Origin: Lentinula raphanica
Taxonomy: Eukaryota > Basidiomycota > Agaricomycetes > Agaricales > Omphalotaceae
DNA: 64,000 bases
NCBI GenBank assembly: GCA_027919835.1
Contig: JANVFP010000003.1
Span: forward strand, 1,178,001-1,242,000
Direction of reading: 5' to 3'
The notes beneath the pieces are model-generated. The model worked only from the letters and a program-made list of their open reading frames with translations, was not told the origin of the DNA and searched no databases. A program made the translations under genes and the position numbers. Below are positions 1 through 64,000 of this stretch, one piece after another; position 1 is the stretch's first letter, and each line of letters opens with the position of its first letter.

Positions 1-1061
1 CAAACGGAAACCCACTTTGCTAACAGCTGCTACCGCACTTATCTTCTCTTCCATGGATAACGTTTCCATTTTCCTTTCCTCGTCCGCGTCGCCTTCTTCT
101 CCTTCGGCGGATTTATCAAGGTCAGTGCCCAGTCGGAGAATGGCTGTTTGAAGGACAGTTTGCACCCAGCCTAGAGATAGGGCACAGTCTCGATCTAGAG
201 AGGCAGAGAATGGATGAAAGAGAAAATTAGTGATGGTTCAACCCTTCCTTCCAAGCACTCATGACGCCAAGAATAACTCAAAACACCAACTCACAAGGAA
301 CAACCAATGGTTTAACCCCTTCCCTATGCTTAAACGCCTTGACCCCGGTATGCATGATACCGACCTTATCCATGTACGCCCACGTCTTTCCTGCTGGGTC
401 GGAGTAATCAGAAGTGAGGACGCGCCGGGCCCACGATTTCATAAAGATCTTGCGATAGATGAGTTGCGGACTGGAGAGCGTGAGATCTTCCAGTTTCGAA
501 GGAAGGGGTCCGTCAAAACCCTGGTGGAGAGGGAAATGAGTAAGTAAAGGTCCAAGGAGATACTCAGCGAAGCTTACCTCGTTTCTTTGTAGGAAGATCT
601 ATGGATCAGACAAAAAAGAAGTCAGTCCAGTCTTTGTGGCTCGAAGAATGAGAAAAAGACCTCACTTGTTTCGTGACATCAAACTCGAACAGTTTTGAAT
701 ATAGCTCGTCAACCACCTGTGGAATCAAATCATTCACCAAAGGTGCGACCTTGTGTAGAATGTCCTGGTCTGCTTTCCGGAAAAGGATGAAGTCTTTGAG
801 GTAGTTTATTCGGTCATGAAGGGAGGTACGAAGGAGTTCGGGGGAAATTTCTTGTGTCGGAGGGTTAAGGGGATCGAAGAGAGCGGGTGAGATGGGGCAG
901 GTGTTGTTGGGATCGGTAGGTTCGTGAGGGAAAGGACATTCAGATGGAGGTTTATCGGCGTGTGGTGTACGTTGTGACTCTGACTCTTTATCAGCATCTC
1001 CATTCATCAGAGATATCGATGAAACTTCTGTGGTAATTGTGTCGATTGGGACTGGAGACAT
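1..1061 (-). CDS. Protoglobin / globin-sensor domain protein, 3' part off the window
   Basis: This encodes a fungal protoglobin-type haem protein. The family binds gaseous ligands through a haem; its role in fungi is not settled. ATG at 1061. Exons on the minus strand: 1061-666, a 21-nt microexon 598-578 (IFLQRNE), 520-295, and 194 to beyond base 1. All junctions are GT-AG and keep frame. Residues 1-75 are a Pro/Ser/Glu-rich, low-complexity head. The globin fold starts near RINYLKDFILFRKAD and continues through LIYRKIFMKSWARRV, TWAYMDKVGIMHTG, KHREGV and YRDCALSLGWVQTVL, which follow the family pattern. The His of GIMHTG is the natural candidate for the proximal haem ligand, from family knowledge. 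The C-terminus becomes acidic and charged before the window edge. Family assignment is firm; the haem ligand is inferred. Confidence 0.85.
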
Positions 1062-1792
1062 TTGGTGAGGTAGGGAAGTAATTGAGCTCAGTTCGGATGC
1101 ACAGATTGCTTATAACCCTTCTGTTACCAGGTACGATTACAGTCTTCAGGCAGTCGAGAACGCGTCGAGAATTGCAAGCTATGATTTTCGGGGATAAGTG
1201 TATGTTCTCGAGCGTGTCATATAACAATCAGCCCAGTTCATGTTAAAGAAAGAGTCCAGACTGTAAGAGGAGAGAATTGTAAATCCGGAGCGAGTCGGGT
1301 CGGGTAACTGTCGGTGTGAGTAATTCTAGTTGACAAACTGGGTCCCCGGTATTGACCTTCGTTCATGCTCTGGTGAAAGGGAACACCCATTTTGCGAGAA
1401 CATATGAGGTGCCCTAAGGCTCCCTCACTTATCCTTTCGTTATGAATGCTCATGCCAGGCCTTATTATGTGTCGTTTCGTTGACCGAATATGTCACTCTA
1501 GTCGACCGAGCGGCGAGAAGGCTTCGGGAGAAGCGATCTTCTAGCGAGGTTCGATCAATGGCGATGATTAAAGGCTATTACCCACTTATCTACTGAGTAT
1601 TCCCCACTCACTTCCTGCAACATCCTCCAAGCGAACGATATTACAATGGATTGTGGAGGTCAGCCTTACTTACGAGATTGTAGTAATGATATTCCCCACA
1701 TAGGATCGTGGGAAAGAACTTCAAGAGTCTGTTGATAGGAATTTTTTAAATTATTGCCTTACTCAGTTCCAACTTGTACATTCCTTACTTCC
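1062..1792. other. Divergent intergenic region (protoglobin / Pro-Ser-rich gene)
   Basis: This is the shared upstream region of two divergently oriented genes. Short frames here have no recognisable protein character. No repeat or RNA gene was seen. Confidence 0.5.
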
Positions 1793-4198
1793 ATGGCAGA
1801 CGCAAAGCTAAGAGCGCTGAGCTCACAGTATAATGGTACGTACAAAAAAGCGCTGCAGAGCCTCAATAAACTCTCTTCACAGCAAAGCCGGCGTCTGGGG
1901 ACCCGGATATTCCCCGCAGACGAATTTCACATCGCCACACCCAGAGTAGTCCAGCTATGCCTCCAGTTCCTGCGCTGAGCTTTTCTTCATCTTCGTCCTC
2001 ACGAACAAGTACTTCGGAAAGCATTTTGGCAACCCCGGTGAACAGTGTATTCAACGGCTACATTCCCCGGATTCATCTGTCAGAAATCGTTGACAACAGC
2101 GACGATGAAGACAACATGGATACGCCGACACCCACGCCTTCGCCTAAAGTCAAAGCGCGAACTCCGTCGCGTATCACCTCAGCTCATTACACTGCTCTTG
2201 CTGGTCAAAATTCCAGTATGCTCCGAAAATTATCCCTCAACCGATCAGAGTACTTTTCTCGGACACTCACACCTCCACCACGTGCGAAACCGTCCCTGTC
2301 CATGTCTGCGGAGATTCATCCTCGTGTCGAAAGTGTGTCTGCTGGACGTGTCTCTGCTCCTAAACCACGAAGAGCTTCTCAGCTTACTTCTCCCATGTCC
2401 CTAGCGAGTTTTTCACTTCCTGCTTCTCCTCTCCATCAGACAACCATGCTTCCTTCATCAAACCAGCAACGACCAATGAGTCGTTCAGAGCATCTACTTA
2501 GGTCAGCATTGCGGAAGGATGAATTTGCTCAGGGGACTTCCTCGTCGTCAAATTCCCCAGCTAAGAATAGTCCCAAAGTCCATCGTCGACGGCATTCGCA
2601 TTCCACTGTTTCTGCTGATTCATCCTTCGCCCAACACAACCCTATCCTCTATCCTTTGGCAACAGGTCTCATCGCATCGCCATCGTCATCCGCGGGAAGG
2701 AATACGCCCACGCTTCGGCCTCGTCCGGTCTCGCCCGTACACACAAAATCTGCCCCGGTGACCCATACGATGCACACGAGGCTTAGTCCTCGCTCTCAAT
2801 CATATTCTCATGCATTGAACGAAGTTCCGGCTACGACATCTGTCAGACCGTTGACCCCTCATGAGCAAGTGCTGCGAGCCAGATTGGAAAGAGTGTTGAG
2901 CGCGGGAAGTGTCGCATTGCCGCCTTCGTATCAGTATGGGAATGCTACACGTAGCAATTGTTCTTCCTCCAGTGCCGATGATGAATCCTTTACTTCCTAT
3001 CACGATTTGTTGGAAGAGTATGGGTATTATCCTGATTTGCGCCAGACGAGTTCGAGAAGAGCAGAAAAGAAGGAACATAGGGCAAGTGCTCCCGCGAGTG
3101 GTTATGGTTTCTTGGGGTGGTTGTGGAGATCAACAGAGCTAGATGAGGAAGAGGTTTGTGCTGATATATCGCTCTTATTGTTTTATCGATTGCTCATATC
3201 GTCATCAGATTTCCGAACCGCCAGTAGCTCCACCAACGCCAGTCCGTCGAAAAGCACCGTCCCAAGTCGATGACCATGATGAAGGCAAGATCCGAAATAC
3301 TCCCAGCTCTCCTCGTACACCACGTACGGCCGGACTTCAGAATACTTTGAACTCCTCGCCGTCTTTGTCGCCTTATCGCACTTCATCTCCTTATCGTACC
3401 TCATCACCTCAGCTGTCATCATCGCCGTCTCGTTCACGTGCACACACCCAACCTCTGCCATCATCACCGAATCGTTCGCCGTATGGACAAGGTTATGCCT
3501 ACTCCCCTAAGCCGAAACATGCTTTCTCCCTTGGCGCGGTCCCTAGCATTGACCGTGATACCAGCGTGAATGTTGCTGAAAGCGGTGGCCCAGGCGAGGC
3601 AAGAGCAGGCGGGAAAGGCAGAATGCTCACTCCACCTCCTACGCCGCCTCGTACCGAAAGCATGCTTTTTGCAGAAGGATCCGGCGGAGAAAATCTTGTG
3701 CAGGTCGATTCACCCATGGATTTATCCTATCGCGAGCCTGATTTTGGATCACAGGAGAAGAATGCAGACCTTGAGGTGTCGTTAACAAGACGGCGAGACT
3801 CGTCTGCGAATTTAGGTCAAACTCAAAAGAGTTTAGGCCTTGGAAGACCAGGTGCAAAACGCTCCGATGCTTCTGTTTCATCCACTGTATCCACCTCTCC
3901 TGAGGTCCCTATATCCGTCGGAGTCATGTCCAAAGATAACGCGGATTTCACCAGTCCCTCGCTTTCTCCAATAATCAGCCCAACAAGCGCGTTGAGCACT
4001 ACTTCGTCGTTCAATGCTCGCACTGCTTCTTTGCAATGTCGACAAATGGACGGGTATATCTCATTCGCCAGCATCGAGGGACTAGGGGAGCCTCCGGCTA
4101 GTGCGGTACCGACGGACAACGGTGATGCAGGAAGTATGACTGATGAAAATCGTGATAGCCAAAGGAAAGGGTTGTTCGGGAGACTGTTTGGACGGTGA
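1793..4198 (+). CDS. Pro/Ser/Thr-rich protein of unknown function
   Basis: No family was recognised. Exons 1793-1835, 1955-3153 and 3209-4198 join in frame to 743 aa. The introns are GTACGT...CAG and GTTTGT...CAG. The start at 1793 sits in a good context (ttccATGgc) and gives the tiny first exon MADAKLRALSSQYN. The protein is almost entirely low complexity: many SP, TP and PPTP motifs (TPTPTPSPKVKARTPS, LTPPPTPPRTES), acidic patches (DNSDDEDNMD) and basic patches. This looks like a disordered phospho-target. The only compact motif is GYGFLGWLWRS at the end of exon 2, and the extreme C-terminus RKGLFGRLFGR is amphipathic. No signal peptide or membrane segment is visible. Its neighbour is the polarity regulator SOG2, but no functional link is shown. 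The gene model is confident; the function is unknown. Confidence 0.75.
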
Positions 4199-4804
4199 AC
4201 AGGTGGGTTCCTGCAACTTGTATCAACTCTCGTGTTTCTGTATATATCATTTCCACCTTGTTTTTTTTCTGGTTTCTGGGTACCTGTGTCATTTTAATAT
4301 GCAATTCTTCCCTTCTCTTGTTGTTCTATTTATCCGTCCTGAAATGAGTGGACCGTATCCTACATGTACATATGTCGGTCTTCTGGGACAGACATCCTAA
4401 TTATGCTATCATCAATGCTCGTTTTATTCCTTGATTGCTGTACATACTATTCATTCATTACACTTCTTGCACACATGGATGTCGCATTTTGCTCTGCTCT
4501 GCGAACTTTGCTATCGTTCTTGATATTTGGAAACCTGGCAGAGCCAGATGCAAAAATTTGAAGAAACTTATAGATAAAATCATACAAGCTACAGTAGATA
4601 CACGAATTTTGTAGCTGCTCTGTACATACACCCGTAGATTAAAAAATCCAAGTTCTAATGTTGAAAAAGTTGACGCCCAAGCGCTAATCAACAAGTTTGG
4701 CCGAAAAATTCACACAGTGCTTAGTTTGGGAACAGGTTGTTCATGACCTGTGCAGTGTCCTCAGCCAACGTCGTCCTCTTCAACTCGCTTGCCTCCGTTC
4801 ATTC
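4199..4804. other. Intergenic, T-rich 3' flank and SOG2 promoter
   Basis: AT-rich sequence between two genes on the same strand. Frames here are short and lack protein character. An in-frame upstream ATG at 4697 would extend SOG2 by 36 residues, but that extension has no family-like content. Confidence 0.45.
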
Positions 4805-7800
4805 ATGTCGCTGCTGAATGCTGAGCGTTCAGTGCTTCCATCGCCGAGTTCTCGCAGGAATGGCGCATCTCCGCCTATGTCTCTTTCTTCAAGTCACATA
4901 CAAGACGCTTTAGCCCGGTCCAATGATGGCGGGGCAACACTTGTGCTCATGAAGAAGAATCTCACCGATGTCGGTAGCGACGCTGCAGAAGAACTCGCCA
5001 CTATAGGTCGAGATTCTCCTGAAGACGAGAGCAGAGTTCAGAGGTGTGTGTCTACGAAAGTCCACGCTCCTTTTGAGCTGTGACTGACTGTCATCAGGAT
5101 ATCGCTCGGATACAACCGGCTGTCTACTTTGCCAATGGAGTTCGCGCTGCTGTCGCGTATTAGGTATCTGAATTTGAAGAGTAACTGTTTTACTGTGTTT
5201 CCGGACGTGGTGCGTAGACGACTCCTCTTATGCTATGTAACTGAAACCGACTATCTTGTCAGCTCACCCTTATGCCTGCTCTCGACACTCTTGATATCAG
5301 CCACAACAAGATTAAACGACTACCCTCACAACCTGGCCATCTTGTCAACCTCCGAGTGAGTGAATCACTTGAATCCGACCTTGCAGGACGTTCAACCGGG
5401 GTTTTATTCAGGTGTTTTGTTTCTCTCGGAATAGGGTTACCAAGCTCCCTGTCTACCTCCCGAGGTTTCACAAACTGAAAGTTCTGCAAATCGACAAGAA
5501 TCCTATAGAGTGGCCACCCAAGGCTGTGATAGAACCTCCGGAATTGGTAGCTGACGGAGCAAAAAGCTCATTAGGTTGGATCACGAACATTCAGAAATGG
5601 ATTGAGGCCGAAATCAACTCTCAGAATTTCACTCACGATGATTCCGGTTTTAGTGAGCAGCATGACCTAGACAGCAAGCTGTATGAGATCTCGCCTCTTT
5701 TTCGGATGCATTGGCTTACTTTGATATACAGGGATGAAGCTTATTCCATGTGGTCTTCGCGTCTTCCCCGAACTGACAGCGAGTTCGACGATGGAGTGAC
5801 CCCTCATGCACGTTCTTTCTCCATAGATTCAAATTTTTCCACGTCCTCGGCCACGGAATCGCTCAACCTCAATACACCTGCCTCTTCTTACGGACAACCT
5901 GACCGACCACCACCTCTACATTTGGGAATCCTTCAGTCCTACAGTGAAGAACCCTCCCCAACACGCTCCATAGAAAGTTATCTACCCAGTCCTGCAGACT
6001 CAGAGTCATTCTTTGACAATGCGTCAATACGTGGTGTCAATCATCATGCAGAGCAACGGTCTCAGTCGCAGCAACAGCACGCACGGAACGCGTCCTATGC
6101 TGCTGGGAGCATCCGTAGTTCCAACCGCTCAGATTTTTTGATGAAAAAGAGTATGCCTGATCTCCGTACAGCCAAACTCAATTTTTCAAAGAAGCCTGTT
6201 CCTGAATCTTTACCCCCGCCACTTACGCATGGAGACAGGGGATTCAACGCTAGTTCGTCGTCTGCCACCTCTGCTTCCTCCAGTACTCCGACAAACGCCC
6301 GACCACACTTGTATCATCATCATGACGACTCTTTCTCTATACCCTCTCCTCTCTCACAAAGACAGGACTCCAGTGGAAGTTCAAACACATCACAGTCTCG
6401 CAATATCCGTGGACCATTGGCAGCCCCTAAGGACAAAGATCCTGTGGCCCGAGCTTCGCCAACTCGAGCCGTTCCATCCATGGCATTCGAGCGGAACTCT
6501 TACTTTCGACGAATATCCTCCCTTCCTACGGCGACGATCACGAATACACTTCCCGCCCCTTTACTCAATCTCATCGACACAGCGCGCAGTATCCTGTTCG
6601 CTGTTTGTCAGATATATCAAACACTTGAGCATTACACTCTCCATCACACGATTGATGACAGACTTTCATCTGTTCTGAAAAAGGTACTACATCCAGCCAG
6701 CGCAGATATGATGCAATTCATCAACTCACTGGATCGATTTGATGCAATGAGTCGGAAGACGGTGCCACCCCCGACTGTTTGTCGCGGAGTAGTTGAAAGT
6801 TGTCGGGATACAGTGGCAGTGTTTGGGAAAACCGTCGGCGTGTTGTCGTTGCAGCTGAAGGTCATCGTGAGCGTGGACGATTTACGCTATGTCAGGGCAC
6901 TCTTGATCCAACTTTATGGTGCTGCAGCGGAGATCTCCCTTGCATGGCAGAAGATGATACCATTGATGGATTCTATCAAACCCTATCTGCACTCCAAGCC
7001 ATTCCCAGCACCTTCTCCACCCAATCATATTGGTTTCGGAAACATTGACTCTGCACCTGTGTCAGCACCGCTTCTGCCCAATTCAACATCGTTTTCAGAT
7101 GGGAATCCCCCGTCGCATCTGTTGTCCCTTCGGGCCAACTCAGCTGGCGTCAGGACTCACGCGGTCAGACGACACGCAGGTTCATTCAGCTCGAAAGACG
7201 TGGAGATTGGCAAGACCCTTCCTTCATGTGATGAGATGCCTTCTTTCTCGGGAGGAATAGCACTTCATACGCCTACACTTCGTACACCGAAACGAACGTT
7301 TGGAACCGCAACGACACCGACGACTGTGACAGTCCAAGCCCCCTCGCCAAGCGGTCCTATTTCATCGCCAGCCTCCAGTTTGTCGACAAATCCTTCCATG
7401 GCTTCACTGGTCGACACTTCTCGTGCAGTAGCCCACAGTACGCATTCACATTCTCGCTCAGAGTCGCAAACGTCTTTACACGCTGGGTCTTCTTCAAACA
7501 CGTCCTCCTCTGCCGCATCTTCTCCATCCTTACCTCCCCCTAAAGCGACATCGTTTTTAGAATTACCTTCCACATCGAAAACGCTTGTAGATCACGAAGC
7601 ACTACAGGCTGTGCAGACCGCAGTTGATGTGGCCCCGACAGTTTGGGATATGATAGAGAACGTCCTACTGGGTGATGAAGGCACAAGCGTTAAAGCAGGC
7701 GTGAACTCGCAAGATGTGAAGGACAACCTTGATAGTGCCCGGGCAATCACAGCAAGATTGACTGAATGTCTTCATACGATAAGGAACAAAGAGGGTGGTG

Positions 7801-8454
7801 ACGTCGGAGCGGAAAGGAAGAACTTCAAAGAGGATGCACATCTTTTCTTGAAGGTTAGTTTTCTTTTGATCGTGAGCATCAAAATCCTGAAGCTTTCTTT
7901 CGCAGTCGGTAGTGCAATTGTCTAATGCTATCAGGACGTATGGCGGCGTTCGCTCACAGGCTCTTCGTAGCAACATGGTCAAGTTGACCAATTCGACCGA
8001 GGAATTTGCTATCCTCTTACATGTCTCTTCGTTCTCTCCTTCTCCAACGCCTTCTGCTGCTGCTGCCTCTTCGTCACTACGACCTTATTCTCCGTCTCCA
8101 ATGCATAACACACCAATATCCGCAATTCCTTCGCCTTCACCTTCTGTGTTTTATTCCCAGTCACAAACCAGTCTGCTTCACCTTCCAGAAGCAGATCATC
8201 GAGGACTGGGATTGGGACCGGCTCTTTCCAGAAGTCGGAGCGCACAAGCTTCGACGACAAATCAACTGCCTCCGTCTCCAGCTCCAACAGAAGCTCCGAG
8301 GAGTGCCCAACCTTTACAATCATTCAAGTTACCGGCACTGAGACGTTTGAGAGATCGAGATAGGGAGTCAACTCTGAACAGTCTGCGAGCAGAAGGGAAC
8401 AGTAGCGGGGTAGGGATCCAGGCTCATGGAATCACTGGAAACGATCCAGGATGA
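4805..8454 (+). CDS. SOG2: SOG2-like leucine-rich-repeat protein of the RAM signalling network
   Basis: In yeasts Sog2 is an essential part of the RAM/MOR pathway (NDR kinase Cbk1, Mob2, Tao3, Hym1) that controls polarised growth and cell separation. Exons 4805-5043, 5098-5209, 5263-5355, 5412-7853 and 7906-8454 join in frame to 1144 aa. About three to four leucine-rich repeats lie at residues 80-170: [39 protein letters not shown] and [14 protein letters not shown]. Introns fall at the repeat boundaries. The helical Sog2 domain starts near residue 532 ([20 protein letters not shown]) and runs to about 660 ([11 protein letters not shown]). A second helical piece is near residues 720-900, split by the last intron. 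Long Ser/Pro-rich linkers separate these and the tail is disordered. The start was chosen where family-like sequence begins ([10 protein letters not shown]). The assignment rests on LRR plus Sog2 order and composition. Confidence 0.85.
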
Positions 8455-8822
8455 TATCGTTTCGATGACTCGAGATATTGTTTTTTGGTACACAGGTTGT
8501 AATTATTATTTTTATTCTGGCCCTTCTTCAGCCTTTTCCCCTCCGGTCCTTTCATTTAATCACTTTCTGTTGGTTGCTATATACTGTACTTGAATATATC
8601 ATCAACGTAGTCGTATAAGGTCGAATACCGACTACTTAGTCTATCATCTTCATCTCACTTTTTGTCAATCACATACGTTTTGTTGTTCTCAAGGATGTTT
8701 GAGAAGATTCTGAAGAATGTCTCTAGAAATAAATTTCCTCCGTACCGAGCTACTGTGGTATATACACGCAAACATAGATCGAGAAGAAAAGACAGCAGAT
8801 CAAGATATAGCTACCTAGGTGA
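8455..8822. other. Convergent intergenic region
   Basis: T-rich 3' ends of SOG2 (+) and the MPP6-like gene (-). Frames crossing it are shadows. Confidence 0.4.
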
Positions 8823-9698
8823 TCAGACCGTAGATTTCTTCTTTTTTTTGCGGGTTGGGCCTTCGGCTTCCCGATCTGGCTGTGTGCTTGATATTTGTCG
8901 TTCCCGTTTGATCTTCACTTCACGAGCGGCGGTGATGATCTCTCCGTCAACTGAGGCAGGATGAGCAGAACCCTTAGGTTCATCAACACCAGCCGGTTTC
9001 AAGAAAGCAGGCGAGGCAGGGATCTGTACAGCAGACACGAGGTGACTTTTTGTTGGAAGCCGTAGATCAGTGCCAACTTGGGAAGTGTCGAAGATGGCAA
9101 GTTTGGCGGATTTCACAGTGGTAGTTCGACTGCTACTAGTAATACTAGTAGTAATGCCACTACTGGATTTGGGTTTACGTGTGGTTGGTTTCGAGGAGAG
9201 ATCAGCCGAAGGAACAACTGATTCTGTTTCAACTGACGAAGGAGATGGAGGCGGTGGTTGATCAACTGTTGCCTGAAAGAGAGAGTACGAAACTTGGTCA
9301 ATGCATCAATAGCTGAATGCTCGACAAGTGGATACCTTGACTTCTCTGCCTCGCTTGAAGAGACGGCGCCCTTTTGGTACGTCGGCAGACCTTGAAGGAC
9401 CAGGAGTTGCTGAAACCGGGGGAAACAGAAAAGGGAGATAAGAAGATTCGTGGCTAACAGCGTCGCTGGAACGTTCCATGTCAAAAATCCGAATCGGATT
9501 GTTGAAACAAAGGGAATCAAAAACCTACTCTGAACCACCGGGTCCCCAAGACTCTCGAATTTCCTTTGCAATCTCCCATCGACCATCATCCTCGACGTGA
9601 GCCTTTTCGAGCTCTACTTCTTTGAGTTGTTTAGCTCGTTGTGCATTTTGCATAAACCTCAGGCCGAGAGTTCCGCTGCTCAGCTGTTTAGCTGACAT
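8823..9698 (-). CDS. M-phase phosphoprotein 6 (MPP6)-like exosome cofactor
   Basis: MPP6 proteins are RNA-binding cofactors of the nuclear exosome in rRNA and noncoding RNA processing. Exons on the minus strand: 9698-9529, 9465-9336 and 9272-8823, totalling 249 aa with all junctions in frame. The N-terminal signature is clear: KQLSSGTLGLRFMQNAQRAK, then a charged helix ending RWEIAKEIRESWG. Exon 2 gives ESSYLPFLFP and, after a gap, GRRLFKRGREVK, the second conserved block of the family. The C-terminal third is a basic tail ending in a lysine run (RKKKKKSTV), likely for nucleolar targeting or RNA binding. An upstream in-frame ATG at 9806 adds 36 residues with no family match, so 9698 was preferred. 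Confidence 0.85.
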
Positions 9699-9974
9699 TT
9701 TCCGAAATCGAGGATGTCGTGAACGCGAGAGCCAATTATGTAATTTGGATATATTCTTTCTCAGAATCTCTCCAACTGACACTATTGTCACTGTACTTAG
9801 CATCAACTTATACTTTGGCTCAACTTTGCTCGCGCTTGCACTCGAATTGATTCAAACTGGCTATCCCCCAGCGGGCAATTAGACTGTTGGATGATGAAGA
9901 TGCAGAGGATTTAAGATACAAATCCGTCGAAGCACTCGCTCACTCCGAATATCTTCACTCCCCTTTCTGACATC

Positions 9975-11600
9975 ATGTTCAACTCAGAGCTAATACTAGA
10001 TACCCAAACTCAAATGTGAGTTTTGCCACTCTACCACTTCATCTTTGCCGATTAGTTGCAGGTTTTAGGATTACTCTATCTATTTTGTAGAACTCTGTAA
10101 GTATTCTTTCATACAATCAGTCCTTAACAGTGACTGATTCCTTTGTCTTGGCTTGCAGCAATCATTGTTTACGATTATCTCCTCACTCTTGACGCCGAGG
10201 TTGAAAGATACTGGATTCTAAGGACAAGAAAAGATCTTACGCTCTCAATCGCGCTCTTTTTATCAATCGTTATCTAACCCTCTTGGGTATTTTTCCTATA
10301 TTTGTGTTTACATTATGGCCAGAACTCATTCCGGGGCTTATGGTGAGTGGGAGTGCATTGTTGTCGGAAGAAAGTAGCGCAGCATGGAGTGTCATTCTAC
10401 AGAGGTAAGTACCGTGATGGACAAAAACTCTGAATCATAACCAAGTGATCATGGCTACTTAGTACTGAATTTTCTCTTTAATAGATGTAGCAGGACTCTC
10501 GACATGATGCACTGGATTTATATCGCATTGGAGATGTCCACAGTGAATCGTGAGTGGGATTTTGTGTAACTTCAAAGAGTGATGTATAGTTTCAATCACC
10601 GACTTACAGTCCTCTTCATAATCCGGACATATGCTTTATATGGTTGTCATAGGTGGACTTGGGTGTTTTTAGGTGCCTTATGGGTATGCATCTGGGCAAA
10701 CAGTCTTGTCAGTAATCTTCCATCTTTCAAGACTTTCGTACATCAGTCATTGATACTGGTCTACCCTACAGTGGCAGTTATACCTTGCCAGTAAAACAAA
10801 CTTGGAGCAACCACCCTTTTCCGGCGGTCAAATAAACTGCATAGCAGGAGACACCCGTCAACAGTGAGCCACTTGAATGCTTTTTGTAGCAATCTTTTTG
10901 ATGACTAGATTTGGCTTGTGGTACATGCAGAGCACTCTGTAAGTATATGCTTTTGTCAGAGTGAAAATTTCAATTCTGATACAGCCAGATAATGTTTACG
11001 CTTGGGCCGGGATTGTCATATTTGATGTCTGTGTCTTTGCTATGACACTTTGGAAGACATTGAGGATGAGGGGGCTATTTCTTCGCAGAGGGATAGGAGC
11101 TATGCTAATGCGAGACGGTAAGAGCATCCTTCTTTATTCCTGCAACCATTCATCTCACACTGGCATCGGTATGATACATGTCAGGTGCAATATATTTTGG
11201 GGCTGTAGCTCTTCTCAACTCTATAAACATCCTCTTCTTCTAAGTATGTCCTTTTTGAACTTGATCTGTGCCTCCTCTGATCTGTATCCAACTCGCTACA
11301 GTTTAGCTCGGTAGATCTTCATCGACTTATCTATCTGTTGTTCTCTTTATGTTGATGCTGAGATTCTGCAGGACTTGACAAGGGGATTGCTGTCCACTTT
11401 TAGCAGTGTGTAAGTTCCGATCTGCTTTCATATAAATGACTGCATGTGCTGACTCCCAGTTTGTGTCTCAGAATGGCAAGTATTCTGATGTCCCACTTGA
11501 TGTTGGGATTGAAGGGTAGACTGGCAGTATATGATGGAACTTGAAGTACTGGCGGTCCCTTTGAAACTCGAACAGTTGCATTGAAGATCACTGATCTGAT
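9975..11600 (+). pseudogene. Decayed DUF6533-domain multi-pass membrane protein gene
   Basis: This is a remnant of the large basidiomycete DUF6533 family, a membrane protein family of unknown function. The exon series is still readable in order: DYSIYFVEL, then IIVYDYLLTLDAEVERYW, ALFINRYLTLLGIFPIF, IIRTYALYGC, AWAGIVIFDVCVFAMTLWKT, GAIYFGAVALLNSINILF, TRGLLSTFSS and SILMSHLMLGL. Typical small introns separate these blocks. Three lesions are visible. There is an in-frame TAG at 10066-10068 just after the first acceptor. A one-base loss in the T-run near 10258 puts the LDAEVERYW and INRYLTLLG blocks in different frames. A TAA at 11241-11243 stands where a splice donor is expected. Sequencing error could explain the T-run but not all three. 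Confidence 0.75.
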
Positions 11601-12532
11601 AAGTGTATCCTACCCACCTCGGTTTCACCCGGTGACTCCCGGTCATTGAATAAGTCTCGCTCTACTGCTGTTTGATGCTGGCTAACAAAGCGTTGAATAA
11701 CCTGAACTCAAGTAAACCTTTTGACACGGCCTCTGGTTGCACAAGATTTGTGCGAGTCCACACTGCTGGTGCTCGATGCTTCTCTGACTCTTCAGCCTCT
11801 GCACTCAACTCTCAGCAATATCTTGCAGACCGTTGATGAACACATGCGAACGAGTTATCTTGGCAGTATCGTGAGTATCTTGATGTCGCACGGGGCGGGC
11901 TGGGGCGGGCTCACAACGATAACAGTTTCCAGTGTCAAAACTTGAATTAATTGACTTTTCCAACGTGTACCATGCCGCTTCAGCTCTCATGGAGATCCTC
12001 GGCTCTAGAGGCGTCGTGTCAATGGAATGGACGAGTTCAGGCTTATCCAGGAGTCTGGATCGGTGATTGAGTGACCACTGACCATGACCATGACAAAACG
12101 GAACCTCCTTAACAGCATGTGCATTGTGCACGGTGCCTATGGCTACGTAGGATGGCTTGCATTTATCCAGCTCAACAGCTTTCTATCTCTTTGAGGAAAG
12201 ACAGTGAGTAGTAATTCAGCCAATTGAAGACCATTGCATGGTCTTCGCAACTCTTCTCTCTCAGGCTTTGCCGAAATACCGTCAAGATTCTGTGTGTGCA
12301 CAGGTCTATAGTACGTTGATCGATGGATTCTATACAGTTCTGACTTCAGGACGGCTTGTTTTCACCTTTATTCCGCTACTACATTCAGACACGGCAGCTT
12401 TTGAAACTGCACACTCTGTAGTAAGGCATGGCAAAAGCGATGAACTTGGCGCAATCTCTGGAGGTATAAGAAGACGAGGAATTCTGCCTCGTTCACTCAA
12501 TCTCAAAGTCTCGAAAACCCTCAGGAATTAGT
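11601..12532. other. Intergenic, probable further gene debris
   Basis: No intact gene was recognised. Short frames do not join through plausible introns into a family-like protein. It may hold the degraded tail of the DUF6533 pseudogene. Confidence 0.4.
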
Positions 12533-13798
12533 ATGATGTTGAAGACACTTGCCCCAATCATTCTCGCAACAGTTTTGGACGTTGTGACAGTGAAGGCTGT
12601 GAGTCCCTGCGTACTAACTCCTTGACAAAAGTTCAAACCGTTGACCACATTCTTTGCTCTTCCCAACTAGGTTCCAGCGGCGGTTGGAGTGAGGCAGGTA
12701 GTCACGATCACTGCCTCTTCTGAAGCTGTCCCAACCACCACTGTAGTGGTTGTACCGACAATCAGCTCTTCGTTCACCTCTATCGGAGCTGCGCCCAGTG
12801 TAAGCTCCTCGTTCACTTCGATCGGAGCTGTAAGTTCCTCCTTCACCTCTGTGGGAGCTGCGCCAAGTGTCAGCTCCTCGTTCACTTCGATCGGAGCTGT
12901 AAGTTCCTCCTTCACGTCTGTGGGAGCTGCGCCAAGTGTCAGCTCGTCTTTCACCTCCGTTGGAGCTGTCAGCTCTTCGTTCACCTCTGTCGGAGTCTCC
13001 CCGAGCATCAGCACGTCTTTCACTTCCGTTGGGCCCGTCAGTTCTTCGTTCACCTCTGTTGGGGCTTCACCGAGCATCAGCACGTCGTTCACTTCCGTTG
13101 GAGCCGTCAGTTCTTCATTCACCTCTGTTGGGGCTTCCCCGAGTATCAGCACGTCGTTCACTTCCATTAGCCCCGTCAGTTCTTCGTTCATCTCTGTTGC
13201 TCCGAGCAGTGCGAGCTCGTATATCGTTAAAGGAGAACATCCATGTGCCAGTGTCGTTACGACCACTGTCTACGTGACCACCACCGTTTCAGACGTCGAG
13301 CCCACGACCACGTTCTCCGCTGTGGTATCCGGAAAGCCCACCACCATCACCGCAGTCGTTCCGACCACCACCGCGACAGGCACTGCCAGCGTGCTCACCA
13401 CCACGTTTGATCCTTCGTCGGCATTCCCTACCGGGACTGCATCGAGCAATGTGACTACTATAATTGTGAGCAGCTCTGGAAATAGTAGCTCTGTGGTCAC
13501 CATCACCGCTCCTTCGACGGCGTCAGCTACAGCCAGTGGTACTGGGTCCCAGAATATTACCAGTACTATCATTGTCACTGCACCTGGTTCTAGTGCGACC
13601 TCCAGTGGCACTGCGTCAGCAAATGTCAGCAGTATCATCGTTACCGCATCTGGTGCTAGTGCGACCTCCAGTGGTACTGCGTCAGCAAATGTTAGCAGTA
13701 TTATTGTCACTGCATCTGGTGCCAGCGCGACTTCCAGCGGTACTGCGGCGCAAAATGCCAGCAGTATCATCGTGACCGCAACCAGTGATGGCAATTAG
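12533..13798 (+). CDS. Secreted Ser/Thr-rich tandem-repeat protein
   Basis: Exon 1 (12533-12598) encodes MMLKTLAPIILATVLDVVTVKA, a likely signal peptide. An intron 12599-12670 is followed by exon 2 (12671-13798), for 397 aa in total. The mature protein is nearly all Ser, Thr, Val and Ala. Residues about 50-200 alternate 13- and 10-residue units of the type SSSFTSVGAAPSV and SSSFTSVGAV. A middle stretch has VTTTVYVTTTVS and PTTTFSAVVSGKPTT, recalling fungal wall mannoprotein spacers. The C-terminal third has about three 22-residue units around SSIIVTASGASATSSGTA. The only obvious cysteine in the mature part is in GEHPCASV. There is no hydrophobic GPI tail. It is probably a heavily O-glycosylated secreted or wall protein. 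No enzymatic domain is visible. Confidence 0.75.
12761..13205 (+). repeat. Coding tandem repeat, alternating 13- and 10-codon units
   Basis: Units read SSSFTSIGAAPSV / SSSFTSVGAV with silent and conservative changes, giving a 69-bp higher-order period. Later copies drift to VGASPSIST. Such arrays change copy number by slippage or unequal crossing-over. Confidence 0.8.
13535..13782 (+). repeat. Coding tandem repeat, 22-codon units
   Basis: About three to four copies of a 66-bp unit encoding SGTASANVSSIIVTASGASAT lie at the C-terminus of the Ser/Thr-rich protein. Confidence 0.75.
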
Positions 13799-14283
13799 GA
13801 GTAGGGTTCACGATCCTTTGCAAAGATATGGACTTTTACTTCTATGAAAACCCTCTTTTTAGTCTTCGTCTTCTGGTAGGTATATCAGTTTATGTTAAAC
13901 ATTTGTGTTCAAGCCTGCAATTGCGATAATGGATACCACAAACATACCCGTTCAACTATGTGGTTCTATCCTCAATCTAATCGAACGTTATCGAAACTAT
14001 ATACACGATGATCAGAACAGTGTGACCAGCGGATCGACAGGGATTATCGTACTACTGTGTGGCACCCTTGTGAGAGTGTCCTGCTGGATGCTATCAAGAA
14101 ATTGGCGACGCAATCAAGTAAATACCCAAAGAGTCTCTAATATTTCATTCCACCTTTCCTCCAACCATCATCCACATGGTACCCAAAACAAAAGCGACAC
14201 AGTTGATTGACAAGTAGAAAACCATAGGAATAACACCCATTACCAAATTCTAAGAAAGAGATTCAGTTCAATGAATTGGTCCG
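13799..14283. other. Convergent intergenic region
   Basis: 3' flanks of the Ser/Thr-repeat gene (+) and the monooxygenase (-). No gene, RNA or repeat was recognised. Confidence 0.4.
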
Positions 14284-16590
14284 TTAGAAATGTAGGTAAG
14301 GTCTCACCCCCAGGAATCCTCTACGAAGGATAGTATCCCAGAGCTCGGTTTTGATAATCCCAGGAGCACTTGCAGACTTGTACGGCCCAACTAGTCGGTA
14401 AAAGGGTGTGAAAGCCGCACCGAAACTAGAGAAAATAGAACAGGAAACGTATCAATAATTCAAGATTACCGTTTGAACAGCTCCGACACTGACCAGTAAC
14501 AGACAAGCACATGTGTTCCATATTCTCTCCAAATCTCCCAGAGACCCGGAGCAGCTCCGATGTCCTTAGCCAAGGTGCTCACGTACGTAGAATGGTCTAC
14601 CCCGTATCTGATCCTGTAGTCCTCCTCCACGAGGAGGTGATACCTCGGTGGCGGCATCGGATTCCGCACCTGGCCTTTCAGAATCGATATCCAGAATAAC
14701 GACTGCATCTCGGCTATAGGTGGTATGGCCCCAACACCAGGTCTGACGAAGCCAATGAACCCGACGCTCTCATCTCCCTCCTTGACAACATTCCTGATAT
14801 TCGCCTCGTCCGGAGTAGGATACCCACTTTCTTTATCTAAAAACCCAAATTCTTGACTGTACCCTGTAGCGAAGATAACCTTCTCTGGGCGCACGTCCCG
14901 GTCTTTCATTCTAATGTAGTCTTTGCGTTTGCTAGATGTGAAGACTGCACGCCCGTTAGGAAGGAAGTGAGTTGGAAACGGAGCTAGGTCGACGGTGAAG
15001 TTGGTTTGAGGTGGGGAATCTTCTGGTGGGTCTATGTAACGAGCGATGGAGTCGAAGAACTTTGAACGTTTACGGTAGGGTCGGTTGATGTAGGGCATAG
15101 CTCTTGGCGACTGAGAAGATGAATAAGATGAGTATGTAGCAGTTGGAACACCAAGGGTATTCTTCACCTTGTTCAAGAACACGTACGCTCGTCCAAGTCG
15201 GTGAGGTTCACGTTCGCCAACCTTGTCAGACGTAGATAGGTCAATAGATACTACGAATGTACGCAAAGTCATACCCATTGATTACATCCGGCTTGCGTAC
15301 CTAGAGGAAGCATCAGTGTCGGTGGTGGTCCAAAACACTGAACGGGCAACTCACCAGTCAGAACCCACATAAGACGTTTGATGAAAAAGTCGGAAATACT
15401 GGCACGCGATGATTACACGAAGTCAGATTTCGATGATGAGGCACTTACAACCATCTGAGATGAGAGGCTTCGACCCATGGATGCTGAAAATTGGATGGTG
15501 CACCGGTGAGAATAATGTAAATTTATTGAGGAACAAACCTCGACTCACCACATAGGCGGATTCAGCAAGATTAGTGATAAGCGAGTCTAATGGTATTCCA
15601 GGCCCTTTATCAGACTTGTACCCGAACAGTTCAAAATCGTTCAACTGGTTTGGGAATGATAGAAACCTTTGCAGAAGCGATGAACACACATGCATGACAA
15701 GGACTGGGGCCGAAGAATGATGCATACCCTTCCTGAGAACACAGTACCACTTCCTTTGCTCCAGCTTTTGCAGCCCCATACGCTAGATCCATGCCTGTCT
15801 CTCCTGAGCCGATAATCATAATTCGTTTACCCTCGAGCTCGGATCGTTTCTTGTATTCGGAAGAGTGATAGACAGGCTTCTCGATGTGTTTGTTCGCTGC
15901 GACGACATGTTCGATACCTGGTATAGACGGGATATATGGGAGGACGTGCAGCCCGGTGCATATGGCAATATACGGGGCGTGTATAGTGGTCACTTCTGTT
16001 ATACCTATTGACAAACGCTTGATAGTCAATTGTGCGACACAAACTCACCAGAGCTCCATTCTGAGTCTTTCGAGTCCCTAGTGACATATGAAACTAGATG
16101 CCCGCCTTTAGAGTTCCGCTTGATGTTGATGACCTTTGTGTTAAGTCGAATTCTATCGCTGAGGTTGAAATGGTCGATATAACTTCGTAGATAATAAACA
16201 TAGGCCTGTGTCTATGAATGAGTTACGCGTCTACAGGTGAGAACGACACGTACCTCGGCACTTGGATGGTCAGGGAAGGAAGGAGGAGCACGAAAATCGG
16301 AAAAGCTTGTCAGTTGCTTGGACGAAACGAGATGGGCATCCTGACAAGAACTCAAAGGGTGTTTCGAAGTAAGCAGAAGGCACTCACCTCATATGTGCGA
16401 TATCTAAATGTGCCACCAATGTCATGCTCCTACAAGAACAACGATCAACGCTGGCGAACTCGTACTAACAAGACCGACAAACTTGTTCGAGGATGACAGG
16501 GTCGAAAGGAAAGTTGGCGTCGGCATTTTCAAGCAGAGATTTGGCAATGACGAGCCCACTGGGCCCGGCGCCTACAATAACGACCTTCAT
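14284..16590 (-). CDS. Flavin-containing monooxygenase (FMO-like)
   Basis: This is an FAD- and NADPH-dependent monooxygenase of the fungal FMO family; the substrate is unknown. ATG at 16590 opens directly on the FAD Rossmann motif VVIVGAGPSGLVIAKSL. Through about ten small introns the protein continues EHDIGGTFRYRTYE, then FSDFRAPPSFPDHPSAEAYV, IAICTGLHVLPYIPSIPG, and the second Rossmann motif MIIGSGETGMDLAYGAAKAG for NADPH. Later blocks are DFFIKRLMWVLTGTQAGCNQW, RLGRAYVFLNK, VIFATGYSQEF, IGFVRPGVGAIPPIAEMQ and VGPYKSASAPGIIKTELWDTILRRGFLG. Exon 1 is 16590-16483. The end taken here (TAA at 14286-14284) reads through a possible last donor after RRGFLG, so the last few residues are uncertain. 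Divergent neighbour: an MDR oxidoreductase. The pair may be co-regulated. Confidence 0.85.
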
Positions 16591-17291
16591 GCTCAAGCTG
16601 GTTCGAGCACAAGAGGCGAGGAAGAGATGGCAACCTTCATCGTGGGTTGATGATCTGATTCGTGTGTGGTGACTGTTGACCCCGACGCCGGGTACATCAC
16701 CCCCAAAACGTGCCGTGTCGGCACGTACATTATCATACATACTCACACACCTACAGCTTTCTCTCGACTCTCGTCTCCAACAATTGCTGCAAAATACATT
16801 GATAAAAACGATTTCCTGGAAGCGCATTTAGAAGACACTGAATGAGCAGGTCAGGATGATATTCGACCGTTGGTAGTACTAAGATGAGCCACGATTCGGA
16901 TACGGCTTGGAGAAGGTACTTGGTCATCGGAGAGGGGTCCTCATGCACATGGGCGAAAGAGTGTTCCTCCAGCGGCAAAGAAACTAAGTAAGTATGCACG
17001 TATTCAACTTTTGTTCAATACAGTCGTGTTTAGTCGATGACCAGAAAGGTACACGAGGATATCCAACAATAGTACCAAACTGTATACAGAGAGAGAAGGT
17101 ACTCAGTGCTCACTGTCGCCGACGCTCAGGTGAGCGTGTTGTGTTCTGTGATGTTCTCGACGATTTTAGATGCTGTTCAGTGAACTTTGCTCAGTAATCA
17201 GATATGTCATGACAAATTGCGTCACAATTTCCCATTCTACGCTTCGCGAAAGTCTTATAAAGACGGTTGTGTGCGATCCCATGGAACAACA
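16591..17291. other. Divergent promoter region between FMO and MDR genes
   Basis: About 700 bp shared upstream region. It contains the 19-bp inverted repeat at 16708 and no credible coding frame. Confidence 0.5.
16708..16726. promoter_or_regulatory. 19-bp inverted repeat with a CCG-N3-CGG core
   Basis: ACGTGCCG-TGT-CGGCACGT is a perfect 8-bp inverted repeat with a 3-nt spacer, 118 bp upstream of the monooxygenase ATG, in a divergent promoter. Its core CCGTGTCGG matches the everted CCG/CGG half-sites favoured by fungal Zn2Cys6 regulators. That link is inference. Confidence 0.45.
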
Positions 17292-18867
17292 ATGGCTCTC
17301 CCATCTACTACCAAGCACTACTTCTGGTCCAAAGTTGGTTCTCCCTCTGGTTACATATACTTACTGATGTACTTATCGTCCTGCAGCTCGGAGCTCTAAC
17401 CAATCTCTCTTCCAAAGAATCTCAGCTCCCCCCTCTCAGATCTCATGAAGTGCTAGTCAAAATCCATGCAGTCTCTCTGCAGGTAAGTAATCCTTCTTTG
17501 GTTCTTCCGTGCGTGCACTGATATGGCGCGTAGTATCGTGATATCATCGTTGGGTTGAACAAATACCCTGGAAGGTAAGAGTCTTCTACTAACCACCCTT
17601 ATGGGCCTCCATTCAACATTGTCTATAAGCTTCCCCGATGAACTCGTTCCTTGTTCCGACATGGCTGGAGAAGTCATCGCAGTTGGCGACGAAGTAGGAA
17701 CCCAATGGAAAAAGGGCGACCGTGTCTGCGCCAACTTTGCTGCTGATCATATCGCAGGAGATACTTCGCCTGAAATCCAGAAAACCGCTCACGGAGGTGC
17801 TATTCATGGTGTTTTGACGCAGTACAAAGTGTTCCGTCCCCATGTGTGTGTTTCTCTACTTGCTATCAAGCTCATTCACTGAATTTCATCATCTATAGTC
17901 ACTCGTTCGGATTCCTGATCATCTCTCCTTTGAAGAGGCCTCCACTTTGCCGTGAGTTGCCCTGTTTTATTTGGGTTAGCGCCTGACCTCGCCTGACTTA
18001 CACCGATGTATGATCGTTCCATCCCAGATGCGCCGCTTTGACCGCGTACAACGCACTCATGGGTCCCGTTCCTGTTAAGGGCGGTGACACCGTTCTAGTT
18101 CTCGGCACTGGTGGTGTTTCCATGTATGTGCCCAATTCAAGCTCTACATACCTTCTACATCTCTGAACTCAAACTGTGTCCCCCTCAGTCACGGCCTTCA
18201 AATTGCTCTTGCTTCTGGTGCCAAAGTCATTGCTACATCTTCCTCGGACGAGAAGCTCAAACTTGCGACCAAACTCGGCGCTCACCATGTCATCAACTAC
18301 AAGAAAACACCCGAGTGGCATGAGGAGGTACTGAAACTCACTGGAGGAAGGGGCGTTGACCATGTCCTCGAGGTATTCGCGTTGACAGCAGGATGTACTT
18401 AGTACTATCTTGGACTGACATCCATCATTAGGTTGGTGGCCCTGATTCGCTTGCCAAGTCGCTGAAAGCTGTTCGTGTGGCGGGATGGGTCCATACGATT
18501 GGTTTCGTCGGCGGGGTATGTTATCATTGGATTGCAATACCTACTCATATCTGAGAACTCAAATCACATAGGGCGAACCCACCGACGTGGTATTCCCCAC
18601 CATTCGAAAAGCTTGCTATATTCGTGGTATTCAAATTGGATCTGTCGCCCAGTACGTCTCCTTCTCTTCTCACACACTACCTCTTCTACTATCAGCGATC
18701 TCATCCCACTCGATAGATTCAACGACATGAACCGGCTTTTCGCTTTACACCCGGAAGTCACTAGGCCAGTTATCGACAAAGTGTTCCCATTTGAGGAAGC
18801 GCTCCAGGCCTACGAATATCTGAAGTCCCAGCAACACGTAGGGAAAGTCGTCATCAAGGTGGCATAA
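17292..18867 (+). CDS. MDR-family alcohol dehydrogenase / quinone oxidoreductase-like
   Basis: This is a medium-chain NAD(P)H-dependent dehydrogenase. ATG at 17292 with about eight short introns. Readable blocks in order: SHEVLVKIHAVSLQ, YRDIIVGLNKYPG, VPCSDMAGEVIAVGDEV, WKKGDRVCANFAADH, GGAIHGVLTQYKVF, IPDHLSFEEASTLP, CAALTAYNALMG, VLVLGTGGVSIHGLQIALASG (nucleotide-binding loop), GAHHVINYKKTPEW, GRGVDHVLEVGGPDSLAKS, and FPFEEALQAYEYLKSQQHVGKVVIKVA at the C-terminus. The usual catalytic-zinc GHE motif is replaced by DMAGEV, so it is likely of the zinc-independent quinone-oxidoreductase type. The first intron donor is uncertain (GTTGGT at about 17334 keeps frame). Substrate unknown. Confidence 0.85.
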
Positions 18868-19037
18868 ATCGCCACACTAGTAGTATGGAATGAAGTGCAG
18901 CATTAGGATTTAAGACGCATCGAGCTTTGAAGAGAACAATTAAATCGAAAATGGATACATGATTATATATATCGTCTGTAAAATACGTCGAAAGAGATAC
19001 AATCTCTCTGAGATTCATTTGTCGTTGAACACCAAAC

Positions 19038-20791
19038 TTAGATGATCCGTTCCAGCAAAAACGGTGTGTACCCTCCTAGATAGAGCTGGGCCCAGTTTGT
19101 CATGCCCGCCGCGTTCACTTGTCTTTTGTCCATCCCTACGGCGTTCAACCTATGTCATAAGTCAGAGAACATCTCAGAGATAGAGCGCTAGGTAGATAAC
19201 CCGGTATGACATACCCTACAATCCGACAGCAAGAGCTCGCCGACTCGAGTATCAGTACTCTCATACGCCATCAGCAAACTTTGCATAGTGGGATACCTTT
19301 CGGTAATCCCTTTGGCACCATGCTCTGTAAGTCTATGAACTTGATTGAGCATTTTTGTCCAAGTATCCTTGGGACCCTTCCCGGATTTAACGTTCGTGTC
19401 GGGGCAGAATGGAAGATAGGAGCGGGAAATCAACCTGTTGAGAGAACTTCAATACACGGACTCGAAGAATTTCAAGAGTCGGCACTCACTTGTCTTCCCT
19501 AATACCTGACAGCATTGCGGTAGCAAATCTCAGAAACCAAACAGGTCATATAGGGACGAACAAGCTCACCGAGGTCACCAGAATAGTTATAAATTCTATC
19601 CACTGCCTCTTGCTCATTTTCCACATAGGCAAGATGGATATCCTCCTGGAACTGCAATCCTATCAACGCACTCTCAAGCTCGTTCCACTCTGCCAGTTTT
19701 CTCTTGCGCAACTTGCCCATTCCAAAGACCATGATAAACATGATATCCTTGCGTTCCAGTTCGTGAGTTTCACGAAACCTCTCGACAAGCTCGCCTAAGC
19801 CATTCTTCCGCACAAGTTCGCGGAGTCGAGCAACATCAAGACGGAGCAGAGCGAATTTCTCATACTTCTGGTAGACGGGCTTGACAGTTTTGAAAGCGCG
19901 ATCGGGTATGTCGTATTCTTTGTAGATACTTCGCTGCCAGCGGACAGTATCATACCCAGGAAGGAGATTCTGGCCATTGTCGCGTACGATGGTTTTGAAG
20001 CCATCAACTTTGGTGTGAAGCAGGCCGGCGAAAGCTGGTAATGAAGTTTTGAAGGACTCGGAAAGGATGATTGTCATGTACTGAAGTGCGACTTTCTTGT
20101 CGAGAAGAAGTTGATTGGCTTTCCGATGGGAAGCCTTTTCTTCTCTGTCCTGCTGTTTTTGTGCTTCCTTCATTGCTTTCTGGGCAGCTTTCTCTGTCAT
20201 TTTTTGTTGTTTCTGACGCTCCTTTTCTGCGTTCTTCATTGCCCTCGCTTGTTCCCTGAGCTCCTACCGTAAGTAATCAGTACCATGAACTTGACCTATA
20301 AGAGGATATGTTACCTTCTCGCGCGCCTTCTCTTCGGCAGTTTTGCCTTTGCGTTTTGTCTGTTTGGGTTTGGCACTTGTCGAAGCCACGTCTATATCGA
20401 CACGCGATTTCTTGGGAGGTGAAGGGGTCTCATCCGAGTCACTCCAGCCCGCAGATGGGCTGATAGGCCGTTTGAAGGAAGTTGAAGGTCCGAAGGAAGT
20501 TGAAGACCTGAAGGGAAGGTTGAGGCCACCGAGAATGTCACGCGCGTCAGGTAGATCATCGTCGTCTGAACCATCTAAGCAAATATGGGTGTCATAGCCA
20601 GACGTGTCATAGTCAGACATGTCTCTTGCCTTCCCTTTGTTCAGCGAAGGACGTGGTAAGCTTTGTACAGGAGAGGAAATTAACAGGTCCTCTTCCTCGT
20701 CGGAGATGATATAGGCTTGGGAAGAAGGAGGAGGCGTTGCGGGAGTGTCAGAGTCTGATAGCTCAATAACATCAGACTGATACAACGACAT
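19038..20791 (-). CDS. EME1: EME1/Mms4-like subunit of the Mus81 structure-specific endonuclease
   Basis: EME1 is the non-catalytic partner of Mus81, cutting branched DNA such as Holliday junctions and stalled forks. ATG at 20791. Exon 1 encodes a disordered acidic head (DVIELSDSD near the N-terminus, a SUMO-interaction-like motif; ISDEEEDLL; many SP sites) with NLS-like SPPKKSR and KPKQTKRKGKT. A charged helix full of EKAAQKAMKEAQKQQ leads into the ERCC4-like domain: MTIILSESF, VRWQRSIYKEYD, IMFIMVFGMGKLRKRK, ESALIGLQFQEDIHLAYVEN. The C-terminal exons give YLPFCPD, LTEHGAKGITERYPTMQSLL and GMTNWAQLYLGGYTPFLLERII, the tandem helix-hairpin-helix region. Stop TAA at 19040-19038. The nuclease ERKxxxD motif is absent, as expected for EME1. 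Confidence 0.82.
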
Positions 20792-21120
20792 CCTCGAGGT
20801 TCACGGTGAAGGACAAGAGATCAAGAGAGTTAAGACAAAAACGCGAAATAACACAGCGTGACAGAACGTGACAGTTCGCGATTTAAGCACGTGCCTACTA
20901 GACATAATTAGAAATGTCAAAGCGAGAAATCGCAGCTACTTTTGTACCTAATGATGTCATCCCACAGTCATCTCCACTTTGAGAAAATTTTTTCCGATCA
21001 ACCGAATCGCGATCAGTGATTTGCCACTGATTTTTGTATGTAATTCGCGGGCCCAAAAAACGCAGCACAGCTTACCGCAGCGAGCTTATCTCTTCTCTGC
21101 AGAGGACCACCATCTTCATC
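20792..21120. other. Divergent promoter (EME1 / GH16)
   Basis: A 329-bp shared upstream region. An in-frame ATG at 21034 could extend the GH16 protein by 29 residues, but the conserved-looking head starts at 21121. Confidence 0.45.
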
Positions 21121-22922
21121 ATGGTTCCTCCCGTCGTCGACGATGGCAACAGTGGCAACCGGCCACCACCCTCGTCCTTCAACTTTTACACTGGTTCTGG
21201 TAATTCTCGTCGATCCTCACTAGAGTCTCTCAGCAACACACCTGCTGGGATGTACCTTCGTCGTTTCTCTGACGAGCCATCATCGCCTATTTCTCCAACT
21301 TCCCCACCACAATCCCAAGAAGCACATCTGATCGAGGAGCTTGAGCCACCCAATGCTCCGTTCATGGCACAGTCAGGTCATTCACCCGGCCAAGGTAATC
21401 CTGTCTACAACGGCAGCGTTGGCGCCAGCCTAGCTTCCAAAGGATCCAATCCCGAACTCTCTCGTTCACGTAACAACAGCCTTACTTTTCGCGCCCCGTT
21501 TCTCAGTCCTGCCTCTCGACCAACGTCAAACGTCACAAGTAATGCTTGGGCTCCTCCTACTTATCCGATGGCACATACCAGTTCGCCTACAGCCAGCTCG
21601 ACCGCCCTAGCCTTCACACCCCATGCCAAAAAGCCTTTTCAGTCAACTTTGTTATTAGAGAAGATTCCGAAGGAAAATAAACCTTGGCTTGCCAAACGTG
21701 CTCCACGCCAACGGGTAAGCTATTGGCTTACACTTTTCGGAATATTCCTCGGTCTTGCCGGAGCTGCTCTTCTATGCTTTTTTGAACTGCGTTCTTTGAA
21801 TCTCCTGGACGAATCAGAGTTATGCACCGTGTTCTATGACGACTTCACCTCAGGGAGTCTGGACACTTCGGTTTGGGCTCGTACCGTCGAATTGGGTGGG
21901 TTTGGAAACGGCGAGTTCGAAATCATGACGAACAAGGACGAGAACCTCAAAATTCAGAACTCACAGCTTTATCTTATCCCTACTCTCACTTCCGCTTCGA
22001 TAGGGAACACGTCTGCGATATTCGATGGGTATACGTATGACCTCGGTGATGATTGTACGACATCGAACCAGACTGCTTGCTCAGTCACAAGTGACTCGAG
22101 TACGAAGACGGTTATTCCTCCTGTGCAAAGTGCACGAATATCGACGAACGGGACCTACTCGTTGAAATACGGCCGTGTCCAGGTACGAGCGAAGCTGCCT
22201 ACGGGGGACTGGCTGTGGCCGAGTATATGGATGCTGCCCGTCAACAACACCTATGGTGCCTGGCCTCTTTCTGGTGAAATTGATGTAAGCTTTCCGAGGT
22301 CCACATCTTCTCTGTCACTCAACCTCCATAGATCATGGAAGCCAGAGGAAACTCGATCAATTACCCTGACCAAGGGGTGAACTATGTTCGTTCCTCCCTC
22401 AACTATGCCCCTCTCAGCTCTCTACTCTCCCAATCTTCCTTATATGGCTGGTGGTTCACAAAACGTCTCGATTCGTCGTCGTGGAGCACAGGGTTCCACA
22501 CCTATACCTTGGAATGGACAGACAAGTGGATGCGGATGTATGTCGATTCCCGACTGCAAGCCATGCTTGACATTTCCATCAAATCCTCCAAAGAATCCTT
22601 CTTCAACCGCGCCGGATACCCAGCTACAGCGATCAACGCTTCTTCCGGAGATACAGTCGCCGTAGAGAACATCTATGACCAAGAGGGAGGAGGCTGGAAC
22701 GCTCCGTACGATCAGGAGTTTTACCTCATTATCCAGCTAGCTGTTGGCGGGACCTCCGGCTGGTTTCCGGACGGGGACGGAGGGAAGATGTGGACGGATG
22801 GAAGTACGGAGGCGATGTATGATTTTGCGAAGGCACAGGATGACTGGTATGCGACGTGGCCGACTAGTGAAGACGAGAAGTCGCTGAGGGTTGATTGGGT
22901 TAAGATGTGGAAAATGTGTTGA
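21121..22922 (+). CDS. GH16 beta-glucan enzyme, type II membrane protein (KRE6/SKN1-like layout)
   Basis: It likely hydrolyses or transfers beta-1,3/1,6-glucan in wall building, with its catalytic domain outside the cytoplasm. Two exons, 21121-22284 and 22332-22922, give 584 aa. Residues 1-197 are a Ser/Pro-rich cytoplasmic head. Residues 199-222 (VSYWLTLFGIFLGLAGAALL) form one membrane anchor. The GH16 domain follows: FYDDFTSGSLDTSVWARTVE, YGRVQVRAKLPTGDWLWPSIW, SGEID | IMEARGN, YTLEWTDKWMRMYVD, FYLIIQLAVGG and LRVDWVKMW. The nucleophile and acid/base glutamates lie in the EIDIME motif. The only intron falls exactly between GEID and IME. Basidiomycete GH16 proteins of this shape are usually called KRE6/SKN1-related or laminarinase-like; sequence alone does not separate these. 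Confidence 0.85.
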
Positions 22923-24076
22923 TACAGCATGGCGTTCAGGTGTAATAGGGTGTAATAGAGCATGATCATCTCGGACGAACTTTCGATGTATCCGTACAAG
23001 GTTAGAAACAGAATAAATCGGGTTCTATGGAGGTACGGCCTACTCTGAGCGTTGCTCGCACTGGTGTACGGCCCCGAACGGGAAAGCTAAAATTTGACAA
23101 CTGCTGTCATGCAAAGGATGAAAGCATTCGTCGAATGACAATTTGAACGGCTTACTGCGTGTTACACTCGTTCCTCATCGTTTCTTATTACCTGTTCGCG
23201 GTGTTGAAGCCCTGCTGAAGCCTATCTTTCGATTCTATGAAGATAAGACCATAAAGAACGTGGTAAATAGGCGCCCGCTTTCGGTCTTCCTTCTGCTCTT
23301 GTTCTGCTTGCACAATGCATATCCTATCTTGCAATGCGATCCCAGAATACTTTTTAATCAACCCGATTTCAAGCTTTTGTCTTCATGCGTCCGAAGAACA
23401 CAACCCATCCATCCTACCGCAACAGTCGAGCGTCGACGCGTCCTTCTTTGCTTCCTTGACCTCACCAGACATCTCAAATCTGAATGACAGCTCAGGGAGG
23501 AGTTCTGAGAGAGAGAGAGAGAGAGCTGATCATCCTGAACAGGAGGCTGAGCTATCACGGGTAAGTCGGTTCTGAAGGTACATTGTACGTGGAGCTCTTG
23601 CCCTTTCCTACATCGAACGATGCCTTTGGCCTACAATAACGTCTTGCTTCTTGCCTTCAGGTGAAGTGTCAGATTGGATTTCATAGCGGATGAGTTTCGA
23701 TAAGCATTGAATCCTTCGTCCCTGGCACAGACAAGATATCGAATTCGGAATTTCCATGCGCGTTGGAGTCGGTTGTCATATGATGGATTCCTCCAAGAGT
23801 CATTGGACCTTTCGACTATTGAATTTTTACTACGGATACTCAAGAAGCCGAGAGTCAGGATTCAGGAATATCGAATAGAACACGAGTGAGAGAAATTGGA
23901 AGGCTTCCCCCGCTCTAAAATTGTGCAATATGACCCACAATGGCACACTACATAAACACGATGATGGTCCTTCATCCCACCCTTCTCTCGTGCCCTTTTC
24001 AACTGAGCTTGCCACTGATTTCTTGCCTGTCTCGACCTTTTTCTTGAGATACGAAGCGCACAAACACCCATTCAAC
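22923..24076. other. Intergenic, about 1.15 kb
   Basis: No gene was recognised. A short GA microsatellite lies at about 23507-23524. An upstream in-frame ATG at 23921 precedes the cyclase gene. Long frames here look random. Confidence 0.4.
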
Positions 24077-26184
24077 ATGACTACGAAGAGACTCTCCAAG
24101 ATACTCACCTGGATGTCTCCTTCCTCCAAGGAAAGCAACCACAAACAGGAGTCGACCGGAACCTCAGGATCAAAATCTTCTCCTAGTTCGAAAGATTTGT
24201 CCAAACTTCCAAAATTTGATGACTTGCCGATGTTCAAGAACATGAAGGGATGTGCGTGGGAGGTATGGGGGAAGGACGACCAACTGGGTACGATCAATCT
24301 CCTCACTGAGGAAGTGGTAAAACGCGCGGCGGCTGAGGAAATCATGTACGTTCTCCCGAGTATATCGTAGAATCATTGAGCTGATAATACATTCTTTCAC
24401 TTCCTCCTTCAGTACTGGTACCACTGTTTCACTGAACTGGTAAGTTACTTGTATTATAGATGCACTTCATCGTCTTGGCTAACGGTTTCTCATCACTTCA
24501 ACTGGACAGGCCCATACAGTTTCCATCCAAGGTGAATCCGCTATGACCTTTGTACAAATATCTAGGTTTTGACCGTATCGTCTCTAGCCGTTGTTCAGAC
24601 GCAAGAGTCCTGAGGTCAGGATGATGCCGCAGACGCCTCGAATCGTTCGGGATGACGAGATCCATATTGTGAGTTCTAGTCTTGTCTGAATATCGAAATA
24701 CTTACCCTCTTGTTCATCTGTGCTATAGAACACCCAGTCGGGAACGCAGTGGGACGGACTTCGACATTTCGGAATACAAGAACATGGAGTATTCTACAAC
24801 AAGTGAGTGTTCATGAATTATGCTCACCTCGTTATCTTACACGTTCATTACTTAAAATAGTACCCCTCACGATGCAATGGTTGGAGGGATAGTCTCACTC
24901 CACGATCCTCTTGTTGTTGATCCAGCCTTCGCTCATATCGGGATCCAAAGTAAGTAGCTTAACAATCCGACTGGTCCCCTTACTGAATGATGCGAAGACT
25001 GGGCCAACCACGGAATCTGCGGCAGAGGTGTCCTTCTCGATATGGTGAGATACTATAACACCGAGTCCGGTGGTCATACCACCAACAAGACCGACAAGGC
25101 AAAATCGGAATTAGATTCACTGCCCTACGATCCCTGGACCACTCACGGCTTGAGCGTTTCAGAGCTCAAAGCCTGTGCTGAGAAACAGGGCGTCAAATTC
25201 CGTCAAGGGGATATTCTCATCCTGCGAGTAGGGTTTATACAGAAATATCAGAACGCGACGCAAGAAGAGAGAGATGCATTAGCAGGGAAGCCGGAAACGT
25301 TGTAAGTATTTCCGGACTCCAATCACCAGTGCTTTCGTCAAGTTCGCCACTCGTTCACTTATCTCTAAGTGGCTCATGCCGAGATGTCTTTGTTCTCCCA
25401 GTAGTATTGGGTTTCGCTGACTGTTATATCATAGTGCCGGCATAGAACAATCGGAAGACATGAAGAGATTCTTATGGTGCGTCACCATTTCTCAACCGTT
25501 CAAAGCTCAACACTCTTGACGACCTAATACGTTGCAGGGATAATCATTTCGCGGCTATAGCTTCAGATCAGCCTGCTCTCGAGGTGCGTTTATACGTGTG
25601 CTTCTTTACACCAGCTGAATTGTGTATATTCAAAACTTGCTAGCGTTGGCCGACCCCGGAAGGTACTCCTCATATGCATCAGGTCAGTTCATGTCGATGA
25701 TCATCGGGTGGTTCAAAGTATAGGAGTTTTACTGACAGTCTCATTCTATGGGCTAGACTCTCATTGGGTGAGTTGTAATCCATTACTGAGTATCATATAG
25801 TTGTTGTTGTCTGATTCATTTCCGTTTGGTTGATCTGTAGCCTCTGGGGAATGCCTATAGGTACTTATATTGGACATGCCTTCTACTTGCAAATACTGAT
25901 CAGAATCTTTACTGACTTTAGGTGAAATGTTTGATGTCGAAAAACTATCCGAAACCTGTGCAAGACTAGGACGTTATACGTTCTTCTTCTCGTCGTGGCC
26001 ACTTTGCATGTAAGTCTTTCCAGGGAGTATTTCTTGAGAGGTACCGCTTTGAATCTCATTCACCACATCTTCACCGTCAGAATTGGGGGCTGCGCGAGTC
26101 CTCCGAATGCTGCGGTAAGAGGTGTAATCTGAACGCTTGGAGATGTTAGCTGATTGGTGTATCCAATTTCAGGCTTATTTCTGA
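24077..26184 (+). CDS. Cyclase-family hydrolase (kynurenine formamidase-like)
   Basis: The metal-dependent cyclase family (PF04199) includes kynurenine formamidases; the substrate here is unknown. ATG at 24077, then at least ten short introns. Ordered blocks: MFKNMKGCAWEVWGKDDQLGT then INLLTEEVVKRAAAEEI, TGTTVSLNW, VRMMPQTPRIVRDDEIHI, NTQSGTQWDGLRHFGIQEHG (the family metal-binding motif, in its fungal TQWDGLxH form), YNNTPHDAM, NWANHGICGRGVLLDMVRYY, GLSVSELKACAEKQGVKFRQ, GDILILRVGF, FAAIASDQPALERWP, and a last block SWPLCIIGGCASPPNAA. The end was taken after a final GTAAGA...CAG intron giving AYF and TGA at 26184, similar to the hydrophobic family tail. Reading through that donor would stop at about 26131 instead. 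The head before MFKNM is Ser/Lys-rich and the start is less certain. Confidence 0.8.
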
Positions 26185-26642
26185 TTACTAGGAAACTCTT
26201 GATCTGTAAAAAATTTTGGGATACGTGTATGTGGAATAACCTCACAAAGGAAGTACTGTCCGACAACCAGGATGAAGAGAGAAACAAGTCAATTTCCAGA
26301 GCAATTTAAGTTCTTCTCTTTCTTCTTGTCTCAGCCTGGCAAGTTCATGGACTAACTGATGCTGTATCATTCTGTATCCTGCATTTTCTCGAAGAATGCA
26401 GTTACAGTCGAGATCATCGGCGTTCAAACTTTCACTGTTGTCAAAAGCGCGATTGCATGTACTCTGCGTGCATATAAAAATTCAAGTCCAGTCTTTCCAT
26501 AGTAATAATTCGTTGTCAGTTTTCTTCCTCCAACTGGTGGTACGGGCTGCTCACATATAAAGGGTGTACTACGTCTTTCGCATTCAACACCAAAAAACAG
26601 TATACAGTGACCGGCATGTATACAGTACACATTAAACATATG
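26185..26642. other. Convergent intergenic region
   Basis: 3' flanks of the cyclase gene (+) and the small secreted protein gene (-). No other gene is seen. Confidence 0.4.
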
Positions 26643-27082
26643 CTAGTCAATAGCGCTTCCTTCCCGACGACGAACCCTCAACATTCTCTTCTGAAGCCAA
26701 GGTTCTGGCGGCGGTTTCTTGTACTCAACTATGCAAGTAAGAGCATTATCATTTCCCTGACACGCTAGTAGACTGGTTAATATTTGAAGTCGAATGATTC
26801 GCAAAGCTTTTCACGTACTCCCTTTTGCGATCACACCATTTTCAGCATCTGCGTTGCCTTCACCAGGAGGGATTGTATAAAAACTGCATGACGAGTTCTT
26901 GTGGTGGTCTGAGTTGTTCGGAGCTCGACAAGCAGATTCTGAACGATATGGTGAACATGTGAATCATACGCCTTGTGAGTTGCGTTTCACAACTCACCCA
27001 TATTTCCGGCAATAGCATCCACTGCACGGGAATTGAGTAGAACGATACCGATCGCAGAGAGAATGAAGGCGTAAAAGTGCAT
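26643..27082 (-). CDS. Small secreted protein, 90 aa, three exons
   Basis: No family was recognised. Exons on the minus strand: 27082-26998, 26938-26837 and 26728-26643 (85, 102 and 86 nt). They sum to 91 codons and all junctions are GT-AG. The N-terminus MHFYAFILSAIGIVLLNSRA is a convincing signal peptide. The mature part is about 65-70 residues and polar, with two cysteines (SACRAPN and SSCSFYT), a YTIPPGEGNAD segment, and a basic end KPPPEPWLQKRM followed by LRVRRREGSAID. The RVRRRE stretch resembles a dibasic processing site. The exons are too short to stand out as open frames; the model rests on the signal peptide and phase-consistent splice sites. It could be a small secreted effector-like protein or a cell-surface peptide precursor. 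Confidence 0.6.
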
Positions 27083-27553
27083 GACGAGTGGTTCAAGATA
27101 TGTCAACTGAATAGCTCTAGCAAAGGGAAAGCAGAGAAGAGAATGCAAACAGACCAGCTGTTTTCGGAGAGGAAATGAAGCTGTATTCGATGTTCAGGCT
27201 TGGCTTTTATAACAATTCCGTGTCGATAAACAGATCAATCACTATCAGACCAGATCGTGCGTATCATGCGACTCGGATGAAGGAAATCCGGTAGTTCAAG
27301 ATCAAATTTGAACTTCGAAGGTCTTGCAGCCTTCAGGTACTAGTATGTACTCAACTCAAGGCTAATATAAATTAGCCACTTTCTTCGAGAGCCGTCGGAG
27401 GAAGTATATATGAATGAATGAATGAATTATACACGGCTCCACCAGTGGTGGGGTCCCAAATAGGAACAGCCGGAACTAACAGCCCCATCTGCAGCGATCT
27501 CAACCCGCAAAGAGGAAGGTAGACTGCAGGGGGGATGAAAGCTTAGGGGATAC

Positions 27554-27616
27554 AGTGAGTATCAGTAGTGAGTATCAGTAGTGAGTATCAGTAATAGTAG
27601 TAGGAGTAGTAGGAGT
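27554..27616 (+). repeat. Short tandem array GTGAGTATCAGTA, then AGTAGTAGG microsatellite
   Basis: Three near-perfect copies of a 13-bp unit followed by interrupted TAG/TAGGAG trinucleotide-like repeats. Confidence 0.8.
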
Positions 27617-27832
27617 AGCCTAGTATCCTCATCCTCGTCATCAGGTAATGTCCTTGTCCTCATCTAGAGAGAGTCAGAGTTAGAAAGAGTGGGAGAGTCA
27701 GAGTTAGGGAGAGGAGAAGAGTCAGAGTTAGGAGTCAAAGTTAGGGAGAGTGTAAGAGTTAGAGTGAGGGGAGGCAGAGTTAGAGAAAATGTAAGAGTTA
27801 GAGTTAGGGAGAGTCAGCGTCAGAGAGAGTCA

Positions 27833-27912
27833 GAGTTAGGGAGAGTTAGAGTTAGGGAGAGTTAGAGTTAGGGAGAGTTAGAGTTAGGGAGAGTTAGAGT
27901 TAGGGAGAGTTA
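27833..27912 (+). repeat. Perfect 16-bp minisatellite GAGTTAGGGAGAGTTA x5
   Basis: Five exact consecutive copies, embedded in about 400 bp (about 27660-28085) of degenerate GAGTTAGG / GAGAGTCA repeats. Each unit contains GTTAGGG, a telomere-like hexamer context, but not a tandem TTAGGG run. Confidence 0.9.
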
Positions 27913-28185
27913 GAGTCAGGAAGAGCAGGACAGTGAGAGGAGTCAGAGTTAGGGAGAGCAGGCAGTGAGTGAGAAGAGTTAGAGATAGGGAGAGCAGAGT
28001 CAGAGTTGAGGAGAGTGTGTGAGTGAGAAGAGTTAGAGATAGGGAAAGGAGAGTCAGAGTTGAGGAGAGTGTGTGAGTGAGAAGTAGGATGAGAAGTTAG
28101 TATTAGAAGAAGAGTAGGGGAGCAAGAATTAGAGTGAGAAAAAAGAATAGAGTAAAAAGGAAGAGAAGAGAGATCACAAGGGGAT

Positions 28186-29199
28186 TCAAATGGAACGGGA
28201 CACTGATAAATGTGAGAGGCAAGCAATGGCATCATGGAAGGTGTTCCAGGTGGAGAGGAAAGCCTCAATCCCAAAGGCATTGAATGTGAGTTGTAGGTGA
28301 TGGGAGTCAATACGCATGATACGTGAGGGTATGGGAAGACGTGCATAAGAATTGGTGTGTCGTTCAACCTCAGTCGACCAATCGCGAGTCATATCGAAAA
28401 GGAAATCAATGGTTGTGGAGAATGCGGGGCATTCTGGTGATTGCGTGACTATGACAGAGTGAGGTTCACCCAACGACGGTCGGAATCTGTTACGGGTAGT
28501 TCCAGAAAGCATATGTTGTGTAGAATGGAGAGTGACCTCATATGCAGGTCGTTTGGGAAGGGTTGCAGGAGGTGGTAGTGCACGTGTTGTAGATGATGGC
28601 GATGACGAGGATGGAGGAGGAGGAGGACTAGGCTGGTGCGCTCGGATCTCTGTATTGGAATGTGCGATGTTGCGTAGGAGATCCTCATTTAACTGTTCGC
28701 GCACTGTTATTATTGCGGCACCAACTCTGCGATCAACCTCTTGTCCAATTCGATCCTCCAGTCCAGTGAGAAGCAGGTCAATACGTTGGTCAATACGTAT
28801 GGTATTGTGTTCGACTCTTGTTATGCGTGCCGAAGCGGTCTCCTTGCCAACAGGAGATCGTTCGAGAGTGGTTGATGGCGGGTATGAAATTGTAGGGGGC
28901 AAGGTGGAGGAGCGCGGTAGTTTGGCGGTGTTACAGTTGGTGGCAGTGGATGACTTCGGAGAGGCGCGAGATGGTTTTGAGGACGTTGTAGCGCGCGGAG
29001 TTGACGAAGTCAAAGCAGAGGAGGGTTTTTCGGGTCGATGCACAGAAGTGGCCGATGGTTGGCCGATAGGTAAGGTAGCTCCTACTCGAGCAGAAGCTGG
29101 GGCTGTGGTCACAAAAGTAGGAGCCGAGGTTTGGAAGGCGGTGAGTTGTTGTTGGAAAGTTCTTTGTGCTTCCAGAAGTCGAGCTGCCATGTTATTCAT
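28186..29199 (-). CDS. Hypothetical protein, unknown, low-complexity with a coiled-coil core
   Basis: One open frame of 337 aa from ATG at 29199. The head has QRTFQQQLTAFQ, then Ser/Thr/Ala-rich disorder. A helical middle (RVEHNTIRIDQRIDLLLTGL, then EDRIGQEVDRRVGAA) looks like a coiled coil. A Pro/Ser stretch follows, and then a more globular tail with FSTTIDFLFDMTRDWSTEVE and LTFNAFGIEAFLSTWNTFHD. No family was recognised. Composition and location beside repeats and a MITE suggest a transposon-derived or fast-evolving ORF. A splice acceptor lies shortly upstream of the ATG, so a further 5' exon is possible. Confidence 0.45.
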   Translation of the reverse strand: MNNMAARLLEAQRTFQQQLTAFQTSAPTFVTTAPASARVGATLPIGQPSATSVHRPEKPSSALTSSTPRATTSSKPSRASPKSSTATNCNTAKLPRSSTLPPTISYPPSTTLERSPVGKETASARITRVEHNTIRIDQRIDLLLTGLEDRIGQEVDRRVGAAIITVREQLNEDLLRNIAHSNTEIRAHQPSPPPPPSSSSPSSTTRALPPPATLPKRPAYEVTLHSTQHMLSGTTRNRFRPSLGEPHSVIVTQSPECPAFSTTIDFLFDMTRDWSTEVERHTNSYARLPIPSRIMRIDSHHLQLTFNAFGIEAFLSTWNTFHDAIACLSHLSVSRSI

Positions 29200-29627
29200 G
29201 GATGTATTGGCGATGGCCGACGGGTGCTGTATTAACTAGGTTCTCCAACTTCTAACCTGTGTCAGTGGCTGATATTCAAAATGAGGTATTGTTGGTATCT
29301 CTTGGGCTCACTACGTATCCCGAAGCCTCCCATCGACCCCATCCTGTAGTGGTGGGTGCGGTGCTAGGCACCACTCCCCACCTACCACCTACGGTGCTTA
29401 GACGATCTTGTCATTCATAATCTATCTGACTCCTTGATTTCTGAGGCTGAATGGCTGATTGATCAAATCTCAAAAAGTTCTCGTTCTATCCTTCGGCCAC
29501 CAGTGTGTCATGCCACGGGGACCAGCGGAGATCTGGCTGGGTAGATGCCAGACAGCCTACGGGGCCTACGGGGACAGATAGGCGTGGTGAATGTTTGAAT
29601 CGTGATACAGTTACGGTAGGCACAGTA
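29200..29627. other. Intergenic left of the MITE
   Basis: GC-rich patches such as GTGGTGGGTGCGGTGC near 29350. No gene was recognised. Confidence 0.35.
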
Positions 29628-30088
29628 GGTGCGCTCAGAGTTGAACTCGATTTGGTTCCCGAATCCGAATCGTCTCGATTCGAAAATTTGCTGACGCCGT
29701 GTGAAAAGAGATAACAACTAGCGCCTACTAGCGCTCACGGAACGATTCGGAATCACCCATCACGGCACAACCGGCAAGCAAAGCCGAAACACCACCTTGA
29801 TGTGCAGGAGCACAGTTTTCCTGCATGTTTCTCATTTTTTTGCTGAAGGCATCTCTACAAATCATAAGGAACCTTCATTTGACAACCCAATATAGTAAAT
29901 ATCTACTATACAACAGCAAAACCGCCTCTTTTACTTATTGATGTTAAACAAGCGCTGGACCTCTCCAAATTTGATCGCAATTATTATCTGTGAGCGCTAC
30001 TTTTTTTGACCGCATGTGACTTCGAAAAATTTTCGAATCGAGACGATTCGGATTCGGGAATCGAATCGAGTTCAACTCTGAGCGCACC
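29628..30088. mobile_element. 461-bp MITE with 62-bp terminal inverted repeats and TA target duplication
   Basis: The ends are inverted copies: the left begins GGTGCGCTCAGAGTTGAACT and the right ends with its complement. About 62 bp match with two mismatches. A TA dinucleotide flanks each end (29626-29627 and 30089-30090), as for Tc1/mariner-type elements. The inside has no coding frame. This is a non-autonomous element; the parent transposase is not in the window. Confidence 0.8.
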
Positions 30089-30090
30089 TA

Positions 30091-30438
30091 GTACTAGGCA
30101 CTGGTAGCTGGTAGCCTGTAGGACACACGCCACTGGATGAGACTCACGTTTGCCTCCATGGGCCTACGGAGTCTATATACTTCCGCAAAGGAGACAAGCG
30201 AATCAAGTTACTCGTTATGAACTTGTCCAATAGTATCACATATCATATCCTCGGAGGACGTTGTACCACGAACGACTACTCATTTTCAGCCGGGCAAATC
30301 CAAGTGGCATCATCACCAAAAAAATTCAAACAAGCTTTGAAAATTTGTAGAAGCTATGGTTCGTGAACATGCACTGAATGAAAGATATGCTAGTAGGTGC
30401 ACATGCCTCAATATTAAGACAAGCCTTTCCACTGAATT
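30091..30438. other. Intergenic right of the MITE
   Basis: 3' flank of the F-box-like gene. Nothing else was recognised. Confidence 0.35.
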
Positions 30439-31503
30439 TTATTCCAGCAACAAGTGCTCTGCACCATCGTCAAACGCCAGCTTCTCCAATCTTTCTATAA
30501 CTCTACCGGTAATGTCCTTCCACTCTGCTTCATCGCTGTATTCTTGGTTATGGACCGAAACAACTGTGAGATCGATCCTATCTCCCGCCCAAGATCCTTT
30601 TATAAGCCAGGAGCCTCCACACATGTAAACAGCAGGATCATTGGATCGACCAATGAGGGTGTAAAGGACCTGTGTGAGATTGCGCGCTCTAAGCAGGGTT
30701 ACATACTCTCGTTTTGAGAGGTTACGAATCATCCAGCGGTCCCCATTTTGCCTGGAAACCGTGAAGTCTGACCGTTTGATTTCGATCCAACGGTTGAATC
30801 GCTCATTACGACGAGCCAGCCGGAGTTCATCCAGGAGCTTTGAGTTAGAACGGACTCTTTCATCACCCAAGATGAAATCTTTGCGCGAGGGCACTCGAAA
30901 ACGATCCATAGCGCCAAAATAGAGTTCATTTCCTCGATGCTTGGGGCGCATCTGTTTGAGTCCGAGCTCTTCCAGCTCCTCATCGGTAAGCATTGATTTA
31001 GGCAAGGTCCCAGCATTATCTCCGAGGAGAATTATACGACTCCCGGCCCAGCTCTCCTTTCTTAGTTGACTGCAAAGAGAGTCACAACGAGTCTGACCTG
31101 TAATTTCCCACAAGAGGGTACAAGACAGAGCGAAACAGAGTAAATCCAGGTAATCTTTGCCAAGATCTTCGATAATGATCATCAGGAGCTCGACCGGGAG
31201 TGCGAGGAGAGGCGCAACGGTGGGGGTTGTGACAGATTGAGACCACCTGTTCAGTGGAGTTCAGCGTTAGCAGACCTGAAAGCTCACGGAATAGTTGAAC
31301 GGTTTGACTCACTTTGAGGCCAGGCTTCGGACTTCGGGCTTCTCTTCGAGACTCCTGGTGATAGGTTTGTATCTTGATGGAACAACAGGAGCCCTGATAT
31401 AAGAGATCACAGAACTCGGAGACCAGAAAAACTCTCCGAGCTTTCCTAGATGTCCTAAGGTCTCCTTGTTATCAATGCTGATGATTTGCCAGTACTGTCC
31501 CAT
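30439..31503 (-). CDS. F-box-like protein of a basidiomycete family (MGQYWxxI start)
   Basis: Two exons, 31503-31313 and 31246-30439, give 332 aa in frame. The N-terminus MGQYWQIISIDNKETLGHLG KLGEFF resembles a recurrent basidiomycete family beginning MGQYW (from memory, not verified). Exon 2 opens with an F-box-like helix set: LLALPVELLMIIIEDLG followed by LDLLCFALSCTLLWEI. This suggests a Skp1-binding substrate adaptor, but the F-box is weak. The middle ESWAGSRIILLGDNAGTLPK and the tail YMCGGSWLIKGSWAGDRIDL have no known function. It lies 394 bp downstream of the PIF1 helicase gene on the same strand. Confidence 0.65.
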
Positions 31504-31897
31504 CGTAAATTGTGGCGGTGGCCTGTGGGGGCCTGGTAGTCACTGTTCTTTAAAAGAGGAATCGACGAGGGGTCTTCCCAGGGCACGGTCGTGGGATAAA
31601 CATAGACAATGAGATCTAGAGACAATGAGTCACAGATCTAGAGCTGAAAGGAAGGGTAAGCGAGAGCATGGGAGGGTAGGGGACTGTAGGGGAGGGTGTC
31701 TGATCTTTCCAGGAACTGGAATCGAGTCAACGGGTGTCACTTGAGAGGTCCCACAAGTCAAAGATCCAGCAATTCAGTCCATAACTCAGAACTGAAGGCA
31801 AGAACGTGGACGTGAACTTGAAGAATAATACGACGGTTAAGATAATGATAAATGTTACATGTATGATGGAATTCTAGATGCAAATATCGAGTCTAGC
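31504..31897. other. Intergenic between PIF1 helicase and F-box-like gene
   Basis: 394 bp, with a G-rich patch (GGGAGGGTAGGGGACTGTAG near 31670) that could form a G-quadruplex. No gene. Confidence 0.4.
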
Positions 31898-34031
31898 TCA
31901 ACCAGACAAAGACTCTGCGTCACGGTGCTCTTCATCACAAGCCCCTTCTAATGTTTTGTTCCATTCGATCACCTTAGGGTGAGCAACAACTTTCTTGGGA
32001 TTGAAACCGAGCACTTGCAATCCTTCGATGGACGACGCTCGCGAGAGGGCGACGTAACTTTGACCTTATCACTATCTCAACCAACAAGACAAAATACACA
32101 TAGAACAGTACAATACCTTTCTCAAAGACACGCCCGAGATCGACTTTAACGCGGTGTATTGTCTGACCCTGGCTTTTGTGGATGGACATTGCCCATGCAA
32201 GGATTAGAGGTCTGCGATAAGATACATTAGTGTGGAACTGAAGCCAGACCATGAGAAAGATAAGCTCACAGCTGCACTCGCCGTGCAAGCAATTTACCCT
32301 CTGCGTCCTCCACCTTGAATTCATCGCGTTTAATTAAAACTGCTTCAGATCCATAACCCCCATCCTGAAGCGGGTACTCGAACAACACCAGAGGATATCT
32401 TTCTGACTCTTCAGCTTCTTTACTTTGTTTCAGCTTCTTCGTCGTTTTGACCTCAGACTTGACGGCACTTTGATTTTCTTTATTCTTGACATCAGACACG
32501 CTAACCGGTGTCCGACCATCTTCTAGTAGTTGCACGTATCGCAGGAGGGCGCCATTCTTCTTGGTTTCTGTTGGAGATTTGACGGAAGATGTCGAAGCGG
32601 ACGACACCTTGCTGTTCGCTGGGAGGACATTTGTACTCCCGAGCTTTAGGCCGGAAGAGGTACCTGTTGTTGGGGTACCACTAACGAGTTGTTGGGGAAG
32701 GTAAAATCCCAGCACACGACCAACAACACCGTTCACAAGAACATCATCGACGTTCTTGATCAACATGACTTGGGCATCTATTTTGAGCTCCAAGCGTTCT
32801 TCGGCAAGCAGGTTTTCGAGAAGTTTCGGTTTTGTGCCGCTATCGCGAGCGACATAGGGAACTTTGGGAGAGGGAAGCGCGTTGAGACGTGAAGCGTTGG
32901 ATTGTGCTACTTGGGCACGAAGGGGATAGAGTTCGGTGGGAAGGATGGGACTTGGCGGTAGCGGACGCGATAGGGAGTTGAACAAGGTGATAGCTTCATC
33001 TGATGGAGCGCCGAGGCGAAGAGCATTCAAAGCTGATACGAGAGCTTGCAAAAAGAAGTGGATGAGGAGACATGCTCGATTGAGGGTGCCGTTAGACTCA
33101 CTTGAACTCTTTTGCCTGAAAACATGGCGCAAGTTCACCGTATTTTCTATAGTGCTTGCCCACGCAGGAGACTCGAAAGCGAATATCGGCTCCTGGTTGC
33201 TCTTAGTCACCGGTGGGAGCTGGAAGAAATCTCCTGTGACGATGATCTACAATGACGGCGCGGGTTAAGGATTTCGAGCGATAAGAGATACAATCATAAG
33301 TACCTGTATACCACCGAAAGATTTCGGTGTCGGTTTCCTAAGGGTTGTCGCAATATCGTGAAGTTGTTGAAATAAGTGGCCGTCAACCATCGAGACTGTT
33401 TCCGGGTTCAGCCTCGATTGCAGAAGAAGACAATAGACAGAGACCTTCATCGATGATCAGAACTTTGGTCTTCTTCCACCTTTGGAGAGCAGGTCGACAA
33501 GTCTTGATACATTTAATCATGAGGTTCATATCGTTACAGTTGGGAGTCACTGCTCCCCAAGAGTGTATGGTCATGCCTTTCAGATAGGATCAGCCCCAGA
33601 AACCTAATGCATTAGCAGTAAAACCTACCTCCGACATTGGAAGCAGCCATCCCAGTACTCGCCGTGATTGATATCGCATCCTTTGACTTGGAATACTTTT
33701 GGCGTAGTGCTCTGATGATAGCTCGGAGTAACAGAGATTTACCGGTTCCTATGTACAGCAATAGAGTCAGATTTCATTTCGAAGAGAAGAGAATCAACCA
33801 CGGACCGGCTGCGCCAGTGAAGAATACATTCTTGCCTTCCTCTACAACCATTCTCAGAACTCTTGTTTGTTCTGCGTTGAGCGCGACATGAGACGGGTCA
33901 GTCGAATTATCGGAAGATCGTTTTAGTATAGGAACTTGAGGAGAAAAGAAGGAGTCGAGGGTGCCTTTGGATTTCTTGGTAACAGGTGTGGAATCAAGAT
34001 TGTGGGTAGCCTTTCGTTTTAGAGAAGACAT
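31898..34031 (-). CDS. PIF1: PIF1-family ATP-dependent 5'-3' DNA helicase
   Basis: PIF1 helicases unwind G-quadruplexes, R-loops and telomeric or replication intermediates in nucleus and mitochondria. ATG at 34031 with about eight introns. A basic head ([28 protein letters not shown]; the last resembles a PIP box) precedes [21 protein letters not shown]. All helicase motifs are present: Walker A TGAAG|TGKS (split by an intron), [22 protein letters not shown], Walker B VLIIDE with [25 protein letters not shown], a 2B-like insertion with [33 protein letters not shown] and [16 protein letters not shown]. Stop TGA at 31900-31898. This is a complete host-type gene with its own introns, not a Helitron helicase: no Rep domain is nearby. 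Confidence 0.88.
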
Positions 34032-35603
34032 TAGAAAGAGATTTACAAGGAAAAAGAATGGTAAGATGTGGCGAACTAATCAGTCGTGAACAGAAAACTT
34101 TTGGGCTGTTTCGTACGTCTGTGGATACCTGAGTCCCAATTTGGACTCAGATCATGCATAGCCACCGGGTCCGGTTACAACATGAGTCCGGGTCCCGACT
34201 TTCCAGTCGGCTGCTTTCCCAGATTTGTCAGCCAGAACTTTTCTGACCGCTTCAGGTTCGAGTCTCGGTGAGCAACAACGTTGAGATCATCAGAGACCTA
34301 TTCTCTTCTCCTCCTTGGGCAAGATACATATCTAATCCATGTCAATATCAAGTTTTGGCTTCTCTATATTGTTACTGTAGTGATTTTTGAAGTCATTTTT
34401 TATGAATGTCATAAATGTATTTGTGTGCTCAAGATTAACAAGAGAATGGTGTACAGTACATACTGGTGATATACATATTGGTTCCATCTGGTCATTGTAA
34501 GCCTTCTAATGAGCAAATGGAGTGAATACTTTTTGGGGATGGAGAATACATGACCGAGAATCCAAGATTGAGCGCAATCCAAAGCTGTTGACGCCCGACG
34601 AGAATTGAGCGCTACTGGAGCGTCACTTCTTTTGGGCCACAAGATTTGTCATCTTGAATATGATTGGCTATGTACTGAGTCCAAATCAGGCATCAAACCA
34701 ATTCGGGACTCACGACTCGGGCACCAGAAATCAAGTTGAATTCTAGATTTGGAAATTTTCATTTGGCCTACCAGGACTCGATTTGCAACAGGCGCAGCAT
34801 CATTACATCAAAATTTCATCAGGGAGGTGAACAGGAATCTCTCTCTTCTCTCTCTTTTTTTCTTCTTTTTCTCCAACTTGAAAACTTGATTTTTCTGGTC
34901 CGTCCACAGACTCACGACACGAGCCAAACTTTTTGAAAACGATTTCCGGAACCGCGTTCGATTTTAGTCACGTGGTCGGGCCATGGTTTCGAGTCTTCGA
35001 CTTGAATCGCTACTCGAACTCGCCCTCCTCCATAATGTAGGAACTCGGAATCGACTGTATCGTATCTTTCTGAGGCTGACGACTGGTAAGTGCTCATCTT
35101 CATCGATCATCGGTAATGGAGGGTCCTTGCACTTCTGTAATTACAGCTGAGCATTTGTTCCAAATCTCTGAGAGTTGGTGTAGCAGATTCTTGCAGCTGT
35201 TCGTTGGCTGTAGAATGGTCGTCTTCGAACAAATAATGTTCCCCAGATATACTTGTCCGAACCATTATTTGTAATGCTTACTTAACTTCCTGTAATGCCT
35301 TTTACTCAGCTTCATAATGCATTTTGCGTCAGCATTCCAGCGCTTATTTCCCGCCCCGCCTGCGTCGCGCGTTCTCTTATTTTGGCAGGTGGGCGCACCG
35401 TGGAGTAGTTACAGGGCAGCCCCTTCGCAATCGGATTCTCCTGCATCTTTTTTGGGGAAAAAACTTCTCTTCTGATCAGGTCCTTTTTCACTGCAAAAGA
35501 TCTCCCGTGTAATTCTATGATCTGTATAAAAACCTGTTCGTCGACTTGGAAAAATTTTCATCTCCCCCCTCCCCTTCGACTTGTGTGAATCCCCTCGCTA
35601 GCC
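34032..35603. other. Intergenic, 1.57 kb, pyrimidine tracts and degenerate repeats
   Basis: No gene was recognised. Several GACTC/GAGTC-rich stretches occur at 34110-34270, 34660-34740 and 34900-35060 in both orientations, suggesting decayed inverted repeats of an old element. A CT-rich tract lies at 34840-34875. Confidence 0.4.
35525..35532 (+). promoter_or_regulatory. TATA box (TATAAAAA)
   Basis: 72-79 bp upstream of the ATG at 35604, followed by a pyrimidine-rich stretch (TCTCCCCCCTCCCC) typical of fungal transcription starts. Confidence 0.5.
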
Positions 35604-36484
35604 ATGTCTCCGTTCATTCAGCAGCCTCACAGCCTTGAGCGCAGCGCTGCGTGTATCCCTACCTTTGATCATGGACTCCACCAGTTCGTCTACGTCGATC
35701 CGTAAGTTGTACCTACATCATCAGGGTGAGCCTCGACTAACAAACACTTTGGTTCGCAGACCAGTGAACAGGAAGGGCGAACGAGTTCAGCTCTCTGAAG
35801 TCTACCTCCTGCACCAGAAAGGAGGTTTACATTGGGAGTATTACTGTCCTTGCGCTCCTCCTCAAGACAGACCTGGTATCCCAGCCCGTACCTGGAAGGT
35901 TACGCAGGTCACCTCTTGATACTTTGGCAACATATATCTTGGCTGTGGTAGGACTAATCAACGCTGTCACTGGAAAAGTGAGTTAACTTCTTTGTTTGAG
36001 GCTCAACGTCATGCTTATACTTTCTCCAAAGTTTGTCTCAACAGAATCTATGCAGCGCAAGATCGCCAAGGCAGCCGACTTCAACCCTCTGCCTCTCAAC
36101 ACCAGGCTCCAGGAATGCAAGTGATGCGCCAGGATGCGGACCTTCAGTCTCAGCAAAGTTCCTCTTCTCAAGGTTCCTCTGTCCCGTCCGATGCTACGGA
36201 CCACGATTTTGAGAACGAGAAGTTCGACGAAGCTTTCGTTCAACTGATGCAGGAGCTTCAAGTGACCCAAGTGCCCTTCCCTCAATTGTCGGAGGAAGAA
36301 CTTGCTCAGTGGTTCCGGCAGCTCAAATTGAGTGAGCACAGTGGTAAGTCTTCATCGTCGCCGATTTTCCCCTGACAACTCTGACTCTGCCCTTACTTTA
36401 GCTACTGCCCCTAACCCAGATGCTCGAGGAGATGAGATGGTTTGGAACGATGTTGCGCGGTTTTTCCGCGCAGGCGTGCAATGA
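35604..36484 (+). CDS. Hypothetical protein, about 212-216 aa, five exons
   Basis: No family was recognised. Exons 35604-35701, 35760-35875 (or -35887), 35952-35981, 36032-36343 and 36402-36484 stay in frame with either exon-2 donor. A TATA box lies upstream. The N-terminal part is compact: FDHGLHQFVYVDP, GERVQLSEVYLLHQKGGLHW then EYYCPCAPP. The C-terminal part is acidic and Gln/Ser-rich, with FDEAFVQLMQELQVTQVPFP, LSEEELAQWFRQLKL and DEMVWNDVARFFRAGVQ. It directly abuts retrotransposon sequence, so it may be transposon-associated. The exon 3 boundaries are the weakest part of the model. Confidence 0.5.
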
Positions 36485-36764
36485 TCAAAAAGATCAACTT
36501 AGACCATTGCATAGTATCAATAAGGACTGTAGTGAGCCCGAACTAGCAGTCAAACTTGTATCAGTATCAGCTAGGATACAGATCCTTTGGCAGGATCAGC
36601 CATGAATATCCACTTAGAGCTATTGCTCGCACCCTTGGTCGGGGATCCTTCAAGAATGCTGACTACTGGTACGAGCACACCAAGGGAATATCGACTTAGT
36701 ATCAAGATCTGCCGGATCGGCACAACTGAGTTTGGTACTTGGCTGTGATGACGGAAATTTCACT

Positions 36765-36779
36765 TGATCTAGCAGATCA
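36765..36779. repeat. Dispersed inverted motif TGATCT-AGC-AGATCA (one of several copies)
   Basis: Exact copies lie at 36765, 60086 and 61968. One-base or spacer variants lie at 60718, 61392 and 59419. Related forms (TGATCT-AAA-AGATCT at 37965, AGATCT-ACC-AGATCA at about 42031) occur in the leader and within pol. None was noticed left of 35 kb. Confidence 0.6.
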
Positions 36780-38045
36780 GACACAATGAGGACCTATCCG
36801 GACGAGTTACCACACGGAAACCCTACGCAAAGTAGCGGAAACCGTCGGAAACATGATGATCTAGCATTTCCGTGGCAGTACGGGTGAAACCCGCAGCGGA
36901 AACACGCATATGTTCAAGTTCTAAACTGGGATATAGCGTATGCTATGTACAGCTTTGACCAGCACTCACGGAAACGCGCGGAAACCTACGGAAAACACTT
37001 CTGAAGCATTTATCTTCGTTGTCTGCTCTAGAACACCAGGCTATATGCATACTGTTCGAAAGCTACGGACCAGACCTACCTGATCCGCGAGATCAACCAC
37101 TGTTACGAGTCTATCTCATTAACTTGGGAAGACCACTACTATTCCGCGGAAGCAAATTCGTCGGAAACACTTGAGCAACACAGGCAGGAGCCACTCTGAC
37201 GAGTTAGGCACCCTAGCATGTGGAGGCCGCACAGACCATGGTCGGAACTTGCTTGGTCTTCTAGATCTGGCGAAAGTACGACGAAATACGGACAAGTTTC
37301 ATCTTTTTCTCTGTTTTCTTTACTATTTCCTTGCGTGTTTGTATCGTTTCAGTCATATTTTACCATTTAAGTGTATATTATCGGACTCCGTCCGTAGAAA
37401 TAGCTAGATCTATTAGATCAAGGACAAATACGGGTATTGGACTTTTCGTAGTGTACTTAAAGACCTGTATCCGCACAAATGAAACAAGTTTCGCGCCCAG
37501 ATCTCACTGAACTGGTAATCCTTTTCATCCATACGTGGGAGTAAAGGCTTCTAAGCCGTACCGGACCTTGCAGATTAAGTGTGTTACTTCATCGCGATAA
37601 GCCCGACTTTTGAGTGGTTTGACTTGGTGTCTGTCACTTGCTAGTTGAAGGTAGACTCCGTTCCGGAGATACAGAGGACTTGGTCTCAGGTTGTGCCGAG
37701 TGAACGTGCAGAGTTTTGGTGGCTCTGTTCAAGTTGACACGTAGTGATTGGTGATCTGCGTGATCTTCGAGGTTTTACTGAGAATAGTGATCAGTACTGC
37801 TTCACCCGGGAGCGGAATCGATTGGTCTACCATAACGTCTGGTACTCCGTTGCTTTCCGAGCCTAAAAACCCTTATCCGAGTGGAAGCCACTCAAAACAA
37901 ACCCTTTAGTCCAGATCTTACGACTGGTATATCCGTGTCACTTCGTTCTGCTGACCAGTATTGCTGATCTAAAAGATCTTACAAGACTGCGTTCGACTTG
38001 AAATATAAGATAGTGCGGAATCTCTGACAACGCCCCACACCTCGC

Positions 38046-38053
38046 TATAAATA
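38046..38053 (+). promoter_or_regulatory. TATA box (TATAAATA) in the putative LTR
   Basis: About 105 bp before the primer-binding-like site, where an LTR U3/R promoter would be expected. Confidence 0.45.
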
Positions 38054-38151
38054 CAATTTGATTGACGAATCCGTGAAGTCGTACTCTGTGTTCGTGCTAA
38101 GTGACCTGTCATAAGGCATTATACTAAGAACCGACTTTATACCTCGTTATC

Positions 38152-38168
38152 TGGAGCCCACCGCGAGG
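38152..38168 (+). promoter_or_regulatory. Candidate tRNA primer-binding site (TGGAGCCCACCGCGAGG)
   Basis: It starts TGG, the complement of a tRNA CCA end, and sits between a TATA-bearing leader and gag. The donor tRNA was not identified, so this is tentative. Confidence 0.35.
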
Positions 38169-38592
38169 GGTGGAATCTATATTTTGGTCGAACTCGAGAG
38201 ATCTTCTTGATTTCTCAAAACTACTGCCTTTGATTGAATTTATTTGATCATTAAAAATAGCTCCAAGAGCTACTCGGACTTCGAAGAACGCGGGCTCAGC
38301 AGATTTCTTTGATCCAGCGATACAAGCTTCAGATCAACGAAAGCGCGCAACAAAGAAACCCTCTGTACCTGTTTACGATCCGAGAAACCTCGGAAGAGCG
38401 AGTACTAGCAATCCAGATAACGGGAGAGCTCCTAGACCATCTTCGGAACAACCAGTAACGAAGAGATCTAACGTAGTGCCAGGAAACGGTAGACAAAAGG
38501 CAGCTACTGTTGGACCAGATCCGCAATCTAGTTCAGATCCTACATTACAACCCGAACCATTTGATTTGATACGACTGTTTTTACCCAACAAT

Positions 38593-40161
38593 ATGTCCGA
38601 AGTACATAACGGAAATGATCAGGGAGCCGCGGGAGCGAATGCTAACGCACCAGCAAACCCGGCTGCCCAACAAAACGACCGGAGGATCAACTCGACATCA
38701 TAAGGATGCTTGGTCCTCCTGAACTGACTCCTGCGGAACAAGCAGAGTATAACAATACCAAGTTTCCGCTTACGCACAAAACTGCTATGATCCTGGACTT
38801 GGCCAATCCGAGCATGATCCCGAGTGGGTGAGGTTCTGTTTGAACACGTTCCAGGCTACGGAAGTTACCTCCGAGAAGGTGAAGATGCAAAAGATCTTTT
38901 CTTGGATGACCCTTCAGACCAAGCAGGCTCTCGAGCATCTTCCCGGCGCGCAGGAGGGAAGGGAGGATGCAGACTGTTTCCTGCGTTCCCTGTGTGAAAG
39001 ATTCCCGGCATCTCTAGGGAGACCAATGGGTTCGAAGAATACGCTCTTGCAGATCGTATAGAACTATGCTCCTTTGGGTGTCCGGGACGGAGATAGGTTG
39101 CTCGGATATTGTCTGTTGATGGAGGTAGAAGCCAATAAGTTGTTGAAACCGCCTCCGGCGATAGGAAACACGGAATTGGTGTCTCTTTTCCTGTCAGCAT
39201 TCGATGACGAGTTACGGAAAGCTGTGAACCGTAAGGTTCAACAGCAGGTACCTGCTTTCCGCGTAGAGAAACGTCGGGTCGATGATCCATATCTGTTCAT
39301 AGAGTACAAGGAAGCAGCAGAGGCCGTAGCGAGGCACCCCCCTTGGAATCGTTGTACCGGACGGTTACAAGTCGGGATGGTGTGGTCTTCAATGCGGAAA
39401 CCCACTCAAGAGGAGGCGTGTACGTTCCGATTGGTGGTCCTCCGGTGATCAAAGAAGAAGTACCGGATCTCTCGCATTTCTTCCGGTCTCCAGCTAAGCC
39501 CGTTGAAGTGAAACGAGAGGCTTCCGAGGAAACGGAAAGAGCACTAGCTGCAAATAGGGACCAGTACAGTGTGTTGGTCAAAGATTTGGGAGCACTTAAG
39601 GCTACCTACAAAGAGGAACTTGAGACGTTGGCTCAAATGCTGGCTAACATCAAGACCGGAAATGTTCAACCTGCGCAACGGGTGCAGCCCCATACTGTCG
39701 CTTCTGGTAGTGGTAATCCCGGAAACAGTGGGCCTCCCCGCGGAATCATTAACACGAATCCGAATAATGCACAAGGTCAGAGGTCTGAGATGTTGTGTTT
39801 CCTTTGTCGGGAACCGAACCATATGATGCAAAGTTGTCCAATGTTCTTGGAACTCTTAGGGAAAGGTTGGATTATGCGTGATCCGCAAGATCCAAAGCGT
39901 CTTAAGTTGAAGGATGGGTCTCTGCTACCGAACAACTTCGGAAGTGAGAGTAGATACCAAAAGATCATGAAGTATGGTCAGGCCAAAGGATGGCCCGAGG
40001 TTTCGACGATGATGAACGAGATGATCCCGGACAATGAGGATTACTCGGAACAGTTGGCCGGATCCCCAGCTTGGATGGTCATTGCCAATCTGGCGGAGAT
40101 GGTGCAAGGGAGATCTAGCAATGGTGTTGCTACGGTGTACACGAACGAGTCGGGAAACTGA
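38593..40161 (+). pseudogene. gag: Gypsy gag, disrupted
   Basis: Gag-like coding can be followed from MSEVHNGNDQGAA through DQLDIIRMLGPPELTPAEQA, EWVRFCLNTFQATEV and LFLSAFDDELRKAVN to a zinc knuckle CFLCREPNHMMQSC (CX2CX4HX4C) near 39796-39837. It is broken. Frame changes are needed near 38680, 38825 and 39337 (the last in a run of six C), and there is a TAG at 39059-39061. From 39343 to the TGA at 40161 the frame is open. Sequencing error in homopolymers could cause some of these breaks but not the nonsense codon. Confidence 0.75.
40152..40158 (+). promoter_or_regulatory. Candidate -1 frameshift site gag to protease (G GGA AAC, then TGA)
   Basis: In the gag frame the codons are TCG GGA AAC TGA. 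The heptamer GGGAAAC fits X XXY YYZ and is used by some retroviral gag-pro junctions. A -1 slip continues at 40158 as CTG AGG AAT, the frame of the protease ORF. Confidence 0.65.
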
Positions 40162-41648
40162 GGAATGCAATGATTGAGTTGACCTCTGGACCAAGGACAC
40201 GGTCTCAGCAACAGGCAACAACTCATGAGGGTGCCCCAAAGCCTAACTCACCAAAAGCAATACCTGCCGTCAAGAATAAACGCTTTGACGGGGTGCATAT
40301 ACCCATAGATCGAAATAACCCTAGTAAAAACAAAACATCCGAAAAACCGAAGTCCAATCCGGACAATTCCACGCCTAATCATGACAGATCTGCTGGACCA
40401 GACCCCGATTCTTCTCAATCACTGAGGGAAGCTGCTTTGGAAAGGATACAGTCAGTGACCATTGACGATTTAACGGATGAGAGTGCGTTAGGTTCGGAAC
40501 GTGAGCCTGATCAGGCAGATCAACGGAAATCGAAGCAAGTACGATTCCGCGATCCGTCACCTCCTCGTACGGAAAATCCGAGAAGACCATTTGATGATGT
40601 TCAGCCCAGAGAAGTTACACCTCACCCTCGAAATCAACCAAAGCCGGAGAAGATACCTGAATCTAAGGGATCTTCGAAGGCACCAAAATACAGGCTGCAG
40701 AATGAACTGTTTACGCCTGGTCTAGAGGAAGAGCTTGCTGACCGGATAGTGCGAAAGACGATTGAATTGACTTCTTCCGAAGCTTTACAGCTTTCGGGGA
40801 AGATCAGGCAGATCGTAGCACGAAAGATACGGAATAAGCGAGTACTTCCGCAAGATCGAAAGAAAATGCTGCTGAACCTGGCTGATCAACAAGATCTAGC
40901 TACGGAAACACTTTCAAATGATGATTCCGAAGACGAACAAGTCATTTCCGTGGATGATCTAGCATTGCCCGAAGCTTGGGCTTTTGAAAGATTATCTGAG
41001 GATCGGGATGGGATGAAGGCAGGAGCGTTTGTTCAAGTAGATCCAGTAGAATCATTCTTAAGTGATGTAGATGAGAATGATGAACGACGAGATATGACCA
41101 TAGTTGCTACCATTGGCAATGGTCTCCGTGCAGTGTGGCCTGTTGTGAATGATCGGGAAGATCTCGAAGTAGAGAACCTCCTGGACTCAGGATCACAGAT
41201 AGTCGCAATCGATATGAGCGTGGCGTTAGGCTTAGGTCTAGGCTGGGATCCCGGAATCACCATACAGATGCAAAATGTACATGGCGGGATCGCGCGGACC
41301 AAAGGTTTAGCCCGAAATGTGCCCTTTCGATTTGGACCAGTCACAGTGTATTTACAGTTACATGTTCAAGAAAAGGCTCCCTTCGAAATACTGTTGGGAC
41401 GTCCGTTTGATGTGTTAACTGAGAGTGTCATTCAGACTTTTGGATCGGGTGATCAGGAACTTACGATTACGGATCCGAATACTGGAAAACGGTATACCAT
41501 GGGTACATATCCGAAAGGACATGGACCGAGAGCACCAAGAAAGGTGGTGGAACGAAAAGTATCACAGCCAACTCAACAGTTGCAACCCGAATCAAGACGG
41601 GAAGACACTCACGAGGAGGCGGAGAAAGTTCCGCAACCAAATTTTTGA
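40158..41648 (+). CDS. Gypsy protease ORF (retropepsin)
   Basis: The frame is open for about 496 codons, with its first ATG at 40170. The first half is disordered and charged (Pro/Ser/Asp/Lys-rich). A retropepsin domain lies at about residues 320-440: VENLLDSGSQIVAIDMSVAL with the catalytic DSG, then FEILLGRPFDVLTESVIQ, where LLGRPF is the typical ILG-type element. The family works as a homodimer that cleaves the polyprotein. The frame is -1 relative to gag and ends TTT TGA at another slippery sequence, so it is probably made only as a frameshift product. Confidence 0.8.
   Translation: MRNAMIELTSGPRTRSQQQATTHEGAPKPNSPKAIPAVKNKRFDGVHIPIDRNNPSKNKTSEKPKSNPDNSTPNHDRSAGPDPDSSQSLREAALERIQSVTIDDLTDESALGSEREPDQADQRKSKQVRFRDPSPPRTENPRRPFDDVQPREVTPHPRNQPKPEKIPESKGSSKAPKYRLQNELFTPGLEEELADRIVRKTIELTSSEALQLSGKIRQIVARKIRNKRVLPQDRKKMLLNLADQQDLATETLSNDDSEDEQVISVDDLALPEAWAFERLSEDRDGMKAGAFVQVDPVESFLSDVDENDERRDMTIVATIGNGLRAVWPVVNDREDLEVENLLDSGSQIVAIDMSVALGLGLGWDPGITIQMQNVHGGIARTKGLARNVPFRFGPVTVYLQLHVQEKAPFEILLGRPFDVLTESVIQTFGSGDQELTITDPNTGKRYTMGTYPKGHGPRAPRKVVERKVSQPTQQLQPESRREDTHEEAEKVPQPNF
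41639..41645 (+). promoter_or_regulatory. Candidate -1 frameshift site protease to RT (A AAT TTT, then TGA)
   Basis: Protease-frame codons are CCA AAT TTT TGA. AAATTTT fits X XXY YYZ with A and T tracts. A -1 slip continues at 41645 with TTG AAT AAC, exactly where the RT frame runs with no ATG of its own at the junction. Confidence 0.65.
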
Positions 41649-43167
41649 ATAACCTCTGGGATCTGAGTAGCGACCAGGGAGAGGTAGAAATCGCTCTTAG
41701 TGGGTACTGGGATGCTCAAGCGGAGGAAGTGTTTATCGAGTCGAATCAGGTGAAACGAGGTACCTTCTCCGATGAAGAATTAGCGGACGTGTATGTGCAA
41801 TGCTGTTTGCCAACGATCGAGAAGTCACACCCCGGAATTGCCGAAACCATATCACTATACCTGAACAAAGGTGTAGATCATCAACAAAATCGTGTGATCA
41901 ACCCATGGAAGGAAGGATTTAGAGCTGATCCAACCGTTGAGGACCTGAAGGAGACCTTTTACCAGTCCATGACAAAGGACGTTAGGTGGAAAGACTTACA
42001 CGGGTTAACTCGTCCATATGATAACACGGAAGATCTACCAGATCAAGTAGATCAAACAAAAGATGCGGAATTGTCTTCAATGACCCAAGATTTGGAGGCT
42101 GCGATGCATCGTGTTAAGCTCTGGGAACTCAAGAACGAGACGATTGACCAGCATATATGCGCATATAATGATGTGTTTTTGCCAGATCAGCCAGTTTCGG
42201 TCTTCGGTTCTCGAAAATATAAGCCTGTAGCGGTGAAAGTTCGCCCTGTCAAGGCTGATCTACCGGAAGAATTCCGTGTGCGGAGACACATTTACGGGGA
42301 TCCTTTGGCTGATCTACCAGATCTACCAACTCATCCTCCGGAATTCACGCCGGGTATTCGGTATACGCAAGAACGGAAAGAGATCATCGAGAAAAACCAT
42401 GCGGAAGGTTTCCTTACGGACGAGGAGATGAAGCTAGTTCATCATATGATGAAGTTGCAGGAAATGGGCTTTGCTTGGGAAGCTTCCGAGGGCGGGACAT
42501 TCAGAGAGGACTTCTTTCCTCCCGTGAAAATTCCGGTCATACCTCATGAGCCCTGGGTCGAACGAAATATTCCAATTCCTCCCGGAATCTTCGAAAAGGT
42601 TTGTAAGATCATCAAGGATAAGATTGATGCTGGAGTTTATGAACCATCTTGCTCGAGTTATCGGTCAAAATGGTTTTGTGTGGTCAAGAAGGATGGAACG
42701 AGTCTTCGTTTAGTACATAGTTTGGAACCCTTGAACAAGGTGACCATTCAACACTCCGGGATTCCTCCTGCTACCGCGGATATTGCTCGTCATTTTGCGG
42801 GTCGTGCCTGTGGTGGTCTGTTGGATATCTATGTGGGTTATGATGAACGACCACTTGATGTTAGTTCGCGAGATCTGACGACATTCCAAACTCCGTACGG
42901 ACCACACCGTCTCGTAAAGTTGCCTATGGGTTGGACGAACTCTGTTCCGATATTCCATGACGATGTAACTTACATGATGCGAGATGAAATTCCGGAATAT
43001 ACTATTCCTTACGTCGATGATGTTCCTATTAGAGGCCCGGGGACTCGTTATGAATTACCGGGTGGCGGATACGAAACTATCCCTGAAAATCCTCTGATCA
43101 GACGATTTGTCTGGGAGCATCTCCAAAATGTGAACCGAATCATTCAGCGGATGCGGTATTGCGGCGG
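41645..43167 (+). CDS. pol: Gypsy pol, proximal part: reverse transcriptase (interrupted by KDZ insertion)
   Basis: A linker of about 300 residues leads into the RT: FEKVCKIIKDKIDAGVYEPS, SSYRSKWFCVVKKDGTSLRL, VHSLEPLNKVTIQHSG, TFQTPYGPHRLVKLPMGWTN, and the catalytic YVDD in TIPYVDDVPIRG. The frame is open to the insertion point, just after NRIIQRMRYCGG. The aspartates of the first RT motif lie in the GLLDIYVGYDER block. Translation most likely begins by frameshifting at 41639-41645. Confidence 0.85.
43161..43167 (+). repeat. Left target-site duplication of the KDZ element (GCGGCGG)
   Basis: Identical to 56752-56758. Together they flank the inverted ends CACTTCAGTCACC... and ...GGTGACTGAAGTG. 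Confidence 0.85.
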
Positions 43168-43960
43168 CACTTCAGTCACCCACCTAACTAGGCCTACTTA
43201 GGCTTAACTTTCATCAAAATCCCATAGCCTACAGGAGCTTGATCCCTGGGATATCCCAGGTGTGGGAATCCCAGATGTGGGATTCCCAGGTACCTGGGAC
43301 ACCCAGACATGGGATTTCCAAGTACCTGGGACACCCAAATGGGATTTCCATACCTGTTATCTCAGTATGGAGTTCCCACCTGGGACTCCCACTTGGGACT
43401 TCCAATGCATGGGACTCCCATCTAGTCTGGGCATCCCATGCTAGTTCTTATGACATGGGAGTCCCACATCAGCTGGGAATCCCAACTCACTACTCATTAT
43501 GGGAAACCCACCTGAAATGGGAGTCCCATATGAGCTGGGAATCCCATGATGACCACTTATTATGGGAAACCCATCTGAAATGGGAGTCCCATATCAGTTG
43601 GGAATCCCAACTAACCACTTAGTATGGGAGACCCACCTGAAATGGGAGTCCCATATGAGCTGGGAATCCCATGATGACCACTTAGTATGGGATACCCACC
43701 TGAAATGGGAGTCCCATATGAGCTGGGAATCCCATGCTGACCACTTAGTATGGGATACCCACCTGAAATGGGAGTCCCATATGAGCTGGGAATCCCATGC
43801 TGACCACTTATTATGGGAAACCCATCTGAAATGGGAGTCCCATATCAGTTGGGAATCCCAACCAACCACTCAATATAAGAGTCCCACCTGAAGTGAGTTT
43901 CTCTGCATGGGAATCCCAAATATTTAATCCCAGGGACCAGTATGAGACCCACACCTGTCT
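43168..43960 (+). repeat. Left terminal inverted repeat with 63-bp subterminal array
   Basis: The first 85 bp match the right end almost exactly. From about 43470 to 43870 there are some six tandem 63-bp units, each with CCACTTAGTATGGGATACCC, AATGGGAGTCCCA and GCTGGGAATCCCA. Frames across this array (repeated WESH, HLKWES) are translations of the repeat, not genes. Confidence 0.88.
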
Positions 43961-44110
43961 AGGGGATTCTAAAATTCACAAGTAGCTCATGGCCATACTA
44001 CATCTACATAGCATTCTCAGTTACTATATATTCTTGCTTCTTTGTATTTTCAAGCACTTCATGGAACAAAAAAGGATTCAAATTGTGAGATTGTTAATAA
44101 ATGAGCAATT

Positions 44111-47100
44111 CTAGATTATATGTTCAGCGTATGCATCTGCAATATCTAGAGTATCAATATGCTCTATCAACGCTAAATCTAAGTCATCGTTGTCCAAATC
44201 ATCAATTTCATCCAAGTCATCAGTGTTCCCTTCTTCGTATGACTGCTCGTGGACGTCTTCTGTCTCCTCATCATTCAGACCTTCAAGAGATGGTACAACC
44301 TCTGATGGAAGACCTGTGAATGTTTGCATCCATCGCGCCGACATTTGCTTAAGGAGTTTGCGGCGCCGACGGAGCTGGTATAACAGTGTTACATCTGCCG
44401 AAATTGGTCAGCAGATCAATGGTGCGGAAACGATTCATTATTCATGCCTTCTGTGTCGCTCATGGCAGTTTGAAGAACCACCCATTCCTCATTATACCAA
44501 CTACCCAATGCGGATAGTTCATGCTTGAGCCGCTGAAGCTCCTCATCTGCTCGGTCTCGTAGCAGAATGCCACGGATGCCTGTTCGAACTTCTTCATCAG
44601 ATAGCCAGAGTGGTGGATGTTCGTTATCATTGTCTTCTGTTAGCCCTGTATCATCCCAAACCGCATCATCAACATCAAGGGTGAACAACTCCTTCATCAC
44701 AAGTGGTCTCGGAGCCTGAGCATGTGCTGGTGCTCGTTGAGAGGCGATCATGTTGGACATCGACTTGCATAAGTTGTTATATTTGCGAACCAGTGCTTCA
44801 ATCCCACTATCGCGTCGTTTGACAGTACTTTCAGTGTGATTGTGTAGCTTGCGTTCAGAAGCTAAGTACATTCTCATGAGTTACCAGTTGATGAGAAACG
44901 ATGGGATCTTACTGTTTGTCTGTCGACGAAAAGAGCGCTCAACACGATCACGCTCAAACTTCCGTGCGCGTAATCTTTGACATATACGAGCCTTTAGCGC
45001 ACAGGCATTCATGCGATCCCTCACAAAACTGCTTGAAGCCAGTCTCCGATAGTCCTGCATCCCTTCGACTCCAAGTCGAGACTCGGAGGCCCGAAGTTGG
45101 TTCTGTAGTTTGACTAACTTCTCCTTTACTGACGCCAGCTCTGATTCTGCCTCTGCTATCTCATATGGTTCCGAGAGAGGATCCGCTATGATGGCCTCCA
45201 TACGTTTCAGTGTTTCAGCCGAAGTGTCGCGCGCTCTTCTTAGCTGTATAGTGCTTTCGATCGCTTTCTTTCCTGCGGTTTGAGATTGCCCTATAACCAA
45301 ATGCATGCATGTCATGAACAAATCCACGAGACATGATACAAGGGATACATACGTGGGAGAGGGCGTGTAGCAGAGGCCACCTGCAGCTGCCATTGACTGC
45401 GAAGAAATTCTGGATCACGCATCGAAGAGAGTACGTCCTTGTCTCCCTCATCGCGTCGGGCTTGAGCTTGTCGCCATTTCCTCACTAGGAACCCCGCAAT
45501 ACCCTCTAGATTGACTTGATTGATATGATGGATTTGCATATCCAACGTATAAAGCCGCGTATAATACTAGAAGTACTGTCAGTTATTCCTCTTGAAAATT
45601 TTGTACATCCGACGACTCACACCACAAACTCTGAGGTATGCAATAAGCGGGCTGATCAGATGCCAAAAGCGTTCACACCCCTCTCCGTCAGATAGTCCAA
45701 AACCTATGCATTTACGAGGATGGTAAATGCACTGACAAGCCCAGCCATGCCCGAATGCGTGGAAGACCGAAATTCCAAAGCCAATTCGGGGGAAATACTC
45801 ATTAAGGAAGCCCCACTTGACGCAACTACGCTCGAGCTGGCAAGCTATGTCGTATAGCAGGCCAACAGACCAGTCTGGAGGTAGGTGCTTGAATAACATA
45901 TCGACAAGGGCTAGTGCGTAATGTTGGCGTTCTCCCGGGGTGGTCATGTTCACTAACCACAGCACGTTGTCGTGCCGACACAAGAGTCCCATAACTGCCG
46001 TGGAGTCGAAAAACTGGGTACTCGCTTTCTGTCTGTCACCATCAGCAGCGGTAAAACTGTCGTTACAGGCATCTAGCACGGAGTTCGGAACTTTGAGATG
46101 AGGCTCCATTCTATCATCCTCCTGTTCCGGTCGAGCAGGTGCCTTATTCGTCCGTATTGAGTCCACCTTCGCTTCCCAATGGTCAACATGGTCTTGGGGA
46201 ATGAATGACGTCTTCGGATGCTCGTACAATGGATCCCGTACTTGCTTGTTATGTTTCTGCGTGAAGCACGCATCGAGGCAGACGATAGCACTAAAACTAT
46301 GTCATGCTTAGCATATTCTCAAGGTGGACATATGTCGAAGGACTTACCCTCCTTCGAATTTCATATCACTTCCAAAGCAGAGGGGACAACGACTCCGAAG
46401 GTACTCGGATGGACGAGTGAGTGTTTGTGGTATAGCACCTTCAGTGCGAATCCGCTTCGCAGGTGCTCCTGACTCATCCGATTCATCGTCGGATGAGTTT
46501 GGTGATCCAAACAACTCCTCGACGTCGAAGTCAGTAGCGGTCTCGTTTATTGAGGGTACGGGGGGTGAAATGGTGTCTGATGGATGGATATTTGCACGAG
46601 TTTTCTCGATCACCGACTGTACCGAACTTTGAGCGGCCTGTTGGAGAACGTTGTACCAACGCAGAGCATTGGAGAACTGCCGCCGAAGAGGATCCTAAGT
46701 GTAATCGTAAGAACATAGGCCAGAGCACGAGACCAAACTAACCCACCTTGCCGCTCATTTGATAACCTTGCGATCGGAGAAAATCTTCGATTGCAGCACA
46801 GAAAGCAGTGACGTTGGGCGAGATGCGGAGAAATAAGCGAGTTACAAAATCGAGTAGGCGGATGTCGAATGCTAGAGTAGGGAAGATCGGAGCACAACCG
46901 AACAATCCCAGCCGCATGAGTTGAGTCGCTGCAGTTCTACATTGACAGACGACCAGGGAAGTTCTGTGAACCTCTGAACAACAGGAGTCAGCCGAAATTG
47001 AGCAAATTTCGAAGGAAACTCACTGTTGAAGGATACTACATTAACCTCTAACCGTCTTTCACCTGAACCCATGCAAACACAAGTTTGAGACTCTAACGTC

Positions 47101-47555
47101 ACCTCTTGAGCAAGATTGGCTGAATTGCAAAGATATTTCATATACACTGGTACGAGTGAAGGTATAACCAGCGTCTGCCAATTGGTAACCTGTCGAAGTC
47201 GTTTGTTGCGATGTGTCGTAGATGTAGCCGCAGATGCTTCAACAATATTAGAAACGATTGGATCCGCAGGTTCTTGACTGCGTGTGTCCTTGGCCTTCGA
47301 CGCATTGGAATTATCTACGCCGAGATCAAAGAGTGGTCTTTCAAGGAAGCCCACTTGTCCACGAGGAACAGGTAGAAATCGTCTTTGGGCGTGTGTTCTG
47401 CCATGCGGGCCATATAGAACGACAGCCGCCGATCTTTTTGTGGGTGATTTCGAATGCGGCGAGCTTGGGAAAGCCACGTATCGAGAACGTGAAGGTGTCT
47501 GCGGTCGAGTAGGATTGCTCTCGAGTTGAGATTTTGGTATCCGCAATCGAGACAT
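44111..47555 (-). CDS. KDZ-family transposase with CxC-type zinc cluster
   Basis: This is the transposase of the KDZ superfamily, with an RNase-H-fold catalytic core. ATG at 47555 (MSRLRIPKSQL), about nine exons and about 1000 aa, ending TAG at 44111. Ordered features: a disordered basic head; a Cys cluster (CVCMGSGERRLEV ... VVCQC) and MRLGLFGCAPIFPTLAFDIR; NVTAFCAAIEDFLRSQGY; an acidic linker; RCPLCFG; IVCLDACFTQKH; then the catalytic region CRHDNVLWLVNMTTPGER, HYALALVDMLFKHLP, YDIACQLERS, FHAFGHGWACQCIYHPRKC and GFGLSDGEGCERFWHLISP. Coiled-coil and acidic regions fill the C-terminal third, with IEHIDTLDIADAYAEHII at the end. All core motifs are intact and no internal stop was found in the exons followed, so it may be active. 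Confidence 0.88.
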
Positions 47556-48374
47556 GGTGAAAGTGTAGAGGGAGGTCACTGAACTGCAAAGCGTAAGACT
47601 CTTCTTGTCATTGTTCCTTTGCTTGGTCTAGAAGAATAGACTATTGTTCGATACTGACAATCAAAATGAGTCGGCTAACGCACCTGTGAATACCGACAAC
47701 TTCCACGTAGCAGATCCAGCATCGTTCGATATCCAACGTGGTTGCTCCGACTCCGATAGTATTGATCACAGTTTCGTTTCTGTATACGCTAACTTGCAAC
47801 TCAATCATTCATAACTCACGTCGTAAGTCTGACAACGTACCGGAGATTCCGATAAGCTCATCGATACTCGAACGCGTCGACATTGAATGATCCCGAAAAG
47901 CTTGTAGAAACTTGAAACTCGTCTGAAGATGCCGGCAGCAAGAGGTCGTGCAGCAATAGGAGGAAGTTGAGCAGTGAGGGCGTTGTATAGAGGTAGTGAG
48001 AGAGTCCAAAAGGCTTCGAAAGGTTTGAAGGCTGTCGGGGACGAGCAGGACGACGAGCAAAGGACTTAGCGTGAAGCAAGGAGAAAATGTTTTCCCACGC
48101 GTTTCCCGCCAGGTTGAGCCACAGGTCCGGAAGAAAAACTTCGTTTTTGGAAATATTCTTTACATCCGGAAGAATATTTCCAAAAACGAAGTTTTTCTTC
48201 CGGACCTGTGGCTCAACCTGGCGGGAAACGCGTGGGAAAACAATTTCTCTTTCTTCTTACTCGTCGTCGTTACTTATGGCAGTGAGGTCGCTAGGCTTCT
48301 TTGGGCTCCGTCTTCGTGTTCAACCCCCGAGGTATGTCTCTCCGATGCTTCAAATGTCTTACTTACTGATATAA
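47556..48374. other. Divergent intergenic region inside the KDZ element
   Basis: The 819-bp space between the transposase and the NGN/KOW gene. It contains a perfect 73-bp-arm hairpin and no credible gene; frames at 47809-48079 and 48071-48394 lack protein character. Confidence 0.6.
48088..48242. repeat. Perfect inverted repeat: 73-bp arms, 9-nt loop
   Basis: Every base from 48088 to 48160 pairs with 48242 down to 48170, around the loop TACATCCGG. With one bulge the pairing extends to about 48081-48249. Any transcript would fold into a long hairpin; as DNA it could extrude a cruciform. Perfect identity of the arms suggests recent origin or active maintenance. Confidence 0.95.
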
Positions 48375-51300
48375 ATGTCAGATATACGCTATAACGACGA
48401 CGACGACGACGACGAAAGACGCTACGCGATTAGTGAGTTTTTCCAGAGTCCTTCATCTGAAAAGGATTGGGAACGATTTCGGAATCAGTTTTGGAGTAGT
48501 CAGGCTTCGCAGGACTCGCAAATGGCAGCAAACAGCGCTCTAGAGGCCCTTGCGGGTATGTCCTTTCGTTGTGCTTGATATGTTTCTTCTCATTATCAGG
48601 TTAGAATACGGCTCAGACGATGAAGAACTCGTATATCATCCTTCGAGCCCACAAGAATCTACGTTGACACGAATCGCCGCATTTCACGATGATCACGACG
48701 TACCAACTACATCCGATCCCAACCTCCTTGCAGGTATGCGATAGGTCTAACTATGTCCATCCATATTTCTCATCGCCCATCGTAGAAAACACTTCGAAAA
48801 ATGATGGCGAACCTATGTCACAACCCATCACAGTACCCACTCTTACTTCTCCTTTGATATCTGACCGGGACTGCTTGACGCGTGGAGGCTCACCGCTTAT
48901 GTTCTCGTCTCAACCTGTTCACAAATTGTCGAGGATCAAACAAGAGTACGCTCGGCGATTTTGGATATAGAGGCTATCGACGATGAAGAAGAAGAGATGG
49001 CGCGCGACAGTGATATCTCAGAAGGTAGGACTGCCTGCTTTGATTTTCAAATCTTCCTAAATTGTCGTGTCCAGATGATTTCATTGAATACTCCATGCCC
49101 GGCGACGCTTCTATCTCACAATCTTCTACGAGTACTTTTGTTCTGCCCCGAACTGAAACAGCTACGACTCGCTTCATCGACCATCTCGAAGAGACCTACG
49201 TTCACGGTAGTCAGACCCTGATCGAGGAGTCTGAGTCTCAGACGATCGAGGAAATCACACGCACCAATCATCAAGACCGAGATTGGGTAGAAACGGTTCT
49301 GCTTGAGGCTACTCATCTTCCCGATGATTGGGTACTCTTTCGTGCTGATTGCAAGGTAAGATGAGCTTGTGTCATCGACGTCCACCTGTACTCATGTATC
49401 AACTTAGTCGGGCTCCGAATACAACATCCTCTTCGATGTCATGGACTCGCCAATTCTTCAGCGCGAAGTGCGAAGTGCCTTCTATAATCCTTCTTTGGGT
49501 AGTCATATTTACTTCGAAGCTTCGATTCCTCATGATCGGCCCTCCGTTCTCATGAACTTCTTAACCGTGCACTCGGACATCTACGTCTCGTCTCTATTCT
49601 GCGTTCAGCCCATAGATCACAAAGCATGTCTGCGGATACTACCTCATAATGACCGTATATTCTCTCCTGGTACTTGGGTCAAAATACAATCACCAGGTCT
49701 CTATAACGGCGACACGGGATTGGTTCGGGGGCTTCGTCATATTCCAGGTCGATTGAACATCGCCGTAGCACTCGTTCCACGTATCGTTCGCGAATGGGAC
49801 GAACCAGATCCTCCCCGTCCCAAACTCGATATCTTGACCGAGGATCACCTCGATGAGAATGACATAGAAAGGCGGACCGCTAATGGAATCTCCTATTTCA
49901 AGTACAACAATCAATTCTTCGAGTCAGGTCTTATGATCGAATATTTCTCACCGGCTATGTTGTCTGTGGCGCCCGACATATCTTGGGACAATCGCCGACT
50001 CTTCATAGAGAGCAAACACCCGTTCGTGTTACAACGGCTTAGCAGTATGCCAACGCCTGAACTCTGGCACTTCGAAGAAGGGGAATCGGTTTCTATCGTA
50101 GGGGAGGAGCTTGACTTACACGGAGAGATTGCGAGAGGCATCATAATTGAGGTTTTCATCGGAGAGTGCGAGGTGGAAACCAATGTCGGCGAGACTGTCG
50201 TCGTGCATATGGATCATCTTGTCAAGAGATTCGTACCCGGCGATTATGTGAAGGTTATGAAGGGTACTCACACCGATACAAAAGGCCTGGTTGGTGAAAG
50301 AGATGGTCGTGTCCTTGGTTTGATTCCCGATTCCTCCCACTCTGTGGTATGTTATCTCAACAATCTATTCATTGTTCTTTTGCATCACCTTATCGTTCCT
50401 TTTCGCCAGAGCATCTGGGTCGATGTCAACAGTGTTACTGCAGCAGTTTCTGATTCTTCACTTCCCATGCCGACGAATAACTTTCCCTGGAAGGATCTCA
50501 AAGTTCGGCGAATCGATCACGATTTCTATGCGCAAATCGAGGGAGTGATTAAAAGGGCTTGGCCTGACGGTCATGGTTCCGCTCGTATCTTAATGTATAT
50601 CCCTTCGCACGATTGTTCCTTCGAACTAGATTACACCCAGGTCGCTGAGGTCGAGTGAGTGGCTCTCTTATGGTTCTCCCAAGTGACATTGAGCGTTTTG
50701 CAGGTCAGATAAAACCCTCGATCAACTTGCTCTGGACCTTGACGGGCAATCATTCTTCTTTGACCGTTTCAGGATCGATCGCTCTCTCCATCGGATGAAG
50801 ACAGCCCCTGAACCCTGGATTGGTGCTCGTGTACGTGTTGTTCAAGGCCATAACCATGGTCTGACTGGCACCGTCCGGGATGTGAACCGTTATCGTGTCG
50901 ACCTCAAAATGAATCCTCGGGCAAGTGGGATTATTCTGACGGTTGAACTTGATGTCGCTCGAGGCAACATTGTAAGCCCTCAAGTGAGACTTGATTATGA
51001 TTCTGTCCGTGAACTACAGTGAGCATCCCTGACATATCAGTCAATCTATCATTTACTTTTCGCTAGAACATGTCAACTGTTACACCAAGTTATCCCTCCC
51101 AGCTGGCGACAGTCTTTTTTCATGCCGAGTACGACGTATATTCCCACCAAAGACATTTCCCTGACAGACCCTGTTCCTGCTCGAGCTTACACTCCCGTAA
51201 TTGATTGCGATGCAGTCTCGAAGTTATACGAATTTGTTGGCGCCTGGCATCCCGGCCTAGATAGCGGTGGAATCCCAACACATGGTAAGTTTCCTACTCG

Positions 51301-51895
51301 TTCGGTCGTGAAAAGCCTCCTCACAAGCTGGATAGAGGTCGACAAGTTAGGCCCGAACTTCGTGGCACCTCCTACTCACTTCCTTTGTAACCGAAATCTT
51401 CTTGGCATATCTATCCGAGTAGACATTGTCGATGGTCCTTACGACACTCTCAAAACCAAAGCTGGTGAGAGATATGTCATTCCTACGCCTACGGCAAACG
51501 GAAACATACTCTTACGGGTTGATCAACCTAAGATTAAAGTTGGTGATGTCTTTTTGGACACCACAACAGTTATGAAACACCGCGTTCGGCCAAAACCCAG
51601 CACTGAGAAAAGGTTGATGGTTGTAATTGGAGGAGTACAAGAACACATTGGGAAACTCGTGCGGCGGATTCATCACTTTTTCAAGGGAAGCAAGACTGAT
51701 GCAAATAAATGGTTCAAACTTGTTGTAGTGGAATTCTCAGGTGAAGCGGAGAGAGTCACGGATCTGGAGCTTGAGCTTTCACCTAACGACGTAGAATTTG
51801 TACGAGAGAGTGACAAAGTGCGGAGAGCTTCAACCCTCCTGTTAGCAGAAAGGCGACAGTTCTTGAGCCATTCAGCTCCCGAGATACGTCCATAG
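48375..51895 (+). CDS. NGN/KOW-domain protein resembling Spt5/NusG, KDZ cargo
   Basis: ATG at 48375 with about nine exons and roughly 1000 aa. The head is acidic (SDIRYNDDDDDDERR), as in Spt5. An NGN-like domain reads DDWVLFRADCK|SGSEYNILFDV, then LGSHIYFEASIPHDRPSVLM and DIYVSSLFCVQPIDHKA. KOW-type motifs follow: FSPGTWVKIQSPGLYNGDTG with LVRGL, FVPGDYVKVMKGTHTDTKGL, GARVRVVQGHNHGLTGTVRD, and a late one, MVVIGGVQEHIGKLVRRIHH. Spt5 and NusG accompany RNA polymerase, so a transposon-borne relative might tune transcription of the element; that role is inferred. The C-terminal heptad-type repeat region of true Spt5 is not evident. Stop TAG at 51895. Confidence 0.72.
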
Positions 51896-52130
51896 GCATA
51901 TTATATGTTGTACTTTTGGAAAATTGAACAGTAATGAATTCAACCTCCTGGGCTCTCCCTTTGAGTATTACATCTAAGTCTCTAATGCTCGAAGACACTT
52001 CAGAACGCGTCCGAAATGACGTTAAACTAAACACAATGGAGGTGGTTCAGTCACGTTATCAAGAGGTGGATCCGTTGGTCTATGGTTGTGCACAACTTAA
52101 TCTTTAACACCTATCGTGGTCGTTGTAGCG

Positions 52131-55100
52131 ATGCCACCTCAAACTCGCGCCAGTCGTAAACTGCAATCACAAACCAACGGAATATCGCCGATGTTAACGT
52201 TGTCGACAGCGCAAGGCAGTAACCCTACAAGAGTATGTGTACTCCCTTGTTTTGCGGAATCATCCTCACTCACTCAGCATTCACAGAAGACCAAGCGGCA
52301 AAACACCAATGCGAGCAAGCGCAGCAAGCGACTGAAGACAGTATTGAATAATGAGGAAGAGGAGGATAACAACAACGAAAGTGAAGTACCTTCAATAGTA
52401 GGTGTTGTTGCTTTGCTCGAAGTTCTGTGCTCAAAAGCTTAATGCCGTATAGGGTTCTAAGCGCAAGCGCTCCACTGCCGATGAAGACGTTGAGAAAGAT
52501 GTTGAGGATCGTAATGAGAACATCAATAATACACCTGGAAGTTGGACGACAAGGCAGCAGTCCAAGAAAAAACGTTCAAATGCTTTGGTAAGTGTTGTGC
52601 TTGATAGAATGAACTTTCTTCATGAACTCTGTGTAGGAACTCGGTGAACAAGATCTCTCAGCGAGCCGTTCTCATCTGCTTGAAAGAGCCGCCACTCGTA
52701 ACCCATCAAAGTCGCCTGCTGTCGGCCTTCTATCATCTGCCTCAGCCGAAGACAATGTTAGTTCTGATCACGAACTAGCTTCTCGTGACGTGCCATCTCC
52801 TTATGCGCCATCTCCTGACGCGCCATCTCTCGATGCTCAATCTCCCGAACCCCCAGCTCCTGACCCGCATGCGGCGCCATACGAGTGGTTTCTGAGTGGC
52901 CAAGATCCTCTAGTTAGTACCCCGGACGATTGGGAGGAGGAGGACGACGGTCTCACAGCAGCTATCGTTGCACATCACCTTCAAAGAGTCGGCGAATTAC
53001 GTGACAGCTACCGAGAGAAAGCTTGGGCGTTGAAACCTCATCTCGCTCAATTAATCGATCAAAGATGTGATCTCGAGGCGGAGGCTTTGGCTTGTTCACC
53101 CTACCACCCTAGGGACGAATTGCCAGAGGAAGACAGACTTCCCCTGACCCCCGAAGAAATTGAAGAAGAAGAACTCAGAACCTTCAAGAGAGATCCCAAC
53201 GACCCTGATAATATAGACGCGATCTACGAACACCTCAAACAGCATGATATGATAGGTGTATACGGCATCTATTTTCGTTCAACTTACCTCTATCGCGAAG
53301 TGGTGACAGGTCTCCTACCCGAAGTATCAATGCATTTTCAGAAGCGATTCGGGCCAGCGCTTCCACTAGAAATACTCATGCTTCATGATATGCGGAAGCA
53401 GTTGCCGCTTGATCCTCGAAGTGTTGCAGACCACGAGAAGCACCTGTCGTCATTCAAGATGCATAATGAAATGGATAACATCGACAAGTCTGACTTCCCG
53501 GATCAGCCTCAGCCTGCTCCTGCTGGTCCTAGCCAGCCCCGTCCTTCGATTGCTGGTCCTCGCCAGCCTCAGCCTCAACCTCCTCGTCCTCCGCTTGCTG
53601 GTCCTCACCAACCTCAGCCTCCTCGTCCTCCGCTTGCTGGTCCTCACCAACCTCAGCCTCCTCGTCCTCCGCTTGCTGGTCCTAGCCAGCATCAGCCTCC
53701 TCGTCCTCCGCTTGCGGGTCCTAGTCAGCGTCAGCCTTCTCGTCCTCCGCTTGCGGGTCCTAGCCAGCCTCAGCCTCCTCTGCTTGCTGGAGACATTGTT
53801 CATACCCAAAACGATCCCAACTCTCTCTTTGATATCGATGATTCTGAAGTTGTTTTTGCTTCTTCTAAAGGCAAACCTAGTCACGATGACTCTTTGGCGC
53901 CACGCACACACGAAAGTGGAGGAGAACGTAACGTCGATATTAATCTTGCCAGTCGCCGTGGAGCCCAAAGACGGCGTAACACGAAGGGCAAAGAGAAGGC
54001 CAAGCGCGTTTCTGATGATGAACCTTCATCAGCAGAGGATGAAGGATCGTCAATCGAGGATGAAGAATCGTTGACTGGGAGCGAAGATTCACCGAGCGAT
54101 GAGGAAGTTCAAGGACGGCAGAAGAGAGGTCCGTTACCCAAAACGCTCAAGAAAAAACTTGATAGCCTGCGTGCCGACTATGACAATGTTATTCATGATC
54201 TTTCTCGTGAATACAAGGTCGACTCTCAGCGCCTTTTCTCGTATTTCCATCCCGAAACTCCTATGACACGCGACCTGAATCTCTGGAACATTTTCGAAAT
54301 GTGGTATGGCAAAAATGGTGAAACAAAGAAGCCTGAAACAAGTGCGTACATAGTCTACTGTTTATCTCAACGTATTCGAAGCATTTTTATAGTGCTTCTT
54401 GGCGAGTGGTCTACGTTTGTTAGCCAGGAGTTCGACAAGTATCTCAAAGCGAAACTCCCAGCGGACAAGTTGAAGGATCAAGACGCTCGGGAAGAAGCTC
54501 TTAAGGAGCAAATCGAGTGGTATAATGCAAACATGGACAATTTTGTTGAACGAAAAAAGCAGTCCGGAAGGATGGGAAAGACGCTCCTTAAGATCCTGCG
54601 GCCTATTATAGCAATGGTGCGTTCTTCCACAGTCTCTTGTCTTGTGTCATCGCTGAGTTGAGATTCAGTCCAGGAAAATTCAACGAGAAACCGGTTATGA
54701 GATTGGTGGCTATGCGGTCCATTCAGAACTTGAGAGCATAGCGTGGGTAGGGACAGACCTTCTTGAGACCGTAAAGGCAACACATGGTACTCAGATGATC
54801 GCCCAAGCAACACAAATAGCCTCTCTTGTGCAGTGAGTATCATCTAGATTCTTTGTTGTTTTCCTCATCATTTCATAGGGTTCAGAAGATGGTCGATAAC
54901 AACATCGATAAGCAGCTTGGGGAGCTAGCCAACCACTGTGTGCTCCCAAAGGGGGTGTCTACGCGGGACCGAGATCGTAAAGTTATTCCCAAAATTTTTG
55001 CTTATGATGCAGGTAGGTCCTTACTCTTGTGTCTCATGCACAAATTGATAGCGCTATGTATGTTGCAGAACGCATCCTAGGTGACGATGATTCAGTCAAT

Positions 55101-55758
55101 ATAGTACCATCAAAGCTTCAACCTACCATGTTCTTGACGTGGGCTTACCAGGCTAAATGTCGTATCATGAATTGGCCAGTCGGAGTCCCTTTTATCCACG
55201 GCAGTGGAAAATCTCACAAGAGAATCGAGGACACGGTTAAGAGTATTCACAGCTATGCCTCAGAAGACTTGGGAAAGATAGCTCATCCCCGCATTGCGCA
55301 AATCATGCGGGCTTCAAAGAATGAGGAAGAGCCTGACGATGCAGAGCCATATTTTGAAATGGTGCGCTGGAGTGAAGGTATGTTTTGGTTGAATTGTGCA
55401 ATGCTCGAAGTTGCTTTGCTCAGAAAGTTTTATGTATGCAGATGAACGGAAGCTTCCCTTAGATCGCATCGACAAAATCCCACTTGTATCTGATATTGAT
55501 GGCAATATCATTGTCGCAGTAGCACAGTCGGAGGCCTACCAGGAGGCTATCACACGCTTTAGGGCTCATGGCACAAATGGCGTGAGTGCTGATGCACAGA
55601 ACCCAGCAATGCCCAATCCCCGGCCTGCACAGAGAATGGCACCATTATATCAGGACGAGGACAATGAGGAAACAGATCCTCTTCGGGCTGAGCATCCTCC
55701 TCCTCTTCCGCCTAGGAACACTAGACCCCCATGGCCAGTTCCTGCTGTCCGACCCTAA
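52131..55758 (+). CDS. Large KDZ cargo protein of unknown function, nuclear-type
   Basis: No known domain was recognised. ATG at 52131 with about eight exons and about 1050 aa. The head has RASRKL and several bipartite NLS-like runs (KRQNTNASKRSKRLKT, GSKRKRS, KKKRS). Next comes a Pro-rich middle with a 13-residue tandem repeat, then an acidic/Ser region EDEGSSIEDEESLTGSEDSP. The C-terminal half is globular: LPKTLKKKLDSLRADYDNVI, YFHPETPMTRDLNLWNIFEM, GETKKPE, IGGYAVHSELESIAWVGTDL, PTMFLTWAYQAKCRIMNWPV and GVPFIHGSGKSHKRIED. GSGKS looks like a P-loop fragment but lacks the preceding GxxxxGK spacing. The tail is Pro-rich. Ending TAA at 55758. Confidence 0.65.
53500..53790 (+). repeat. Coding 39-bp tandem repeat (PPRPPLAGPHQPQ)
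   Basis: About six to seven copies, exact in the first ones (39-bp period from 53582), drifting to LAGPSQHQ and LAGPSQRQ. They form a Pro-rich spacer in the cargo protein. Confidence 0.85.
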
Positions 55759-56079
55759 TACTGACTTATGGTTACTAGTCATGTATGATTATCAAAAATG
55801 TATGCAGTATTATATGATATGAACAAGTGATCTGATTACCCAATGTAATGGAACGAAAAATTGAAGCCTTGAATGACTGAAACAAGTGTTTCAACCTATC
55901 CATGAGGGCTGAATGAAATTGACCCACTGACTTCATAGAGATGGTTAATGAGGTGAGGAAAATGAAATGGAATACAGTAAGGATATTCCAGTTTAGAAAT
56001 AGAATACACTGGAATAATGTTCATTACATACCATATATGATGAGATTAGCTCTACACAATATATGGATTGATTCTCAAC
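55759..56079. other. AT-rich spacer before the right KDZ end
   Basis: 3' flank of the cargo gene with no coding frame. The TGGGANTCCCA-type repeats begin just after. Confidence 0.5.
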
Positions 56080-56751
56080 TAATATGGGATTCCCATAATA
56101 AGTGGTAGGTTGGGACTCCCAACTCAGGTGGGTTTCCCATAATGAGTGGTAGGGTTGGGAATCCCAAGTGACATGGGACTCCCATTAAAGGTGGGTATCC
56201 CATACTAAGTGGTCAGCATGGGATTCCCAGCTCATATGGGACTCCCATTAAAGGTGGGTTTCCCATAATAAGTGTTTAACTGGGATTCCCAACTGATGTG
56301 GGACTCCCATCTAAGTTGGGCTTCCCATAATAAGTGTTTAACTGGGATTCCCAACTGATGTGGGACTCCCATCTAAGTTGGGTTTCCCATAATAAGTAGT
56401 CAACTGGGATTCCCAACTGACATGGGACTCCCAATTCAGGTGGGTTTCCCATAATGAGTGGTAGGTTGGGACTCCCAGATTATATGGGACTGCCATAGTA
56501 TAAAATTACTATGGGATGCCCAGACTAGATGGGATTCCCATACAAGTGGATATCCCAAATGGGAAGTCCATACTGAGATAATGGGCTTGGAGATCCCAGT
56601 TGGGTATCCCATCTGGGTGACCCATGTACTTGGGAATCCCATGTCTGGGAATCCCACACCTGGGACATCCCAGGGATCAAGCTCCTGTAGGCTATGGGAT
56701 TTTGATGAAAGTTAAGCCTAAGTAGGCCTAGTTAGGTGGGTGACTGAAGTG
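56080..56751 (-). repeat. Right terminal inverted repeat with 62-bp subterminal array
   Basis: An inverted counterpart of the left end. Units of about 62 bp carry TTTCCCATAATAAGTG, GGGATTCCCA and TGGGACTCCCA between about 56085 and 56470. Then comes the less repetitive stretch and the 85-bp terminus ending GGTGACTGAAGTG. Confidence 0.88.
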
Positions 56752-56758
56752 GCGGCGG
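56752..56758 (+). repeat. Right target-site duplication of the KDZ element (GCGGCGG)
   Basis: Copy of 43161-43167. Confidence 0.85.
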
Positions 56759-59411
56759 AACCTTCTCGGGACCTAAAGCATTCCTGTGTTGCGCTGAAAC
56801 TGTAGTGGTTGGACACTGTTGCACGTACGAAGGACAGAAACCGGAAGACAGAATCGCAACTACGGTTCTGACTTGGCCTCCGTGCTCTTCTAAGACACAG
56901 GTCCGAGCCTTTCTGGGAACTGTTGGTCAGCTCCGGATGTTCATCCACAACTACGCTAAGAAAGCCTCACCTTTGACCAAATTAACGGCGAATATTCCGT
57001 TTGAGTGGAAGGATGAGCATGTCATAGCCATGGACCTGTTGAAAGACGGAGTCCGTAATGCACCAGCCTTAAGAGTCATAGTATATGACTGGGAAACACA
57101 CTTAGCAGTGGATAGTTCTTACATGGGTACGGGATTTTACATCTATCAGATTGATCCTGTAGATCAGACGAAGATTTACTATAATTACTTCGGATCCATC
57201 CCGTATAATGAACGTGAAGCTCGGTTTTCTCAATCTAAGCGTGAACTCTATGGTTTGAAGGTTGCTCTCCGAGCAACACACTATCTTCTTTATGGATGTC
57301 GGAAACTCACGGTGGAAACGGATGCTAGCTATATTCAAGGAATGCTTGAAAATCCGAGTAGTGGTCCAAACGCTACGATCAACCGTTGGATTGAAGATAT
57401 CCGTAAATTCCATTTCGATTTGATCCATGTCAAAGGAGCAACCTTTGGACCTGATGGTTTGTCTCGAAGACCTCCGGGAGGTTGGACTACCCCTCGTCGG
57501 GAAACCGAAGAGGATCTAGCAGAAGATGCAGATGACTCCAACAACGTTAGGTTCTTCAAAGCGGACGAAGCGGATGATCCATTGCCCTTTGAATCATTCA
57601 AAGATCATATAGATCCCCGGACAGGATACTTTTGCGTGACCATTGAAGATGAGTTTGCGGAAGATCTTCAAGTTGCCCGGGAGGAAGAGATCCAGCATGC
57701 ATTCCTCAAAGAACGTTTAGAGGCCTCGGGAATGCCTTTGACCTCTCAGTTTCTGCAGTATACTGCGATCCCCGACAATGCTACTTGGGGACCTGATCAC
57801 AAATATCCGATATCTCATAGATCGGATGGCGGAAATCGTCTAGATCAGCAGTTACCGGAAATCCGAGCATGGCTTAAGGACCCGAATGCTGAGCAATTCG
57901 CGAAGTTGGACAAAAGACAACGAGCGGAAATGGACCGGAAAACACTGTCCTTTTCAATAGACTCGGAAGGTCGACTGTTCCATCGGAAACCATCCACAGA
58001 TCAACTGCGTTTAGTGGTTGAACCGGAAAAACGAATGTATCTATTGCACAGTGCTCATGATGCTTTAGGACACAAGGGTACCTATGCTACGAAAGACTTC
58101 TTAGAAAAGAGGTTTTGGTGGCCTGATCTGGAGAAAGACGTGGAGTGGTATGTGAAAACATGTCAAGCCTGCCAAGACCGACTTAGGTCTTTGGTACGGA
58201 TCCCTCCAACGGTGACCTTCACGCCATCCTTGTTCCAAAAGATACATATCGACACGATGGTTATGTCTCCGGCCAGTAATGGTTGCAGATATATCGTTCA
58301 CGGAAGGGATTCCTTGTCGAGTTGGTCGGAAGCTAGGGCACTGAGAGTGGAAAACGCGAGATCACTCGCGGAATGGTTCTTTGAAGACATCATATGTAGA
58401 TGGGGGTGTCCGGAAATCATGGTCTCGGACAATGCACCACAGATGAAGCTCATGTTGCGATGGCTCGAACAGAAATACGGGATCCGTGGAATACAGATAT
58501 CGCCTTACAATTCACAAGCTAACGGAAAGATTGAGCGTGCTCACTTTGATCTGAGACAAGCACTTGCGAAAGCGTGTGCGGGAGATCTGTCAAAATGGTA
58601 CTACTTCTTGAAACCAATACTTTGGGCTGATCGTATTACTGCACGGAGAGGTTTAGGCTGTTCACCATACTTCGTAGCTACCGGTACGGAACCTCTGCTA
58701 CCTTTCGATATTGTTGAATCTACATATTTGGTCAATCCACCAAATCGAATACTATCATGGGAAGAGTTACTGGGCTTCCGGGCTCAGGCTCTTTCCAAAC
58801 ATCGTTCCTTCGTCGAGAACATGAAATCACGGATCGACGAGAACAAACGTCGAGAAGCGAGAGTTTTCGAGGAAAAGTACAAGTACACCATTAAGGACTG
58901 GGATTTCAAACCGGGAACCTTAGTACAAGTACGGAACACTGCTATCGAGAAGAATTTGGATCGGAAAATGTACCTTCGATATCGTGGACCTATGGTTGTC
59001 ATCCGGAGAACACGAGGAGGCGCATATATCATAGCGGAAATGGATGGCACTGTGCTTAAAGACAAAGTGGGTGCTTTCCGTGTGATCCCGCATCATGCTC
59101 GTTACGAACCGATTGAACTGCCGGAAAATATACATGATCTGATAGATCTGTCGCCCGAGCAGTTAGAATCGATGGTACAGGATGAGGAAGACGAACCTGA
59201 GGAAGTGGAGGACTTTATTTTCAGTACTGTCCCGCGAATAAACATTTCCGGTGATGATCAGTCGAATTCCGTTGAACCACCACTGGTTCCGCCTGTTGAA
59301 CAGCTTGATCCGGAGGATCTGAAGGCTGCTGAGTCCGAAGATCAAGAGGAAGAGGCGAATCCGTCTCTACCGAATGGTCCACGACGAAGTGGCCGTCGGA
59401 AATCTTTCTAA
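56759..59411 (+). CDS. pol: Gypsy pol, distal part: RT connection, RNase H, integrase
   Basis: The frame is open from the insertion site to TAA at 59411. It starts in the RT thumb/connection (TQVRAFLGTVGQLRMFIHNY, ASPLTKLTANIPFEW). RNase H follows: LAVDSSYMGTGFYIYQID, FSQSKRELYGLKVALRA, VETDASYIQGML and GPDGLSRRPPGG. Integrase has the H2C2 zinc module (HDALGHKGTYATKDFLEKRF, CQACQDR) and a DDE core: IHIDTMVM, IMVSDNAPQM and SQANGKIERAHFDLRQAL. The C-terminus is acidic and ends GPRRSGRRKSF; there is no chromodomain. With 41645-43167 it forms one interrupted gene. Confidence 0.88.
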
Positions 59412-59622
59412 ACATGCCTGATCCAACAGATCAGTTAGTTTGGGGGAGTTTCCGCGATGTTTCAACTTATTCTATCTCAATAATCACTCAAGGAATTTAG
59501 TTGCCACTGGATTACCTCAAAAACTACCAATAATACTTGACTTGACAAAAGTACAGGTATAAAAATAGGCGACAGGGCAGAATGAACGATGATCTAGATG
59601 GTCAGCCTCGATAAGCACTTGC
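59412..59622. other. Spacer between pol and the first antisense gene
   Basis: Only about 210 bp, with a GATCC-AAC-AGATC motif at 59419 and the polypurine tract. No LTR-like TG...CA block was identified here. Confidence 0.4.
59442..59448 (+). promoter_or_regulatory. Candidate polypurine tract (GGGGGAG in AGTTTGGGGGAG)
   Basis: It lies 31 bp after the pol stop, where plus-strand priming sites sit. A near copy (AGTTTGGGGGAGGGG) occurs at 61732-61746, upstream of the first antisense gene. Both are followed within about 20 bp by TGTTTCAA. Confidence 0.4.
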
Positions 59623-61639
59623 TTAAGGTGCGGAGCGTGGCCCTTGCATTGCGGGATCCTCTAAGTCTGTCTGCGCAATTTTAATTACGGGTGGCAGCGA
59701 CGGTGGTGCGGAAAACACGTACACCTCTTCAACGTCGGCAGGAGTCATGGTGGTGTCCTCGTCTTTGGGCAGAGGTTCACCAGCCTTCCGAGCAGCCCTG
59801 GCGTTGTCGATGATCCGTTGACTAGCCTCCCCACGGTGTGCATAGAAACGAGCTTTCATAACACAGTCGAAGAGTTGGGTCGTATGGAAGTTGATGAAGG
59901 CATTGTACTGCTCTTCGGTGTACGATTCAACCTCCGGGTTGTGGGCGAGTCCGATGTTGTGAAGAAGTTGCACGAGATCTCGATGATCAGTATCGTCGGG
60001 TGTACCTGTAACAATAATCAGTAACACGAAGATTTGCGGAAGGACTCCGGACTATGCAAAGCGAAAATATCTAACGGAAATTGTGTGATCTAGCAGATCA
60101 ACGAGTTTCTGTAGAAGTCCGTACGAAAAAGCGGAAAAAGGAAGTGGTACTCACTAGTATCCGCGAGTTCCAACGAATACTTCACCCTCTTAATCAGATC
60201 TTCACCAACAGCACGGGGCTGGGAGATCGCGGTTACAGCATGCACAGTGCTATGTGCTTGAGGAGACAGAGCCCGCTCAGTCTCATCACCGTCCGCGGGA
60301 CCAACGTCGCGTTCGGAACGTTTGCGCTTGCTCTTGGTCTTGGAAGACTTCGGAGTGTCATCGTCGTCAACGATGTCGCGCTTTTTGGTTTTGGTCTTAG
60401 CCTTCGCAGGAGTAGAATCCTCGACTTCGTCAGCCATCTATGGCACGGGTTAGTCATAAACTTGTCTGATCTACAAGACCAGCCACGTACAGAGACATCC
60501 TGATCTGCCAGAGCAGCCGGTTCGTCGTCAGGGGATTTCTTCTTGCTTTTGGAACGAGTAGAGGGCCTGGTAGGAGGAGGAGGAGTCGCTTCCGCGGTCT
60601 TCTTCCCCTTCTCGCCTTTTTCACGTTCCTCCTTGGCGTGCTTGATCCTTTCGTCCATACCAATGATATGATCGATGACGAGTTCAGCACGACGAGGCTG
60701 GACAAACCGTTAGCTGCTGATCTAACAGATCAAGGTACCATACTTACCGGAGGGTCATACCGCGGAACAGGCACACCCATACGCAGTGATTCTTGCATTT
60801 CAAAGCGTTGCTCGCGTGGACTACGGAAGTGGCCTCGCATAGGAAGTCCGCGGCCTCGTAAATGGTTAGCAAGTGCGCCTCGAGGACCTTTTGGAGGAGA
60901 AGGACCATGTTCTGCAAGATCAGCATCCTGGGACCTTTACTTAGTAAATGAATCTTCGTAAACAGTTGCGGAAACGCACCACCTCGGCCATGAACTTGGC
61001 GTCAGCATCAGAAACCGCTGGATCTGCTGGATCAGTCGCAACTTCCTTGCCTTTCGACTTGGATTTCGACGGTACTTCAGGATCAGCAGGTGGAACACTA
61101 GGTCCGCGAGTACTAACAGCAGGAGAACCCTGTCTGCCTTGGTCCTCACGGAGCTTTTTGCGACGAAGGTCGTTCAGCTGAATGTAGAAACTGACGATCT
61201 CGGCATTCTTCCCTCCCTCTTCGGAGAGTTTGGGAAACTGCTTAGGGATCTTGTCACGAATAGTGCGGTACGCATTCACGGCGGAAAGTAACTCCTCTGC
61301 GAGATTGTCGTACGCCCGCAGATATTCCTTGTTCATACACGCAGCGTCGCGGGACACTCGAATGAGCTAACGGAAAATGGTTAGTTTTGGTAGATCTAGC
61401 AGATCAAACGATTTCCGTACCAGATGAGTGTATGCGCAACGGACATCGTTCAAAAAGATCGTTTTGTTGGATGTGGTGAACTCGACCTTGTCCTTGCTGG
61501 AACTGTACTTGGCACCTTGCCAGGCCAGGCTCTTGTCATCGCTAACACGAGCAGCCCAGTACTCCGCGTCGACGCACCAGTTGGCAAAGTCAGCTTCAAG
61601 CGAGATAGGGAGATTGTGGTACTCGAAGTTGGGAGCCAT
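59623..61639 (-). CDS. Antisense gene 1 downstream of pol, unknown, highly charged
   Basis: No family was recognised. ATG at 61639 in MAPNFEYHNLPISLEADFAN, about six exons and about 600 aa. A compact N-terminus (FANWCVDAEYWAARVSDDKS, IFLNDVRCAYTHL) is followed by helical RDAACMNKEYLRAYDNLAEE with LLSAVNAYRTIRDKIPKQFP, then long Lys/Asp/Pro-rich disorder with NLS-like KSKSKGKE, RSKSKKKSP and KTKSKRKRSER. The C-terminus is compact again: DDTDHRDLVQLLHNIGLAHN, PEVESYTEEQYNAFINFHTT and QLFDCVMKARFYAHRGEASQ. Introns carry the TGATCT-N3-AGATCA motif (60086, 60718; variant at 61392). It is convergent with pol, 210 bp apart, and may be antisense cargo of the same retroelement. Confidence 0.6.
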
Positions 61640-61681
61640 TTTTTTTCGTTGAGTTGGGAGTCGGATCTCTTAGATCAAGGG

Positions 61682-61689
61682 CTTTTATA
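61682..61689 (-). promoter_or_regulatory. TATA box (TATAAAAG) of antisense gene 1
   Basis: On the minus strand, 43-50 bp upstream of the ATG at 61639. Confidence 0.5.
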
Positions 61690-62468
61690 CCTTTTCCGGT
61701 GCTTCGGGTCAGCAGGGGACTGCTGAGCTTTAGTTTGGGGGAGGGGACACACGGTGTTTCAAGAATTTTCGAAATTTCAGAAATTTTCATGAAAATTTTA
61801 CGAGATCTAAAAGACCTGTGCTCATTGACAGCTTAAGCATGCGTACAACGCAAAGACTTAGATCTAAAACCGACGCAGCTTGCAATTTGTAAAGCCCAAT
61901 GGATTTAACATGCCATATGAGGCTGCAACCACCAACTTGATAACCGAAGAATCAGCATTGATGGGTCTGATCTAGCAGATCAAAATGATCTAGCTGATCA
62001 GACCGAAATTTGCGCTTCGGAAATGACAAGAGCAATGCAACAGCTTTAGAAATGTTAAAAGACAAACACTTAGAAGAGTACATGGTATCAATAAAGTACT
62101 TACAGTGCTCTATCAGGTGTTGGTTAAGGGCAAGAGACCTAAAAACTCTAAGTCAACTTAGAGGAAACTCAGAGGCTTTGAAAGTTAGCTTAAGAAAACT
62201 CAGAGGACATCTTAAAGGATATCTCAAGTATCTTGAAGATTAATTTAGGGAGTCTTAAGGAGATCTCAGACAATGCAAAGACAACATAAAGCCCACTGGG
62301 CATTGACATTCAAGGAGTCTCCTAGTTTCCTAGAGACCAAGAGAGGAGGTACTATGTACAGCAAGATGAAGTACAAATGGTAACATAGAATTAGTCTGGC
62401 TCAAGATGGGAGTCCGATCACTAATCTACGAAGACGAATGTACAAGAAGGCAGAAGTCCATTGCTACA
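61690..62468. other. Spacer between the two antisense genes
   Basis: It holds the second polypurine-like tract (61737), an AAATTTTC/GAAAATTT-rich stretch at 61760-61800, and two TGATCT...GATCA inverted motifs at 61968-62001. An AT-rich segment at 62000-62400 has no gene. Confidence 0.45.
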
Positions 62469-64000
62469 CTATTTGCGAGATTTGGAAATGTTCAAGGAAG
62501 CAGGTGGGGCAATTTCGACGGGTACATCGTCATCAGTCTCTACCTCGGCGTCCTCCTCATCGTCACTGTCGTCGTACTCGGTTACCAACGCGTGGACCAC
62601 GGAGGCCCGCGAGGTGCCTTCCTCGACATCCATCTCCTCGTCAACAGTGGTGGAGGCCGGAGGTGTGTGGAAGGGAAGATCTGACGTGAAATTGATAGGA
62701 ATAGCGGCACTAGGCCGGCGACGAGAGGAAGGAAGGGGTGCCGGCAAGTTGGAGGTAGAGTTTACTGGTGAGGATGGAGAAACAGTCGGAACGGCGGCAG
62801 CGTACGAAGAAGTCGATGGATCTTCAGCGACCTCGACGGTCGAGATGTTGTTGCGTAGGAACTCCTCCAGCCGGGCAGTATCGTCAGGATCAACCAAGAA
62901 GGAGGAGAGGTTGCATGCGGAATCCCAACCAAAGAAAGTTGCGAGCCACGTCAATAAATCGTAGTCCAAGGGATGGTTGGGATTATCGTCGACCCATTGC
63001 GAAAGGACCACGTTGAAGTCGAAGCCGTTTGCCCGTATCTCTTGCAGCTGGTGCGATAGGCGTCGACGAACGTCTTTAAAAATGGTCTCAAATGAAGCTG
63101 TGACGTGACCCATCTCCTCGAGGGTGGCGCGAAAACGATCCAAAGACCCGGAATAGCCTGTACAAGAGTTAGCAGAGATCTAGCTGATGATAGGAAGTCT
63201 ACTTACCGGCTGGATAGCCCTGGATAGTGTTGTGGATGGCCAGGAATCGGTCTTTGTGGTCCTCTAGACCCAGACTATTCGAGCAGCTGCGATGTGTGCG
63301 ATCGCAGTGACTACAAGCTCCCGCCAGCTTGGAACCCCCATCACAGACCACGCCCCTAGTGAGGCAGGTCAAGCAGTTGGTAGGAGAATATAAGGCGTCA
63401 GGAGAGGGAAGCGTGGTGCTAGTAGTCGACTGTAGGTGACGAGATGCGAGGTAGTTGTACCGACTTAAGCCCTGAAGCGAGAAGGATGTGTCGGCGGAAT
63501 TGATAAAAGCTCCAAAATTCTTCATTTCGTCGGAAATCTGCCACTTTGGGGCACGGAGGAAAGGGAGTTTCGGAGCCCGGGGATTTTGGGCGACGGTTTT
63601 ACGGATGAGCTGTGAAAAAGGTGCTTTTGGCTGAAAGTCGGGATTGGTCAGGAAACCTTCGTGACCAGTCGTCTTCGTGTCATCGTCATCAAAATAGTCC
63701 GGTGGACCCTCCTGAATCCGTACCGGAGCTTTGACTGGAAGAAGACGAGGTGGGTCGGGAGGCGCTATGGGCAAGGACGAGGGAATCACTCCAGCTGCAG
63801 ACTGAGTTCGACGCTTTTTAGAAGGCGGTTCGTTAGCCGGCTAGGGGAAATCAATCAGCTAAGGGTGATGGCAACTAGCAGACGCAGAAACCCCTACCTG
63901 GTCAGCTTCAGCCACCACCGGGTCCCGTTCCCGTTTCACGGAAGGAGTCGAAGCTTTCACAACGGCATCCCCGGTCAGGTGCTTGGTTTTAGCTGCCCGG
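62469..64000 (-). CDS. Antisense gene 2: protein with a Zn2Cys6-like cysteine cluster, 5' end off the window
   Basis: Minus strand, continuing past base 64000. Readable exons are about 64000-63899, 63840-63209 and 63158-62469. The head is basic (KKRRTQS, VKRERDPVV). After a linker with PPDYFDDDDTKTTGHEGF and MKNFGAFINSADTSFSLQGL comes CLTCLTRGVVC ... GACSHCDRTHRSC: C-x2-C-x6-C-x9-C-x2-C-x6-C, the spacing of fungal Zn2Cys6 clusters. A helical part follows (LDRFRATLEEMGHVTASFET, DYDLLTWLATFFGWDSACNL), with an acidic tail to ISKSRK and the stop at 62469. No activator domain is recognised. Its position beside antisense gene 1 and Gypsy pol suggests transposon cargo rather than a host regulator, though this is not proven. 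Confidence 0.6.

Follow-up and report, generated by a model that had tools for sequence, protein, structure and literature searches.

A 13.6-kb KDZ-superfamily transposon occupies positions 43168-56751 of the window (the whole stretch of Lentinula raphanica DNA analysed here, 64,000 nucleotides), sitting in a retrotransposon pol with a 7-bp GCGGCGG duplication on both sides, and besides its transposase it carries two genes, one for a putative SPT5 paralogue and one here called c2, which look like a conserved module rather than casual cargo (Table 1). The element and the exact ends given for it in the original prediction are confirmed as real by the 85-bp perfect inverted repeats, the duplication, the empty sites and a second insertion that shares the ends. 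A search with the left flank gave at least 42 genome matches (best 40 of 80 candidates scored), three of which are occupied sites, in C3 (the contig of the window), C10 and C64; six of the other matches were read, and all six of these retrotransposon copies run straight through with a single 7 bp, in which two of them have one base changed. At 43167 the left pol frame (41453-43201) has reached codon position 2, and the right frame (56748-59411) continues with position 3 at 56759; taking out the element and one duplication thus restores the frame, as had been claimed. The terminal 17-mer signature CACTTCAGNCACCNACC occurs 80 times in the genome (0 times for the reversed control), and 17 of 20 same-signature terminal pairs read carry an exact 7 or 8 bp duplication (at least one further pair, C30:300370-303280, lies outside these 20, of which C7:1599533, C28 and C63 seem to represent a single locus that has been duplicated). 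Exact TGGGANTCCCA palindromes number 35 within the element and 0 in the rest of the window, with 368 genome-wide against 26 for the control; their arrays are candidate targets for any protein that binds the element. The transposase was rightly assigned to the KDZ type: its domain matches PF18758 over positions 4-217 of 217 (195.8 bits, cut-off 26.6), and the target-site duplications (7 bp at two insertion sites) lie within the 7-8 bp of KDZ elements. A candidate for the CxC zinc cluster of KDZ elements near the transposase (CxC1, E 9e-4) scores 19.8 bits, under the cut-off of 26.9.

Table 1. Positions in the window of the transposon, its genes and its flanks
Feature	Position	Strand	Remarks
Interrupted retrotransposon pol frame, left part	41453..43167	+	host sequence, outside element
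Left target-site duplication GCGGCGG, 7 bp	43161..43167		flank repeat and empty sites
Left terminal inverted repeat, 85 bp perfect	43168..43252	+	starts CACTTCAGTCACCCACC
Left subterminal TGGGANTCCCA palindrome array	43263..43918		19 exact
Transposase gene	44111..47555	-	first five model exons stop-free (648 codons); C-terminal exons tentative
KDZ domain in transposase gene	45597-46295	-	E 1e-57
Near-perfect palindrome, 83-bp arms, 9-nt spacer	48078..48252		between divergent transposase and SPT5-like genes
SPT5-like gene	48375..51895	+	NGN and KOW regions, family-specific C-terminal region; model of ~1,000 aa, 10 exons
Third gene, c2	52131..55758	+	~1,056-1,076 aa; gene model begins 52191, start at 52131 inferred from relative P0023
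Right subterminal TGGGANTCCCA palindrome array	56085..56656		16 exact
Right terminal inverted repeat, 85 bp perfect	56667..56751	-	
Right target-site duplication GCGGCGG, 7 bp	56752..56758		flank repeat
Interrupted pol frame, right part	56759..59411	+	RNase H (RT_RNaseH), integrase zinc-binding domain (Integrase_H2C2)

The second insertion (C60:50239-63956) has the same ends as the window copy and a different 7-bp duplication, CACCATC, and the two copies are 98.4% and 96.9% identical over two main aligned blocks. The copies in C10 and C64 share the insertion site of the window copy, are identical to each other throughout the element and in the next 909 bp on the right, at which point the contig ends, and have left flanks differing by 2.2-2.3% from that of the window; they are probably assembly duplicates. 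The suggestion of recent activity therefore stands in part: two insertions this similar speak for it, but one frame is broken in each full copy by a one-base length difference in this assembly (in the window copy the SPT5-like frame, in its N-terminal part relative to the other copies; in the C60 copy the transposase frame), neither copy being intact across all genes, and the C10/C64 copies show ten frame-changing differences across the three genes. Purifying selection between the window and C60 copies is shown for all three genes, with dN/dS of 0.09 for the transposase (first five exons, without one gapped codon), 0.19 for the SPT5-like gene and 0.33 for c2, calculated from 9, 18 and 28 substitutions respectively.

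The second gene had been described as encoding an NGN/KOW protein, of which the KOW part holds in Pfam (27.6 bits, passing the cut-off; NGN scores 15.2 bits, under it), and its identity is revised here: judged by sequence it is a divergent paralogue of SPT5, the factor that assists RNA polymerase in transcribing through genes, with binding to Spt4 and RNA polymerase II (Pol II) predicted. The window ORF matches SPT5 chains at E 7e-10, and a profile of nine relatives matches S. pombe spt5 at E 3e-43 with homology spanning the acidic N-terminus and the NGN and KOW regions; the family profile aligns to SPT5 chains over positions 6-439 to 6-478, and plant RDM3 (8hyj_W) matches it at E 4e-19. The fold model is that of a relative, P0015, and is weak (mean pLDDT 55, pTM 0.30); its top Foldseek matches are W/Z chains of Pol II elongation complexes, with low whole-chain TM-scores. 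Family profile and Foldseek matches both have the arrangement that defines SPT5 (NGN, then several KOW, with an acidic N-terminus). All 12 of the aligned proteins share the glutamate of the YxEA/FxEA motif (residue 37 of the window ORF), which is a candidate for the Spt5 glutamate that contacts Spt4. A universally conserved Spt5 glutamate is described as essential for Spt4 binding in the available part of PMC7593976. The host's own SPT5 is probably encoded elsewhere, at C42:206727, where NGN scores 85.8 bits; the only two further matches score 27.4 and 24.8. Beyond Lentinula the relatives comprise one Collybiopsis protein, P0019 (among the best 7990 candidates by shared words), and a profile search for further members yielded no more than two proteins, both from Lentinula and already in the set. 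The third gene product corresponds to the predicted protein of roughly 1000 residues without known function: c2 (~1,060 aa) has no known domain, Pfam giving nothing up to E 1 and the PDB nothing better than E 0.5, and its fold model (mean pLDDT 31) is unusable.

Genome-wide counts were used to ask how these genes are distributed. Matches less than 6 kb apart were merged into loci (at least 107 KDZ, 30 SPT5-like and 35 c2, best candidates scored, with the C10/C64 copies counted within the latter two sets), and linkage was counted at a distance of our own choosing, 15 kb, some second KDZ or Plavaka matches per locus being omitted. A KDZ transposase lies within 15 kb of 19 of the 30 SPT5-like loci listed (1.8 expected, P 3e-16 with loci treated as independent) and of 25 of the 35 c2 loci listed (2.1 expected). 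Among the matches listed, removal of the window family leaves linkage at 15/26 and 21/31 respectively, no KDZ match is found this close at 11/30 SPT5-like loci, and Plavaka is found at 2/30 SPT5-like (1.4 expected) and 3/35 c2 loci (1.6 expected). Matches to TET/JBP, likewise presumed to counter silencing, were seen within 15 kb of none of the 30 SPT5-like loci among those listed, which is uninformative alone (0.5 expected); the 28 TET-like matches listed have Plavaka within 15 kb in 11 cases and KDZ in 5, and none of them lies in the window (C3:1178001-1242000), in agreement with the earlier statement that the element shows no TET/JBP signature. A group of 22 weaker SPT5-like loci (E 8e-9 to 6.5e-4), counted apart by our choice, has neither KDZ (0/22) nor Plavaka (0/22) nearby among the matches listed, and pooling it gives a KDZ link of 19/52. 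We therefore rejected the idea that all SPT5-like matches belong to KDZ elements. The only member of the group that was read, L075, has Gln where the aligned proteins have the NGN Glu.

A larger bounded element of 27 kb (C26:640-27896, 7-bp duplication AGCTCGG) contains diverged matches to all three genes, and because this relative carries the same gene set the extra genes look like working parts. The SPT5-like proteins of the two bounded families are only 49-51% identical, so the association with KDZ looks old. In a tree of 21 KDZ domains, all from the L. raphanica genome and with stops shown as X, the domain at C6:3704 is close to that of the C26 element, and no SPT5-like match was found at C6:3704 among the matches listed. 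The term cargo in the original prediction does not fit genes that recur both beside KDZ transposases and in another bounded, strongly diverged element. That both were acquired by chance and are of no use to the element is accordingly disfavoured as quite improbable: the SPT5-like gene does go with a minority of KDZ loci (19 near KDZ, as against at least 107 KDZ loci), but such a passenger should not recur in diverged elements, be held under purifying selection or persist across the divergence between the bounded families. It is scarcely credible that the genes are host paralogues lying near transposons by chance, or products of annotation or assembly. Unrelated elements do gather in repeat-rich regions and the C10/C64 copies look like assembly duplicates, but exact ends with duplications enclose the genes in a second family as well as at two unrelated sites, Plavaka is not enriched and the likely host SPT5 is elsewhere.

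What the SPT5-like protein does can be stated only as a prediction, and the reading to which we tentatively give not quite an even chance is that it serves as an elongation or anti-silencing factor supplied by the element itself. On this reading the transposase, possibly together with c2, would bind the TGGGANTCCCA arrays and the ends and move the element by cut and paste, and the SPT5-like protein would pair with host Spt4, travel on Pol II and either sustain transcription of the long, intron-rich genes of the element or ward silencing off them, a role parallel by analogy to that of RfaH-type NusG paralogues on the long foreign operons of bacteria. In its favour are the KDZ linkage, the larger bounded relative, the SPT5 homology, the shared glutamate, the purifying selection and the palindrome arrays. 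Weighing against it are the many KDZ loci that an SPT5-like gene does not accompany, among them C6:3704, the SPT5-like loci away from KDZ and the c2 loci away from SPT5-like genes (all among the matches listed), the broken frames of both full copies, the small substitution numbers behind dN/dS and the weak fold model. The broader proposal, that eukaryotic transposons encode their own polymerase-riding SPT5 to be transcribed despite host silencing, as a counterpart of RfaH retained long enough for families within a single genome to differ by about 50%, is possible but rather doubtful; under it, the 22 weaker loci would point to adoption of SPT5 by other mobile elements too.

The Pol II binding of SPT5 and the nucleic-acid binding of KOW domains would suit a tether, with the SPT5-like protein coupling the transposase to Pol II during transcription and so directing insertion to transcribed or open chromatin, or a structural part played with c2 in the transpososome. 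We consider this unlikely. The two genes do co-occur (c2 within 15 kb of 10/30 SPT5-like loci listed, 0.6 expected), and three database proteins (P0001, P0002 and P0004) contain SPT5-like plus c2-like sequence, although these look like merged gene models; but 24 of 35 c2 loci have no SPT5-like match within 15 kb among the matches listed, and one of these, C26:11802-19196, has ends and a 7-bp duplication of its own, its c2 lying 9 kb away from the SPT5-like gene that the enclosing element carries. The same 24 loci limit the expectation that the extra genes always accompany the transposase, which is borne out in the four copies of the window family and fails at the wider level. Equally unlikely in our estimate is a decoy that competes with host SPT5 on the polymerase making silencing transcripts and thereby defeats silencing of the element through RNA or heterochromatin. 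Restraint of heterochromatin by Spt5 in S. pombe (available part of PMC10659198) and the action of KTF1, an SPT5-like protein of plants, alongside Pol V in DNA methylation (available part of PMC10229537), together with the match of RDM3 to the profile, are consistent with such a decoy, but the conserved putative Spt4-contact residue fits an active elongation factor equally well.

If an elongation or anti-silencing factor is indeed encoded, a transposon family that maintains its own SPT5 under selection would show genomic parasites equipping themselves at the level of transcription elongation, and would offer a natural handle on how fungal transposons escape silencing. A transposon-borne SPT5 may also explain several Lentinula proteins labelled 'chromatin elongation factor SPT5', and the ends, duplications and palindrome motif provide a means of finding such elements in other fungi.

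An SPT5-like plus c2 module in KDZ transposons was not found in the literature searched. The nearest known elements are the Kyakuja KDZ transposons (Kojima 2025, PMC12730594), which share with the window element a KDZ transposase, a carried extra gene and the defining 7-bp duplication and CA..TG termini (section 3.2.1), but carry TET/JBP where the window element has the SPT5-like gene and c2; KOW, SPT5 and NusG are absent from the main text of that paper. Two Laccaria families of Kyakuja are reported there to lack terminal inverted repeats, and because of its 85-bp perfect repeats we call the window element Kyakuja-like and do not file it as Kyakuja. TET/JBP-carrying fungal transposons in general (PMC12730594) are likewise DNA transposons with a chromatin-related gene, in their case one that the window element lacks. 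Cryptococcus KDZ1-KDZ3 are also large (~9-11 kb) with long inverted repeats, and their movement has been shown; the available part of the main text (PMC12810828) gives duplications of 8 bp for KDZ1 and 4-8 bp for KDZ2/KDZ3, as against 7 bp here, and does not mention KOW. RfaH and the plasmid-borne NusG paralogues are likewise specialised paralogues, carried by or serving mobile DNA, of the NusG/Spt5 elongation factor, which is universal; they are bacterial and act on the bacterial polymerase, RfaH via a known recruitment site (available part of PMC7593976), whereas the window protein is eukaryotic and its comparable role is predicted. Plant KTF1/SPT5L (RDM3) is similarly an SPT5 paralogue tied to transposon biology, but it is a host gene that serves silencing, whereas the SPT5-like gene of the window lies inside the transposon itself.

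The original prediction placed exact ends at both termini of the element, and this was borne out by perfect inverted repeats and by a duplication of the target on both sides (see the table of features). It also held that the interrupted pol register is restored, and by frame arithmetic removal of the element with one 7-bp copy does rejoin the frame. The insertion interrupts the pol frame of a retrotransposon present in many copies: at least 42 matches were found, including three occupied sites, and the frame encodes RNase H as well as an integrase zinc-binding domain. The insert is absent from all six other retrotransposon copies read at the insertion point, as expected of empty sites, and in two of these one base of the 7-bp target is altered. 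A DNA search for further copies gave four element copies in the genome. That on contig C60 (C60:50239-63956, 13,718 bp) has its own 7-bp duplication, CACCATC, is 98.4% and 96.9% identical to the window copy over the two main aligned blocks and is an independent insertion. The copies on contigs C10 and C64 (13,559 bp each, mutually identical) are inserted at the window's site and differ from the window copy by four substitutions and 22 short insertions/deletions, ten of the 22 in model exons. Both contigs end 909 bp past the element; their right flanks are the window's with no substitutions and their left flanks are 2.2–2.3% different. The simplest reading is that these are duplicated, poorly polished contig ends, and as this is probably so only two insertions (window and C60) are certain.

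Features of the window element and of two bounded elements on contig C26 of the same genome (coordinates without prefix are window positions)
Feature	Coordinates	Length	Strand	Details
KDZ transposon	43168-56751	13,584 bp		exact ends and 7-bp duplication
Terminal inverted repeats	both element ends	85 bp each		perfect
Target-site duplication	both flanks of 43168-56751	7 bp		GCGGCGG
Transposase gene			minus	KDZ domain, 195.8 bits in Pfam
SPT5-like gene	includes single ORF 49408-50658		plus	
Near-perfect palindrome	48078-48252			83-bp arms, 9-nt spacer
Three-gene element	C26:640-27896	27,257 bp		duplication AGCTCGG
Nested element	C26:11802-19196	7,395 bp		7-bp duplication AATATGG; inside C26:640-27896

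The NGN/KOW gene is, judged from profile and structure searches, an SPT5 paralogue. A single ORF within it matches SPT5 chains in PDB (best E 7e-10). A profile built from nine relatives aligns with S. pombe spt5 (E 3e-43) across the acidic N-terminus, NGN and KOW regions and also matches plant RDM3 (E 4e-19); in Pfam KOW alone passes the cut-off for the window protein. The fold model of a database relative, P0015, rather than of the window protein, is weak overall with low whole-chain TM-scores, and its first matches are to chains W/Z in elongation complexes of Pol II. Past the KOW repeats the aligned proteins have a common C-terminal region of their own. The other cargo gene, c2, had been described as encoding a protein of roughly 1000 residues and unknown function, which agrees with a product of about 1,060 aa. 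Its N-terminal part is basic and of low complexity, and Pfam and PDB searches found no known domain in the protein; the five relatives found are all from Lentinula. Three public gene models of 1491–1751 aa (P0001, at the window locus, P0002 and P0004) contain SPT5-like plus c2-like sequence and seem to be two genes merged. Elsewhere in the window there are a SOG2-domain frame (RAM signalling; 5373-7925, plus strand) and a Pif1-like helicase frame (32266-33246, minus strand).

Between the window and C60 copies the first five model exons of the transposase, which in the window give 648 codons without a stop, show two nonsynonymous and seven synonymous changes (dN/dS 0.09, P 0.0009), the SPT5-like gene seven and 11 (0.19, P 0.0006) and c2 15 and 13 (0.33, P 0.004), all from few counts. 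Nonsynonymous changes are thus below drift expectation in all three genes, on small counts, and it is improbable that the extra genes are passengers. One-base length differences occur in the C60 transposase, where the window copy is open, and in the window SPT5-like gene, where the C60 copy is open; each is either real or a sequencing error.

Exact TGGGANTCCCA palindromes number 19 and 16 near the two ends, in stretches of about 0.66 kb and 0.57 kb, with none elsewhere in the 64-kb window. In 500 runs of a first-order Markov model of the same sequence the mean was 0.03 and the maximum 1, and the genome has 368 such palindromes compared with 26 occurrences of the reversed pattern. These arrays probably serve as sites at which a protein of the element binds. 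The near-perfect palindrome separates the divergently oriented transposase and SPT5-like genes and is retained in C60.

The genome has 80 occurrences of the terminal signature CACTTCAGNCACCNACC against 0 when it is read backwards, and 20 opposed pairs were read, with an exact duplication in 17 (7 bp in four, 8 bp in 13) and none in three. The larger C26 element encloses KDZ, SPT5-like (P0006, 51% identical to the window protein) and c2 matches, and the element nested in it carries a KDZ fragment and c2. Seventeen pairs of 1.4–5.7 kb (8-bp duplication in 12, 7-bp in two, no exact one in three) look like deletion derivatives; examples are G000:C20:25516-28416 and C32:517491-520428. Those among them with 8-bp duplications were perhaps moved by a different KDZ transposase. 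A pair on C33 (8,160 bp, 8-bp duplication) has a KDZ match, and no SPT5-like match was found in it. A palindrome array like that of the window element follows the signature at C2:1803036, with a KDZ match about 12 kb and an SPT5-like match 15.5 kb away.

Among the matches listed, clustering gave at least 107 KDZ, 30 SPT5-like and 35 c2 loci, and a KDZ match lay within 15 kb of 19 of the 30 SPT5-like loci (1.8 expected) and 25 of the 35 c2 loci (2.1 expected). With the window family removed the figures, among the same matches, are 15/26 and 21/31. The abundant transposon Plavaka, taken as a control, lay equally close to two SPT5-like (1.4 expected) and three c2 loci (1.6 expected), which is chance. 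Gene order and strand vary among the loci and linkage has therefore outlasted rearrangement. Against linkage, 11 of the 30 SPT5-like loci have no KDZ match within 15 kb among those listed, the 19 KDZ-adjacent SPT5-like loci are few beside at least 107 KDZ loci, and 24 of the 35 c2 loci lack an SPT5-like match within 15 kb. Also against it, 22 weaker SPT5-like matches, tallied separately, were never near KDZ (0/22) or Plavaka (0/22). This strongly diverged group (L075 and 21 more loci, some paired about 7.5 kb apart) perhaps belongs to a different mobile element that has an SPT5-like gene; L075 (G000:C1:754700-756200) has a 423-aa frame that aligns with the NGN and KOW regions and gave no Pfam match. 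A tree of 21 KDZ domains, all from this L. raphanica genome, does not unite the four that have SPT5-like neighbours; the window and C26 types lie in sister branches, which also contain domains without such a neighbour. The locus G000:C6:3704-19234, with a KDZ domain near that of the C26 element in the tree, a c2 match and a right-end signature, gave no SPT5-like match and may be a copy that lost this gene. Of 28 TET/JBP-like matches, 11 lay no more than 15 kb from Plavaka (1.3 expected) and five were that close to a KDZ match among those listed (1.7 expected).

What is observed is a transposon with exact bounds, a gene set that recurs, and selection; that the extra genes are host genes or an artefact is highly improbable. 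The transposase would move the element via its ends and the SPT5-like protein would join Spt4 and Pol II. The latter fits with a glutamate, presumably the Spt4-binding Glu of Spt5, that is invariant in all 12 aligned SPT5-like proteins; L075 (one copy read) has Gln at this putative contact. We tentatively favour a role in elongation or anti-silencing; that the protein is a tether or a part of the transpososome is unlikely, and that it is a decoy is equally doubtful. According to PMC7593976, Spt5 has a universally conserved Glu without which it does not bind Spt4, and there are NusG paralogues, some plasmid-borne, that serve long foreign operons; in S. pombe heterochromatin is restrained by Spt5 (PMC10659198).

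No report joining KDZ, transposon and SPT5 was found in the literature searched, in part by title or opening of the abstract, and Iyer et al. (2014), in the founding paper on KDZ elements, may have made an earlier mention. KOW, SPT5 and Lentinula are absent from the main text of PMC12730594 and KOW from that of a Cryptococcus KDZ paper (PMC12810828); PMC12062965 mentions KDZ, with KOW and SPT5 absent. A match to ‘Kow’ in the part of PMC12477816 consulted was rejected as an author's name. The window element is a KDZ element with c2 and an SPT5 paralogue as recurrent parts, of which we found no earlier report in the literature searched. A close comparison is with two Kyakuja families of Laccaria, which in the sections of Kojima (2025; PMC12730594) consulted have 7-bp duplications and CA..TG ends, no inverted repeats and TET/JBP as the extra gene. 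The window element, in contrast, has perfect 85-bp repeats, because of which we do not class it as Kyakuja, and in place of TET/JBP it carries the SPT5 paralogue and c2.
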